In this document: one piece after another, positions 1-64,000 of the stretch | How positions within the stretch are numbered: the first letter of the stretch is position 1 | How the letters are laid out: every line of letters starts with the position of its first letter | Assembly (NCBI GenBank): GCA_905182305.1 | Contig: CAJJBB010000003.1 | Span: forward strand, 248,001-312,000 | Direction: 5' to 3' | Length of the DNA: 64,000 nt | DNA from: Flavobacteria bacterium MS024-2A | GTDB taxonomy: Bacteria > Bacteroidota > Bacteroidia > Flavobacteriales > Flavobacteriaceae | The notes under the pieces: generated by a model | The model's database searches: none | Told to the model about the DNA's origin: nothing | The model's input: only the letters and a program-made list of their open reading frames with translations | Made by a program: the position numbers and the translations under genes

Positions 1-192
1 ATTTTAATGACACGTGAGAAATTTCTTGGAGTCCCTAGTTATGCAGACAGAGAAATTACTCCAGGAAGTATTTACCATGTTTTAATGTATGGTAAAAATG
101 CAATGGGCTCACATGCAGGTCAGGTTAATGCAAAAGAACGTTGGCAAATTGCTCAGCATGTAATGGAATTGAGAAATAAACTTATTAAATAA
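1..192 (+). CDS. C-terminal end of a cytochrome c subunit of alternative complex III (ActE-like), truncated by window start
   Basis: Open frame from base 1; sits directly upstream of actF; sequence PGSIYHVLMYGKNAMGSHAGQVNAKERWQIAQHV resembles the C-terminal end of c-type cytochrome domains (Met ligand region). Confidence 0.75.
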   Translation: MLMTREKFLGVPSYADREITPGSIYHVLMYGKNAMGSHAGQVNAKERWQIAQHVMELRNKLIK

Positions 193-207
193 TATTAAGG
201 AAATATA

Positions 208-1590
208 ATGATGTATACCTTTCCAAATAAACTTAGAAATTTAGCAATTGCCTTTATGGTAATTGGATTTTTAGGTCTTGCATATGGTTTTATAAAAGCA
301 CCAAAGACAATTGAAGAAGCCAAAGCAATGGTTGCTTCAAGTCATGGTGAAGGCCACGGAGAATCTCATGATGAAACTACCACAACTAATCATGGTGAAG
401 AAGATACTCATGCTGTTTCTGAAAGTCATGAGACTTCTGAAGTAGACGATCACGCCTCCTCTTCACATCAGGAAACACATGACGCAAGTCATGACGAGCA
501 CCTTTTTCATCAATTGAGTAACAAGCCATGGGCTGCATTTTATGTTGCTGCTTTTTTCTTTTTTATGATCTCTTTAGGCGTCCTTGCTTTTTATGCAATT
601 CAACGTGCTGCTCAAGCAGGGTGGTCTCCCGTTCTTTATAGAGTAATGGAAGGAATTACTGCATACATGCTTCCAGGAGGGATTGTAATTATCGTAATTC
701 TAGCGCTATCGGGAATGCATTTGAATCATTTATTCATCTGGATGGATCCTGAGGTAGTAGCACATGACGAATTAATTGCTGGTAAAACCGGATATTTAAA
801 TGTGCCCTTCTTTCTTGTTAGAGCTGTTTTATTTCTTCTAGGCTGGACAACCTATAGGTATTTTTCACGTAAATTTTCTTTAGCTCAAGATCAATCCGAT
901 AACATTTCAAACCACAAGAAAAATTTCAGAATATCAGCAGCTTTCCTAGTATTCTTTATTTATTCAGAATCTGTTATGTCATGGGATTGGATCATGTCAA
1001 TTGATCCACATTGGTTCAGCACATTATTTGGTTGGTATGTTTTTGCCAGTATGATTGTTTCAGGAGTAACAACTATAGCCCTAATAACAATTTATCTTAA
1101 ATCCAAAGGTTATTTGGAATTTGTAAATGATAGTCATATCCATGATTTAGGAAAATTCATGTTCGGGTTTAGTGTTTTTTGGACTTATTTATGGTTCTCT
1201 CAATTTATGCTGATATGGTATTCAAATATCCCTGAAGAAGTTACTTATTTCATGACACGTATTGAGGATTACAATCTTCCCTTTTTCGGAATGGTTGTTA
1301 TGAACTTTATTTTCCCATTATTAATCTTAATGAATAGTGATTACAAACGAATTAATTATTTCATCGTAATGACAGGTATAGTTGTCATTTTAGGACATTA
1401 TATGGATGTTTATAATATGATTATGCCATCAGCAGTAGGAGATCAATGGTTTATTGGTGTTGCTGAAATAGGAGGCTTTTTGTTTTTCTTAGGATTGTTC
1501 ATATTTATAGTATTTAGTGAGTTAACAAAAGCTCCTTTATTTGCGAAAGGGGATCCTTTTATGGGTGAAAGTGAGCGTTTTCATTATTAG
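208..1590 (+). CDS. actF: Alternative complex III quinol:cytochrome c oxidoreductase membrane subunit ActF, with a His-rich linker
   Basis: Multi-TM protein (RPWAAFYVAAFFFFMISLGVLAFYAIQRAAQAGWSPVLYRVMEG) immediately upstream of coxB/coxA. Confidence 0.88.
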   Translation: MMYTFPNKLRNLAIAFMVIGFLGLAYGFIKAPKTIEEAKAMVASSHGEGHGESHDETTTTNHGEEDTHAVSESHETSEVDDHASSSHQETHDASHDEHLFHQLSNKPWAAFYVAAFFFFMISLGVLAFYAIQRAAQAGWSPVLYRVMEGITAYMLPGGIVIIVILALSGMHLNHLFIWMDPEVVAHDELIAGKTGYLNVPFFLVRAVLFLLGWTTYRYFSRKFSLAQDQSDNISNHKKNFRISAAFLVFFIYSESVMSWDWIMSIDPHWFSTLFGWYVFASMIVSGVTTIALITIYLKSKGYLEFVNDSHIHDLGKFMFGFSVFWTYLWFSQFMLIWYSNIPEEVTYFMTRIEDYNLPFFGMVVMNFIFPLLILMNSDYKRINYFIVMTGIVVILGHYMDVYNMIMPSAVGDQWFIGVAEIGGFLFFLGLFIFIVFSELTKAPLFAKGDPFMGESERFHY

Positions 1591-1611
1591 TAAATTTAAT
1601 TGAAAAGATAA

Positions 1612-2676
1612 ATGAATGTTATTTTGATATTTTCTGTTCTTGTTTTAATTGCTATAGCATTATGGCAAATAACAAAGATTTTTGAGTTATCTCAAGAGAA
1701 GAAAGTTAATACACAGGTTGCCACTGATAAGGACAATGATTGGAATGGTAAATTAATGTTTGCCTTTCTGATTTTTATTTATGCTCTTACACTTTATTCC
1801 TTTTGGGCTTACGGTGATGTTTTATTACCAGAAGCAGCATCAGAGCATGGAGGTGATTACGACCAATTGATGTGGATTTCTTTCGCATTAATCTTTTTTG
1901 TTCAAACCATTACTCAAGCATTATTATATTATTTTTCATATAAGTATCGTGGTGAGAAAGGTAAAAAAGCATTGTTTTATGCAGACAATGATAAGCTTGA
2001 AATGATATGGACAATCATTCCTGTAATCACATTAGCAGGGTTGATTTTATACGGACTCTATACATGGACGGACATCATGACGGTTGAAGAAAATGATGAA
2101 GCCCTTGTGGTTGAGTTATATGCACAGCAGTTTAATTGGAAAGCTCGCTATGCAGGAGAAGACGGGGTTTTGGGTGATGCTAACGTTCGTTTTTTGCAAG
2201 ATTTTGATGGTAAAAACCTTGTAGGGATTGATGCTACAGATCCTAATGGATTTGATGATGTAGTTGTCCAAGAACTTCACTTACCTGTGGGAAGAGAAGT
2301 TATTTTTAAAATGCGTTCTCAAGATGTACTTCACTCTGCATTCATGCCGCACTTTAGAGCACAAATGAACTGTGTTCCAGGAATGATTACTGAATTTGCT
2401 TACACACCTAAAACTACTACGGAGGCGATGCGTCAAAATCCAGATATGGTGGCTAAGGTTAAGAAAATAAACAAAATTAGAGTAGAAAAAAGTAAGGATT
2501 TAGTAGCAAGTGGTGATACTGCTCTAGACCCTTATGAATTTGATTACCTCTTACTTTGCAATAAAGTATGCGGTGCTTCTCACTACAATATGCAAATGAA
2601 AATAATTGTAGAATCACAGAAAGAGTATAATCAGTGGATGGAACAACAACAAACTTTTGCCGAATTTATTCAATAG
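1612..2676 (+). CDS. coxB: Cytochrome c oxidase subunit II
   Basis: Two N-terminal TM helices, CuA motif CNKVCGASHYNM, HSAFMPHFRAQMNCVPGM. Confidence 0.95.
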   Translation: MNVILIFSVLVLIAIALWQITKIFELSQEKKVNTQVATDKDNDWNGKLMFAFLIFIYALTLYSFWAYGDVLLPEAASEHGGDYDQLMWISFALIFFVQTITQALLYYFSYKYRGEKGKKALFYADNDKLEMIWTIIPVITLAGLILYGLYTWTDIMTVEENDEALVVELYAQQFNWKARYAGEDGVLGDANVRFLQDFDGKNLVGIDATDPNGFDDVVVQELHLPVGREVIFKMRSQDVLHSAFMPHFRAQMNCVPGMITEFAYTPKTTTEAMRQNPDMVAKVKKINKIRVEKSKDLVASGDTALDPYEFDYLLLCNKVCGASHYNMQMKIIVESQKEYNQWMEQQQTFAEFIQ

Positions 2677-2698
2677 ATAAATATTTAAAATAATAGAT

Positions 2699-4486
2699 AT
2701 GTCAACAGCAGCACAAGCTCATGAAGAGGATCACGAACATCATCACAAAGAAACCTTTGTAACGAAATATATTTTTAGTCAAGATCATAAAATGATCTCT
2801 AAGCAGTATTTAATTACTGGTTTATTCATGGGTATCATTGGAATTGCAATGTCCCTATTATTTCGTCTTCAATTAGCATGGCCAGAGCAGCCTTTTGGAA
2901 TTTTTGAAGTTCTTCTGGGAAAATGGGCTCCTGATGGGGTAATGGATCCTAATGTTTATTTAGCACTGGTTACCATTCATGGAACTATTATGGTCTTTTT
3001 TGTATTGACCGCAGGACTAAGTGGAACTTTTAGTAACCTATTAATTCCATTACAAATTGGAGCACGTGACATGGCTTCAGGTTTATTAAACATGATTTCA
3101 TTTTGGTTATTTTTTCTCTCCAGTGTTATCATGATTTTTTCTCTTTTTGTTGAGGCAGGACCTGCAGCAGCAGGTTGGACTGTCTATCCACCCCTTAGTG
3201 CATTACCACAAGCACAACCTGGTTCTGGAACTGGAATGACCCTCTGGCTAGTTTCAATGGCAATTTTCGTAGCTTCTTCTTTACTAGGGTCTCTTAATTA
3301 TATAGTTACAGTAATTAATTTAAGAACCAAGGGAATGAGTATGACACGTCTTCCTTTGACCATTTGGGCATTTTTTGTAACAGCTATTATTGGTGTGGTA
3401 TCTTTCCCAGTATTATTATCAGCGGCCTTATTACTGATAATGGATCGTAGTTTTGGAACATCATTCTTCCTTTCAGATATTTTTATTCAAGGAGAAGTAT
3501 TACATTATCAAGGAGGTTCACCTGTTTTGTATGAACACCTATTTTGGTTTCTAGGACACCCTGAGGTATACATTGTATTGCTTCCTGCACTTGGGATTAC
3601 ATCAGAAATTATTGCAACAAATGCACGAAAGCCAATCTTTGGGTACCGAGCGATGGTAGCCTCTATTTTGGCAATCGCATTCCTTTCAACTATTGTGTGG
3701 GGACACCACATGTTTATTTCAGGAATGAATCCTTTCTTGGGCTCAGTATTTACATTTACTACCTTATTGATTGCAATTCCATCTGCAGTAAAGGCTTTTA
3801 ATTATATCACGACTCTTTGGAAGGGTAATTTGCAATTAAACCCTGCAATGCTCTTCTCAATTGGGTTAGTTTCTACTTTTATTACAGGAGGTTTGACGGG
3901 AATTATTCTTGGAGATAGCACCTTAGATATTAATGTACACGATACTTATTTTGTAGTAGCTCACTTCCACTTGGTAATGGGTATTTCTGCTTTATATGGA
4001 TTGTTTGCTGGGGTTTACCACTGGTTTCCAAAAATGTTTGGCCGTATGATGAACAAAAACTTAGGATATTTTCATTTCTGGGTAACAGCTGTTTGTGCTT
4101 ATGGTGTGTTTTTTCCAATGCACTTTATTGGGATGGCAGGTCTTCCAAGACGTTATTATACAAATACAGCATTCCCATACTTTGATGACCTTGCTGATAT
4201 AAATGTATTGATTACAGTATTTGCTTTAGTTGCTGGTGCTGCACAACTTGTTTTTTTATACAATTTTATATCTAGTATGTTCTATGGAAAAGAAGCTGAA
4301 CAAAATCCTTGGAAATCAAATACACTAGAATGGACAGCACCTGTAGAGCACATGCATGGTAACTGGCCGGGAGAAATTCCTCACGTTCACCGATGGGCCT
4401 ATGACTATTCCAAGCCCGGGGCTGAGGATGATTTTATACCACAACACATTCCTTTAAAACAAGGTGAAGAAGAATTACAGCATTAA
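2699..4486 (+). CDS. coxA: Cytochrome c oxidase subunit I
   Basis: 595 aa heme-copper oxidase: WFLGHPEVYIVLLPALG, WGHHMFISGMNP, HDTYFVVAHFHLVMG. Confidence 0.97.
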   Translation: MSTAAQAHEEDHEHHHKETFVTKYIFSQDHKMISKQYLITGLFMGIIGIAMSLLFRLQLAWPEQPFGIFEVLLGKWAPDGVMDPNVYLALVTIHGTIMVFFVLTAGLSGTFSNLLIPLQIGARDMASGLLNMISFWLFFLSSVIMIFSLFVEAGPAAAGWTVYPPLSALPQAQPGSGTGMTLWLVSMAIFVASSLLGSLNYIVTVINLRTKGMSMTRLPLTIWAFFVTAIIGVVSFPVLLSAALLLIMDRSFGTSFFLSDIFIQGEVLHYQGGSPVLYEHLFWFLGHPEVYIVLLPALGITSEIIATNARKPIFGYRAMVASILAIAFLSTIVWGHHMFISGMNPFLGSVFTFTTLLIAIPSAVKAFNYITTLWKGNLQLNPAMLFSIGLVSTFITGGLTGIILGDSTLDINVHDTYFVVAHFHLVMGISALYGLFAGVYHWFPKMFGRMMNKNLGYFHFWVTAVCAYGVFFPMHFIGMAGLPRRYYTNTAFPYFDDLADINVLITVFALVAGAAQLVFLYNFISSMFYGKEAEQNPWKSNTLEWTAPVEHMHGNWPGEIPHVHRWAYDYSKPGAEDDFIPQHIPLKQGEEELQH

Positions 4487-4508
4487 TATTCAAAGAGATA
4501 TTAATATG

Positions 4509-4536
4509 AAAGAGGCCTTAGGGCCTCTTTTTTATT
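4509..4536 (+). terminator. Rho-independent terminator after coxA
   Basis: AAAGAGGCC-TTA-GGGCCTCTTTTTT hairpin followed by T tract. Confidence 0.85.
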
Positions 4537-4558
4537 TTGTTCCTTTATATTTGTAAAG

Positions 4559-5578
4559 ATGAATGAAAATTTAGATCCCGATAAAGAGCGTTTTACACCT
4601 GAAGAACAAGACCATGACAGGGCTTTAAGGCCCCTAAGTTTTGACGATTTCGCAGGACAAGATTCTATTCTGGAAAATTTAAAGGTTTTTGTTGAAGCTG
4701 CAAAACAAAGAGATGAAGCTCTAGACCATACTTTATTTCATGGTCCTCCAGGATTGGGAAAAACTACCCTTGCTCATATCTTAGCGAATGAATTACAAGT
4801 AGGCATTAAGCTCACTTCGGGACCTGTTTTGGATAAACCCGGTGATCTAGCAGGCTTGTTAACGAACCTTCAGCCTCGTGATATTTTATTTATTGATGAA
4901 ATTCACCGTTTGTCTCCCATTGTTGAGGAATATCTTTATTCTGCTATGGAAGATTATAGAATTGATATTATGATTGAATCTGGCCCTAATGCTCGCTCGG
5001 TACAGATTAATCTTGAGCCCTTTACCCTTGTTGGGGCAACAACTCGCTCAGGTTTGCTTACAGCACCCATGAGAGCCCGTTTTGGGATAAGTAATCGACT
5101 TGAGTATTATTCAACAGAGTTACTCTCAACAATTGTACAAAGAAGTTCTGAAATCTTAACAGTTCCTATTGATCCAGAAGCTGCAATTGAAATTGCAGGT
5201 AGAAGTAGAGGAACCCCAAGAATTTCAAATGCTTTATTGCGACGTGTTCGTGATTTTGCTCAAATAAAAGGAAATGGCTCTGTAGACATGGAAATTACTC
5301 AATATGCGCTTAAAGCATTGCAAGTTGATGCTCATGGATTGGATGAAATGGATAATAAAATCTTAACCACTTTAATTGATAAGTTTAAAGGAGGTCCAGT
5401 GGGTATTACCACTTTATCTACAGCTGTTTCTGAAAACGCAGAGACCATAGAAGAGGTCTATGAACCTTTCTTAATTCAACAAGGTTTTATCGTTAGGACT
5501 CCACGAGGGAGAGAGGTTACAGAACTAGCCTATAAACACCTGGGAAGAATTAAGGCAAACCAAGGGGGACTTTTTTAG
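4559..5578 (+). CDS. ruvB: Holliday junction branch migration ATPase RuvB
   Basis: [18 protein letters not shown] Walker [10 protein letters not shown] Walker [12 protein letters not shown]. Confidence 0.97.
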
Positions 5579-5594
5579 CGACTAAAGTATTACC

Positions 5595-6524
5595 ATGCTT
5601 GATAAAAAAAGCCACTATTCAGAAAGTATTAAAAGTAAAGCTAAAGCCTTAGGCTTTTTATCTTGTGGTATTTCAAAAGCAGATTTTCTAGAAGAAGAAG
5701 CCCCTCGTTTAGAACAGTGGCTCAATCAAAATCATCATGGAGAAATGGCCTACATGGCAAATCATTTTGATAAACGACTAGATCCAAGAGTTTTAGTGCC
5801 AGGTGCAAAAAGCGTGGTGTCCTTATTGCTTAATTATCACACTGAAGAAAAACAAACCGATGTTGAGGCGCCAAAAATAGCTTCCTATGCTTTTGGTGAC
5901 GATTATCACAAAGTTATAAAGGATAAATTAAAGGAATTGATGAGTTTTATTCATCAAGAAATAGGGGAGGTACAAGGACGGGTTTTTGTGGACTCTGCTC
6001 CGGTGATGGATAAGGCGTGGGCCGCTAAAAGCGGATTGGGCTGGATAGGAAAAAATACTAATTTAATTTCAAAAAAAGTAGGTTCTTTTTTCTTTATTGC
6101 AGAATTGATTCTTGATCTAGAATTAGAACACGATCTTCCAGCCACTGATCATTGCGGAAGTTGTACCGCCTGTATAGATGCTTGTCCAACAGATGCTTTA
6201 CTTGCGCCCTATCAAATTGATGGAAGTAAGTGTATTTCATATGTCACCATTGAGTTAAAAAATGAAATTCCAACTGATTTTCAAGGAAAAATGGATAATT
6301 GGGCTTTTGGCTGTGATGTTTGCCAAACCGTTTGTCCCTGGAATCGTTTTGCTACCCCTCATAGTGAGCCGGCATTTAATCCTCCAGATGAATTGCTATC
6401 TCTTTCTAAAAACGAGTGGGAGGAAATGACTCAAGAAGTTTTTTCTGTAATTTTTAAGAATAGCGCAATTAAACGTACAAAATATGAAGGTTTAAAGCGT
6501 AATATTAAGTTTTTATCTACCTAA
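5595..6524 (+). CDS. queG: Epoxyqueuosine reductase QueG
   Basis: Two 4Fe-4S motifs [15 protein letters not shown] and [33 protein letters not shown]. Confidence 0.95.
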
Positions 6525-6532
6525 AAGTTCTA

Positions 6533-7549
6533 TCATATTGAAGATGCTCGTTCTATCAATTCAGCTTTAATTTCTTCTCTTTTAATAGGGCTTATCTTTT
6601 TTTGTTTCAATTCAGCTTGTTCTTCTAAGAATAAGCGCATTATTTTTTCAGCCATTAAAGAAAGGTTTTGTTTTATTGAGCTTAGTTCTGGTGTAAAAAA
6701 GGTTCCAATTTCTGAATTTTCTTGTCCAATAAAACGAATGTCGTTGGGTATAGTAGACCCATTTTCTTTGTAAAACGTCATTGCACCAATGGCCAGAGGA
6801 TCATTGTAAGAAATAAAACCATCTATTTGAATGCCGCTATTAAATAATTCTTTGGCAATACGATACCCTTCAGATAAAGTACCCTGCTTAGATACTACAA
6901 TTCTTTGATTATCAATCGATATTTTATTTACTTCATGGGCTTCTCTAAAGCCAATAAATTGATTAATTGAATTTTGTGAAATCAAACTTTTTCTAATAAA
7001 AGCAATTTTGCTATTCCCCTTATTGATCAAATATTCGGTTACTCGCTTGATTATTGCTTTGTCATTGAACACTACTTTATTACAGGTAATTACTTTGGAG
7101 GTATTACTAAATGTAATTAAAGAGCTACTACTAGACATGACTTTTGTTAAATAAACGGTGCTGGTCGTTTCTTTAGTTAAGGAAATAAAAATCCCGTCGA
7201 CTTTTTGGCGCATGAGTCTTTCTAAATTCTCACTCTCTACTTGTTCTGATTCTGCGGAATTTAACACGATGGGCAAGTATCCATTTTTAGTTATTCTAAC
7301 AATTAGAGATGCCACAAGTTCGCTATAGAAATTTGTATTTAAATTAGGAACAACGATTCCAATGAGTTTTGTTTTTTTAGTTCTTAAAAAAGAGGCGTGA
7401 ATATTTGGTTCATAGCCAATTTTTTCAGCATACTCTTTCACTTTTTTTTTAGTTTCACTACCAATATCAGAATAGTCATTCATTGCCTTAGACACAGTAG
7501 TAGTCGAAATTTCTAATGCTTTAGCAATATCTTTAATGGTGATTTTCAT
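6533..7549 (-). CDS. LacI-family transcriptional regulator
   Basis: N-terminal HTH ITIKDIAKALEISTTTVSKAMNDYSDI plus periplasmic-binding-like domain; divergent from susC. Confidence 0.93.
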   Translation of the reverse strand: MKITIKDIAKALEISTTTVSKAMNDYSDIGSETKKKVKEYAEKIGYEPNIHASFLRTKKTKLIGIVVPNLNTNFYSELVASLIVRITKNGYLPIVLNSAESEQVESENLERLMRQKVDGIFISLTKETTSTVYLTKVMSSSSSLITFSNTSKVITCNKVVFNDKAIIKRVTEYLINKGNSKIAFIRKSLISQNSINQFIGFREAHEVNKISIDNQRIVVSKQGTLSEGYRIAKELFNSGIQIDGFISYNDPLAIGAMTFYKENGSTIPNDIRFIGQENSEIGTFFTPELSSIKQNLSLMAEKIMRLFLEEQAELKQKKISPIKREEIKAELIERASSI

Positions 7550-7613
7550 AATTATTTTATTTTAACTTTTATCCATTTTATTTTTCAGTCATTATCAATG
7601 TTTTTCACATTTC

Positions 7614-7661
7614 TTTAGTTTGAGTTAATGATATTAGAATATCATTAAACTAAATCGATTT
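7614..7661. promoter_or_regulatory. Candidate operator region for the divergent LacI regulator / susC
   Basis: Perfect 10-bp inverted repeat TAATGATATT-AG-AATATCATTA (7626-7647), outer arms TTTAGTTT (7614-7621) / AAACTAAA (7647-7654), and CpG-centred palindrome AAATCGATTT (7652-7661). Confidence 0.5.
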
Positions 7662-7764
7662 CGTATACAATATTAAGCATTTTTAACAAATCGTTAAGAT
7701 TTATTAGAAAACAATGATTAAAATTGCTAACTGAATAATTAACTAATAACTTAAACTAACTTAA

Positions 7765-10700
7765 ATGAAAAAAGAGTTCTTAAAAAAATTCCTGTACATG
7801 TTTGCATTTTTGCTTTCAGCTGGAATTTATGCACAAAACGTTACCGGTGTGGTAACTAGTGACGACGGCCCATTACCGGGAGCTACTATTCTGGTAAAAG
7901 GGACAAATAATTTTGCCACAACAGATTTTGATGGTAATTTCTCAGTAGAAGCAGCTCAAGGCGATATGCTTGTTGTTTCTTTCGTGGGATATACTACTCA
8001 AGAAGTTGCTGTAGACGGTGATCAAATCACTATAACTCTTGCTCTTGGTAATCTTTTAGAAGAAGTTATTGTAACTACTGGTTACGGTACACAGTCTAAA
8101 AGAGAGATTACAGGTGCTGTAACAACTGTCGATGCGGATGAGCTTCTTGCTGTTCCAGCAACTACTTTTGCTCAACAGCTTCAAGGTCGTGCAGCAGGTG
8201 TTACTATTATTAATGATGCAACACCAGGTGGAGAATCTACTGTTCGTATTCGTGGATTTGCTACCGTTGGTAATAACAATCCATTATATGTAATTGATGG
8301 AGTTCCTACACAGTCTCAAGGAAATTTAAATCCTAACGATATCGAAACACTACAAATATTGAAAGATGCTTCTGCATCTTCTATATATGGTGCTCGTGCA
8401 TCAAACGGTGTAGTTATTATTACAACTAAAAAAGGTAAGGTAGGAAGTGGAAATATCACATACAGCACTTACTACGGAACACAAAATACTGGACAAGATG
8501 TTGATGCAATGAATGCAGCAGATCTTGGAGAGTATCTTTACCTTGCAGATTATTATGCTGGTAAAACACCATCTCACGGTCAGTATGGTTTTTCAGGAAC
8601 TCCTGAAAACCCTGGAGTTAGTATTCCTAAATATGTTTTCCCTAGTGGAGCAAATTCAGTGGATGAGAATTTATACTCATTAACTCCTGCAAACATATAT
8701 GCGATTACTAGATCTGCCGACACTAACTGGTGGAATGAGGTAACACAATCGAATGCTCCTATTTTGAATCACCAGATTCAAGCTAGTGGTGCGAATGAAA
8801 CTTCTCAGTATGCATTTACTGCAAGTTATTTTTCTCAAGATTCTCCAGTAAGATTTGTAGGTTATGAAAGAGCTTCTATTCGTTTGAACTCTTCAACTAA
8901 AACTTTAGGCGGTCGTTTAAAGGTTGGTGAAAACTTCACTCTTTCTTTAGATAATCGTAAAGGTGGTTATAACAATAATGGAGAGCAAAATGCGGTTTCT
9001 GTGTCTTATAAGCACCACCCGTTACTTCCTATATATGATATTTCAGGACCTGAAGGAAATCAATATGGTGGTTTTGCTGGATCTCGTGGTTTAAACTTAG
9101 GTAACAACTACAATCCATACGCTACCCTATCCAGAAATCAAGATGACAGAAGCAAACGTTTTAGAGCGTTTGGTAATGTTTATGCTGAAGTAAAAATTCT
9201 AGATAAAGTTTCTGCTAAATCAAGTTTTGGTTTTGATGTAGTTGGTAGAAGAGGTATGTATATTGGACGACCTCAACCAGAATATGTAGAAGGAAACTTC
9301 GTGAATAGTTCATCTGCTGTATTCCAGCAGTCATATCAGTGGACGTTCACTAATACTGTAGCCTATAAAGAAACATTTAATGACATTCACAAAGTTGAAG
9401 CTTTAGTAGGTGTTGAAGCACTTGAATCTTTTGGTGAAATATTTGGAGCTGGAAGACAACGTTTTCCTTTTCAAACAACAGAAATTATTAGTTATTTAAA
9501 TGCTGGTAATCAAGGAACTTCTAGTAACTACGGTAATTCTCAAATTGATTATGCTTTATGGTCTCAGTTTGCAAAGTTAAACTACGGTTATGGAGATAAG
9601 TATTTAGCTCAGTTAGTAGTTCGTAATGATGCTTCCTCTCGATTTAAAGCGGCTACTTCTAGTGCAGTTTTCCCTTCTTTTAGTTTAGGTTGGAGGATTT
9701 CTGAAGAAGACTTCTTTAGTGGACTTACATTTATTGATGACCTTAAATTCAGATATGGATGGGGTAGAACAGGTAACCAAGAAATTGGAGATTACAATGC
9801 TTATACAGCTTTTCAATCTACTTCGTTTAACTCTTCTTATCCAATTGATGGTAGTGATGGTGCTGCAACTGCAGGATTTAACGCATCTCAATATGGTAAC
9901 CCTAATGCAAAATGGGAGACAACAACCTCTAATAACTTTGGGATAGATGCTCTTATGTTAGATCGTAAATTAAGCGTTGAGTTTGATTTATGGAATAGAA
10001 GCACAACAGACCTTTTATTAAACGTTCCAATTGCATACTCAGCTGGTGACGGTGGAGCTCCTGCACTTAACGTTGGTGAGATGTTAAATAGTGGTTTTGA
10101 TTTAGGATTAAGCTACAGTGACCAAAAAGGTGACTTCGGTTATTCTATTGGAGCTAATATTTCTCAATACAAAAATGAGATCATTCAGTTAGATGAGTTT
10201 GACACTCCTATTTTTGGATATAACTCTCGTGTACCTGCAATGACTATTACTCAAGTAGGTCAACCAATCTCTATGTTCTACGGATTTGAAACACAAGGTA
10301 TTTTTCAATCGGATGCTGAAGCAGCTGCATGGCCTACATATGGAGCTTACAACGCCGCTGGTAAATTCAAAATTACAGATGTTAATGGTGATGGTCAAAT
10401 CACAGATGATGACCGTACTATAATTGGTAACCCTCACCCAGACTTCGTATATGGTATTAATTTAAACTTGTCATACAAGAACTTAAACTTAAACCTATTC
10501 GGAAATGGATCACAAGGAAACGATATATATAACTATGTGCGTTATTTTGCTGACTTTAACACCTTCCAAGGTAACCGCTCAAATAGAGCATTAAATGATG
10601 CATGGCAGCCTAGTAATCCATCAGCACCAAGAAGCTCGTGGATCGCAGCTAATCCAAATGCAACATCACCTATAATGGATGCAAATGACCAGGTAAGTAG

Positions 10701-10971
10701 TAGAACTTCTTCCTACTTAATTGAGGATGGTTCATACTTTAGATTGAAAAACATTCAATTAACCTACACATTTGGTGATTCAATCAATAATGTTTTAGGT
10801 ATTTCAGGAGGTAACATTTATCTTCAGGGACAAAACTTAGTGACTATAACTGACTATACAGGTTTAAATCCTGAGATCCAAACAGGAGCAGATACAACAT
10901 TAGGTTTTGATGGAGGTTACATGCCAGTATCAAAAACTATAATTGTAGGATTAAACCTTAATTTATTTTAA
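7765..10971 (+). CDS. SusC/RagA-family TonB-dependent outer-membrane transporter
   Basis: Signal peptide, carboxypeptidase-regulatory-like domain (GVVTSDDGPLPGATILVKGTNNFATTDFDGNFSV), plug with RIRGFATVGNNNPLYVIDGVP, SIYGARASNGVVIITTKKGK. Confidence 0.97.
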   Translation: MKKEFLKKFLYMFAFLLSAGIYAQNVTGVVTSDDGPLPGATILVKGTNNFATTDFDGNFSVEAAQGDMLVVSFVGYTTQEVAVDGDQITITLALGNLLEEVIVTTGYGTQSKREITGAVTTVDADELLAVPATTFAQQLQGRAAGVTIINDATPGGESTVRIRGFATVGNNNPLYVIDGVPTQSQGNLNPNDIETLQILKDASASSIYGARASNGVVIITTKKGKVGSGNITYSTYYGTQNTGQDVDAMNAADLGEYLYLADYYAGKTPSHGQYGFSGTPENPGVSIPKYVFPSGANSVDENLYSLTPANIYAITRSADTNWWNEVTQSNAPILNHQIQASGANETSQYAFTASYFSQDSPVRFVGYERASIRLNSSTKTLGGRLKVGENFTLSLDNRKGGYNNNGEQNAVSVSYKHHPLLPIYDISGPEGNQYGGFAGSRGLNLGNNYNPYATLSRNQDDRSKRFRAFGNVYAEVKILDKVSAKSSFGFDVVGRRGMYIGRPQPEYVEGNFVNSSSAVFQQSYQWTFTNTVAYKETFNDIHKVEALVGVEALESFGEIFGAGRQRFPFQTTEIISYLNAGNQGTSSNYGNSQIDYALWSQFAKLNYGYGDKYLAQLVVRNDASSRFKAATSSAVFPSFSLGWRISEEDFFSGLTFIDDLKFRYGWGRTGNQEIGDYNAYTAFQSTSFNSSYPIDGSDGAATAGFNASQYGNPNAKWETTTSNNFGIDALMLDRKLSVEFDLWNRSTTDLLLNVPIAYSAGDGGAPALNVGEMLNSGFDLGLSYSDQKGDFGYSIGANISQYKNEIIQLDEFDTPIFGYNSRVPAMTITQVGQPISMFYGFETQGIFQSDAEAAAWPTYGAYNAAGKFKITDVNGDGQITDDDRTIIGNPHPDFVYGINLNLSYKNLNLNLFGNGSQGNDIYNYVRYFADFNTFQGNRSNRALNDAWQPSNPSAPRSSWIAANPNATSPIMDANDQVSSRTSSYLIEDGSYFRLKNIQLTYTFGDSINNVLGISGGNIYLQGQNLVTITDYTGLNPEIQTGADTTLGFDGGYMPVSKTIIVGLNLNLF

Positions 10972-10989
10972 TATTAATAACTCAAAAAA

Positions 10990-12768
10990 ATGAAAAAACT
11001 CAAATATTTATTAATCGCAACAATTGGAATCTTTGCCATTACAGTTAGCTGTAGTGATGAGTTCCTTTTGAAAGAGCCTCAAGGTTCTATTGCAGGACCT
11101 TCACTAGCTAACGCATCTGGTGTTGAAGGTAAATTAATCGCTGCATACCGTACCCTTTCAGGTCAAGGTATGAACGGTGGAGGAACATGGTACTACGATA
11201 TCCACGGATGGATATTTGGAGGAATTGCTTCTGACAACGCACTTAAAGGAACTGATGCAGGTGACCAGCCTGAGCATTCTTTTATCGAACAGTATGACTT
11301 TACAAATTTTAATGACCACATTAAAGACAAGTGGAGATCAGTTTATTGGGGAATGTCAAGAGCAAATGATGTAATTGATAGCGCAAATGATGAAAGAGTT
11401 ACTGATTTAAGTGCTACTAGAAAAGCTCAAATCATTGCTGAAGCACAGTTTTTAAGAGGTTTTCACGCTTTAGAAGCGCAAAAACACTTCCGTAATCCTG
11501 CCTATGTAGATGATGCTGCATACGACTTAAATGACGTTGAAAGTTCTAAAGTTCCTAACTCTGGACCAATTTGGGATCAGATTAGAGCTGACTTTACTGC
11601 TGCAGCTGCGGGTCTTCCTGCAGTTCAAGCTGAAGTTGGTAGAGCTACAAGCTGGGCAGCTAAAGCATTTTTAGCTAAAACGCACATGTATTCTGGAAGT
11701 GCGCAACTTATTTCAGCTGCTATCCCAGTAATGGAGGATATCGTAAATAATGGGCCATTTGATTTAGCTCCTGCTTTTGCTGAAAATCACCTAGTTGCTA
11801 CGAATAACAACTCAGAGTCTATCTTTGAAATTCAGTATGCAGTTTCTAGTGGTGATGATCAAAATGGTAATAAAGGAGTTGGTCTTGCACATCCATATAT
11901 TTCTCCTTGGGGATGTTGTGGATTCTATCAAGCGCCTCAGGATTTAATTAATTTCTTCCAGACTGATGCTGACGGATTACCTTTATTAGGTGGTGAGTGG
12001 CAGTCACAGAATATCACTAATCCAACAGGACCTATTTCAACATGGGATAATGTAGATCCAAATGGTATTGGTATGCCTATTGGAGATCCTCAAGTAGATC
12101 CTCGTTTAGACCATACTGTTGGACGTCCAAATGTTTTATACAAAGATTTCCACATCATGCAAGTAGATTACGTTCGTGATATTACTTATGCAGGCCCTTA
12201 TTGGTCTAAAAAGCATGTTGCTGAAAAAGCTGGCTTTGGAGTTGGTGGCTGGGGTAATATCTCTGCAAACAACTACCGTATCATGCGTCTTGGATTCATT
12301 AAACTATGGTTAGCAGAAGCTTATGTTGCTGAGGGTAGAATTGCTGATGCAATGAAGCAAATAAATGATATTCGTGAGCGTGCAGGTAGAGCTGGTACTT
12401 TTGTAACAGGAGCTACTCAAGGTGCTACTCGTGGAGACTATACTGCGACTACTGATGATGCGGCTAACTATAAAGTTGGTCTTTATACAGCAGCAACTTT
12501 TACTTCTGCGAATGCTCAAACAGCAGTACGTTATGAGTCTCGTTTAGAAACTGCAATGGAAGGACACCGTTTCTTTGATCTTCAAAGATGGGGAGTTATG
12601 AACACGGTACTTAATGATTATCTTAAATCAGAAGGTAGATATAGAATTTACCTAGCTGGGAAGTCATTTACTTCTCCTAAGAACGAGTACTACCCAATTC
12701 CTCAACAGGCAATTGATCGTTCTTATAAAGAAGGTGAACCAACTTTAACACAAGATCCTAACTACTAG
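10990..12768 (+). CDS. SusD/RagB-family nutrient-binding outer-membrane lipoprotein
   Basis: Lipobox VSC; AEAQFLRGFHALEAQKHF, RLGFIKLWLAEAYVAEG, ETAMEGHRFFDLQRWG; directly follows susC. Confidence 0.96.
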   Translation: MKKLKYLLIATIGIFAITVSCSDEFLLKEPQGSIAGPSLANASGVEGKLIAAYRTLSGQGMNGGGTWYYDIHGWIFGGIASDNALKGTDAGDQPEHSFIEQYDFTNFNDHIKDKWRSVYWGMSRANDVIDSANDERVTDLSATRKAQIIAEAQFLRGFHALEAQKHFRNPAYVDDAAYDLNDVESSKVPNSGPIWDQIRADFTAAAAGLPAVQAEVGRATSWAAKAFLAKTHMYSGSAQLISAAIPVMEDIVNNGPFDLAPAFAENHLVATNNNSESIFEIQYAVSSGDDQNGNKGVGLAHPYISPWGCCGFYQAPQDLINFFQTDADGLPLLGGEWQSQNITNPTGPISTWDNVDPNGIGMPIGDPQVDPRLDHTVGRPNVLYKDFHIMQVDYVRDITYAGPYWSKKHVAEKAGFGVGGWGNISANNYRIMRLGFIKLWLAEAYVAEGRIADAMKQINDIRERAGRAGTFVTGATQGATRGDYTATTDDAANYKVGLYTAATFTSANAQTAVRYESRLETAMEGHRFFDLQRWGVMNTVLNDYLKSEGRYRIYLAGKSFTSPKNEYYPIPQQAIDRSYKEGEPTLTQDPNY

Positions 12769-12789
12769 TAGTTTTTAACTTGTACATTT

Positions 12790-12830
12790 TAAAACCATGG
12801 GGTATATTTACTCCATGGTTTTTTTTATTA
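12790..12830 (+). terminator. Rho-independent terminator after susD
   Basis: AAAACCATGG-GGTATATTTACT-CCATGGTTTTTTTT hairpin and T tract. Confidence 0.8.
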
Positions 12831-12844
12831 TATATACTTAAGTT

Positions 12845-15800
12845 ATGCCAATAAAAACATCTCTTTTCACCCTTTTTATTTTGGCTTTATCAGTCTCCTG
12901 TAATTCTTCTACAGAGACTTTATTTAAAAAATTATCTGAAGAACACACCCAAATTTCTTTTCAAAATACTATTACAGAAACGGATTCATTTAATATTCTT
13001 ACCAACGAATATATTTTCAATGGTGGCGGTGTTGCTGTTTCAGATTTTAATAATGACGGACTCCCTGATTTATTTTTTACGGGCAATATGGTTTCAAACC
13101 AATTATACCTCAATCAAGGAAATTTAAAATTCAAAGAACATACCCAACAAGCGAATCTTGATACTAAAGGTTTATGGTCTACAGGAGTAGCAGTGGCAGA
13201 TGTAAATGCAGATGGTTGGATGGACTTGTATATCTGTGCCGCAATGCATGAAAATAATCGTGTCAACAAGCTCTATATTAACCAAGGTTTAGATACTAGC
13301 GGCAACCTATCTTTTAAAGAACAGGCAGAAGCCTATGGTATTAATGATTCCGGCAATAGCATGGCTGCTAGTTTTATAGATTATGACAAGGATGGAGATC
13401 TTGATCTTTATGTAGTTAATAATGAACAGAACCAAAGTATTCCTATTATTTATCGAAAAAAAGTAATGGATGGCTCAGCCCCAAGTAATGATAGATTATT
13501 CAGAAATAATGGTGATAATACGTTTTCAGATATAACCATAGCTGCTGGAATTACGATTGAAGGTTATGGATTGAGTGTTACGCCACTAGATGCTAATAAT
13601 GATCAGTGGGTAGATCTTTTTGTGACCAATGACTATATAGCAAATGATTTATTATACATAAATCAAAAAGATGGAACTTTTAAAAATGAAATAGAAAATA
13701 TTTTATTACACCAAAGTAAATTCTCAATGGGTTCTGACGCTGCAGACTTTAATAATGATGGATATTCAGATATTATCTCAATTGATATGCTTGGTGAAAC
13801 TCACCAAAGACAGAAGACAACCATCGCAAAAAGTTTGTTTTTTCAAAATGAAATGAATACAAAATATGGGTATCAAGATCAGCACATGCGAAATATGTTA
13901 TTTAAAAATAACGGGAATGATCTGCCTTTTAATGAAATAGGACAATATGCAGGGATCTATCAAACAGACTGGAGTTGGTCTCCCTTATTTGTAGATGTAG
14001 ATTATGATGGTAATAAGGATCTACTAATTACCAATGGTTTTCCAAGAGATATTACGGATATGGATTTTTCAAATTACAGATTTAATGATGGCCCATACAC
14101 TAGTGTTTCCACGCTTTTAGATTCAGTCCCAATCATTAAAATACCTAATTATGCTTACAGAAATAAAGGAAATTTAACCTTTGAAAATATGGAGGATAAA
14201 TGGGGTCTAAGCATTCCTTCTTTTTCAAATGGTGCGGTTTTTAGTGATCTTGATTTAGATGGTGATTTAGACTACGTGGTCAACAATATTAATGATCCTG
14301 CTTTTATTTTTGAAAATAAATTAACAGAGCAATCCCCAGAGATTAAATACCTTCAATGTAGTCTTGAGGGTACAAAAGAGAATCCGGATGCACTAGGAGC
14401 GCAAGTAGTGCTTCGTTTTTCTGATGGAACGTTTCAGTATCATCAACAGCAGCTATCTAGAGGATATATGTCTTCAGTAGATCCCACTGTCTATTTTGGT
14501 ATCCCAAAGAGTAAAAGCATTAGTACCCTTGAAGTTTTATGGCCTAATGGTACTTTTTCTTCTCTTGAAAACCCTTCACCCAACCAGCGTTATACTTTTT
14601 CTCAACAAAACAGTACACTAAAAAGTGAGCTGAGCTTTCCGTTTAAGGAAAAAGAGAAAGAGTATCTTTTTAGTGAAGTTTCATCGAGCTATGGAATTGA
14701 CTACGTTCATGAAGAAAAAAATGTTCAGGATTTTTTTAATCAGCGTTTACTCCCCCATAAACTATCTCAAAATGGACCTTGTTTAGCAGTAGGTGATATT
14801 GATGGAGATGGAAATGAAGATTTTATAGTAGGGGGCTCCTCAGGGTTTTCTCCCGTAATATTTTTTCAAAATCAATCTACAAAATTTACTAAGAAACCAC
14901 TTTTTAATAAAAAAGAATCGATGCGTTATGAAGTTGAAAGCATGACCCTTTTTGACGTTGATAATGATGGTGACTTAGATTTATATTTAGTCTCTGGAGG
15001 AAATCAATTTGATTTAAACTCAGAGTTTTATCAGGATAGATTACTCTTAAATAATGGAAAAGGCTCCTTCACATTAGATAAAACAAAACTTCCTGCTCTT
15101 ACCTCTAATGGATGTGTGGTTCGTCCCATGGATTTTGATAATGATGGTTATACGGATCTGTTTATAGGAGGCCATAATAAGCCTAAGTCCTACCCATTAG
15201 GAGATGCGAGTTTTTTATTAAAAAACAACCAAGGCTCTTTTGAGGATGTAACAAAAGCTTCTTTTGCGGCCTTATCTGAATTCGGCATTGTAACCGATGC
15301 GCAGTGGACCGATATGGATAATGATGGTTTTCAAGATATAATCGTAGTGGGGGAATACAGTCCGATTGCTATTTTTTTAAATAAAGAGGGAAAATTTATA
15401 CCTGCACCTAGTTCAGTTTTAGATGAAGCTTTTGGGCTATGGAAAGCTATAGAGCCTATTGATTATGATCAGGATGGAGATATGGATTTGCTTGTGGGGA
15501 ATCTTGGAGAAAATAACATGTATAATATTAGTCTAGATACTCCGATGATCATATCTACAAGAGATGTAGATTCAAATGGAAGCGTAGACCCACTAATTTT
15601 CACTTCTCAAAAAAACAGCGACGGTACTTGGGACATGTATCCTACTCAATTTTGGGACAATCTTAATCAGCAAAGTCCATATTTTAGGCAAGAATTTAAC
15701 TCATATAAAGCCTTTTCCAATGCCAATCTAAACTATTACCGAGAAAAAGGATTACTGAAAGACGACCAAACGTATAAGGCTAATTATGACGCCTCTCAAT

Positions 15801-16147
15801 GGGTAGAAAATCTTGGAAATGGATCCTATAAAATGAATTCACTTCCACCTGCTCTCCAACTGGGACCGATAAATGACTTTTTAACAATAGGGGAGGCTGA
15901 CAGTAAGAATGTTCTTGTTATAGGGAATGATTTTGGGGGACCACCATTTGAAGGTAATTTTGATGCATTTCAAGGAACCACCCTACAATGGAAAGAAAAT
16001 AAATGGGAGACTACGAGCGCTCAAAATTCAGGATTCCATGTATTTAAAGATGCCAAAGAGTTTGGGTTAGTTCATTTAAAAGATGGAAAGCAATTGATTT
16101 TAGTGTCCCAGAATCAAGATCGTTTATTGGTTTTTATCAAAAAATAA
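12845..16147 (+). CDS. FG-GAP/VCBS-repeat lipoprotein with ASPIC/UnbV-like domain (CRTAC1-like)
   Basis: Lipobox VSC; many DxNxDGxxDL repeats (VSDFNNDGLPDLFFTGN, VADVNADGWMDLYI); ASPIC-like SRGYMSSVDPTVYFGIPKSKSISTLEVLWPNG. Confidence 0.92.
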   Translation: MPIKTSLFTLFILALSVSCNSSTETLFKKLSEEHTQISFQNTITETDSFNILTNEYIFNGGGVAVSDFNNDGLPDLFFTGNMVSNQLYLNQGNLKFKEHTQQANLDTKGLWSTGVAVADVNADGWMDLYICAAMHENNRVNKLYINQGLDTSGNLSFKEQAEAYGINDSGNSMAASFIDYDKDGDLDLYVVNNEQNQSIPIIYRKKVMDGSAPSNDRLFRNNGDNTFSDITIAAGITIEGYGLSVTPLDANNDQWVDLFVTNDYIANDLLYINQKDGTFKNEIENILLHQSKFSMGSDAADFNNDGYSDIISIDMLGETHQRQKTTIAKSLFFQNEMNTKYGYQDQHMRNMLFKNNGNDLPFNEIGQYAGIYQTDWSWSPLFVDVDYDGNKDLLITNGFPRDITDMDFSNYRFNDGPYTSVSTLLDSVPIIKIPNYAYRNKGNLTFENMEDKWGLSIPSFSNGAVFSDLDLDGDLDYVVNNINDPAFIFENKLTEQSPEIKYLQCSLEGTKENPDALGAQVVLRFSDGTFQYHQQQLSRGYMSSVDPTVYFGIPKSKSISTLEVLWPNGTFSSLENPSPNQRYTFSQQNSTLKSELSFPFKEKEKEYLFSEVSSSYGIDYVHEEKNVQDFFNQRLLPHKLSQNGPCLAVGDIDGDGNEDFIVGGSSGFSPVIFFQNQSTKFTKKPLFNKKESMRYEVESMTLFDVDNDGDLDLYLVSGGNQFDLNSEFYQDRLLLNNGKGSFTLDKTKLPALTSNGCVVRPMDFDNDGYTDLFIGGHNKPKSYPLGDASFLLKNNQGSFEDVTKASFAALSEFGIVTDAQWTDMDNDGFQDIIVVGEYSPIAIFLNKEGKFIPAPSSVLDEAFGLWKAIEPIDYDQDGDMDLLVGNLGENNMYNISLDTPMIISTRDVDSNGSVDPLIFTSQKNSDGTWDMYPTQFWDNLNQQSPYFRQEFNSYKAFSNANLNYYREKGLLKDDQTYKANYDASQWVENLGNGSYKMNSLPPALQLGPINDFLTIGEADSKNVLVIGNDFGGPPFEGNFDAFQGTTLQWKENKWETTSAQNSGFHVFKDAKEFGLVHLKDGKQLILVSQNQDRLLVFIKK

Positions 16148-16318
16148 CCTTTGTAAAATCCAGCTTTTAAATCACCTTACCACTAGAATATCCCCATTTT
16201 AATTCCACGAAAAATAGTACTTTAGCTCTTGTAGTTTATGACAAACAATGGATTAAGGTTTGTAAAAACACCTTTATGAGTTTTTTTGAAAGTATATTAA
16301 TTCCCAATAATTAAAATA

Positions 16319-17684
16319 ATGTATTTAAAAAGATTTTTATTTATAACACTTTCTATCCTACTAGTTAGTTGTAATGACGGGGTTGAAGATACAGCTTACT
16401 TGCAAAGACTTGAAGATCCAGAACTTTTTCAAGCCTCTATTCAAAACTTAACAGATATAGTCGTTTATGATATATTCTCTCCCCCGGTTGCCTCTAGAGT
16501 TTATTTATATCCTACCATTGCTGCTTATGAGGTAGCCAGGAAAGCCGCTCCATTAAACTATAATTCATTAGTAGGTCAAGTAAAGGGCTTATCCCCATTA
16601 CCGAAGGCAAAAACTGAGGAAGTTAACTATCTTTTAGCTTCAATTTATGCTTTTAATCATGTGGGTAAGGCACTTATTTTTTCCCAAAAGAAAATGGAAG
16701 TATTCCAAGCAGATTTTGCTGCTAAAATCAAAGAAATAAAAGTTCCTCCTAGCATAGATAAAGCCTCAAAAGCTTATGGAATCATTGCTGCCAATTCAAT
16801 TTTAGAGTGGGCCTCAAAAGACCTTTATAGTCAAACCAGGACCTATCCTAAATACTTTATGAAACAAGAGGATCGTTTTTGGAAGCCTACACCTCCAGAT
16901 TACATGGATGGAATTGAGCCCCATTGGGAAAAAATCAGAACAATGGTATTAGATTCCTCAAATCAATTTCAACCTAAAGCACCTTTAAAGTTCGATTTAA
17001 CAAAGGGAAGTCCATTTCAAAAACAACTTTGGGACGTTTATCAGGTAATTAATAATCTAGACGAAGAACAAATAGAAGTGGCTAAGTTTTGGGATTGTAA
17101 TCCATATGTTTCAAACCATAAGGGACATGCAATGTTTGCAATAAAAAAAATAACTCCAGGAGGTCACTGGATTGGAATTACGGCAGTAGCAACACGTCAA
17201 GCCAAGAAGTTCCTTTATGGAAACAATAAATGCTTATACTAATGTATCGATTGCTTTATTTGATAGTTTTATTAGCTGTTGGGATGAAAAATGGGACACG
17301 TTAATTGTTAGGCCAGAAACCTTGATCAATCAATATTATGATGAACAGTGGTTGCCCTTATTACAAACACCTCCCTTTCCAGAATATACCAGTGGTCATT
17401 CTGTAATCTCTCGAGCAGCAGCCGTCACGCTTACTGATTTATTTGGTGATAATTTCAGCTTTACCGATACTTCAGAAGTAGCTTATGGTTTGGGCCAAAG
17501 AAAATATAATTCCTTTATTCACGCTTCAGAAGAAGCCGCAATTTCTAGATTTTACGGGGGCATCCATTATATGATGGCTATTGATGAGGGGGTTACGCAA
17601 GGACAAGCAGTAGGGGACTATGTTGTTCAAAAAATTCAAACTAAAGTAAGAAGTTCTATATCCGATAACTTTAATAAAGAGTAA
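16319..17684 (+). CDS. Vanadium-dependent haloperoxidase / PAP2-superfamily lipoprotein, interrupted by one +1 frameshift near 17210
   Basis: Lipobox VSC in ORF 16319-17242; ORF 17217-17684 carries KWDTLIVRP, YTSGH, SRFYGGIHYMMAID (PAP2/VHPO signature). Continuous protein if one T near 17210 is removed: TRQAKK-SFMETINAYTNVSIALFDSF. Confidence 0.85.
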
Positions 17685-19049
17685 TGGAAAAAAAGAGGCT
17701 TAATTTTTGGCAAATTTTGACCATGAATTTTGGATTCTTTGGGGTGCAGTTTAGCTTTGGACTTCAGCAAAGTAACATGAGTGCTATATATAAATACTTG
17801 GGCGCAGAAGAAGCAGAATTACCTCTGCTTTGGCTTGCAGGACCCGTGACAGGATTAGTTGTTCAGCCTATTATCGGAGCCATAAGTGACGGTACATGGT
17901 CTCCAAAATTTGGGCGACGTAAACCCTTTTTTCTTATGGGGGCTGTTATTGCCAGTTTAGCTTTAATTGCCATGCCCTATTCAAGCTCAATTTGGATGGC
18001 TGCAGGTTTATTGTGGATACTAGATGCGGCAAATAATATTGCTTTAGAACCTTACCGTGCTTTTATTTCTGATAAGCTTCCAAAAAAGCAATACTCTATT
18101 GGGTTTTTAGTTCAAAGCTTTTTTACGGGTTTAGGAACGACCCTAGCAAACTTTCACTCCTGCAATTTTAGTCTCTTTTGGAATCCTTGCCATGTCAGAT
18201 AAAATGGATAATGGAATTCCTGTAGCTACCTACTGGGCATTCGGAATTGGTGCAGCAGCATCGATCGTTACGATTCTAATTTCTGTATTAACCACTTCTG
18301 AGTATCCGCCTACTGCTGAAGAGCTTAAAATAATTGAAGCCTCAAAAAAAGAAGGAAATATAGTACTTAGAACATTTAAAGATATTTGGCTTGCCCTAAA
18401 AGATATGCCCTTGTCAATGAGGCAACTCATTCCAGTGATGTTTTTCCCTTGGTATGCCATGTTTTGTTACTGGCAATATCTCACCTCTGCTCTTTCTCTT
18501 TCACTTTATGGAACACTAGACCAAACGACAACTTTTTTTAATCAAGCACAGTTACTTACAGGAAATTTAAACGGAACCTATAATATTATTTGTTTTTCAA
18601 TTGCTTTTGCCTTAATACCTATAGCAAGAAAATTTGGTGCAAAACACCTCCACTTTGTTAGTTTAACTATTGGTGGAGTCTCATTATTATGCATGCCTTT
18701 TCTTAACGATACTGATTTAATATTTACACTTCCTTTGGGAAATGGAATTCCTGTTTCTGAGATTTATTTATTTTCCTTTGGACTTGGGATAACCTGGGCC
18801 TCAATGATGGCTATGCCATATGAGATGTTAGCGGCCTCTATTCCTCAAGGGAAAACAGGAATTTATATGGGTATTTTCAATATGTTTATTGTGATTCCTA
18901 TGATTATACAAATTTTTTCAGTTCAATATTTTGTATATGATTTGTTAGGTCAAAACCCAATAAATATTATTAGACTAGCGGGAGTTTTCTTAATAATTGG
19001 CGGGATTTTCTCTATGTTTGTTAGTCAGCCTAAAACAATTGAGAGCTAA
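17684..19049 (+). CDS. SLC45/sucrose-type MFS sugar transporter, interrupted by one +1 frameshift at about 18155
   Basis: ORFs 17684-18202 and 18192-19049; GPVTGLVVQPIIGAISDGTWSPKFGRRKPF MFS signature; removal of C at 18155 restores GLGTTLANFTPAILVSFGILAMSDKMDNGIPVATYWAF. Confidence 0.85.
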
Positions 19050-19099
19050 TTATTTAAATTAAAAAGAGCGTTACGACTCTTGCTACTAAAGAAATTAAT

Positions 19100-21370
19100 A
19101 TGCAGAACGAACAACAGCGCAGAGCGGCACTTGTGTATCACGCTAAACCAAGACCAGGAAAAACGGAGGTTATCCCTACAAAAAGTTATGATACGCAACG
19201 GGACTTAGCCTTGGCATATTCTCCAGGTGTAGCAATTCCTTGTCTAGAGATAGAGAAAAACAAAGAGGATGTATATAAATATACCAACAAAGGCAATTTA
19301 GTGGCAGTAATTTCAAATGGGACTGCTGTTTTAGGGCTTGGTGATATTGGACCAGAAGCTTCCAAACCAGTCATGGAAGGTAAAGGGCTACTTTTTAAAA
19401 TCTTTGCTGATATTGATGTTTTTGATATCGAAATTGACGCCAAAGATCCAGATAAATTTATTGAAGCAGTCAAAGCAATTGCCCCAACTTTTGGGGGAAT
19501 TAATCTTGAGGATATTAAGTCTCCTGAAGCCTTTGAGATTGAACGAAGATTAAAAGAGGAATTGGATATTCCGGTAATGCACGATGATCAGCATGGAACC
19601 GCCATAATCTCTGCCGCTGCACTTTTGAATGCCTTGGAGCTTTCAGAAAAAAAGATAGAAGAAGTCACTATTGTGGTTTCTGGAGCAGGTGCTGCTGCAA
19701 TTTCTTGCACAAAACTTTATAAAGCTTTTGGCGCTAAAGTTGATAATATTGTAATGTTGGATAGTAAAGGTGTTATTCGAAGAGATCGTGAAAATCTTAG
19801 TCCTGAAAAAGATGAATTTGCAACATCAAGAGATCTTAATACTCTAGATCAAGCGATGAAAGGGGCAGATGTATTCATAGGATTGTCTAAATCTGATATT
19901 GTTTCTCCCAAGATGCTTTTGACAATGGCTAAAAATCCAATTGTTTTTGCAATGGCTAATCCTGATCCTGAAATTGGATATGATATAGCTTGTAAAACAA
20001 GGGAGGATATTATTATGGCTACTGGGCGTTCTGATAATCCCAATCAGGTAAATAATGTTCTCGGATTTCCATTTATTTTTAGAGGCGCTTTAGACGTTAG
20101 AGCAACTACTATTAATGAGGCTATGAAAATGGCAGCCGTAAAAGCTCTAGCTGATCTAGCAAAAGAATCTGTCCCTGAGCAAGTAAATTTAGTATATGAT
20201 CAAACTCGACTGAGTTTTGGGAAAGAGTATATAATTCCAAAGCCATTTGATCCACGATTAATAACAACCGTTCCACCTGCAGTTGCTAAAGCAGCAATCG
20301 ATTCTGGTGTTGCTACAGCTCCAATAGAAGACTGGGACCGTTACAAGGAAACTTTAGAGGGTAGATTAGGGAATAGTCAGAAAATGGTACGTTTACTTCA
20401 TGATCGAGCAAAATCTGCTCCAAAACGTCTTGTTTTTGCTGAGGCCGATCAAATGGATGTTCTTAAAGCAGCTCAAATTGTGGAGGAAGAAGGTATTGCT
20501 CATCCTATTTTATTGGGAAACAAACAGGTCATCACAGATTTAAGAAAAGCGATTGATTTTACTGCTGATGTTGAAATTATTGACCCAAAAGATTACAGTC
20601 ACAATGCCCAAAAAAAAGAGTATGCTAAGTTATTTTGGAAAGAACAAAACCGAAAAGGATATACTCTATATGATGTTGAGCGTTTAATGGGTGAACGAAA
20701 CTATTTCGCATCCATGATGATAAAAAATGGAGATGCAGATGCTATGATTTCTGGATATTCCAGGAATTATCGTTCGGTAGTTAAACCTATTTTAGAAACG
20801 ATATCAAAGTCAAAAGGGGTAAATAAAGTTGCTGCTACTAACTTAATGTTGACAAAATCAGGACCTTTATTTTTATCTGATACCACAATGAATGTGGAGC
20901 CATCTGCTAAAGAACTTGCAAAAATTGCTCAAATGACAGCCAATACAGCTAGTTTGTTTGGTTTAGAGCCGATTATGGCGATGCTTTCTTTCTCAAATTT
21001 TGGTTCTTCACGTTACCCTCAAGCTAAAAAAGTTAGTGATGCGGTTTCCTTACTCCACAGAAGTAGTCCTGAATTAATTGTTGACGGACCTATTCAATCA
21101 GATTTTGCTCTGAATAAAGGTTTACTTCAAAATACATTTCCATTTTCTTCATTGAGTAATAAAAAAGTTAACGTATTAATTTTCCCAAATTTAGATTCGG
21201 CAAATATCACTTATAAATTAATGAAAGAGTTAAATGAAGCATTGTCTATTGGGCCGATATTAATGGGCCTTAGCGAACCTGCTCATGTTTTACAATTAGG
21301 AGCTTCAGTAGATGAAATCGTAAACATGTCGGCTGTTGCAGTTATTGACGCTCAATCAAAAAATAAATAA
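19100..21370 (+). CDS. maeB: NADP-dependent malic enzyme with C-terminal phosphotransacetylase-like domain
   Basis: 756 aa; DLALAYSPGVAIPCLEI, HDDQHGTAIISAAALLNALEL; PTA-like C-terminal half (VDGPIQSDFALN). Confidence 0.94.
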   Translation: MQNEQQRRAALVYHAKPRPGKTEVIPTKSYDTQRDLALAYSPGVAIPCLEIEKNKEDVYKYTNKGNLVAVISNGTAVLGLGDIGPEASKPVMEGKGLLFKIFADIDVFDIEIDAKDPDKFIEAVKAIAPTFGGINLEDIKSPEAFEIERRLKEELDIPVMHDDQHGTAIISAAALLNALELSEKKIEEVTIVVSGAGAAAISCTKLYKAFGAKVDNIVMLDSKGVIRRDRENLSPEKDEFATSRDLNTLDQAMKGADVFIGLSKSDIVSPKMLLTMAKNPIVFAMANPDPEIGYDIACKTREDIIMATGRSDNPNQVNNVLGFPFIFRGALDVRATTINEAMKMAAVKALADLAKESVPEQVNLVYDQTRLSFGKEYIIPKPFDPRLITTVPPAVAKAAIDSGVATAPIEDWDRYKETLEGRLGNSQKMVRLLHDRAKSAPKRLVFAEADQMDVLKAAQIVEEEGIAHPILLGNKQVITDLRKAIDFTADVEIIDPKDYSHNAQKKEYAKLFWKEQNRKGYTLYDVERLMGERNYFASMMIKNGDADAMISGYSRNYRSVVKPILETISKSKGVNKVAATNLMLTKSGPLFLSDTTMNVEPSAKELAKIAQMTANTASLFGLEPIMAMLSFSNFGSSRYPQAKKVSDAVSLLHRSSPELIVDGPIQSDFALNKGLLQNTFPFSSLSNKKVNVLIFPNLDSANITYKLMKELNEALSIGPILMGLSEPAHVLQLGASVDEIVNMSAVAVIDAQSKNK

Positions 21371-21372
21371 AA

Positions 21373-21954
21373 ATGATTACACAAATTATAGGAAGGTTAG
21401 TAGAAAAATTACCCACACATGTAGTAATTGATTGCCAAGGTGTTGGGTACCAAGTAAACATTTCTTTACATACCTTTTCTCAATTGAGTAATGATGAAAA
21501 AATAAAACTCTATACCCATCTTCAAATTAAAGAAGATTCACATACACTATTTGGTTTTTTTACTACCCTAGAGCGCTCCGTATTTAGACTTTTACTCTCT
21601 GTTTCAGGAATAGGAGCAAGTACAGCGAGAACCATGTTATCGTCTTTAGAGCCTCAGCAAATTCAACGTGCCATAATCACCGAAGATTTAGCTACCATTA
21701 AATCGGTAAAGGGAATTGGTTTAAAGACGGCACAACGGGTATTAATAGAGCTAAAAGATAAAATGTTGAATCTCTTCGAAGGTGAAGAAATTCAACCTTT
21801 TCCAAACAATACAATCAAAGAAGAAGCGTTATCAGCATTAGAGGTTCTTGGTTATTCAAGAAAGCAATCTGAAAAAGTAATAGATAACGCCATTCAGAGT
21901 GCTCCTGATAGTTCTGTAGAAGATCTTATAAAGGCAGCCCTGAATAAATTGTAA
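21373..21954 (+). CDS. ruvA: Holliday junction DNA helicase subunit RuvA
   Basis: MITQIIGRLVEKLPTHVVIDCQGVGYQV; VSGIGASTARTMLSS; GIGLKTAQRVLIELKDK. Confidence 0.96.
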   Translation: MITQIIGRLVEKLPTHVVIDCQGVGYQVNISLHTFSQLSNDEKIKLYTHLQIKEDSHTLFGFFTTLERSVFRLLLSVSGIGASTARTMLSSLEPQQIQRAIITEDLATIKSVKGIGLKTAQRVLIELKDKMLNLFEGEEIQPFPNNTIKEEALSALEVLGYSRKQSEKVIDNAIQSAPDSSVEDLIKAALNKL

Positions 21955-21962
21955 AAAACCCT

Positions 21963-24900
21963 TTGATTGAGACAGCTCGATATTTAATTTTTAAGGCACC
22001 CCATACTTCATTTGTTATCCTATTAGGGATATTTTTATCCTGTGGAGTTTTGTCTGCTCAACAAGGTGCTGTTTTAGGAAAGATCTCTCCTCCTAATTCA
22101 AGCAACATCTCTAGTCAGTATCGATATAATGCAGATACTGATCGATATATATTTACAGAAGAAATTGGCGGATATCCCATAAGTATTCCTTTGATGCTTT
22201 CTGTCAAAGAATATGAGGCTCTGGTGCTTAAAGAGCAAATGAAAACATACTTTCAGGATAAATTACAAGTACTTAGTGGAAGAGGTTCTAATCTAGAGGA
22301 GATTCAAAAAAACTTATTGCCCGAATTGTATGTAAATAATAAATTTTTTCAATCCATTTTTGGTAGTGATGCCATTAATATTTCTCCTCAAGGATCCATA
22401 GGAATAGATTTAGGGTATCGCTATCAAAAAAATGATAATCCAAATGCATCACCAGTAAATAGAAGAAATAATGGATTTGATTTCGACCAACGGATAAGTT
22501 TAAGCTTATTGGGAAAAATTGGAGAACGACTTCAAATTACTGCAAATTATGATACTGAATCTACCTTTGATTTTCAAAATTTAATTAAAATCCAATTCAA
22601 TAAGCCTCAACTTTCGGAGATTAAGAATTTGATTCCAGGAAAAGTGGGTTCAACATTGAGTGGACTTCAAGAAAAGGTTGAATCAGTCCAAAATAAAGTG
22701 TCCGATGTTAAACAAAAAATCAATGAAGCTAAAAGTACTTTAAATCAAGCACGCCAGAAAATTGATGATTTAAAAGAGAACCTTAACAAACTCCCAAACA
22801 GTTCTGAACAAGTCGGAAATAGAGTGGCAGACTATTTAAAAGGAAAGGTTACTGAAGATGCTATTCTTCAGAATATTGATATTGGTAATATTAGTATGCC
22901 CTTAAACAGCAACTTAATACAAGGGGCACAAAGTCTTTTTGGTGTAAGAGCAGATTTGAAATTTGGTAATACTACAATTTCAGGAATTTTTTCGGAGCAA
23001 CGTTCTCAGTCTCAAAATATTACTTCACAAGGAGGGGGAAAGCTTGAGGATTTCAGCCTTTTTGCGTTAGATTACGAAGAAGATAGACATTACTTTATTA
23101 GTCATTATTTTAGAGATAATTACGATGCGTTTTTAGACACTTATCCTTACATAAATTCACCTATTCAAATAACTAGAATTGAGGTTTGGATTACTAATAG
23201 AGGCTATCAAACTCAAAATGTTAGAAATATTATTGCTCTTCAAGATTTAGGAGAGGCTAATCCTGAAAATACTCGATTGGATGATTCAGTTTCTTCTTTT
23301 TTTATTGAGGGAAATCCTTTATTCCCTCCAAGTAATAAAGTTAACAAACTAGACCCTGATGAGATTGGTTTTGGAGGAATTTTAACATCTAATATTCGTG
23401 ATATTGCGAAAGTAAAAAACGGATTTGGTGTAACTAAAGTTTCCGAAGGGAAGGATTATGCGGTTTTAGAAAGTGCAAGAAAACTAAATGCCCAAGAATA
23501 CACTTTTCATCCACAGTTAGGGTATATATCTTTAAATCAACGTCTCAGTAATGATGAAATTTTAGGAATCGCTTTTCAGTATACTTATTTAGGAAAAGTA
23601 TATCAAGTAGGAGAGTTTGCCAATGGCGACATACCTGGCACCTCTTTATTACAAAATGATGTTTCGCCACAACCCCAGCAGGCACCTATTATTCAAACAA
23701 ACAATCTGGTAGTTAAATTGCTTAAAAGTAGTTTGACCGATGTACGTCAACCTCTTGTGGGATTTGATGATGAAGAATATCTATAACACCGGTGCTTTTC
23801 AATTGTCTGAAGAAGATTTCAAACTCAGTATTTTATATACTGATCCTTCACCAATCAATTACATGACCCCTGTTGATGTTTCTATTTGGCCAAAATCTTT
23901 AGATCAAGAGGTTTTATTAAACACCATGGATTTAGACCGTTTAAATGCATATCAAGATCTAGTGGCTCGTGGCGATGGTTTTTTTGACTTATATACCTGG
24001 AATAACTATTGACCCTAGGTATGGCCGTATTATTTTTCCTAAAGCAGAACCTTTCGGAGAATTTCTTTTTAATTTATTAGACAATCCAGAATCTTCTAAA
24101 GAGGATTATGATATTGAAAGTAGTTTTAATAAGAATCAAAAGAAGTATGTATTCAATCAAATGTATTCTTCTACAAAAGCATCTGCATTAGAGTTTACGG
24201 AAAAAAACAAGTTTCAACTCAAAGGAAAGTACAAGTCTGAAGGAGGAGATGGTATTAATATCGGTGCATTTAATGTCCCTAGAGGTTCTGTTAAGGTAAC
24301 AGCAGGTGGAAGGGTACTTCAAGAGGGAATGGATTATACTGTTAATTACGAAATAGGAAGAGTGAAAATTCTAGATGAAGGGTTAAAAGCCTCTAATATT
24401 CCTATTGATATTTCGGTAGAGAATAATTCTTTTTTCAATCAACAAAACAAGCGTTTTTCCGGATTTAATATTAATCATCGTATTAGCGATAAAATTTTTG
24501 TAGGAGGAACCTTAATTAATTTAAGTGAAAATCCTTTAACTCAAAAAGCTAATTATGGAACAGAACCGGTTAATAATACCATGATGGGTTTCAACACTAA
24601 TTTTTCTACAGAAATCCCTTTTTTAACACGCTTAGTAAATAAATTGCCAACAGTTAAATCTACGATTCCTTCTCAAATTTCTTTTAGAGGAGAAGTTGCA
24701 AGTCTAGCGGCTAAAGATCCTAGAAATACCCAATTGAACGGTGAAACTAATGTGTATATTGATGATTTTGAGGGGGCTCAAACCAATATTGATGTAAAAG
24801 GTTTTAATGCTTGGAATCTTTCAAGTGTTCCTGTTAATGATGTTCCAGGAGCTGACTCTAGAGGGCTTGGCAAGTGGTTTTGCACGGTCTAAATTGGCTT

Positions 24901-27900
24901 GGTACTCTATAGATCAAGTATTCTATTTTAGGCCACCAGCAGGAATAAATAATGATGACATTTCATCTAACGAAACTCGGCGTATTTTTATCAACGAATT
25001 ATTCCCTGAACAGGATATAGTTCAAGGGACACCAAGTACTTTACCTACATTTGATTTAGCTTATTACCCTGAGGAAAAAGGTCCTTATAATAATGCTACT
25101 TCAGAGAAGTTTTCAATGGATCCCAAAAATAATTGGGGAGGTATTATGCGTTCTTTAAATGCTACTAACTTTGAGCAATCTAATGTTGAATTTATTGAGT
25201 TTTGGTTATTAGACACATTTTCTGAAAACACTTCACCTTCAGATGATCTGGGAGAGTTGGTTTTTCATTTAGGAAATATATCTGAAGATATTTTGCGCGA
25301 TGGAAGAAAACAATTTGAAAACGGACTCCCTTCCTCTACCGAAGCAACACCAACCTATCAAACGCCTTGGGGAAAAGTTCCAGCAAATCAATCCTTAGTT
25401 TATGCCTTTAATTCTGTCGCTGAAGACCGTTCTATTCAAGATGTGGGTCTTGATGGTTTAGCAGATTCACAAGAACAAACAATTTTCACCAATGGACCAA
25501 GTAATGACCCTGCAGGTGATAATTATCAATATTTTTTACAAGGGGAAGGAGGTATTTTAGATCGGTATAAAAACTATAATGGACTAGAAGGTAATACCCC
25601 AATAAACTTTAGTGATTCAGATAGAGGAAATACAACAGAACCTGATACAGAAGATATTAATCGTGATCAGAGTATGAATACGATTGATAGTTATTTTGAA
25701 TATCGTGTTCCTATTTCCAAAAACATGCAGGTAGGGAACCATCCTTTTATTACAGATGTTCGTGAAAATATTAATGTAAATACTCCTAATGGAGATCAGT
25801 TTTCGACACGTTGGATCCAATTTAAGATACCTATCCAGAAAGATTATTATGAAAACACTTCTTACAATAGATATTTTAAGGCAGTCAATGAAATTAACGA
25901 TTTGCGATCTATTCGTTTTATGCGAATGGTTTTAAATGGTTTTGAAAAAAAAGTGGTTTTTCGATTCGGAACCTTAGATCTTGTTCGTGGTGATTGGAGA
26001 AGGTATAATAAGCCTTTAAACGAAGAGATTTTAGTTAATCAAAATACCACGGTAGACATTAGTACCGTAAACATTCTTGAAAATGAAAATCGTATTCCTA
26101 TTAACTACGTATTGCCTCCAGAAATAAGAAGGGAGCAAATCAACAACAACAATACCATTATTCGTCAAAATGAACAATCTTTAGCTTTTAGAGTTTGTGA
26201 TCTACAACCTTCAGATTCTCGTGGAGTTTATAAAGGTTTGGATTTAGACATGAGACAATACAGTAAACTTCGTATGTTTTTACATGCAGAATCTCTTCCA
26301 GGAAATGAACCTTTGCCTGGAGAAGGTTCAGAAGAAGAATTTGACAAACGCTTGGTGGCTTTTATTAGATTAGGTTCAGATTACCAAGATAATTTTTATC
26401 AGATTGAAGTACCTTTAAAGCCTTCAGCTTATACTGATAATAATTCCAATAAACTTTCTGCAGAAGAGGTTTGGAATCCAGATTCTAATTCGCTGGAGGT
26501 TCCCATTGATATCCTTACGAAACTCAAAGCACTTGCTTTGCAACAGTTGGGACTTGGAAAAACTTTATATTTTGATGAAACATTAAATCCTATTAATGAA
26601 TTCACTCCCATTAGCAGCTTACCAGGAGACCACAAGTATAAGTTTGCTATTCGAGGAAATCCTTCTCTAGGAGCCATTAGAACACTTATGATTGGAGTTA
26701 AAAATCCATCTACTACCCTAGGGGAGTCCTTATGTGGAGAAGTTTGGTTTAATGAACTAAGAATTTCAGGTATAGATAGTCAAGGGGGGTGGGCAGCTAT
26801 TGGGGCCTTAGATGCTAATCTTGCTGATTTCGCATCTTTTTCTGCTACGGGGCGTTATTCTACAATTGGATTTGGCAGCATAGACCAAACTCCCAACCAA
26901 AGAACAAGAGAAGATTTATTACAATATGATATAGTTTCAAATATTAATTTAGGGCAATTAACACCTCAAAAGTGGGGTCTTCAAATTCCTTTAAGTTTTG
27001 CTAGTGGGGAAACCTTAATTACCCCAGAATATGATCCTTTTTATCAAGATATAAAATTGAGTGATCGTCTAGAAACGCTCAAAGAAAATCACAACGTGAT
27101 TCTATTAGAAATCAATCTATTGATTATACAAGACGTAAAAGTATTAGTTTAATTGGTGTCAGAAAGAACAGTAATAGCGATGGTCCTACGCGCTTTTATA
27201 GTCCCCAAAATTTTAATTTTAACTATGCATACAATGAGTTAGAGCATCATGATTATGAAATTGAAAACCATGAAGAAATAAACCTCCTTTTAGGAGCAAA
27301 TTATGGGCATTCTTTTTCTAGTAAACCTATAGAACCTTTTAAGAAGGTCACTTTTTTAAATCAAAAAAAATACTTGCAATGGCTACAGGAATTAAACTTC
27401 AATTTACTGCCTAATTCAATTGAGGGAGCTGCAAATATTAATCGTATTTTAAATAATCAAAAATTTAGACAAGTATACCTAGAGGGAGTAGATTCTCAAA
27501 TTCAACGCGATCTACCCAATTTGCAGCAACGCAACTTTTTGTTTGATTACAATTATGCCTTTACCCATAATTTAAGTCGTTCGCTACGCGTAAATTTCAA
27601 TGCAGCAACAAGTAGTATTATCAGAGAATTAGATCCTTTTGGAGGTAGCTTAGGTGCTCCTGTGTCTGAATCTGGTTCAAGAGCTTTATGGGAGGGAATT
27701 CTAAATCCAGGAGAACCAAATACTCACATACAATCCTTAGTTGTTAATTATAAACTACCCTTTCAATACATTCCATTACTTAGCTTTATAGATGCTACCT
27801 ATAATTATACAGGTAATTTTAATTGGATCAGGGGTTCAGAAGCACTCTCGCAAGTGGTAAGTGAAGATGGAATTCCTTTAGGTATTGTCAACACTATTCA

Positions 27901-29398
27901 AAATAATAACACAAAAACCTTAACAGGGGCTCTGTCATTTTCAAAATTATATTCTATTTTAGGATTAAAGTCTAAAAAAAATTCATTTAATGCTCAAGTC
28001 AAAAAAAGTGTTCCGAATGATAGTATAGCCAAGAAAAAGTATCCACTTTTGAAAAAAGGCTTAACGCAGTTGGTCGATATTTTAACCGCTATAAAACGTG
28101 TTCAAGCCAATTATAAAGAAAACAACGGCTCCGTTCTCCCCGGATACCTTCCTGCTGTAGGTTTTGCTGGTGGACTAAGACCCAGCTTAGGGTATACCTT
28201 TGGGAGTCAGGCAGATATTCGTTATGAAGCAGCCAGACAGGGATGGTTAACGGAGTATCCAAATTTTAATCAGCCTTTTACTCAATTGCATTCAAGTAGG
28301 CTTCAAGCATCAGCACAAGTAGTTCCTTTTAAAGGTTTGATAATTGATTTAAATGCAGAGCGTGATTATTCTGAAAATACATTAGAAAATTTTAAAGTTG
28401 AATCACAAAATTATATATCTCAAAACTCAAATTTATATGGAAATTTTGGGATGTCTACTATTTTAATTCAAACTGCTTTTAGTAGCTCCAGAGGATCTGG
28501 AAGATCAAATTTTGAGAAATTCAGAGATGCACGAAAAATTATTGCAAATCGACTAGCACAAAACAGTAATTCTATAAGTCTTGTGCAAAATATTGATGGA
28601 TACCCCGTTGGGTTTGGAAAGAACCAACAAGGAGTATTAATAAACTCTTTTTTATCTGCATATTCAGGTGTAAATCCAGAAAATATATCTTTAAATCCAG
28701 TACGAAACACACCACTACCTAATTGGAACATAAAGTTTACGGGACTTACAGAGTTAAAGTCCATTGCTAAAATTTTTAAACGGCTATCCTTAAATCATGC
28801 TTATAGAGCAAGCTATACTCTCACAAATTTTCAATCTAATTTTGACTATAATCCACTAGCTCCAGAACAAACAGATAAATTGGGGAATTTAATTCCTAAA
28901 AGTTTATTTTCTAATATCAATTTAGTAGAACAGTTTAACCCACTTATTAGGTTAGATGTTGAGTTGATAAACTCCTTTAAATTTTTAGCTGAATTAAGAA
29001 AAGAACGTGCTATATCTTTAAGTCTTGACAACAACCTTATTACAGAGTCAAGGGGAGATGAGTATGTTGTTGGAATGGGTTACCGCGTTAAAGATGTTCG
29101 ATTTAGAACAAGTATTGGTGGAAGACGTGTAATTTTAAAAGGTGATTTAAACATTAAAGCAGATGTTTCATATCGTGATAATATAACTGTCTTGCGTAAT
29201 TTAGAATATGACAACAATCAAGTTACCGCTGGGCAACGTTTAATGGCGATTAAGGTTACGGCGGATTATGCATTGACACGAAATTTAACAGCTCAATTTT
29301 TTTATGACCATAATTTTTCTGAATTTGCTATTTCTACAGCCTTTCCTCAAACAAGTATTCGTTCAGGTTTTACAATTCGTTATAATTTTGGAAATTAA
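21963..29398 (+). CDS. sprA: SprA/Sov, type IX secretion system outer-membrane translocon (about 2,475 aa), interrupted by four frameshifts
   Basis: Five consecutive ORFs (21963-23786, 23740-24012, 23969-24892, 24807-27152, 27374-29398 plus open unlisted 27095-27373) joined collinearly; conserved ruvA-sprA-gcvH order; motifs GITIDPRYGRIIFP, INIDDFEGAQ-like YIDDFEGAQTNIDVKG, ASGFARSKLAWYSID. Confidence 0.92.
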
Positions 29399-29425
29399 AA
29401 GTCTTTTTTCATGAAATAAATCAAT

Positions 29426-29433
29426 TAAATTTG
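29426..29433 (+). promoter_or_regulatory. Candidate -7 element (TAAATTTG) upstream of gcvH
   Basis: Matches Bacteroidetes -7 consensus TAnnTTTG; no convincing -33 TTTG found. Confidence 0.35.
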
Positions 29434-29453
29434 TGAAAATTAAAGTTTCACTA

Positions 29454-29834
29454 ATGAATGTACCGGAAGAATTAAAATACACCAAAGATCACGAATGGGT
29501 AAAAATAGAAGGTGATATTGCAACCATAGGAATTACTGATTTCGCTCAAGGTGAATTAGGAGATATCGTCTATGTTGAGGTAGAGACCTTAGATGATACT
29601 CTTGAGGCAGATGCTGTTTTTGGTTCAGTTGAAGCGGTTAAAACCGTTTCAGATTTATTTATGCCCTTAACAGGAGAGGTAATTGCTTTTAATGAGGCAT
29701 TAGAAGATACTCCGGAGACAGTAAATGAAGATCCTTACGGAGAAGGATGGATGATTAAGATTAAACTTACAGACCCTTCAGCGATTAAAGATTTACTTGA
29801 TGCAGCGGATTATACTAGGTTGGTTACAGGCTGA
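29454..29834 (+). CDS. gcvH: Glycine cleavage system H protein (start moved from 29433 GTG to 29454 ATG)
   Basis: [42 protein letters not shown], lipoyl site [12 protein letters not shown]. Confidence 0.95.
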
Positions 29835-30192
29835 TAGATTTTTTAAAGTATTAGCTCTTTTTACTACTTTCATTATCGTTTACTTAAGTTTAAAGCCACC
29901 AGGTAAAGAATCCAGCTGGACTTTCCTTTTTTTTAGGCAAGACATAGTACTTCATTTTGGTTGTTATTTTTTACTTACAGTTATTTATTTTACTGCTTTA
30001 TTTAAATATAAATCAGCGATTAAAACTTCATTTTTACTTTCTTTTTTTATTGGGTGTTTAATGGAATTATTGCAACTAATCCCATTTTTTGAAAGGACCT
30101 TTGATTTTGACGATATTGTGGCTAATTTTATAGGGAGTTTATGCGGAATAATTCTGATTCAAATATTGTTTGCCGATTCTCTAAAAGAATAA
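29797..30192 (+). CDS. VanZ-like family membrane protein
   Basis: [48 protein letters not shown]; overlaps gcvH 3' end. Confidence 0.85.
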
Positions 30193-30244
30193 TGTGTTTT
30201 AAGTATATTTTTTTTTAGTTTAGCTATCTAAATAACGTTTTATT

Positions 30245-30952
30245 ATGCAACCCAAAAAAAACGAAAAAGTTGATTTAACTAAAAACAGCAGTCTATACTT
30301 TGTTATTGGACTCGCGACAATTTTATTTATTTCATGGCAAGCTATTGAGTGGAAAACCTATGAGAAAGATCTATATGGGTATGAGGCTTTAAATGTAGAT
30401 GATGAAGATGACGAAGAAATCCCTATCACCGAACAGCTCAAAACGCCACCACCACCACCACCACCACCACCACCAGCACCTGAAGTTATTGAGGTTGTAG
30501 AAGATGAGGAAGAAGTTGAAGAGACTGTTATTGAATCTACAGAAACAAACGAAGATGAAATAGTTGAGATCGTTGAAGTAGAAGAAGAATATGATGACGT
30601 TGATGTTCCATTTGCGGTTATTGAAGACGTACCTATTTTTCCTGGTTGTGAAAAGGTTTCTAAATCAGAACGCCGTAACTGTTTTCAAGAAAAAATGAAT
30701 AAGCATATTCGGAAAAACTTTAGATATCCTGAAATCGCACAGGAAATGGGGATTCAAGGACGTGTATATGTGAATTTTATTATAGCAAAAGATGGTCAGA
30801 TTACAAATATTAGAATGCGTGGACCAGATAAAAACCTAGAAAAAGAAGCACAGCGGATAATTGCTAAATTGCCAAATATGATACCTGGAAAGCAAAGAGG
30901 AAGACCAGTACGTGTTCCTTTTAGTATCCCAATTACCTTCAGATTACAGTAA
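30245..30952 (+). CDS. tonB: Energy transducer TonB
   Basis: Single N-terminal TM, Pro-rich then acidic linker, C-terminal TonB domain (FRYPEIAQEMGIQGRVYVNFIIAKDGQITNIRM). Confidence 0.93.
   Translation: MQPKKNEKVDLTKNSSLYFVIGLATILFISWQAIEWKTYEKDLYGYEALNVDDEDDEEIPITEQLKTPPPPPPPPPPAPEVIEVVEDEEEVEETVIESTETNEDEIVEIVEVEEEYDDVDVPFAVIEDVPIFPGCEKVSKSERRNCFQEKMNKHIRKNFRYPEIAQEMGIQGRVYVNFIIAKDGQITNIRMRGPDKNLEKEAQRIIAKLPNMIPGKQRGRPVRVPFSIPITFRLQ
30446..30475 (+). repeat. (CCA)10 trinucleotide repeat encoding polyproline in TonB
   Basis: Ten consecutive CCA codons. Confidence 0.85.
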
Positions 30953-31144
30953 AGATAATTTAAAAGTATTCAGCACTGTATAGGGTGTTTAATGGATTAT
31001 ATTTAAAAGTTAGATAAAATTATTGGTAAATCTTTATTCCCATCAATTATTGCTTATGGATAAAGCATTCTAAGGTCGTATATTACTTTAAACTTCGACT
31101 TTGTTTAAGCTTTAAAAAATTTTATATCTAAATACTATTTTTGA

Positions 31145-31175
31145 TTGTTCATTGGTTTTTTCTCGACTATCTTTA
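31145..31175 (+). promoter_or_regulatory. Candidate Bacteroidetes-type promoter for ctaB
   Basis: TTG (31145-31147), N20, TATCTTTA (31168-31175), a 7/8 match to TAnnTTTG; ATG at 31197. Confidence 0.35.
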
Positions 31176-31196
31176 CAGCCTGAAAGATGATGCACC

Positions 31197-32099
31197 ATGC
31201 ACCAAAATGAAATCCTTTCCTCGCCTAATAGACAGATAACTTTAAGTGATTTTTCACAACTCACAAAATTCAGGTTGTCTATTACAGTTGTGATATCATC
31301 CATCGCAGGTTATTTTTTAGCCGTAGAAGTAGTTCATCTCCCAACCCTCTTATTGCTTATTATTGGTGGCTATGCAATGGTGGGAGCTTCAAATACTTTT
31401 AATCAAGTATTTGAAAAGGACTTGGATAAATTAATGCTCAGAACTCAAAACCGTCCATTACCAGCTGGGCGAATGCAATCAAGTACGGCTTTGTTTATTG
31501 GGGTTGTTTTGACCTTAGTTGGGGTTTCTACCCTATATTTTATAAACCTCAAGACTGCTTTTTTCGGTAGTTTATCCATTTTCTTGTATGCTTGCGTATA
31601 TACCCCATTAAAGCAAAAAACTTCGTTGTCTGTATTTGTAGGTGCTTTTCCTGGTGCCATTCCTTTTATGTTGGGGTGGGTTGCAGCTACGAATGAATTT
31701 GGCATTGAACCAGGTGTTTTGTTTATGATTCAATTCTTTTGGCAGTTTCCACATTTTTGGGCTATCGGATGGTTAATGCATGATCAATACAAAGCTGCTG
31801 GTTTTAAGATGCTTCCTTCTGGAGCACGGGACCAGTCTACCGCTTTTCAAACTGTTTTTTATACTCTTTGGACGGTTCTTATCTCATTATTACCTGCTTT
31901 TTATTCAACGGGCTCTTTAATATTGACATTTCCTTCAGCAATTATGGTGGGGGTATTAGGCGCTTTTTTTTTATTTTATGCCCTTAGGCTAATGTTTTTA
32001 AAAGATGATAAAGCTGCTCGCTTTTTAATTAGAGCAAGTATCTTATACATAACAGGCATACAAATAGTGTATGTTTTAGATAAATTTTTATTTCAATGA
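31197..32099 (+). CDS. ctaB: Protoheme IX farnesyltransferase (heme O synthase)
   Basis: ASNTFNQVFEKDLDKLMLRTQNRPLPAGRM (UbiA motif), FFWQFPHFWAIGWL. Confidence 0.95.
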   Translation: MHQNEILSSPNRQITLSDFSQLTKFRLSITVVISSIAGYFLAVEVVHLPTLLLLIIGGYAMVGASNTFNQVFEKDLDKLMLRTQNRPLPAGRMQSSTALFIGVVLTLVGVSTLYFINLKTAFFGSLSIFLYACVYTPLKQKTSLSVFVGAFPGAIPFMLGWVAATNEFGIEPGVLFMIQFFWQFPHFWAIGWLMHDQYKAAGFKMLPSGARDQSTAFQTVFYTLWTVLISLLPAFYSTGSLILTFPSAIMVGVLGAFFLFYALRLMFLKDDKAARFLIRASILYITGIQIVYVLDKFLFQ

Positions 32100-32674
32100 A
32101 TACAAACGATTCTTTAATAGAAAAAAATAATAGAGCAAAAAAAATGATGCTGTGGTTTGGCATGATAAGCATGAGTATGACTTTTGCTGGTTTGACGAGT
32201 GCTTACGTGGTAAGTAGTTCACGATCTGATTGGATTCAGCAAATCGAACTCCCCTTTGCTTTTACTATTAGCACCCTTCTTATTATTTTAAGTAGCGGTA
32301 CCTTTTATTTGGCATTGAAAATGCTTAAAGTTCAGAATAAAATTGCAACACAAGGTCTGCTCGCAATTACTTTTGCGTTAGCATTAGCTTTTATATATTT
32401 TCAGTTTCAAGGATTTAGAGCAATTATAGAACAAGGGTATTATTTTACAGGGCCGGAAAGCTCAATTACAACATCTTATTTATATGTTTTGGTTTTATTG
32501 CATTTGTTGCACTTAACAGCTGGAATTGTGATTGTCTTGAATGTGTTTTTCAACACTTTAAAAGAAAAATATAACCCAGCAAATACCTTAGGATTTGAGC
32601 TCGCTCTAACTTTCTGGCACTTTTTAGATTTTCTTTGGGTATATTTATTTTTATTCGTTTCATTCTACGGTTAA
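32096..32674 (+). CDS. Heme-copper oxidase subunit III family protein
   Basis: Five predicted TM segments, LLHLLHLTAGIVIVL, TFWHFLDFLWVYLFLF; overlaps ctaB. Confidence 0.88.
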   Translation: MNTNDSLIEKNNRAKKMMLWFGMISMSMTFAGLTSAYVVSSSRSDWIQQIELPFAFTISTLLIILSSGTFYLALKMLKVQNKIATQGLLAITFALALAFIYFQFQGFRAIIEQGYYFTGPESSITTSYLYVLVLLHLLHLTAGIVIVLNVFFNTLKEKYNPANTLGFELALTFWHFLDFLWVYLFLFVSFYG

Positions 32675-32710
32675 AAATTAATAAATTTGCACAGAATTTA
32701 AAATGATAAT

Positions 32711-33691
32711 ATGGAAGTAACTGCTAAAGCATCTACTGAAGAAGGACCTTTGTGGGAGGGAGGCAATAAGCCATTCAACGCCAGCTATGGTAAACTAATG
32801 ATGTGGTTTTTCATTGTTTCAGATGCATTAACCTTTACAGGATTTTTAGTAGCCTATGGCTTCTCAAGATTTAAAAACATAAACTCTTGGCCCATTGCAG
32901 ATGAGGTGTTTACACACTTTCCTTTTTTGCACGGTATAGATGCACCGATGTATTATGTTGCCTTAATGACCTTTGTTCTGATATTTTCATCTGTAACAAT
33001 GGTACTCGCAGTTGACGCTGGACATCATATGCAAAAAGCTAAAGTTACTTTTTACATGTTACTAACTGTTATTGGAGGAGCTATTTTTGTTGGCTCACAA
33101 GCATGGGAATGGAAAAACTTTATTAAAGGTGAATATGGTGCATTAGAAACAAAAGGGGGTCAGATTTTACAATTCGTAAATGCAGATACAGGAAAACGTG
33201 CTGCTATTCAAGAGTTTGCTCAAGGTATAGATTCCCCTAGGACAACTCACCAATTAAGCAATGGTATTTGGTATAAAAGCGAAACCTCTTTACCCACCGT
33301 TTCTTTAGCAGAGGTTAACAAAGGATTTGTTGCAAGTAGTAACCTAGTAATTCGTACAGAGCAGCTTGACGAAAAGGGACGTAAAGTAGTTCTTTCCAGG
33401 GCAGAATCACTCCTGAAGATTCAAGATGCCACCATTGTAGTTGAAGGGGCAAACCTTATACGGAATGAATATGGAAATCGTCTTTTTGCAGATTTCTTCT
33501 TCTTTATTACTGGCTTTCACGGCTTTCACGTTTTTTCGGGAGTCGTTATTAATATTATTATTTTCTTTAACGTAATTGTAGGCACTTACGAGCGAAGAGG
33601 ACATTATGAAATGGTTGAAAAAGTAGGACTATACTGGCACTTTGTCGATTTAGTTTGGGTATTTGTTTTCACTTTTTTCTATCTAGTTTAA
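32711..33691 (+). CDS. Cytochrome c oxidase subunit III with large extramembrane insert
   Basis: FFFFITGFHGFHVFSGVVINI, GLYWHFVDLVWVFVFTFFYL. Confidence 0.93.
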   Translation: MEVTAKASTEEGPLWEGGNKPFNASYGKLMMWFFIVSDALTFTGFLVAYGFSRFKNINSWPIADEVFTHFPFLHGIDAPMYYVALMTFVLIFSSVTMVLAVDAGHHMQKAKVTFYMLLTVIGGAIFVGSQAWEWKNFIKGEYGALETKGGQILQFVNADTGKRAAIQEFAQGIDSPRTTHQLSNGIWYKSETSLPTVSLAEVNKGFVASSNLVIRTEQLDEKGRKVVLSRAESLLKIQDATIVVEGANLIRNEYGNRLFADFFFFITGFHGFHVFSGVVINIIIFFNVIVGTYERRGHYEMVEKVGLYWHFVDLVWVFVFTFFYLV

Positions 33692-33711
33692 CACAACTTA
33701 AAACAAAATAA

Positions 33712-34095
33712 ATGGCCGCAGAAGAACATAAATTAGCCATCTTTAGAGGACTTTTAAAGTTCAAATCAAACCAACAAAAGATTTGGGGAGTATTAATTTT
33801 CCTTTCTATTGTTACTACCATTGAAGTAGCATTGGGGATTATTAAACCTGAAATTTTATCAGGATCATTTTTAAGAATGAAAATTTTAAATTGGATTTTC
33901 ATTATACTAACCATTGTAAAGGCTTACTATATTGCTTGGGACTTTATGCACATTAGAGATGAGAAAAGTGGTTTAAAAAATGCGATTGTACTTCCATTAG
34001 TTATCTTAATTCCATATTTAGCTTTTATTCTTTTAATAGAAGCGGATTATATTTTTGATGTCATGGAAACTGGATTTGTAACATGGAATTTTTAA
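33712..34095 (+). CDS. Cytochrome c oxidase subunit IV family protein
   Basis: Small 3-TM protein directly downstream of subunit III; YYIAWDFMHIRDEKSGLKNAIVLP. Confidence 0.85.
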   Translation: MAAEEHKLAIFRGLLKFKSNQQKIWGVLIFLSIVTTIEVALGIIKPEILSGSFLRMKILNWIFIILTIVKAYYIAWDFMHIRDEKSGLKNAIVLPLVILIPYLAFILLIEADYIFDVMETGFVTWNF

Positions 34096-34104
34096 TTAAA
34101 TAAT

Positions 34105-34133
34105 CAAGCGGTTTCAAAACCGCTTTTTTTTGC
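34105..34133 (+). terminator. Rho-independent terminator after cox subunit IV gene
   Basis: AAGCGGTTT-C-AAAACCGCTTTTTTTT. Confidence 0.85.
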
Positions 34134-34136
34134 ATT

Positions 34137-34802
34137 ATGAAAAAGGAAGAGATTCAGAAAAAAATTGTGTTGGGGTTATTATTTGTTTTCCCTATAGTGG
34201 TGTACCTATTTTTTGCTTCAGGCAAAAATAATTTTGCAAAGCTTCCTATACTTACAAATGAAGTAAATGAACTCTCTTCTTTAGCTTCTGTAACAGATGA
34301 TTCTATTAGATTAAAAGATAGGATTACGGTATTAGGATACTGGGGGGGGAGTCTAGAAACTAAAAAAGCGGAAGCATTAAACCTGAATGAAAAAATATAC
34401 AAACGCTTTTACGAATTTGAAGATTTTCAATTTGTTATTTTAGTAAATCAAGAGCGTTTAGGCCAAGTAGATAGTTTAAAAAAAGCCCTCCAAGAAGGGG
34501 TTGGCACGAAGCTTGTCAAATGGAATTTTATTTCTGCCACTACTCAAGAAATTCAAACACACTTTAACTCACTTAAAACACCATTATCACTTGAGACTAA
34601 TGGAAGTGTGCCCTATGTTTTCATAATTGATAAAGATCGTAATCTGAGAGGACGAAACGATGATGAGGATGAGGGAACCCTCTATGGATTTGATGCGCGC
34701 TCTGTAGCTCAGTTAAACAAAAAAATGATAGATGATGTTAAAGTCATTTTAGCAGAATATCGCTTAGCCTTAAAAATTTACAACTCAAATCGCGAAAAGT
34801 AA
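34137..34802 (+). CDS. Membrane-anchored thioredoxin-fold-like protein lacking a CxxxC motif, adjacent to SCO1
   Basis: N-terminal TM; RITVLGYWGGSLETKKAEALNLNEKIYKRF and VPYVFIIDKDRNLRGR resemble the SCO/thioredoxin layout. Confidence 0.6.
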   Translation: MKKEEIQKKIVLGLLFVFPIVVYLFFASGKNNFAKLPILTNEVNELSSLASVTDDSIRLKDRITVLGYWGGSLETKKAEALNLNEKIYKRFYEFEDFQFVILVNQERLGQVDSLKKALQEGVGTKLVKWNFISATTQEIQTHFNSLKTPLSLETNGSVPYVFIIDKDRNLRGRNDDEDEGTLYGFDARSVAQLNKKMIDDVKVILAEYRLALKIYNSNREK

Positions 34803-34807
34803 TTCCT

Positions 34808-35503
34808 ATGCCTAATTTAAAATATGTAGGTCTTTTTTTAATCATTATTATTTTCGGTATTTTATTTATTCCAAAAATTATTGACCGTGTATCTTCAAAT
34901 ACAATAGTTCAAAGTAACCGATCACAATCTGCAGAACCCCTGAGCTATATTGTCTTAAATGGTGAACCTAAAAAGGTTCCTTCCTTTGCTTTTACAAATC
35001 AAGACAACCTATTTATTTCAAATGAAGACTTTTTGGGGAAAGTTTATATTGCTGAATTCTTTTTTACGTCGTGTCCAAGTATTTGTCCCATAATGAATAA
35101 AAACATGAAACGTTTGGAAGATTCTTATGGCACAAGAAATGATTTTGGTATTGCTTCTTTTACAATTGATCCTGAGTATGATACTCCTGAAGTACTTAAA
35201 AAATACGCAGAAGATTATGGAGTATTTTCTCAAAACTGGCATTTTTTAACTGGTGAAAAAGAGGCTATTTATTCATTGGCAAATACAGGTTTTAATATCT
35301 TTGCGTCAATAAACTCTAAAGTAGAAGGTGGTTTTGAGCATCAAGGATATTTTGCGCTTATTGACAAACAAGGTTTTATTCGCTCACGAACTGATCAGTT
35401 TGGGAATCCCATTGTATACTATATGGGTTTAGACCAAGAAAATGTGAAGATTCAAGACGTAGATATGCTTAAAGAGGATATTAAAAAATTATTAAACGAA
35501 TAA
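34808..35503 (+). CDS. SCO1/SenC family copper chaperone
   Basis: EFFFTSCPSICPIMNKNMKRLE (CxxxC), SFTIDPEYDTPEVLKKYAEDYG, conserved His in FEHQGYFALID. Confidence 0.93.
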   Translation: MPNLKYVGLFLIIIIFGILFIPKIIDRVSSNTIVQSNRSQSAEPLSYIVLNGEPKKVPSFAFTNQDNLFISNEDFLGKVYIAEFFFTSCPSICPIMNKNMKRLEDSYGTRNDFGIASFTIDPEYDTPEVLKKYAEDYGVFSQNWHFLTGEKEAIYSLANTGFNIFASINSKVEGGFEHQGYFALIDKQGFIRSRTDQFGNPIVYYMGLDQENVKIQDVDMLKEDIKKLLNE

Positions 35504-35506
35504 GTC

Positions 35507-36025
35507 ATGACCCAAAAAAATAAATTCACCCCTTATATCTGGCTCATATCCATTGTAATTCCTGTGGTGGTTGCTATTCTTTTTACCGTTAGAATTCCAA
35601 ATGTTGCATCTCTCAGTTTTTTACCTCCAATTTATGCAACAGTTAATGGAATAACAGCAGTTATTTTACTACTTGCTTTGTACGCTATAAAAGGTAAAAA
35701 CATAAAGCTTCATGAAAACTTAATGAAGACTGCCATTGCTTTATCATTGGTTTTTTTATTGATGTATGTAGCTTATCATATGACTTCAGACTCTACTCCT
35801 TATGGTGGAGAAGGATTTATTCGTTATGTTTATTTTTTCATTTTGATATCTCATATTATTCTCTCCATAGGAATCATTCCAATGGTTTTATTTACGTATG
35901 TAAGAGCATTTACTAAACAGTTTGAAGATCATAAAAAAATCGCACGTTATACTTTTCCAATATGGTTATATGTTGCAGTAACAGGTGTTATTGTATACTT
36001 CATGATTTCCCCATACTATATTTAA
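35507..36025 (+). CDS. DUF420 family membrane protein
   Basis: LPPIYATVNGITAVILLLALYAIKGKNIKLHENLMKTA, cox-cluster context. Confidence 0.85.
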   Translation: MTQKNKFTPYIWLISIVIPVVVAILFTVRIPNVASLSFLPPIYATVNGITAVILLLALYAIKGKNIKLHENLMKTAIALSLVFLLMYVAYHMTSDSTPYGGEGFIRYVYFFILISHIILSIGIIPMVLFTYVRAFTKQFEDHKKIARYTFPIWLYVAVTGVIVYFMISPYYI

Positions 36026-36026
36026 T

Positions 36027-36242
36027 ATGCGACATCCTTTCCCTCTTCTTTTATTTATCATCTTTCTCCTTTTTATAGAGACTTCCTACGGACAATGTTC
36101 AATGTGTAGAGCGGTCTTGGAGTCTGAAGAAGGCCAGGAAACAGCCAAGGGAATCAACAAAGGTATCTTATACCTTATGGCAATTCCATATCTCTTAGTT
36201 GGGATTGTTGGCTGGAAGGTCTTTCAGATATTAAAAAAATAG
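36027..36242 (+). CDS. Small conserved membrane protein with CSMC motif
   Basis: Signal/TM, YGQCSMCRAVLESEEG, second TM; in cox assembly cluster. Confidence 0.65.
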   Translation: MRHPFPLLLFIIFLLFIETSYGQCSMCRAVLESEEGQETAKGINKGILYLMAIPYLLVGIVGWKVFQILKK

Positions 36243-36270
36243 ATTAGATATTGTTCTAATATTGAATACC

Positions 36271-36314
36271 TTGTTTATAATATAAACTTGTTTATATTTG
36301 CTTTAAATATAAAC
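36271..36314 (+). promoter_or_regulatory. Promoter with overlapping palindromic operator candidate
   Basis: TTG (36271-36273) N19 TATATTTG (36293-36300); GTTTATA-A-TATAAAC (36273-36287) and GTTTATAT-N9-ATATAAAC (36290-36314); ATG at 36315. Confidence 0.6.
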
Positions 36315-36903
36315 ATGAATTCTACTGAACAACAAATTGAAATAATAAATAGTGTAATTAAGAGTACTAAAGAAAATTTAAAACCTCTAAGTGTTAATTT
36401 TATCTTTTGGGGCTTTTTGATAATTGCTATGAGTTTGTTTAACTATGCATTTCCGTCATTATTTCAGTCAGCTCAATATTCGGGATTATTATTTTGGACT
36501 GTCTTGCCTTTAATTGGAATGATACTTACTAGTTTATTACAATATTAATATTAGAAAGAAAACAGGATATGAGACTTATCTAAGTAGGGTTATAAAAATT
36601 ATTTGGGGAGTGTTTAATTTATCATGGATATACATTATCGCTCTTTCGTTTACTTTAAAAAGTTTTCATCCAGTTCCTCCTATTTTATTTCTATTAAGTA
36701 TAATAATAATTATTACAGGGTTGATCATTAAATTTAAACCCATTACTATAGGAGGAGTATTTCTGACGATATTTACATTCTATCTAAATTTTAATCCTGG
36801 AATTAATCTTTTACTTGTTAATATAGTCGGAGTTTTTTTAGGATTATTAGTTCCAGGACTCTCACTTTTCTATTCTAAGTCTGATAATAAATCCGATGGA
36901 TAA
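36315..36903 (+). CDS. Multi-TM membrane protein upstream of an HTH regulator, interrupted by a +1 frameshift at about 36545
   Basis: ORFs 36288-36548 (likely start 36315) and 36610-36903; frame +1 is open from 36541 (NINIRKKTGYETYLSRVIKIIWGVFNLSWIY), restoring one multi-TM protein. Confidence 0.65.
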
Positions 36904-37171
36904 ATTATTGTTTAACCCTATTAGATTAAAAATCATTTCATCTTTAATTAATAATAGTGAATGTGACTTTAATTACTTAAAAAAAATTACTGAATCAACT
37001 CAAGGTAATTTGAGTATTCAACTTAAAAAATTAAAGGAAGAAAAATATATTCACATTGAAAAAAGATTTAGTAATAATTACCCTAAAACAAGTTGTTCAA
37101 TCACAGAAAAAGGAAAAATTAAATTTGAAGAATTTTTCAAAAATCTAATTACACTTAAAGATAATGGATAA
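36896..37171 (+). CDS. Small winged-helix transcriptional regulator (ArsR/MarR-like)
   Basis: NPIRLKIISSLINNSECDFNYLKKITESTQGNLSIQLKKLKEEKYIHIEKRF wHTH pattern; overlaps upstream membrane gene. Confidence 0.85.
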   Translation: MDKLLFNPIRLKIISSLINNSECDFNYLKKITESTQGNLSIQLKKLKEEKYIHIEKRFSNNYPKTSCSITEKGKIKFEEFFKNLITLKDNG

Positions 37172-37283
37172 CAGAAATTATTTTTTGATACACGGTGTAA
37201 CAATTAGCTATTTATTTAGTCTAATTTTTAGGAAACAAAAGAATTGATTCTATTTTTGCTCAAGTTTTAATTAAAAAACACAA

Positions 37284-37985
37284 ATGATTCAAATAAAAAA
37301 CCTTCATAAATCATATAAAATGGGAACTTCTTCCCTTCATGTTTTAAAGGGAATCAACTTTAATGTTGAGCAGGGTGAGTTGGTTGCCATTATGGGATCT
37401 TCAGGTTCTGGAAAATCTACTTTATTAAATATTTTAGGAATGTTAGATGTTGCTGAAGAGGGAGACTATATTTTAGACAATGTTCCCATTAAAAATTTGA
37501 ATGAAACCAAAGCAGCGAAATATCGAAATAAATTTTTAGGTTTTGTTTTTCAATCCTTTAACTTAATTAATTATAAGACTGCTTTAGAAAATGTTTCACT
37601 TCCCTTATATTATCAAGGAATTCCCCGTAAAGAGCGACAACAATCTGCATTAAATTATTTAGAAAAAGTTGGATTAAAAGATTGGGCAACACATTTGCCT
37701 AGTGAATTATCTGGTGGTCAAAAACAACGTGTGGCAATTGCTCGTGCCCTAGCTTCAAAACCCAAAGTTCTTTTGGCAGATGAGCCAACAGGTGCTTTAG
37801 ATTCAACAACCTCTCATGAGGTAATGGATTTAATTCAAAAAATTAATCAAGAAGGAAAAACAATTCTAGTTGTTACCCACGAATTAGATATTGCACAAAT
37901 GTGTAAACGTATTGTCAAACTTAAAGATGGCGTTATTGTTGAAGATAAAAAAGTAAAACAAGTATTAGCTTCTTCTTATGTTTAA
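37284..37985 (+). CDS. ABC transporter ATP-binding protein (MacB/LolD type)
   Basis: GSSGSGKSTLLNILG, LSGGQKQRVAIARALASKPKVLLADEPTGALD. Confidence 0.95.
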   Translation: MIQIKNLHKSYKMGTSSLHVLKGINFNVEQGELVAIMGSSGSGKSTLLNILGMLDVAEEGDYILDNVPIKNLNETKAAKYRNKFLGFVFQSFNLINYKTALENVSLPLYYQGIPRKERQQSALNYLEKVGLKDWATHLPSELSGGQKQRVAIARALASKPKVLLADEPTGALDSTTSHEVMDLIQKINQEGKTILVVTHELDIAQMCKRIVKLKDGVIVEDKKVKQVLASSYV

Positions 37986-39207
37986 TAGAGACCGTTGGAG
38001 AGAGATTTTTGATACAATAAGTAAAAACAAACTACGAACGTTTTTGTCTGGTTTTACTGTTGCCTTAGGAATTTTTATTTTTATTATTCTATTTGGTTTA
38101 GGAAACGGTTTAAAAAATTCATTTCAAGAATTTTTTTTAGACGATGCTAGTAATGCTATTTTCCTATACCCTGGAAAAACATCGATGCCTTATAAGGGGT
38201 TTAAGGAAAACAGAAGAATTGAATTTGATATTGAAGATGTTGAAGACATTAAAAATAATTTCACTTTATTCACTGAATACGTTACACCTAGAATTTCAAG
38301 AAGTGCTTTAACACGATATAAAAGTCAGAGTAATTCATATACTACCCGCGGGGTTGGACCTGCCCATCAATTTGTAGAAAAAACAATTTTGATGAAAGGA
38401 CGTTTTATAAATAAAAAAGACATTGCTTTAAGAGCTAAATATGCAGTAATAGGTCGTTTAGTAGCTAAAGATCTTTTTAAAGCAGAAGATCCTATCGGAA
38501 AGTATATCGATATTGGATCTAGTGTTTTTAAAGTAATAGGAGTTTTTCAAGATGATGGTGGAGATCGCGAAGAACGAAATATTTATATCCCTTATTCAAC
38601 ACGCCAGTTGCTTGAAAAAGGAAATGATAAGGTAGATGAAATAATTGTAACCTTTAATAAGGATTTAGGGCATACTGGTGCTCTAGCTTTTGAGAGTTCT
38701 TTAAAAAAATATTTCAAGGACAAAAAATCTATTGACCCAAGAGATCCAAATGGAATTTATTTTCAAAACCTTACCGATGATTTAAAGCAAACCCAGCAAT
38801 TTGCAGTAGTACTTCAATTAATTGTAAGTTTTGTTGGATTAGGAACATTAATTGCAGGAATTATTGGCATTTCAAATATTATGGTGTTTGTAGTTAAAGA
38901 ACGGACAAAAGAATTAGGAATTAGAAAAGCACTAGGAGCTACACCAAAATCAGTCATTCAAATGATTCTTCAAGAATCAGTTTTTATTACCACAATTTCC
39001 GGCTATACAGGACTAATCCTAGGAGTATTTCTTTTAAAAAACATTGGCTTAAAATTAGAAGACTATTTCATTAAAAATCCATATATAGATTTGAGTACTG
39101 CAATATCAGCTACTATCATATTGATTATTTTTGGAGCAATTGCAGGATATATTCCTGCAAAAAGAGCCGCTAGAATTAAACCCATAATTGCCTTACGAGA
39201 TGAATAG
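37978..39207 (+). CDS. ABC transporter permease (MacB/FtsX type) 1
   Basis: MacB periplasmic-core layout, C-terminal KERTKELGIRKALGATPKSVIQMILQESV. Confidence 0.93.
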   Translation: MFNRDRWREIFDTISKNKLRTFLSGFTVALGIFIFIILFGLGNGLKNSFQEFFLDDASNAIFLYPGKTSMPYKGFKENRRIEFDIEDVEDIKNNFTLFTEYVTPRISRSALTRYKSQSNSYTTRGVGPAHQFVEKTILMKGRFINKKDIALRAKYAVIGRLVAKDLFKAEDPIGKYIDIGSSVFKVIGVFQDDGGDREERNIYIPYSTRQLLEKGNDKVDEIIVTFNKDLGHTGALAFESSLKKYFKDKKSIDPRDPNGIYFQNLTDDLKQTQQFAVVLQLIVSFVGLGTLIAGIIGISNIMVFVVKERTKELGIRKALGATPKSVIQMILQESVFITTISGYTGLILGVFLLKNIGLKLEDYFIKNPYIDLSTAISATIILIIFGAIAGYIPAKRAARIKPIIALRDE

Positions 39208-40474
39208 TTTAAAAGTAATATTTGATCGTGATACATGGCAGGAAATTTTTGGGTCCATATCTAAAAACAAGACAAGAACTATTATTACCGTAATTGGTGT
39301 TCTTTGGGGAATTTTTATTTATATAGCACTTTCAGGAGCAGCAAAAGGATTAGATAATGGTTTTGAAAGACAGTTTGAAAATATAGCTATGAACTCCATG
39401 TTTATTTGGGCTCAAAGAACGAGTATTCCATATGATGGATTCAAAATAGGCAGAAGAGTTGAGCTTAAGCTTTCAGATATAGATTACTTGAAGCAACGTG
39501 TTCCGCAAGTTGAATTTATCGCTCCTAGAAATGCTAGAGGTGTTTTTGGTGGTGGAGTTCCACTTGTCGTTAGAAATAATAAATCTAGTAATTATAACGT
39601 GTATGGTGATTATCCTGAATTAACAAAAATTGCTACTAAAAAGATTTATACAGGTGGACGTTTTATAAATGATGATGACATTCGATACCGGCGAAAAGTA
39701 TGTGTAATAGGTGAAAGAACACAAACTGAACTTTTTGATGAAGATGAAGACCCCATTGGACAATACATAAGAATTGATAACATTTATTTCCAAGTTGTCG
39801 GAGTTCACAAGTTTGTGCCTGGTGGTGGTTTTGAAAGTGATGGCGACATTTTTATACCCTTTGAGACTTTTAGAAAAATTTATAATACTGGTGATAAAGT
39901 TGGGTGGTTTACTATTGCTGCTTATGATGATGCAGATGTAGTTGCGGTTGAAAAGGATATTAAAGTAGCTCTTAAAAGAATTCATCGTGTTTCTCCAGAT
40001 GATGAGCGTGCTTTTGGAGGTTTTAATTTGGGAGAGATTTTTAATAAAATTGTTGGCTTTTCAAAAGGGATGACTCTTCTTTCTTTAATTGTTGGAATAG
40101 CAACAATAATTGCAGGAGTCATTGGAATTGGAAACATTCTTTTAATTTCAGTAAAAGAGCGGACTAAAGAGCTAGGAGTTCGAAGAGCTCTGGGTGCAAC
40201 CCCTTCAGAAGTCCGAAATCAAATAATATTAGAATCTGTGTTTTTGACTGTTATTGCAGGTATTTTAGGAATTATATTAGGCGCTTTTGTTTTAGCAGGA
40301 ATAAACGCGGCTACCCAAGACATGACAGACTTCCCCTACACAAATCCAACAGTACCTATTCCTTTTGTTTTAGGAGCATTATTTATTATGGTTTTCCTAG
40401 GAACATTAATAGGACTTATACCAGCACAACGTGCGGTAAGTATAAAACCAATTGACGCATTAAGAGAAGAATAA
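39200..40474 (+). CDS. ABC transporter permease (MacB/FtsX type) 2
   Basis: KERTKELGVRRALGATPSEVRNQIILESV; likely start ATG 39200 overlaps the stop of permease 1 (ATGAATAG). Confidence 0.93.
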   Translation: MNSLKVIFDRDTWQEIFGSISKNKTRTIITVIGVLWGIFIYIALSGAAKGLDNGFERQFENIAMNSMFIWAQRTSIPYDGFKIGRRVELKLSDIDYLKQRVPQVEFIAPRNARGVFGGGVPLVVRNNKSSNYNVYGDYPELTKIATKKIYTGGRFINDDDIRYRRKVCVIGERTQTELFDEDEDPIGQYIRIDNIYFQVVGVHKFVPGGGFESDGDIFIPFETFRKIYNTGDKVGWFTIAAYDDADVVAVEKDIKVALKRIHRVSPDDERAFGGFNLGEIFNKIVGFSKGMTLLSLIVGIATIIAGVIGIGNILLISVKERTKELGVRRALGATPSEVRNQIILESVFLTVIAGILGIILGAFVLAGINAATQDMTDFPYTNPTVPIPFVLGALFIMVFLGTLIGLIPAQRAVSIKPIDALREE

Positions 40475-40498
40475 AACAACTATATACAATTAATTATT

Positions 40499-41626
40499 AT
40501 GAAAATTTTAAAATATATTGGAATTGCACTTTTAATTTGCGGCGCTTTATTTGCAGCTGCCTATTTTATTAAAACTAATAACAAATCTATTATTGAGTTT
40601 GAAACAGAAACCTCTATTATAACTTCAATTGAGAGAAAAACAGTGGTTACCGGTAAGGTGATTCCGGAAGATGAAGTAGAAATTAAACCTCAAATTCAAG
40701 GAATTATACAAGACCTATTTGTTGAAGAAGGTGATTTAGTTGAAGCGGGAGATCTTTTAGCAAAAATCAAAGTAGTTCCAAATGAGCAAAGCTTAAATAG
40801 TGCTCGAGGTAGATTAGCTAATTCAAAAATTGTATTGAAAAACGCTACGGTAGATTTTAATCGCAATAAAAATTTATATGCAAAAGGCATTATCTCAAAA
40901 CAAGAGTTTGAGAATTCTGAATTACGTTACAGTCAATCAAAACTTGATGTTTCCAATGCGAGCTCTGATCTTCAAATTATAAGATTAGGATCTGCTGGAG
41001 GTGCTGCTTCTGCCAATACAAATATTCGTGCAACTGTTCCAGGAACTATTCTGGAAATTCCTGTAGAAGAAGGTTTTCAAGTAATTGCGAGTAATAGTTT
41101 TAACGCAGGTACAACTATTGCAACCATTGCAGATCTTAATAAAATGATTTTTGAAGGTAAAGTAGATGAAGCTGAAGTAGGAAAGTTAATAGTAGGCATG
41201 CCTTTAGAAGTTAATTTAGGTGCTATTGAAGACCAATCTCTTGAGGCTAAACTAAAGTTTATTGCACCTAAAGGAAATGAAGAGCAAGGTGCAGTACAAT
41301 TTATTATTGAAGCTGATTTGTTTTTAAACGATTCTATTTTCATTAGAGCAGGATATAGTGCTAATGCTTCGTTAGTATTAGAAAGAAAAGATAGTATCAT
41401 GGCAATTTCAGAATCATTATTACAATTTGATCGTAAAACAGAAAAACCTTATGTCGAAGTTTCTATTGGAGAACAAAAGTTTGAACGTAGAGATATTAAA
41501 GTTGGGATTTCTGATGGAGTAAATGTTGAGGTTATTTCAGGAATTACTAAAGACGACTTAATAAAAGTTTGGAATAAAACAGAACCCATAAAAAAGGGTG
41601 ATGATGATGAAGATGAATCAAAATAA
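40499..41626 (+). CDS. Efflux periplasmic adaptor (MacA/HlyD type)
   Basis: VVTGKVIPEDEVEIKPQIQGIIQDLFVEEGDLVEAGDLLAKI; coiled-coil and beta-barrel layout. Confidence 0.93.
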   Translation: MKILKYIGIALLICGALFAAAYFIKTNNKSIIEFETETSIITSIERKTVVTGKVIPEDEVEIKPQIQGIIQDLFVEEGDLVEAGDLLAKIKVVPNEQSLNSARGRLANSKIVLKNATVDFNRNKNLYAKGIISKQEFENSELRYSQSKLDVSNASSDLQIIRLGSAGGAASANTNIRATVPGTILEIPVEEGFQVIASNSFNAGTTIATIADLNKMIFEGKVDEAEVGKLIVGMPLEVNLGAIEDQSLEAKLKFIAPKGNEEQGAVQFIIEADLFLNDSIFIRAGYSANASLVLERKDSIMAISESLLQFDRKTEKPYVEVSIGEQKFERRDIKVGISDGVNVEVISGITKDDLIKVWNKTEPIKKGDDDEDESK

Positions 41627-41686
41627 AAGCGAAAGCGCAGAAATAATTAATAAAAAAAAGCTAATTAATATAATAAAATACAACAG

Positions 41687-43096
41687 ATGAAAACATTTGT
41701 AACCTTCTTGCTTTCAATAATAACCTTTGTAGTTTCTGCACAGGGAACAGTATATACCTTAGAAGAATGTGTGCTTATAGCTTTAGAGAAAAACATCAGT
41801 ATCAAACAATCTGAATTAGATCTGGAGGGAGCTTCTATCGATAAAGATGATGCCATAGGTAATTTTATGCCAAGGTTAAGTCTCCAATCACAACATATTT
41901 GGAACAATGGATTGAGTCAAAATATCACCAATGGTTTAATCGAAAATTTAACTACCCAATTTTCTTCTTTTGGAGGGAATATTGGAGTTACTATATTTAA
42001 TGGAAGACAAAATATAAATCAACTATCAAGAGCTAACCTAAGTATTATTGCACGTCAATATCAATTAGATGATATGAAGGACGACATTAGTCTTTTTGTA
42101 GCAAATGCCTACTTACAAGTTATGTTTAATAAAGAACTGGCTCAAGTTCAGCGCTATCAAATGGAACTTACCCAAGAAGATCTCGAGCGTACAAAATCTA
42201 GAATAGAAGCAGGTGTGTTAACAAAAGCAGATATTTATGAAATTGAAGCAAACCTTGCCTCTCAAGAGCAAGCTTTAGTTCAAGCAGATAATAATTATAG
42301 ACTCTCCCGTATTAGCCTAGCACAATTATTATTAATTACTGATTACGAAAATTTTGATATTGCAGCAGAAGATTTTGACATTCCTTTTTCAGATGTTTTA
42401 ATGCAAAAGCCAAAAGATATTTTTGAAAAAGCACTTACTGTAAGAAATGACATTAAGTTGGGAGTTGCTAATATTGAAGTCGCCAAAAAAGATATTGATA
42501 TTGCCAAAGGCGCATTAATGCCTTCGTTGTCTGCCTTTTTCAACTACAATACTCGTATTTCTTACTCTGACCGTTTTACGGAAACAGGAAATGTGATCGA
42601 ATCCCCGATTGGTTTTGTTAAAAATGATGGATCTTTAGTGGTAACGCAATTTCCAGAACGCTCTGTAGCGGGAGCACTCCCATTTGCTACCCAATTTGGA
42701 CAAAATGATGGCCAAAGCTATGGGCTTTCTTTGAATATCCCTGTGTTTAGCGGACTATCTATTAGAAATAATATTAAAAGAAGAAAGTTGAATTTAGAAC
42801 GTATTGAAAATCAGTTTGAACAAACTAAACTTGATTTAGAAAATACCATCAATCAAGCCTATAATAATACAGAAGGTGCGCTTAAATTTTATGAAGCTGC
42901 AGAGAAAACAGTAAAAGCTCGAAAAGAAGCTTTTGAGATGGCTCAAAACCGATTTGAGGCAGGTGTGATGAACTCTTTTGATTTTATTCAGACAAAGCAG
43001 AGGTATCAAATTTCTAGTTCAGACATCATTCGCGCTAAGTTTGATTATATTTTTAAACTAAAGGTTTTAGAGTTTTATTTTGGTCTCAAATTGTAA
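41687..43096 (+). CDS. TolC-family outer-membrane efflux protein
   Basis: Signal peptide, YTLEECVLIALEKNISIKQSELDLEGA, RFEAGVMNSFDFIQTKQRY. Confidence 0.93.
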   Translation: MKTFVTFLLSIITFVVSAQGTVYTLEECVLIALEKNISIKQSELDLEGASIDKDDAIGNFMPRLSLQSQHIWNNGLSQNITNGLIENLTTQFSSFGGNIGVTIFNGRQNINQLSRANLSIIARQYQLDDMKDDISLFVANAYLQVMFNKELAQVQRYQMELTQEDLERTKSRIEAGVLTKADIYEIEANLASQEQALVQADNNYRLSRISLAQLLLITDYENFDIAAEDFDIPFSDVLMQKPKDIFEKALTVRNDIKLGVANIEVAKKDIDIAKGALMPSLSAFFNYNTRISYSDRFTETGNVIESPIGFVKNDGSLVVTQFPERSVAGALPFATQFGQNDGQSYGLSLNIPVFSGLSIRNNIKRRKLNLERIENQFEQTKLDLENTINQAYNNTEGALKFYEAAEKTVKARKEAFEMAQNRFEAGVMNSFDFIQTKQRYQISSSDIIRAKFDYIFKLKVLEFYFGLKL

Positions 43097-43163
43097 TAGA
43101 TACCTCAAAAAGAGTCTAATTTAAATTACAGGAAGTATAACTGAAATCATAACTTTTTATTGA

Positions 43164-43844
43164 GTGATGAATTATATCTTACATATAGACACAACAACAA
43201 AAAAATGTTCTGTAGCATTGGCTCAAGACGGTGAGTTAATGATTCAAAAAGAGCTTTTGTCTGAAGAATTTAGTCATAGTGAGCAGCTTCATCCATTTAT
43301 AGAAGAAGTTTTAAAAGAGAGTGGCTTAAAGTCGTCTTCACTCAGTGCAATAGCAATTAGTAAAGGTCCTGGTTCGTATACAGGACTTCGCATTGGGGTT
43401 GCAGCCGCAAAAGGATTATGTTTTGCTTTGGATCTACCGTTAATAGCATTAAACACATTGGAAATTATGGTACAGCCTTATGAAGTTTCTCCATATTCGT
43501 TTATCATTCCAATGTTAGATGCCAGAAGAATGGAAGTATATACAGCAATTTTTGATGAAACTAAAAAATGGATTCAAGAAACTACGGCTGAGGTATTGAC
43601 TGAAAATACTTTCACCTCTATTGTTAATGAGCAGTCTTGCTTAATTATCGGAGATGGCGCCATAAAATTTAAAACTTTACATCCAAAAATAAATGCATCT
43701 TATACAAGTGAAATTCACTACCCGGTTGCTAAAGACATGATAACTTTAGCCTGGAAAAAATTTAATGCAAAAGAATTTGAAGACTTAGCATATTTTGAGC
43801 CTTTCTATCTTAAAGATTTTCAAACGACTCCTCCGAAGAAATAA
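43164..43844 (+). CDS. tsaB: tRNA threonylcarbamoyladenosine biosynthesis protein TsaB
   Basis: ILHIDTTTKKCSVALAQDGE, ISKGPGSYTGLRIGVAAAKGLCFAL. Confidence 0.94.
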   Translation: MMNYILHIDTTTKKCSVALAQDGELMIQKELLSEEFSHSEQLHPFIEEVLKESGLKSSSLSAIAISKGPGSYTGLRIGVAAAKGLCFALDLPLIALNTLEIMVQPYEVSPYSFIIPMLDARRMEVYTAIFDETKKWIQETTAEVLTENTFTSIVNEQSCLIIGDGAIKFKTLHPKINASYTSEIHYPVAKDMITLAWKKFNAKEFEDLAYFEPFYLKDFQTTPPKK

Positions 43845-43846
43845 AA

Positions 43847-44737
43847 CTATCCGTTAACTGCTACTACCGATGTGATTTTTCCGGGCATCATTTCTTTTAA
43901 CATATTTTCAATTCCATTTTTTAATGTAAAAGTGGATGAAGGACAACCACTACAGGCACCTTGCAATACTACGTGTACTGATTTTTCAGTTTCATCATAA
44001 GAATCAAAAACAATATTTCCACCATCAGAGGCAACAGCAGGTTTAATGTATTCGTCTAAAATAGATACAATTTGTTGCTCTATTGGATTTAAATTAGCCT
44101 CAGGCTGTTCTTTTTTCTCAATGTCTAAGGGGGTAGGGGATTCTGTAAGCACAATATTTCCCTCCTCTATAAAGGAACGAATAAACTCACGCACCTCCAT
44201 TACTACTGTTTCCCATTCAGCAACTTCATATTTTGTAATAGACACATAATTGGTATCTAAGAAAACTTCTTTTACAAAGGGTAAATGGAATAATTGTTTA
44301 GCTAATGGAGAATTTTTAGTTTCATCAATATTTTTAAATTCAACACTTTGAGGCACCAAAGGTTTGTTGGCTACAAATTTCATTACCGCAGGATTGGGGG
44401 TGCTTTCTGCATAGACACTTACCGGGATTTTATCATTTCGTTGAGCTTCTAAAACCACACCACCTTCATTTAAATAGGTCTCTAACTGTTCTTTAACTTC
44501 CTCTATAACTTCTTCCCATTCAAGGATATCAAAACGTTCAACAGATATTATTTTTTCAGAAAGACTTACAGATTTTACAAATGGTAAGTAAAATAGTTGC
44601 TGAATAAGTGGTGCTCCTTTAGCCTCATCAATATTTTTAAATTGACGCGTCTCTTTTGGACCAATAGGTTGATCTAATTTAAACTGTGCCCAAGGATTCC
44701 CTTTTTCAGCACTTGCAGTGAGGCGATAAATCTTCAT
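43847..44737 (-). CDS. NifU/Nfu Fe-S scaffold protein with two N-terminal Nfu_N-like domains
   Basis: C-terminal VASDGGNIVFDSYDE...GACSGCPSSTFTLKNGIENML (CxxC); two internal copies of F-K-N-I-D-E-[AT]-K. Confidence 0.92.
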   Translation of the reverse strand: MKIYRLTASAEKGNPWAQFKLDQPIGPKETRQFKNIDEAKGAPLIQQLFYLPFVKSVSLSEKIISVERFDILEWEEVIEEVKEQLETYLNEGGVVLEAQRNDKIPVSVYAESTPNPAVMKFVANKPLVPQSVEFKNIDETKNSPLAKQLFHLPFVKEVFLDTNYVSITKYEVAEWETVVMEVREFIRSFIEEGNIVLTESPTPLDIEKKEQPEANLNPIEQQIVSILDEYIKPAVASDGGNIVFDSYDETEKSVHVVLQGACSGCPSSTFTLKNGIENMLKEMMPGKITSVVAVNG

Positions 44738-44833
44738 CTTTTTTTTTCAAAAATAATGAAAGCAAAGTGAATTATAGCTCGAAAACAAAGACATCTTTAA
44801 GCAAGTATCTTTTTGTACTTTGGACTTAAAGAA

Positions 44834-45349
44834 TTTAATATGTTATTAAAATCAGTTCGGGGTTACACACCTTCTTATGGAGAAGATTGTTTTTTTGCTG
44901 AAAATGCTACTCTTATTGGAGATATAATTATGGGTAGTTATTGCTCAGTTTGGTATCAATCAGTCATTAGAGGTGATGTGAATTTTATTAGAATAGGGGA
45001 TGAGGTCAATATACAAGATGGTGCTGTGATTCATGCTACTTTTGAAACCGCTCCGACCCATATTGGAAATAGGGTATCTATAGGGCATAATGCAATTGTT
45101 CATGGTTGTAGGATAGAAGATGATGTTTTGGTGGGAATGGGAAGTATAGTAATGGACCACTGTGTAATTGGGAGTAATAGTATTATAGCTGCTGGAGCTG
45201 TAGTACCAAAAAATACCATAATTCCTCCAGGATCAATTTATGCTGGAGTTCCTGCTAAAAAGATTAAAGTTATTGACGCTACTTCACAAAAAAATGAAAT
45301 TAAACGAATTGCAAAAAATTACTTAAAATACGCATCATGGTTTAAATAA
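44834..45349 (+). CDS. Gamma-class carbonic anhydrase / hexapeptide-repeat protein
   Basis: GSYCSVWYQSVIRGDVNFIRIGDEVNIQDGAVIH, IGHNAIVHGCRIEDDVLVGMGS. Confidence 0.92.
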   Translation, partial: FNMLLKSVRGYTPSYGEDCFFAENATLIGDIIMGSYCSVWYQSVIRGDVNFIRIGDEVNIQDGAVIHATFETAPTHIGNRVSIGHNAIVHGCRIEDDVLVGMGSIVMDHCVIGSNSIIAAGAVVPKNTIIPPGSIYAGVPAKKIKVIDATSQKNEIKRIAKNYLKYASWFK

Positions 45350-45353
45350 AGAC

Positions 45354-45388
45354 ATAAAAAAAGCTACCATATAGGTAGCTTTTTTTAT
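45354..45388. terminator. Bidirectional terminator between convergent genes
   Basis: AAAAAAAGCTACC-ATATA-GGTAGCTTTTTTT, A tract on the left and T tract on the right. Confidence 0.85.
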
Positions 45389-45399
45389 TGATAATTTGA

Positions 45400-45906
45400 T
45401 TAAAATCCTAATTCAGATTTTACATCAGCCATAAGATCTTTTCCGGATGCCATAATTACACTTCCTCCTGGGCTAGAGTCCAACACATAGTCAAACATTT
45501 GTACTGTAGCAACTTTTTCAATTGCGACGCGCGCTTTTTCGTACAAAGGACGCATCATTTCTGCAGAACGTTTTTGTAATTCTTGGGCAGCAGTTTCTCT
45601 AAATTCTTGTATACGACTTTGCATCTCTTGAATTTCGATTTGGCGTTGTTGGTTTATTAAATCAGTTTGATTTTGAGCATCACCCTGATAATTTTGTGCT
45701 TTGGTTTGAAATTCCTTTACAGATGTTTCCATTTCTTGAGCATACTGACTCTCTAATTTTTTAAGTTCGCTTTGAGCGGAAATTACTTCCGGCATTTCAC
45801 TGATAAGTTGTTGCGTATCAATATGTGCTACCTTAGATTGTGCCATCACATTCAATGGAGCAAAAAATAATAACAAGCTAACGATTAAAGTTGATAAGTG
45901 TTTCAT
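45400..45906 (-). CDS. OmpH/Skp family periplasmic chaperone
   Basis: Signal peptide, KVAHIDTQQLISEMPEVISAQSELKKLESQYAQE, coiled coil. Confidence 0.92.
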   Translation of the reverse strand: MKHLSTLIVSLLLFFAPLNVMAQSKVAHIDTQQLISEMPEVISAQSELKKLESQYAQEMETSVKEFQTKAQNYQGDAQNQTDLINQQRQIEIQEMQSRIQEFRETAAQELQKRSAEMMRPLYEKARVAIEKVATVQMFDYVLDSSPGGSVIMASGKDLMADVKSELGF

Positions 45907-45920
45907 AGTGTGTTTAAGTA

Positions 45921-46517
45921 TTAATTGTTTGAGGTTGTAGTTTTTGATTTCAAGGCCTCAATTTGATCCTTTTTCTTTTGTATTTTTTGTTGTCTATTTA
46001 TTCTTTTGATAACCAGGTCGCTAATATCGTAATTTTTTGCGGAATATAACATCGTTATATTGGAAGATCGATCAAAAATAAAATCATATTTTTTCTCCTC
46101 TGCAATTAATTTTACGACACTCATGACTTGATCCTGAACTGGTTGTATAAGTTTTGATCGCTGAACGATCATATCACCTTTTGGGCCAAATCGTTTTTCC
46201 TGAAGACTTATTATTTCAGAAGCAAAATCTTTAATTTCTAATTCACGGTCATCTATTAGTTCAGGTGTTAATAAAATTCGTTCCGTATTTAATTGGTTTT
46301 GGTATTGTTTAAGTTGAATTTTTTTAAGTTCAATTTCTTTTTTCCATGCACTAATATTTTTGTCTAACAATAGCCCTGCTTCTTGATACTCGTCAATACT
46401 CTCTAGAATAACGTTCATGTCTATATAACCCAGGCGGGTTCCTCTTTGAGCATTAATGGGAAAGCTTATTAAAAGGGCAATACTAAAAGTTACTATGATG
46501 TATAGATTTGATCTCAT
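45921..46517 (-). CDS. OmpH/Skp family periplasmic chaperone (second copy)
   Basis: Signal peptide, RLGYIDMNVILESIDEYQEAGLLLDKNISAWKKEI, YDFIFDRSSNITMLYSAKNYDISD. Confidence 0.92.
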   Translation of the reverse strand: MRSNLYIIVTFSIALLISFPINAQRGTRLGYIDMNVILESIDEYQEAGLLLDKNISAWKKEIELKKIQLKQYQNQLNTERILLTPELIDDRELEIKDFASEIISLQEKRFGPKGDMIVQRSKLIQPVQDQVMSVVKLIAEEKKYDFIFDRSSNITMLYSAKNYDISDLVIKRINRQQKIQKKKDQIEALKSKTTTSNN

Positions 46518-46582
46518 AGTCTTTAAAACGTAAAAGTGTCAAACTTATTTTTAGGCAAAGGATAAATAAAATTTAAAACACA

Positions 46583-49114
46583 TTAAAAACGTTGTCCAAT
46601 AACAAAATGTGTTTCCCATCCATTTGGAGTAAATGTATTGGGGTTGGTGTTATCAAAGCCATATCCAAAATCGATTCCAAGTAATCCAAAGGCAGGCATA
46701 AATATTCTAACTCCTGCTCCTGCAGAGCGTTTTGAGTTAAATGGATCAAACGTTCTAAAGCTGTCATATCCATTACCTGCTTCTAAAAAGGTTAATGCAT
46801 AAATAGAAGCACTTGGTTTTAAGGTAATTGGATATCTTAATTCAAGAGAAAACTTATTGTAAATAACAGAACCATCTCTACTAGACAAGGATTGGTTAGG
46901 ATATCCCCTCAATGCTATATTTTCTCTTCCATCTAAAGCATAATTTACCATCCCATCTCCTCCAAGAAAAAACCTTTCAAAGGGTATGTTTCCTCTGCTT
47001 TGATTATAAGCTCCAATAAAACCAAAATCTGCTTGTGTTTTTAGAACCAAATCAGCAAATATTTTGGTATACCAAGTCCCATTGAATTTTACTTTATAAA
47101 ATTCTAGCCATTTAAACTTTTCTTGATCAATAAGAGCAATAAGTGGATTTCCGTTATTATCCTGAAATTCAGGAAGACTTTCAAGATTAGAAAAGTCTTG
47201 TCCGGTAAACAGGGAGTATGGTGGTGTAAACTTTCCACTAATATTAAAAGAAGATCCTCCTGTCGGAAATATTGGATTAATTCGAGTATTATCCCTAGAT
47301 AAGCTTATGGTATAAGCTAAATTATTTGCTTCTCCATCTCCAAAAGTAAACAGTCCCGTGAAGTAGTTATTCAAATTATAGTATTGATATGATATTGATT
47401 GTGATAATTGAAAAAAGTCATCCGGCACTTTAAGACGTTTTGCTAATCCAAAGGTTACTCCACTTATCACAAAAGACTGGCTTTTATCTGCGAGTCCCGT
47501 AAAGTAATCATATCGATACTGAGTCGTGTGCTGCAGTGATGAAGAAAACTGAACAGGTTGTTGATTACCCAGCCATGGCTCTGTAAAACTAAAACTATAA
47601 GTACTATAGAATTGACTTGCTTGAAGTCGTAAGGCTAATTTTTGACCGTCTCCCATAGGTAAAGGTTTATATGTTTTCTTGTCAAAAATATTTCGCATTG
47701 AGAAGTTATTGAAAGAAAGTCCTAGGGTACCGATAAAGCCACCTTGACCATATCCTCCTTGAAGCTCTATTTGACTTGCTCCAGATTCAACTAGATCAAA
47801 ACGGACATCAATTGTTCCAGAATTTGGATCAACATTTTCTAATTCAGGACTAATTTGTTCTGCATCAAAAAAGCCTAATTGTCCTATTTCTCTTACAGTA
47901 CGAACAAGTTTGTCTTTACTGTATAGTTCACCTGGCTTGGTTCGTAATTCTCTATAAATTACATGATCATTAGTCTTGGTGTTTCCTTCAACAACAATTT
48001 TATTAAAATTGGCTAATTTACCTTCAGTAATTCGTATTTCGAAATTAATAGTATCACTAATTGCACTTACTTCTACAGCATTAATATTAGAAAATAAATA
48101 TCCTGTATTTTGATACAAGTTTGTAATATCATTAGCATCTGGCTTAGTGTTGTCAGCAATACGTTCTTTTAGTAAAACGCCGTTGTAAACATCTCCTTTT
48201 TTTAAGCCAAGTATTTGCTGGAGTACCGCATTTGAATATATTGTATTTCCAATAAAATTAATATTACCAAAATAATATTTATTTCCTTCTTCTAAGTTTA
48301 GATTTAGGTCAATAGTATTTGAAGAATCATCACTTTTGATTAAAGTATCAGAAAGTATCCTAGCATCTCTGTACCCTTCTTCTTTATAAAAATCAATTAA
48401 AGTGGCAAGATCTTCTTTAAAGTTTTTTTCAATAAACTTAGACCTTTTCCAGAATCGAATCGAAGTTTTATGCTTGGTATTCTTCAATTTTGATTGTAAT
48501 TTTCTTGTTGAGAAAACCTGATTTCCCTCAAATTTAATTTCTTTAATTTTTACACGAGGCCCCTTATCAATATTAACCACCATTTTATAAGTGTTATTGT
48601 CTATTGAATCCTTGATGGTGTTAAGAGTAACTTTAGTATTTAAAAAACCATCTTTTCGATACTTATTTTCAAGATAGTTTTGTGTATTTGTCATAAAGCT
48701 TTCGGAAAGTTTCTTCCCAGCCTTTAGCTCTGTATCTGAAATTATTGTCTCAGTCTGTCCCTTTTTAATACCATTTATTTTGACATCTGAAAGGGTGGGA
48801 AGTTCTTCAATTTCAATTTCTACAGTTATTTTACGGCCCTCCACTTTAGTGACATAAAAACTAATATCACTAAACAATTCTAAACCCCAAAGCTTATTGA
48901 GGACACCGCTAATTTCATCTCCAGGAAGGCTTATTTCTTGTCCTTTACGTAATCCGCTGAAGGAAACCACTGTCTGGGCATTGTAGGTTTTAAGGCCTGA
49001 GACTCCAATAGAGTCCAACACATATTTTTTTCCTTTGACAAAATCTTTAGTTTGCGCTTGAGTATATCCTCCTACAAATAATAATAGGACAATAAATATA
49101 GATTTGTACTTCAT
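46583..49114 (-). CDS. bamA: Outer-membrane protein assembly factor BamA (start set to MKYKSIF)
   Basis: POTRA domains and Omp85 barrel; SFSFTEPWLG, ALRGYPNQSLSSRDGSVIYNKFSLELRYPI, GLLGIDFGYGFD. Confidence 0.96.
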   Translation of the reverse strand: MKYKSIFIVLLLFVGGYTQAQTKDFVKGKKYVLDSIGVSGLKTYNAQTVVSFSGLRKGQEISLPGDEISGVLNKLWGLELFSDISFYVTKVEGRKITVEIEIEELPTLSDVKINGIKKGQTETIISDTELKAGKKLSESFMTNTQNYLENKYRKDGFLNTKVTLNTIKDSIDNNTYKMVVNIDKGPRVKIKEIKFEGNQVFSTRKLQSKLKNTKHKTSIRFWKRSKFIEKNFKEDLATLIDFYKEEGYRDARILSDTLIKSDDSSNTIDLNLNLEEGNKYYFGNINFIGNTIYSNAVLQQILGLKKGDVYNGVLLKERIADNTKPDANDITNLYQNTGYLFSNINAVEVSAISDTINFEIRITEGKLANFNKIVVEGNTKTNDHVIYRELRTKPGELYSKDKLVRTVREIGQLGFFDAEQISPELENVDPNSGTIDVRFDLVESGASQIELQGGYGQGGFIGTLGLSFNNFSMRNIFDKKTYKPLPMGDGQKLALRLQASQFYSTYSFSFTEPWLGNQQPVQFSSSLQHTTQYRYDYFTGLADKSQSFVISGVTFGLAKRLKVPDDFFQLSQSISYQYYNLNNYFTGLFTFGDGEANNLAYTISLSRDNTRINPIFPTGGSSFNISGKFTPPYSLFTGQDFSNLESLPEFQDNNGNPLIALIDQEKFKWLEFYKVKFNGTWYTKIFADLVLKTQADFGFIGAYNQSRGNIPFERFFLGGDGMVNYALDGRENIALRGYPNQSLSSRDGSVIYNKFSLELRYPITLKPSASIYALTFLEAGNGYDSFRTFDPFNSKRSAGAGVRIFMPAFGLLGIDFGYGFDNTNPNTFTPNGWETHFVIGQRF

Positions 49115-49115
49115 A

Positions 49116-49835
49116 TTAATTAGTGAGTTGTTCGCTCGTTTTTCCAAATCTTCGTTCTCTTTTATTGAAGTTTATTAATGCTTCTAGTAGATTTTCTTTA
49201 GAAAAATCTGGCCACAATGTTTTTGTAAAATATAATTCAGCATAAGCTATATGCCATAATAAAAAATTACTTATTCGTTCTTCACCGCTAGTCCTTATTA
49301 GCAAATCAACAGGAGGTAAAAAACGTGAGTAAAGATGCTCATTAATAGTGGACTGGTCAACTTTTTCGGGAGAAATTATATTATTTTTAACTTTATCAGC
49401 AATTGCTTTTACAGCATTAGTGATCTCCTCTTGAGCACCATAATTGAGTGCTAGTGTAAGTACCATGCCAGTATTTTTTTTTGTTTTTTCAATAACATGA
49501 TAAAGCTCCTCTCTTACTGTCAAAGAAAGCTTGTTTAAATCCCCAATTGTTTTTAGCTGAATATTATTTTCAATGAGGTGATTAAATTCTTTCTTTAGTG
49601 AGCTAACTAAAAGTTTCATTAACAGGCTCACTTCTTCCTCAGGACGATTCCAGTTATCACAAGAAAACGCAAAAAGTGTCAAGAATTTAATTTGTTGTTC
49701 AGCAGCTACTTCAATAACTTCTCTAACTGCTTTTGCGCCCTTTTTGTGTCCTATGAACCGTTGCTTGCCCTTTTGTTTGGCCCAACGTCCATTACCATCC
49801 ATTATGATAGCGACATGTTCTGGTAGTTTGTTCAT
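49116..49835 (-). CDS. uppS: Isoprenyl transferase (undecaprenyl pyrophosphate synthase)
   Basis: HVAIIMDGNGRWAKQKG, DLLIRTSGEERISNFLLWHIAYAELYFT. Confidence 0.97.
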   Translation of the reverse strand: MNKLPEHVAIIMDGNGRWAKQKGKQRFIGHKKGAKAVREVIEVAAEQQIKFLTLFAFSCDNWNRPEEEVSLLMKLLVSSLKKEFNHLIENNIQLKTIGDLNKLSLTVREELYHVIEKTKKNTGMVLTLALNYGAQEEITNAVKAIADKVKNNIISPEKVDQSTINEHLYSRFLPPVDLLIRTSGEERISNFLLWHIAYAELYFTKTLWPDFSKENLLEALINFNKRERRFGKTSEQLTN

Positions 49836-50546
49836 TTAATCCTTACAATAACATGGAAGATCGCCAAAGGTAAATGAAATTGTTAAACCTGTAAAAATAT
49901 ACCAATCATTATTGGAAATATTTCCAAATTTATATGTGGGTACATCAGCAAATTCATTTTCAGGATTACTTCCGTCTAAATTATCAGTGAGTGTATAGCG
50001 TGCTCCCATTTCAACTCCGATAACAAATAAAGGATTTGGGTTTAGTTTAAATCCTAAAATAAAAGGAATAGCAATTTTCTGATCTTTTCCATAATCATTA
50101 AATGTTGGAGGGTCAAAGGATCCATTTGGCGTTAAGTAAAACTGAGAGTATCTAAAGTAGCTAATACCATAAAAAATATAGGGCGTAAAGGTAATAGTTT
50201 CATTATGGAGATTAAATTCAAAAAAATTAATTTCAATTCCAACCATTGCTTCTTGAATACTGTTTTTTTCAAGTTTTAAAGACCTACTGAAGCGATTTAA
50301 ATCATCATTTCTAAATTCATTTTCTTTGATGTTAGAAATAGACACTCCTGCTCTTAGTGAGTAGCGATCTGTTGCGTTCCATTTATAAATTATCCCAAAC
50401 GCAGGAGAGTTAGGGTGAATATATTTATTTGTTCCAATATCTCCAATATAATTACTGCCTCCAATAAATGCTCCTAATTCGTGAAACTGTGCAGTTACAT
50501 AACATGAAAAAAAGAAAAAAAATAAGATCGAAAATTTTTTTCGCAT
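49836..50546 (-). CDS. porG: DUF6089 / PorG-like outer-membrane protein of the type IX secretion system
   Basis: MRKKFSILFFFFFSCYVTAQFHELGAFIGGSNYIGDIGTNKYIHPNSPAFGIIYKWN; conserved position between nadK and uppS-bamA. Confidence 0.85.
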   Translation of the reverse strand: MRKKFSILFFFFFSCYVTAQFHELGAFIGGSNYIGDIGTNKYIHPNSPAFGIIYKWNATDRYSLRAGVSISNIKENEFRNDDLNRFSRSLKLEKNSIQEAMVGIEINFFEFNLHNETITFTPYIFYGISYFRYSQFYLTPNGSFDPPTFNDYGKDQKIAIPFILGFKLNPNPLFVIGVEMGARYTLTDNLDGSNPENEFADVPTYKFGNISNNDWYIFTGLTISFTFGDLPCYCKD

Positions 50547-50596
50547 GGAGTTTACACAAGAATTGATTGTGTTATATAAACCCAAAAACCCTATTT

Positions 50597-51478
50597 TTAT
50601 TGTGTATTACGAGTGTCTTGTCCCCAAAAAAGTTTTTCTCGCAATGTCTTGTAAAAAAAAGCTCCTTCTAGTTGGATCGTTTGAATGGTGAAATCAGCTT
50701 TTTTGATGAAAAAATCATTACCATTTTCAAGAGTTAGAATTCTTGAATCCAAGGAAAGTAAATGTGTTTTATCCCTACCAGAAACCGATATTTTTATTTT
50801 AGTAGTATCTGGCACAATTAAAGGGCGAATATTGATGTTATGTGGCGCTATAGGATTTAAAATCCAACAAGCAGTTTCTGGAGATACAATTGGTCCTCCG
50901 CTGCTTAAAGAATATCCAGTAGAACCGGTGGGGGTGGCTATAATAAGTCCGTCTGCCCAATAGGTCGTTAGATGTTTACCGTCTAATTCTGCATCAATGC
51001 TGAGCATTGAAGTAGTATTTTTCCTATTAACACTTACTTCATTTAGAGCAAAACCAATTTCTTCCAACGCTATTACAGAATCATTGGTTGTAACCTGAAG
51101 TAATGAGCGTTCTATGAAGGTGTATTTTTTTTCAAAAAATAAAGTTAATCCCTCTTCTAGAGCATCTCTATGTAAGGAAGTTAAAAACCCTAATCGACCA
51201 GTATTAATTCCTAAAATTGGAATTTTAGAATCACGAACTACTGTTACTGATCTTAAGAGAGTTCCATCACCACCAATAGAAAACAAAAAATCAATATCCT
51301 CTTTTAAAACTTCATTATCACTAAAATAGTGGTAACGGTCTTGATATTTTCCAAAATGTTTTTTTAATCGATCTACTATAATAAATTGATGGCCGTGTTC
51401 TTCTAAATAAGAAACTACCGTTTTAACATAGGCCAGAGTCTCAGGCGAAAAAAATGCGTTATAAATCGCTATGTTCAT
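50597..51478 (-). CDS. nadK: NAD kinase (start moved to MNIAIYNAFF)
   Basis: FSIGGDGTLLRSV, ILGINTGRLGFLTS, ATPTGSTGYSLSSGGPIV. Confidence 0.95.
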   Translation of the reverse strand: MNIAIYNAFFSPETLAYVKTVVSYLEEHGHQFIIVDRLKKHFGKYQDRYHYFSDNEVLKEDIDFLFSIGGDGTLLRSVTVVRDSKIPILGINTGRLGFLTSLHRDALEEGLTLFFEKKYTFIERSLLQVTTNDSVIALEEIGFALNEVSVNRKNTTSMLSIDAELDGKHLTTYWADGLIIATPTGSTGYSLSSGGPIVSPETACWILNPIAPHNINIRPLIVPDTTKIKISVSGRDKTHLLSLDSRILTLENGNDFFIKKADFTIQTIQLEGAFFYKTLREKLFWGQDTRNTQ

Positions 51479-51582
51479 AAATATCAAACTTGAGGTAAAG
51501 GTACAAAACCAGAAATAATGAGAGTTTAGTAATTTTTTTTTTTCAAGTCCCTGTGGAAGCCTTATTTTTATCAAAAAAAGGA

Positions 51583-52299
51583 ATGACCTCACTTAGTGTT
51601 AATATCAATAAAGTAGCAACTCTTCGAAACGCCCGAGGAGCAAATACCCCAAGCCTTTTAGAGGTTACCAGAGACCTTGAACGTTTTGGAGCACAGGGTA
51701 TCACAATTCATCCTCGTCCGGACCAACGTCATATTCGCTATGAAGATGTCTTTGCACTTCCTAGTGTTGTGACAACAGAATTTAATATTGAAGGAAATCC
51801 AATTCCTGAGTTTATTGAAATGGTACTGAAAATTAAGCCCACTCAAGTCACCTTAGTGCCTGATGCTCATGATGCTATTACTTCAAATGCTGGATGGGAT
51901 ACCCTAAAACACAAAGCTTTTTTAAAATCATCTATTAACCAACTTAAGGCTGAAGGAATTCGGACTTCTATTTTTGTTGATCCCTTAATAGCTATGGTTG
52001 AAGGTGCTTTAGAAACAGGCACAGATCGCATTGAGCTTTATACAGAGGCATTTGCTTCTGGATATTCTATCGACCCTCAAAAAGCTATAGCTCCTTATGT
52101 TTCTGCAGCAGAAAAAGCTAACGAACTTGGAATTGGCATAAACGCAGGACACGATTTAAGCCTAGAGAACATTGCTTTTTTTTCAAAAAATATTCCTCAA
52201 CTTTTAGAAGTTTCTATAGGCCATTCATTAATTTGTGAAAGTTTATATTTAGGTTTTGAAAATGTTATTCCTATGTACCTTCAACGCCTTTCTTTATGA
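51583..52299 (+). CDS. pdxJ: Pyridoxine 5'-phosphate synthase PdxJ (start moved to MTSLSVNINKV)
   Basis: LSVNINKVATLRNARG, GITIHPRPDQRHIRYEDV, GIGINAGHDLSLENI. Confidence 0.96.
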   Translation: MTSLSVNINKVATLRNARGANTPSLLEVTRDLERFGAQGITIHPRPDQRHIRYEDVFALPSVVTTEFNIEGNPIPEFIEMVLKIKPTQVTLVPDAHDAITSNAGWDTLKHKAFLKSSINQLKAEGIRTSIFVDPLIAMVEGALETGTDRIELYTEAFASGYSIDPQKAIAPYVSAAEKANELGIGINAGHDLSLENIAFFSKNIPQLLEVSIGHSLICESLYLGFENVIPMYLQRLSL

Positions 52300-53072
52300 A
52301 GATACTATACAGTAATATTATTGGTCAAGCAGATAAGGAATTAATCATACTACATGGATTTTTAGGTATGGGTGACAACTGGAAGACCCTTGCTAAAAAA
52401 TGGGCTTCTGTAGGCTTTAGAGTACATCTAATAGATCAAAGAAATCATGGAAGAAGTTTTTGGAGTGAAGAATTTTCATATAAAATTTTAGCTGAAGATG
52501 TTTTAGCCTATTGTGACCACCATAAATTATCAGAGGTATATGTTTTAGGGCATTCTATGGGAGGTAAAACAACCATGAATTTAGCAATTTTAGCGCCACA
52601 GTTGTTAAAGGCTTTTATAGTAGCAGATATTGTTCCAAAAAAATATATTCCCCATCATCAACAATTATTAAATGGTTTAGCACAGCTAGATTTTACTTTA
52701 ATTTCAAACCGTTCTGAGGCAAGTCTCCGTTTATCCCCTTTTGTTAAAGACGAAGGAACCCGTATGTTTTTACTTAGAAACTTGTATTGGATTTCTCCCG
52801 GAAAATTAGGCCTTCGGTTAAATATAGAGGTGCTTAAAAATGTAAGTGAAGTTATAGGTGATGGGTTAGATGCTTCTGCAATCTCTTCAATACCATGTCT
52901 TTTTGTAAAGGGGGAAAAGTCAGATTATATTCTTGAAACAGATTATCCTATTATTCAATATCATTTTCCTAAAGCTCAAAATATTACAGTTCCTAATGCA
53001 GGTCATTGGCTACACGCCGAAAACCCAATTTTCTTTTTTGATCAAGTTAATAATTGGCTTCAGCTACAATAA
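52296..53072 (+). CDS. Alpha/beta hydrolase (YbfF-like)
   Basis: LHGFLGMGDNWKTLAKKW, DQRNHGRSFW, VLGHSMGGKTTM. Confidence 0.93.
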   Translation: MKILYSNIIGQADKELIILHGFLGMGDNWKTLAKKWASVGFRVHLIDQRNHGRSFWSEEFSYKILAEDVLAYCDHHKLSEVYVLGHSMGGKTTMNLAILAPQLLKAFIVADIVPKKYIPHHQQLLNGLAQLDFTLISNRSEASLRLSPFVKDEGTRMFLLRNLYWISPGKLGLRLNIEVLKNVSEVIGDGLDASAISSIPCLFVKGEKSDYILETDYPIIQYHFPKAQNITVPNAGHWLHAENPIFFFDQVNNWLQLQ

Positions 53073-53166
53073 TGATTTTTAACATTCACAAGAAAATGTG
53101 TGATATTTATTGGAAGATTCGGTAGTGCCGGTAACATGGCTTATTTTTACAAAGAAAATTACAAAT

Positions 53167-53646
53167 ATGGATTTAACGATAAGACCAGCTATCTCTTCAG
53201 ATAGTAACGCCATAATAGGATTGATTAAAGAGCTAGCTCTTTTTGAAAAAGAACCCGAAAGTGTCATCTTGACTGAAGATGATGTTAAAGAATATGGTTT
53301 TGGTAAAAAACCTTTATTTGAATGTTTGATCGCTGAATTAGAAAATCAAGTGATTGGAATGGCATTATTTTACTCTCGATTTTCTACTTGGAAAGGACCC
53401 ACAATTCATTTAGAAGACTTGATTATTACTGAGGATTATAAAGGAAGAGGATATGGCACCCAACTATACTCGGCTTTTATAAACTATTCCTATGTCAAAG
53501 GAGTTCAACGCATTGAATGGAATGTTTTGGATTGGAATACTCCAGCGGTAAAATTTTATGAAAAAAGTGGTGCAAATGTCCTTCAAGAATGGTGTACTGT
53601 TCAAATGGACTTTGAGGCTATGAAAAGTTATTTAGCAAAACATTAA
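53167..53646 (+). CDS. GNAT family N-acetyltransferase (likely start 53167)
   Basis: DLTIRPAISSDSNAIIGLIKELALFEKEPE, EDYKGRGYGTQLYSAF, NTPAVKFYEKSGA. Confidence 0.92.
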   Translation: MDLTIRPAISSDSNAIIGLIKELALFEKEPESVILTEDDVKEYGFGKKPLFECLIAELENQVIGMALFYSRFSTWKGPTIHLEDLIITEDYKGRGYGTQLYSAFINYSYVKGVQRIEWNVLDWNTPAVKFYEKSGANVLQEWCTVQMDFEAMKSYLAKH

Positions 53647-53650
53647 TTGG

Positions 53651-54910
53651 GTGATGAAAGTATTTAAATTTGGAGGAGCATCGGTTAAAGATACTGCTGG
53701 AGTTAAAAACATTGTAAAAGTCCTTAAATCTGTAGGCTTTGAAAAAACGCTAGTAGTGATTTCTGCCATGGGAAAAAGCACCAATGCTTTAGAAGAAATT
53801 ATAAAGCAATATTTTAACGATAAGACAAAAACTCCACAAGGACTAATTGAATTAAAGGCTTATCATCTAAAAATTATTGAAGATCTTTTTAAAGAAAATC
53901 GAGTTGAGGTGTGCTCAGTGGTCAATGAATTATTTGAGGAACTACATGGGTTTATAAGGCTTAATAAATCTCCAGATTATAGCTATGTTTATGATCAAGT
54001 TGTCAGTTTTGGAGAGCTTTTATCAACCACTATTATCCATCATTATATAGTGAACCAAGGTATAGATTGCTGTTGGTTAGATGCTAGAAATTGCATTAAA
54101 ACAGATGATTATTATCGTGCAGCTAATCTTGATTGGGATGCTACGCTCACAAATGTGAAGAAACAGGTTGGGAATGCTTCGTTGGTTATCACTCAAGGAT
54201 TTATAGGGAGTAATTCAAATAATTTCACAACCACCTTAGGAAGGGAAGGATCGGATTATTCGGCAGCTATTTTTGGATACGCATTAAATGCAGAATCTGT
54301 AACTATTTGGAAAGATGTTCCAGGAATTCTTAACGCAGATCCACGTGTTTTTGAAGAGACTCAACTCCTTCATCAAATTTCTTACAGAGAGGCTATAGAA
54401 TTAGCTTTCTATGGAGCTTCTGTGATTCATCCTAAAACACTTCAGCCTTTACAAAGAAAAGAAATACCATTATTTGTAAAGTCTTTTGAAAACCCATTAG
54501 ATGATGGCACATCTGTCTCTAAAGGCAAAACATTAGAGCCCCATGTACCTTGTTATATTGTTAAAAAAGATCAGGTTTTAATTCAACTTTCTTCTATTGA
54601 TTTTTCATTTATTGTGGAAGAAAATATCAGCTATATTTTTAGTTTACTTCATGAATATCAAATGCCTGTTGAATTAATACAAAACTCTGCAATTACTTTT
54701 TCTGTTTGTGTCACAAACAAATATAGGAGACTACAAGAATTAGTTCTCGTTTTAAGGTCTAGATTTAATGTAGAAGTAATCGAAGGTGTCGATTTGTTTA
54801 CGATTCGTCATTTTGACATAAAGGCAACTCAATACATTGAAAAAACTGGAAAAGAAGTTCTTTTAGAGCAACGAACAAGTGAAACAGCCCAGTTTGTATT
54901 AAGAGCCTAA
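53651..54910 (+). CDS. Aspartate kinase
   Basis: KVFKFGGASVKDTAGVKNI, TTLGREGSDYSAAIFG, YGASVIHPKTLQPLQ. Confidence 0.94.
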   Translation: MMKVFKFGGASVKDTAGVKNIVKVLKSVGFEKTLVVISAMGKSTNALEEIIKQYFNDKTKTPQGLIELKAYHLKIIEDLFKENRVEVCSVVNELFEELHGFIRLNKSPDYSYVYDQVVSFGELLSTTIIHHYIVNQGIDCCWLDARNCIKTDDYYRAANLDWDATLTNVKKQVGNASLVITQGFIGSNSNNFTTTLGREGSDYSAAIFGYALNAESVTIWKDVPGILNADPRVFEETQLLHQISYREAIELAFYGASVIHPKTLQPLQRKEIPLFVKSFENPLDDGTSVSKGKTLEPHVPCYIVKKDQVLIQLSSIDFSFIVEENISYIFSLLHEYQMPVELIQNSAITFSVCVTNKYRRLQELVLVLRSRFNVEVIEGVDLFTIRHFDIKATQYIEKTGKEVLLEQRTSETAQFVLRA

Positions 54911-55344
54911 GAGCTACTTAGATTGGTTTTCACAAAAGTATTGCAGTACTTTTTTATTTCTTCGCGTGTTTTTCTAAATGCAACTTTATTTTCTTGCACG
55001 TCATTACTTTTTAGTTTTGAAGGGTCAGAAAAATTATGATGTAATTTTTTTGCATTTTTTGAAGGAATAATTGGACAATTTTCATAGGCATGATCACAAA
55101 CTGTTAAAATAAAATCAAAAGTAATCTTATCATATTCTTCTACTAAATTTGAGGTATAACTACTAATATCGATTCCTTCTTCTGCCATTGTGGCAATAGC
55201 CATAGGGTTCACTCCATGAGTTTCTATTCCGGCAGAATAAATGAAGGCAGTACCCCCAGTAAAATAGTTTAACCAGCCATGTGCTATTTGACTTCGGCAT
55301 GAATTTCCAGTACAGACAACTAAAACATTTTTTGGGGAATTCAT
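54907..55344 (-). CDS. Arsenate reductase / low-molecular-weight phosphatase family protein
   Basis: VLVVCTGNSCRSQIAHGWL P-loop, DFILTVCDHAYENCPI. Confidence 0.9.
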   Translation of the reverse strand: MNSPKNVLVVCTGNSCRSQIAHGWLNYFTGGTAFIYSAGIETHGVNPMAIATMAEEGIDISSYTSNLVEEYDKITFDFILTVCDHAYENCPIIPSKNAKKLHHNFSDPSKLKSNDVQENKVAFRKTREEIKKYCNTFVKTNLSSS

Positions 55345-56282
55345 AATATTTTGATTTTATTTAAAATAGTTTGTGCTAGTTTACGATGACTTTCAAAAGT
55401 CCAGCCACCTACATGGGGACTTAACAATACATTTTCTGCTGAGAGAAGATGCTCTAGTGCTATAGGGCGATTAGCTTTTTTAAAAATAGAACGAAAAGAA
55501 GCAGATTCATATTCTAAAACATCAAGTCCTGCACCTAAAATTTTTCCAGAATTAAGACCCTCTACTAAATCTTCAGTAACAACAGCTTTCCCTCGGGCAG
55601 TATTTAAAAACCAAAACGGTTTTTTCATTGCTTTAATAAATGAAGTGTTAATCATTTGATTGGTGCTTTCGGTTTGGGGTATATGTAAGCTTAAAACATC
55701 TGATTTTTCTTGTAAAGTTTTAATGGTTGCTTCTGTGGCATTTTTATCGCCAATACCGGGCAGGATATCATTATAGAGAATGGTTACATTAAAACCCTTT
55801 AATTTTTCAGCAAATTTCTTTCCTGTATTCCCATACCCAATAATACCTATTGTTTTTCCTTCTAATTCCCAGCCACGGTGTTCCTCTCTTAGCCAATTCC
55901 CTTGTCTAATACTCTGGTGGCCATTTCTAAGTTTATTCATAAGACTTAGTAAAAGTCCTAAGGTATGTTCCCCGACGGCATTTTTATTTCCTTCTGGAGC
56001 TGCAATAAGTAGTATGTTTTTACTTTGGGCATATTCTACATCAATATTTTCCATGCCTGCTCCCACGCGGGCAATAAATTTTAGATTTTTACCAGCATCT
56101 ATAAATTTTTTATTGACTGGGAATCTACTCCTAATTACCATTCCTGAGTAATTATGTAAATTTTTTAAAACTTCTTTTATTGGGGTTTCATAGGCTAAGA
56201 TATTTTTATATCCCAATGTTTCTAATCCTTCAACTAATAAAGGGTGATTTTCGTCTACATGAAGGATCAAAGGTGCTTTCAT
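55341..56282 (-). CDS. D-2-hydroxyacid dehydrogenase (phosphoglycerate dehydrogenase-like)
   Basis: RVGAGMENIDVEYAQSKNI, GKTIGIIGYGNTGKKFAEKL, FLNTARGKAVVTEDL. Confidence 0.92.
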   Translation of the reverse strand: MKAPLILHVDENHPLLVEGLETLGYKNILAYETPIKEVLKNLHNYSGMVIRSRFPVNKKFIDAGKNLKFIARVGAGMENIDVEYAQSKNILLIAAPEGNKNAVGEHTLGLLLSLMNKLRNGHQSIRQGNWLREEHRGWELEGKTIGIIGYGNTGKKFAEKLKGFNVTILYNDILPGIGDKNATEATIKTLQEKSDVLSLHIPQTESTNQMINTSFIKAMKKPFWFLNTARGKAVVTEDLVEGLNSGKILGAGLDVLEYESASFRSIFKKANRPIALEHLLSAENVLLSPHVGGWTFESHRKLAQTILNKIKIL

Positions 56283-57647
56283 TTAAAAGGCTAGAACAAG
56301 TTTGGCGATATAGAAAAATAAAAAAATACCAAAAATATCATTAGCAGTAGTAATAAAGGGACCTGTAGCAATTGCAGGGTCAATATTTTTTTTGTCTAGT
56401 ATGATAGGAACAAAAGTCCCCAAAAGTGCAGCGACTACTATCACCAGTATCATAGATCCTGCAATTGTAAGACTTACCAATAACTCTTGGTTAATTAGTG
56501 CACCAAAAAAAATAATGATTAATGCCAAAGCAAATCCATTAATTAGGCTCAAACCAACTTCTTTAATTAATCGTTTGAAAAGTGAGCCTTTAACCGCATC
56601 ATTCGCTAAACCTTGGACAATAATTGCAGAAGATTGAACACCCACATTACCTGCCATTGCAGCAATGAGAGGGGTATAAAAAAACAAATTCCGTAAACGA
56701 GGTAGTTCCATTATCGCCTCAAAATCTTGTAAAATAAAAACACTTCCAAGCCCCCCTAAAAGTCCTAAAAATAACCATGGGAGACGAGCTTTCACTAATT
56801 CAAAAATAGTATCATCTGCTTCAACATCTTTTGATATACCTGCTGCTAGTTGGTAATCTTTATCGGCTTCTTCTTTAATTACATCAACGATATCATCAAT
56901 TGTAATACGGCCCAAAAGTTCCTTTTTGTTATTTACAACTGGAATAGCCTCTAGATCATATTTAGACATGATTTTAGCAACCTCTTCGCTTTCTTGATCA
57001 ACAGTTACAAAATCAACTTTAGGAATGTAAATGTCCTTAACTTTATCTCTTGAATTTGCTGTTATTAAGTCTTTTAATGAAAGACGGCCTTTTAAGATAT
57101 TATTTTGATCAACTACATAAATGGAATGAACACGTGTTACGTTTTCTGCTTGTGCACGCATTTCATTTAGGCATTTTAAAACACTTAAATTTTCCTCAAC
57201 CTTAACGAGTTCTTTTGCCATTAAACTACCTGCAGTATTTTCATCATAACGAAGAAGATCTCGAATGTCTTTTACATGTTCGTCATCTTTCATTTGAGAC
57301 ATTACTTTTTCTTGTCTTGCCTCGGGTAATTCAAGAATTAAATCTGCAGCATCATCGGTTTTAAGTTCAGAAACTTCTCTAGCAATTTCTTTTATTGATA
57401 GATTATCTAAAATTTGCTCACGAGTATCAGGGTCAACTTCTGATAAGGCATCTGCCGTAGTTTCACTTTTTAAAAGCTTAATAATATACGTAGCCTCTTC
57501 TATAGAAAGTGTTTCTAATATTTCAGCAATATCTGCGTAGTGAATGGGCTTTAATTTCTTTCTTAACAAGGTATTGTTTCCCTGCTTGATAAGAGATTTG
57601 ATACTATTTAAAAAAGGCGTGTCAATTTGAAATGTTGCCATGGCCAA
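56283..57647 (-). CDS. mgtE: Magnesium transporter MgtE
   Basis: MgtE N domain, tandem CBS domains, TM domain [20 protein letters not shown]. Confidence 0.95.
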
Positions 57648-58407
57648 TCCTTTTTGTCAGTTGGATAAAGTCTACTCCAGAGAGCTTCTCTGGGCGTAAG
57701 TCAAAGATAACATCTTCTCTTAATAAATCAGGAAGATTCAATGTTTTTAAACTATTGCGTAATGTTTTGCGTCTTTGTTGAAAGCTTAATTTGATGATTT
57801 TAAAGAGTAATGATTCATCACAATCTAAGCTAAAATCTTCTTTACGAACCATTTGCATTACTGCGGAATTTACTTTTGGTGGTGGATTAAAGACCTCCGG
57901 AGGAACGGTAAATAAATAGGTTGTAGTATAAAATAGTTGTGCTAAAACAGAAAGAATTCCATATTTTTTAGAACCTGCAGGCTCACAAATCCTTTCGGCA
58001 ACTTCTTTTTGAAACATACCAGCAAAAAAAGGTATTTGCTCCCTGTTTTCTAATGTTTTGAAAACAATTTGAGTGGAAATATTATAAGGAAAATTACCTA
58101 TTATTGCGTAAGGATTTTTCCCCATGATTTTTTGTAAGTCTAACTTCAAAAAATCTCCTTCAGTTAGTGAAGCTTCTATTTCTGAATAAGTATTTTTAAG
58201 ATAAGTGACAGATTCTCTGTCTATTTCTATAAGGTGTAATTTTTTCTTTTTTGGAACTAAAAATTGGGTTAGAACACCCATTCCAGGACCTATTTCTAAA
58301 ACTGTTTCATAGTCTTCAAAGGTTAGTAGGTCAGCTATTTTTTTAGCAATTGTATTATCTTTTAGAAAATGTTGACCTAATTTCTTTTTTGCTCGTACGG
58401 GTTTCAT
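57622..58407 (-). CDS. rsmA: 16S rRNA dimethyladenosine transferase RsmA (KsgA)
   Basis: [55 protein letters not shown]. Confidence 0.96.
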
Positions 58408-58715
58408 GCTTGCTTGCTTACTAATTCAAGGTAAGTTTCAAAAAACAAAACTTGTTCTCCGAATTTTTGGCGAATTTCATTCTTATGAAAAGGCGCATCT
58501 TTATCAAGATATTCCTTAAGTGCTTGATTCGAATTTGCTTTATATTGAACTGCAAATGTTGGATCTGAAGGTTGATCCATGCTAACTTTCAAAATGGAAA
58601 TATCTTCAAAATAGTTAGTGGCAAATACTTTTGGAAGATGATACTTCTCCATCCATTCCATCCAAATCTCTAGTATTTCAGGAGCAACTTGCGAAGTAAC
58701 ATTATAGATAATCAT
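58404..58715 (-). CDS. DUF4286 family protein
   Basis: [43 protein letters not shown]; rsmA-serS context. Confidence 0.85.
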
Positions 58716-59989
58716 TAGCTTATTTTGTCAAAACCAGTATAAGGAACCAGTGCTTTTGGTAGGACAATGCCTTCAGGTGTTTGACAATTTTCTAATAACC
58801 CCGCAACCACTCTTGGAAGTGCCAGAGAGCTTCCGTTTAAGGTATGAACACCTTGTTTTTTTCCACTTTTATCTTTGTATCTCAATTGCAAACGCTCTGC
58901 TTGAAAGTCATTAAAAGTTGAGACCGAGCTAATTTCTAACCACCGCTTTTGAGCTGTTGAGTAAATTTCAAAATCATAAGTAAGCGCAGAGGTAAAACCT
59001 AGATCGCCACCACATAATCGTAAAATACGGTATGGTAATTCGAGATCTTTTAATATGGATTTAATATGATCAACCATTTCGTCAAGTGCTTGCATTGCAT
59101 TTTGTGGTTCTTCAATACGAACAATCTCAACCTTGTCAAACTGATGTAAACGGTTAAGGCCTCTAACATGAGCGCCATAACTCCCTGCTTCTCTTCTGAA
59201 ACATGGCGTATATCCTGTTAGGCAGATGGGCAACTCTGAAGCATCTAATAGAGTGTCTCTGTAAAGGTTTGTCAAAGGGACTTCAGCTGTTGGAATTAGG
59301 TAAAGATCATCATTTTGAACATGGTACATTTGACCTTCTTTATCAGGCAGTTGTCCCGTTCCAAAACCAGAGGCTTCATTGACTAAGTGCGGCACTTGCA
59401 TTTCTTTGTATCCAGCTTCAGTATTTTTATCTAAAAAGAAATTAATGAGTCCTCGTTGTAATCGTGCACCTTTTCCTTTATAAACGGGAAATCCAGCACC
59501 AGTAATTTTACTACCCAATTCAAAATCGATAATATCATATTTGTTAGCAAGCTCCCAATGGGGGAGTGCACTAGAATCTAGAGTTGGGATAGTGCCTTCT
59601 TTAAAAATCTCTTGATTATCATCTTCACTATTGCCCTTGGGAACACTTTGGTGGGGAATGTTTGGTATTTGAGTTCTTAAGTCTAAAAGAGTCTCTATTG
59701 TTTCTTGTAATTGTTCTTGAAGGGTTTTAGTTTTTGTCTTTAGGCTTAACGTTTCTTCTTTAAGAATATTGGCTTTTGCTATTTCACCACTTTTGAAAAG
59801 ATCTCCTATCTCTTTTGCTAATTTATTTGCACTTGCTAGCTGCTGATCCAGAGTAGACTGTTGAATTCTCCTCTCTTGATCTAATTCGATGATTTCATTA
59901 ATCAGTTCGGGCTGTTTAAAGTTTCTTTTTTCCAAGCCTTTTAAGATGAGCCTCTTTGTTTTCTCTTATGAAGTGCAATCCTAGCATGG
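58715..59989 (-). CDS. serS: Serine-tRNA ligase (start extended to ATG at 59989)
   Basis: Core motifs FRREAGSYGAHVRGLNRLHQFDKVEIV, STFNDFQAERLQLRY; in-frame upstream extension MLGLHFIRENKEAHLKKG completes the N-terminal arm. Confidence 0.94.
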
Positions 59990-60018
59990 AGATAATTTTC
60001 TGTAAAAATAAAGTAATT

Positions 60019-60957
60019 TTAATTCCATCCTTTTAATGTGAGGTTTCTTTTACAAATTTCTTTGTCTTTTATTAATTGTTTTTTCAGGGCATCTAAGGAT
60101 TCAAACTTTTGTTCATCTCGAATTTTCTCAATAAAATGTATGGTTAGAGTACTGTCGTATATGTTTTTATCAAATTCAAAAATATGAACTTCTATGGTTT
60201 GCTTGTCTCCATTAAGGGTGGGTCTTGTTCCAATATTCATCATTCCATAGTATTGATTTTCATCATGGAAAGTGGATACTAAATACACGCCTTTTGGTGG
60301 AATGATTTTATGTTGAGAATCAATGAGTAGGTTTGCTGTTGGAAAGTTGATGGTTCTACCCAAGCTTTGGCCTTTAGTTACAGTTCCTGATAGCTTAAAA
60401 AATCGACCTAAAAAATCGACTACTTTTATAAAATCTCCATCTGAAATAGCAGTTCTAATTTTGGTAGAACTAACAGTAATGGCTGAAACATCTTGTGCTG
60501 GAATGATATTAACTTTAAAATCATATGTTTTTCCGAATGAAGTTAAATCAGCAACAGTTGCTTCTCTGTTTTTTCCAAAGCGATGGTCGTAACCAATGAA
60601 TAATTCGGAAATTTTAAGTTGATTCACTAAAATATCTCTAGTAAATTCAAGAGCACTTAATCTTGAAAATTCTTTTGAAAATGGATGTATAATTAGGGTG
60701 TCTACTCCAAGTTTTCTGAGAAAATCCTCTTTTTCGGCAAGTGTGTCAATGAGTTTAATTTGCGAATTTTTTTGTAAAACCATTCGAGGGTGTGGAAAAA
60801 AAGTCAAGACATTTGCTAGTAACTTTTTATTATGTGCTTTTTTAACTAAGGCTTTAATGATTTTTTGGTGGCCAATATGAACTCCATCAAAGGTTCCAAT
60901 TGTAAGAATGGATTTTGTATCAGAGCTATAATTTTGAATGTCTTGAACGACTTTCAT
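60019..60957 (-). CDS. ribF: Bifunctional riboflavin kinase / FAD synthetase
   Basis: LTIGTFDGVHIGHQKIIKALVK, YDHRFGKNREA, GRTINFPTANL. Confidence 0.95.
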   Translation of the reverse strand: MKVVQDIQNYSSDTKSILTIGTFDGVHIGHQKIIKALVKKAHNKKLLANVLTFFPHPRMVLQKNSQIKLIDTLAEKEDFLRKLGVDTLIIHPFSKEFSRLSALEFTRDILVNQLKISELFIGYDHRFGKNREATVADLTSFGKTYDFKVNIIPAQDVSAITVSSTKIRTAISDGDFIKVVDFLGRFFKLSGTVTKGQSLGRTINFPTANLLIDSQHKIIPPKGVYLVSTFHDENQYYGMMNIGTRPTLNGDKQTIEVHIFEFDKNIYDSTLTIHFIEKIRDEQKFESLDALKKQLIKDKEICKRNLTLKGWN

Positions 60958-61077
60958 TCTATGAAGAACAAATTAAATTTTACACCACAAAAATAAGCCA
61001 TTATAATACATAGACTAATTTGTTTACCTATTTTTAAACTCAAATATGCTTCCTTTTGATAAGCGGAATACTAATTA

Positions 61078-64000
61078 GTGAGAAATAATATTACGTATTG
61101 TCTTCATAGACTTTTGTGTGCATCGGTTTTTATGGCCTTTTTTGCATCTGACTTAAATGCTCAAGAACTTTGGTCTAAAATGACATCTAGTCCTAGTGGT
61201 ATTTTGGGTAGTTTGACTTCTCAAGGACAGGCCTATTATAAATTAAATGATCTTCAGGCAATACATAAAAACAATACTCTTAAAGGAGGTGCTTTTGAAA
61301 CCTTTATTTTACCTAACGAAAAGGGAATACAAGAAACATTTAAGGTTGTCTCTATTCCTATGCTTTCTTTAAAACTTTCTAAGAAGTATCCTGGAGTTAA
61401 AACTTATCAAGGGATAAGTAATAGTAGACCTGAAGTTCGTATTCGGTTAAGTTCACATCCTAATGGAATAAATGCCTGGATAAAGCTTCCTGGTACTCAA
61501 GATTTTTTTATTCAAACAGTAAAAGGAGAAAAACAGCTTCACTATACGTACTCGAAAACAGACGAAAATCTTTCACAGGCTTTACTATGTAAGACTAATA
61601 TTTCGTCATACAACTCAAAGAACAGAGGACATACTGCCAAGATTATTTCCAAAAATAATCAGCTTAAAACTTTCAGAATTGCCATTGCCGCTACGGCTGA
61701 ATTTACAGATTTTTGGGGTGATAATGATGATGATAATGGTACGAACACTGCAGATGCCTTAGGAGCTGTAATAAGCACTCTTAATAGAATTAGTAGTGTT
61801 TTTGAAGATGAGCTAGGCGTAAGGCTTCAGTTGGTATCTGATGAGAATATACTTTATGAAGATCCAGTAACTGATCCCTTTTACCGGAAGTTTTGCGGAT
61901 GAACTTCAAATAACATTAGATGAAATTATAGGAAACGATAACTATGACGTAGGCCATCTTTTTGATTATGGACAGCCAGACGGTGATGCAGGTTGTATTG
62001 GATGTGTGTGTGAATCAGGACTAAAGGGAAGTGGTTATTCTACTCACCCTTTTAGAGATATTTTTGGAGGCGAATATAGAAATGATTATTTTGATTTGGA
62101 TTATGCAGCACATGAAATTGGTCATCAATTTGGTGCATTTCATTCTTTTTCTTTTGACTCTGAAGGAACTGGTTTTAATGCCGAACCGGGAAGTGGCTCT
62201 ACCATAATGGCCTATGCTGGAATTACAGGAGAAGATAATGTACAATTACATGGCGATCCATATTTTCATTATTATAGTATTCAAAATATATTAGAGCAAT
62301 TACCTACTTTTCAATGTGCTACTACTGAAAACAACAGCTTTCCTGCCTTTACTGTAGATGCAGGGATAGATTATTCCATTCCTATAGGTACTGCCTATGA
62401 ATTAAGTCCAGCAAATATTGAAAGCGAATCAGGATCCACCTATTGTTGGGAACAGTTAGATAGTGGCCAGGTAACTTCTGCTAGCTTCGGACCTTATAAT
62501 GCAATTGGAGCATTAGCTCGTTCTCTTCCTCCTTCTGAGAGTCCGACCAGAACACTCCCCAATATGAATCAAATCTTATTGGGCAATTTAACGCAAGAAA
62601 ATCCAGGACTAGATGATGCCTGGGAAACAGTTCCATTAGTAGCGCGATCAATGAAATGGGGCCTGAGTGTTAGAAAGCCAGTCGGGAGTAGTATTCAGTT
62701 GGCACAAGATCAGCTAGTAATTAATGTTTTAGCATCTGCAGGACCTTTTGAGGTGACTTCACAGAATAACCCATCAGAGGTTTGGAGGGGGGGCACAAGA
62801 CAAACCATTGAATGGAATGTTGCTAATACTGACCAAAGTCCAATTAATGCTTCAACCGTTACAATCTATCTTTCTACAGATGGAGGATTGACTTTTTCAA
62901 ACCTACTAGCAGATGATATTCCCAATACAGGCTTAGCAGAAATTTTAATTCCTAATACCATTGATACTTCTCAGGCACGCCTTAAGATCAAAGCTAAAGA
63001 AGGCATATTCTTTGCTGTAAATGACACTAACTTTATCATTCAGTCAAGTGATTTAGTTCTACAATTTGAAGAATACCTTCAAGAAAATTGTGGCTTAAAT
63101 TCAATTCAATATGACTTCACGTTCGAACGTAAAGAGGCATTTACAGATTCATTTTCACTCCAACTAAATGATTTGCCTAATGGTGTCCAAGTACAATTTT
63201 CTAGAGACACCTATTCAACAGCTAATACCTTTGGTTCACTAACTTTAACTGGCATCACATCGTTGGAACCAGCTGATTATAATTTTGTTTTAGAAACTAT
63301 TACAAGTAATGAGGTTCAAGGTTTTGATTTCATATTGAAGCAACGTTCAAATATTTTAAAGCCTGCCGAATTAATTTCACCAACTGACAATGCGATTGCT
63401 CAAGATTTAAATACGTTACTCCTATGGGAAAGTGATATAAATTCAGATTTAGCACAAGTTCAACTTTCTTTAAATGAAAATTTCAATGAATTACTTACAG
63501 ACACGATTGTTTCTAAGAGTCAGCTAATGATAAGAAATCTAACTGAAGACACTCAATACTTTTGGAAAGTCAAGCATAAAAACATCTGTGATGAAGCATT
63601 GTTTTCTGAAATTTTTTCTTTCCGCACAAGCGAAATTTCTTGCTTAGAAGTTGAGGCTACAAGCTTGCCAAAACCATTACAAGATTCGACTGATTCCCAA
63701 GAAGGACAAACAACAGCTGATATTATTATAAATTATGATTTACCTATTTTGGATGTGAACGTATTAGTGGATATTGAACATACATGGGTAAGTGATTTAA
63801 CTCTTTATTTAGAGTCCCCAGGAGGGACTAGATACTTATTGAGTAATGAGCTGGGAGATTCTAACGATAACTATTCACAAACACTTTTTGATCAAGAAGC
63901 AGCCGTTGATATTTCCGAATCCTCTGCCCCTTTTACGGGCTCTTTTATTCCTTCTCAAAACATAAGTTCTCTATATGGGACTTCAGTTAAAGGAAGGTGG
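61078..64000 (+). CDS. Secreted zinc metalloprotease (reprolysin/metzincin-like) with a C-terminal P-domain region; one +1 frameshift in TTTT at 61879-61882; runs off the window
   Basis: GTG start and signal-like N-terminus in ORF 61078-61902; after the frameshift, frame 2 is open from about 61883 to 64000 with HEIGHQFGAFHSF (HExxHxxGxxH), Met-turn STIMAYAG, and P-domain-like VLVDIEHTWVSDLTLYLESPGGTRYLLSNELG. Confidence 0.9.

Follow-up and report, generated by a model that had tools for sequence, protein, structure and literature searches.

A vanadium iodoperoxidase-family lipoprotein gene linked to SusC/SusD and FG-GAP/ASPIC genes in a marine flavobacterial locus

The locus described here raises the question of why a haloperoxidase-like lipoprotein should be encoded beside a SusC/SusD pair, and whether the two could serve one function. 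It lies in a stretch of 64,000 nucleotides from Flavobacteria bacterium MS024-2A (contig CAJJBB010000003.1, positions 248,001 to 312,000), which we call the window; all coordinates below are counted from its first letter. A crystal structure of a bacterial vanadium iodoperoxidase exists, but to our knowledge the role of these enzymes is not settled.

Gene content of the QueG-MaeB interval

The genes for QueG (5595-6524) and MaeB (19100-21370) flank a set of LacI, SusC, SusD, ASPIC, haloperoxidase and MFS permease genes. The LacI-family regulator is divergent and is encoded on the reverse strand (6533-7549; Pfam LacI 6e-11 and Peripla_BP_3). The forward strand encodes the TonB-linked outer-membrane transporter SusC (7765-10971; TIGR04056, 790 bits), the SusD lipoprotein (10990-12768; PF07980, 1e-30), an FG-GAP/UnbV_ASPIC (CRTAC1-like) lipoprotein of 1,100 aa, here called ASPIC (12845-16147; PF13517 7e-71, PF07593 3e-19), a vanadium iodoperoxidase-family lipoprotein, here called VIPO (16319-17684), and an SLC45/sucrose-transporter-like MFS permease (17684-19049). 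LacI, SusC, SusD and ASPIC are intact reading frames, and their profile matches place them in the families that the initial annotation had named. SusD, ASPIC and VIPO carry lipobox signals in their sequences. A 20-bp palindrome, AATGATATTAGAATATCATT, with 9 of 10 positions paired, lies at 7627-7646 in the gap between LacI and SusC and is a candidate LacI operator.

The arrangement resembles a polysaccharide utilisation locus in its tandem SusC and SusD genes, its adjacent regulator, its inner-membrane sugar-type permease and the lipoproteins beside SusD. It differs in that there is no linked CAZyme, no glycoside hydrolase gene being present between QueG and MaeB in the window, and in that an oxidative enzyme stands in place of the usual hydrolases or lyases. 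The lack of CAZymes had been taken as a defining trait of the locus: this holds for the interval itself, but in relatives the immediate neighbours of the module include GH97, GH37 trehalase, GH100-like, GH127 or xylose genes, and therefore the absence is local and not diagnostic.

The best solved relatives of the window proteins are 5t3r_D for SusC (E 3e-148) and 5lx8/5t3r for SusD (E 4e-57), which, together with 6z8i, we take to be the levan SusCD of Bacteroides thetaiotaomicron, BT1763/BT1762. The database title of 5t3r/5lx8 reads simply 'SusC/SusD homolog'. Identity to the levan system is about 33%. The window SusD keeps the equivalents of N43, D67, C298 and R368, whereas D41 and W85 are lost and Y395 is uncertain; thus four of the seven residues that we assume to contact the ligand in BT1762 are kept. 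Fructan or levan was considered as the SusCD ligand and set aside, since identity is low, just these four residues are retained and no GH32 gene was found in the genome, which is 86.5% complete. Therefore, fructan is a lead rather than a result.

The AlphaFold model of ASPIC (pLDDT 88) has CRTAC1 (9etn) as its best fold (E 3e-26), and CRTAC1 is the only solved close relative of this protein. The window protein shares FG-GAP repeats and the UnbV_ASPIC domain with the CRTAC1/ASPIC-UnbV FG-GAP proteins; it differs from CRTAC1 in being about twice as long, in having extra FG-GAP repeats past the ASPIC domain and in being a lipoprotein. The intact permease of a same-genus relative (locus L040, genome G137) has as its nearest solved relatives SUC1 (8bb6, E 2e-21), a plant transporter, and SLC45A4 (E 9e-7). 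With TIGR01301, the curated sucrose-symporter profile, the permease scores 109.7 bits (1.6e-31), far short of the cut-off of 511.

The SusD-ASPIC gap contains an intrinsic-terminator-like hairpin on the forward strand (12791-12822; a 14-bp stem and a T tail). It is retained in two close relatives, L104 and L105, where compensating substitutions preserve the pairing (CCATGG to CCGCGG), and it may attenuate or end transcription ahead of ASPIC. A scan of the intergenic gaps for Bacteroidetes-type promoters gave one weak match, which overlaps this hairpin, and sigma-70-like sites in these gaps were no commoner than in shuffled sequences. The VIPO stop and the permease start overlap by one base at 17684, and the overlap is also present in L104, which suggests that VIPO and the permease are coupled.

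Identity of the haloperoxidase and its broken frame

The homology and fold tests of VIPO were run on the intact L040 protein (453 aa). In a phmmer search this protein matched the vanadium-dependent haloperoxidase 4CIT/4USZ with an E-value of 8e-147 over 408 residues; this was the single solved protein matched, and no phosphatase structure gave a sequence match among solved proteins. Its model (pLDDT 87) again had 4CIT/4USZ as the best fold in Foldseek (E 3e-33, 50% identity), with the chloroperoxidases far behind (E ~1e-10). The residues K324, R331, S358, G359, H360, R410 and H416, which we take to be the vanadate ligands after the established VHPO/PAP2 motif, are invariant across 39 VIPO homologues, as is W321, and the lipobox cysteine never varies among them. 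In the window the ligand set K, R, S, G, H, R, H is complete within the reading frame 17217-17684: KWDTLIVRP runs from K at 17289 to RP at 17310, SGH occupies 17391-17399 and SRFYGGIH 17544-17567.

By homology and predicted fold, the window enzyme belongs to the vanadium iodoperoxidase family of the crystallised Zobellia galactanivorans VIPO (4CIT, 4USZ). The two are about 50-53% identical from end to end, have the same best fold, keep every vanadate ligand as well as W321, and belong to a lipoprotein family. The Zobellia gene likewise lies downstream of SusC/SusD and of three ASPIC genes. The differences are that the window copy is frameshifted, that its iodide specificity is predicted, and that the next gene encodes an SLC45 permease in the window and a GyrI-like protein in Zobellia.

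One could argue that the lipoprotein is a PAP2-type acid phosphatase which acts on a phosphorylated substrate before import, an option that the initial annotation had offered alongside the haloperoxidase. The window protein does match the PAP2 superfamily in Pfam, and the vanadium peroxidases and the acid phosphatases share their site. However, the acid phosphatases cover only 210-240 residues of the fold, about half of the chain, with E > 1e-3 against 3e-33 for VIPO, and the sequence match to VIPO extends over the full length. The phosphatase reading is therefore unsupported, and we regard it as extremely improbable; the structural modelling that had been proposed for deciding between vanadate and phosphate sides with VIPO.

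The haloperoxidase motifs had been described as intact, and they are indeed exact, but the gene that carries them is split into two open reading frames. Judged against L040 and L104, the window VIPO has one extra base near 17194-17213, and the resulting +1 frameshift parts the motifs, which sit in a separate frame of 155 aa (17217-17684), from the signal-peptide half (16319-17242); an intact VIPO frame was not found in this genome. The first frame can be followed to about 17205, and the next takes over from about 17200. The permease, whose presence had been correctly noted, is also divided, one extra base near 18150 causing a +1 frameshift between the frames 17684-18202 and 18192-19049. Downstream, the SprA gene (23750-27070), which in relatives is a single frame of about 2,300 aa, has four frame changes, while SusC, SusD, ASPIC, MaeB, RuvA and QueG are unbroken. 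The frame breaks thus cluster in 17-27 kb of the window with high identity on either side, the neighbouring SprA is broken as well, and the close relatives L104 and L105, in which LacI is missing from the matching site and the gene order is otherwise that of the window, carry every gene intact. Therefore, the frameshifts in VIPO and the permease are likely to be indel errors of the assembly; recent decay would be the less favoured explanation.

Linkage of VIPO to ASPIC and SusCD

If VIPO were a partner of the uptake genes, the two should keep company in other genomes. In a sample of 200 Flavobacteriaceae genomes from 199 genera, VIPO was found in 89 and a close ASPIC relative in 126: 88 genomes have both, 1 has VIPO alone, 38 have ASPIC alone and 73 have neither (Fisher p 8e-25; this p-value and the next ignore shared ancestry, an effect which sampling about one genome per genus lessens and does not abolish). 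Hence ASPIC is present in 88 of the 89 VIPO-positive genomes compared with 38 of the 111 VIPO-negative ones. The canonical SusD of the module occurs in 23 genomes, and all 23 are VIPO-positive (p 1e-9). Since SusD and VIPO lie on separate contigs in genomes such as G184, G064 and G035, the co-occurrence signal exceeds physical linkage.

The same tendency is seen in gene order. ASPIC accompanies 49 of 53 full-length VIPO loci in Flavobacteriaceae, and in 46 of the 53 it lies upstream on the same strand. Of 50 named loci that span 15 kb or more, a set which includes Cyclobacteriaceae, Saprospiraceae and Marinoscillum, 35 contain it, and in other families it was found near VIPO in 24 of 40 genomes; in two of these families, f5 and f22, no VIPO gene had ASPIC close by (0/5 each). 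Several other Bacteroidota families share the order SusC-SusD-ASPIC-VIPO, and we read the window locus as a CAZyme-free form of this widespread module. Zobellia has the order too; there the locus (L092/L188) reads SusC-SusD, further genes, and then ASPIC-ASPIC-ASPIC-VIPO-GyrI-like. The VIPO of L092 is 98.8% identical to the 4CIT sequence, and the genome that encodes it (G001) is therefore Zobellia or a very near relative.

The interval between QueG and MaeB is itself variable among relatives: it holds VIPO only (L052, L103, L112), VIPO with the MFS permease (L101), SusC-SusD-ASPIC-VIPO with or without the permease (L104, L105, L102, L114), or multiple ASPIC genes together with a SusCD pair of a second type (L042, L044, L049, L106), and VIPO is kept at this site without SusCD or ASPIC in L052, L100, L101, L103 and L112. 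Such variation, together with the hairpin after SusD, would be expected if VIPO and the permease were residents of the slot and an unrelated SusCD-ASPIC cassette had been inserted alongside. Yet many families have the same partners at chromosomal locations unrelated to this one, and their profiles co-vary when unlinked, so we consider a chance or site-driven arrangement very unlikely. The neighbourhood check that had been suggested as a safeguard against chance adjacency thus points to a real association: on the genomes compared, the adjacency of VIPO to SusCD and ASPIC is beyond chance. Separate transcription units for SusCD and ASPIC-VIPO are still partly a live option, since the hairpin is conserved and VIPO is retained in the absence of SusCD.

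At other sites the genes 3' of VIPO include those for GH97, trehalase, a GH100-like protein and a PRK-like kinase, for XylA/XylB together with a sodium symporter, or a set for glycerol. As far as gene content tells, ASPIC-VIPO is the constant core of the module and the sugar genes are its variable part; because these genes differ between lineages, a single substrate is not indicated. The VIPO, SusCD and ASPIC proteins are each known, and what appears to be new is their linkage, in which an oxidative enzyme joins a SusCD locus. Our literature search found no paper on VIPO-SusCD-ASPIC linkage, although the original VIPO report lay outside its scope and may mention it. Through this conserved association, which extends to co-occurrence of unlinked genes, VIPO gains SusCD and FG-GAP/ASPIC as named partners.

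Feeding, protection or iodine acquisition

The reading that we prefer, with a probability of roughly 0.45, is that the genes form an uptake module at the cell surface, where VIPO would oxidise iodide with H2O2 beside material captured by SusCD and ASPIC; we infer its substrate, chemistry and coupling. VIPO, presumably located on the cell surface, would use H2O2 to turn iodide (possibly bromide) into hypohalous acid, which would halogenate, oxidise or loosen organic matter held on the large beta-propeller ASPIC protein. SusCD would import the soluble, probably sugar-like product, the SLC45-type permease would in this lineage carry it across the inner membrane, and LacI would sense it. The link to sugars is favoured by the SLC45/SUC1-like permease and by the GH97, trehalase, GH100-like and XylA/XylB genes adjoining VIPO in relatives. 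Several facts count against this feeding model: in several relatives the slot holds VIPO without SusCD and ASPIC, the f5 and f22 genomes have no ASPIC nearby, the hairpin parts SusD from ASPIC, the sugar genes vary by lineage, and the window copies of VIPO and the permease are frameshifted. We are more doubtful of the broader proposal of a Bacteroidota-wide type of uptake, in which a surface VIPO, and not a glycosidase, would chemically ready the material held by SusCD and ASPIC, so that halogen chemistry would be part of import. If true, such a system would explain the purpose of the bacterial iodoperoxidases.

The variability of the sugar genes beside a constant ASPIC-VIPO pair (xylose, alpha-glucoside, trehalose, glycerol), as well as the persistence of VIPO without a local SusCD, would also suit a protective role. 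Surface VIPO would then use iodide or bromide to consume H2O2, or to produce hypohalous acid directed at competitors or signals, during feeding on algae, and it would sit with sugar-uptake genes since one habitat switches on both. Zobellia expressed vIPO3 more strongly on A. nodosum, a brown alga, than on alginate or maltose (PMC9296495). This speaks for protection, but it concerns one paralogue, perhaps other than the VIPO of the module, and the upregulation fits feeding and protection alike. Protection leaves the near-obligate co-occurrence with ASPIC and the unlinked co-occurrence with SusD unexplained, and we consider it possible but rather improbable.

The linkage makes it testable whether iodide oxidation at the surface of marine Bacteroidota helps them to take up nutrients, to defend themselves or to accumulate iodine. 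Since the VIPO family is present in nearly half of the sampled Flavobacteriaceae, the linkage could also bear on the marine iodine cycle.

In the third of these roles, VIPO would oxidise iodide to a product that is permeable or bound to organic matter and that the cell accumulates, with SusCD and ASPIC as the receptor side. No iodine storage gene or iodine requirement is known in this organism, and the context of LacI, SLC45 and sugar genes points to carbohydrate; we therefore hold iodine acquisition to be unlikely. It rests on the H2O2-dependent iodine uptake of Arenibacter C-21, a strain in which iodine accumulates when glucose or peroxide is supplied and which encodes five or more homologues of 4USZ (PMC5064120). 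This strain differs from our case in that the evidence from it is physiological. It resembles our case in being a marine member of the Flavobacteriaceae, in having several VIPO homologues and in that a haloperoxidase has been proposed for its surface.

The QueG-MaeB slot

The slot between QueG and MaeB (6524-19100 in the window) has counterparts in loci L040-L044, L049, L052, L100-L106, L112 and L114. Among close relatives the vanadium iodoperoxidase-family lipoprotein (VIPO) is constant in this slot, while SusCD-ASPIC, LacI and the MFS permease are variably present. The gap between SusD and the FG-GAP/ASPIC lipoprotein gene contains a strong hairpin with a T tail (12791-12822), which is preserved with paired base changes in L104 and L105, two loci of the same gene order, and which is probably a terminator or attenuator.

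Module neighbours and a second ASPIC locus

The cluster c5 protein is constantly found between the ASPIC genes of the canonical module; the N-terminus of its L079 copy is signal-peptide- and lipobox-like. This protein of roughly 200 aa, encoded in L107 at 2806-3408, had no match in Pfam. Downstream of VIPO-SLC45 in L149 (12776-18647), a pattern found in some Cyclobacteriaceae, lies a glycerol gene set encoding an MIP channel, an FGGY kinase and a glycerol-phosphate oxidase-like protein, the last being a possible source of H2O2.

The genome from which the window comes has a second ASPIC locus, L183 (G000:C5:62000-81900). Its FG-GAP/ASPIC protein is a paralogue (37-39%) of full length, and the locus also carries a pair resembling SusC/SusD and a GMC-type oxidoreductase gene that is split; VIPO is absent from it.

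Other reading-frame breaks

The SprA gene (21963-29398) changes frame four times, at about 23755, 23985, 24870 and 27060. Because SprA is broken here yet unbroken in relatives, at about 2,300 aa, the comparison suggests indel errors in the assembly across this stretch. A protease-like ORF (61078-61902) ends suddenly, probably through a further frameshift.
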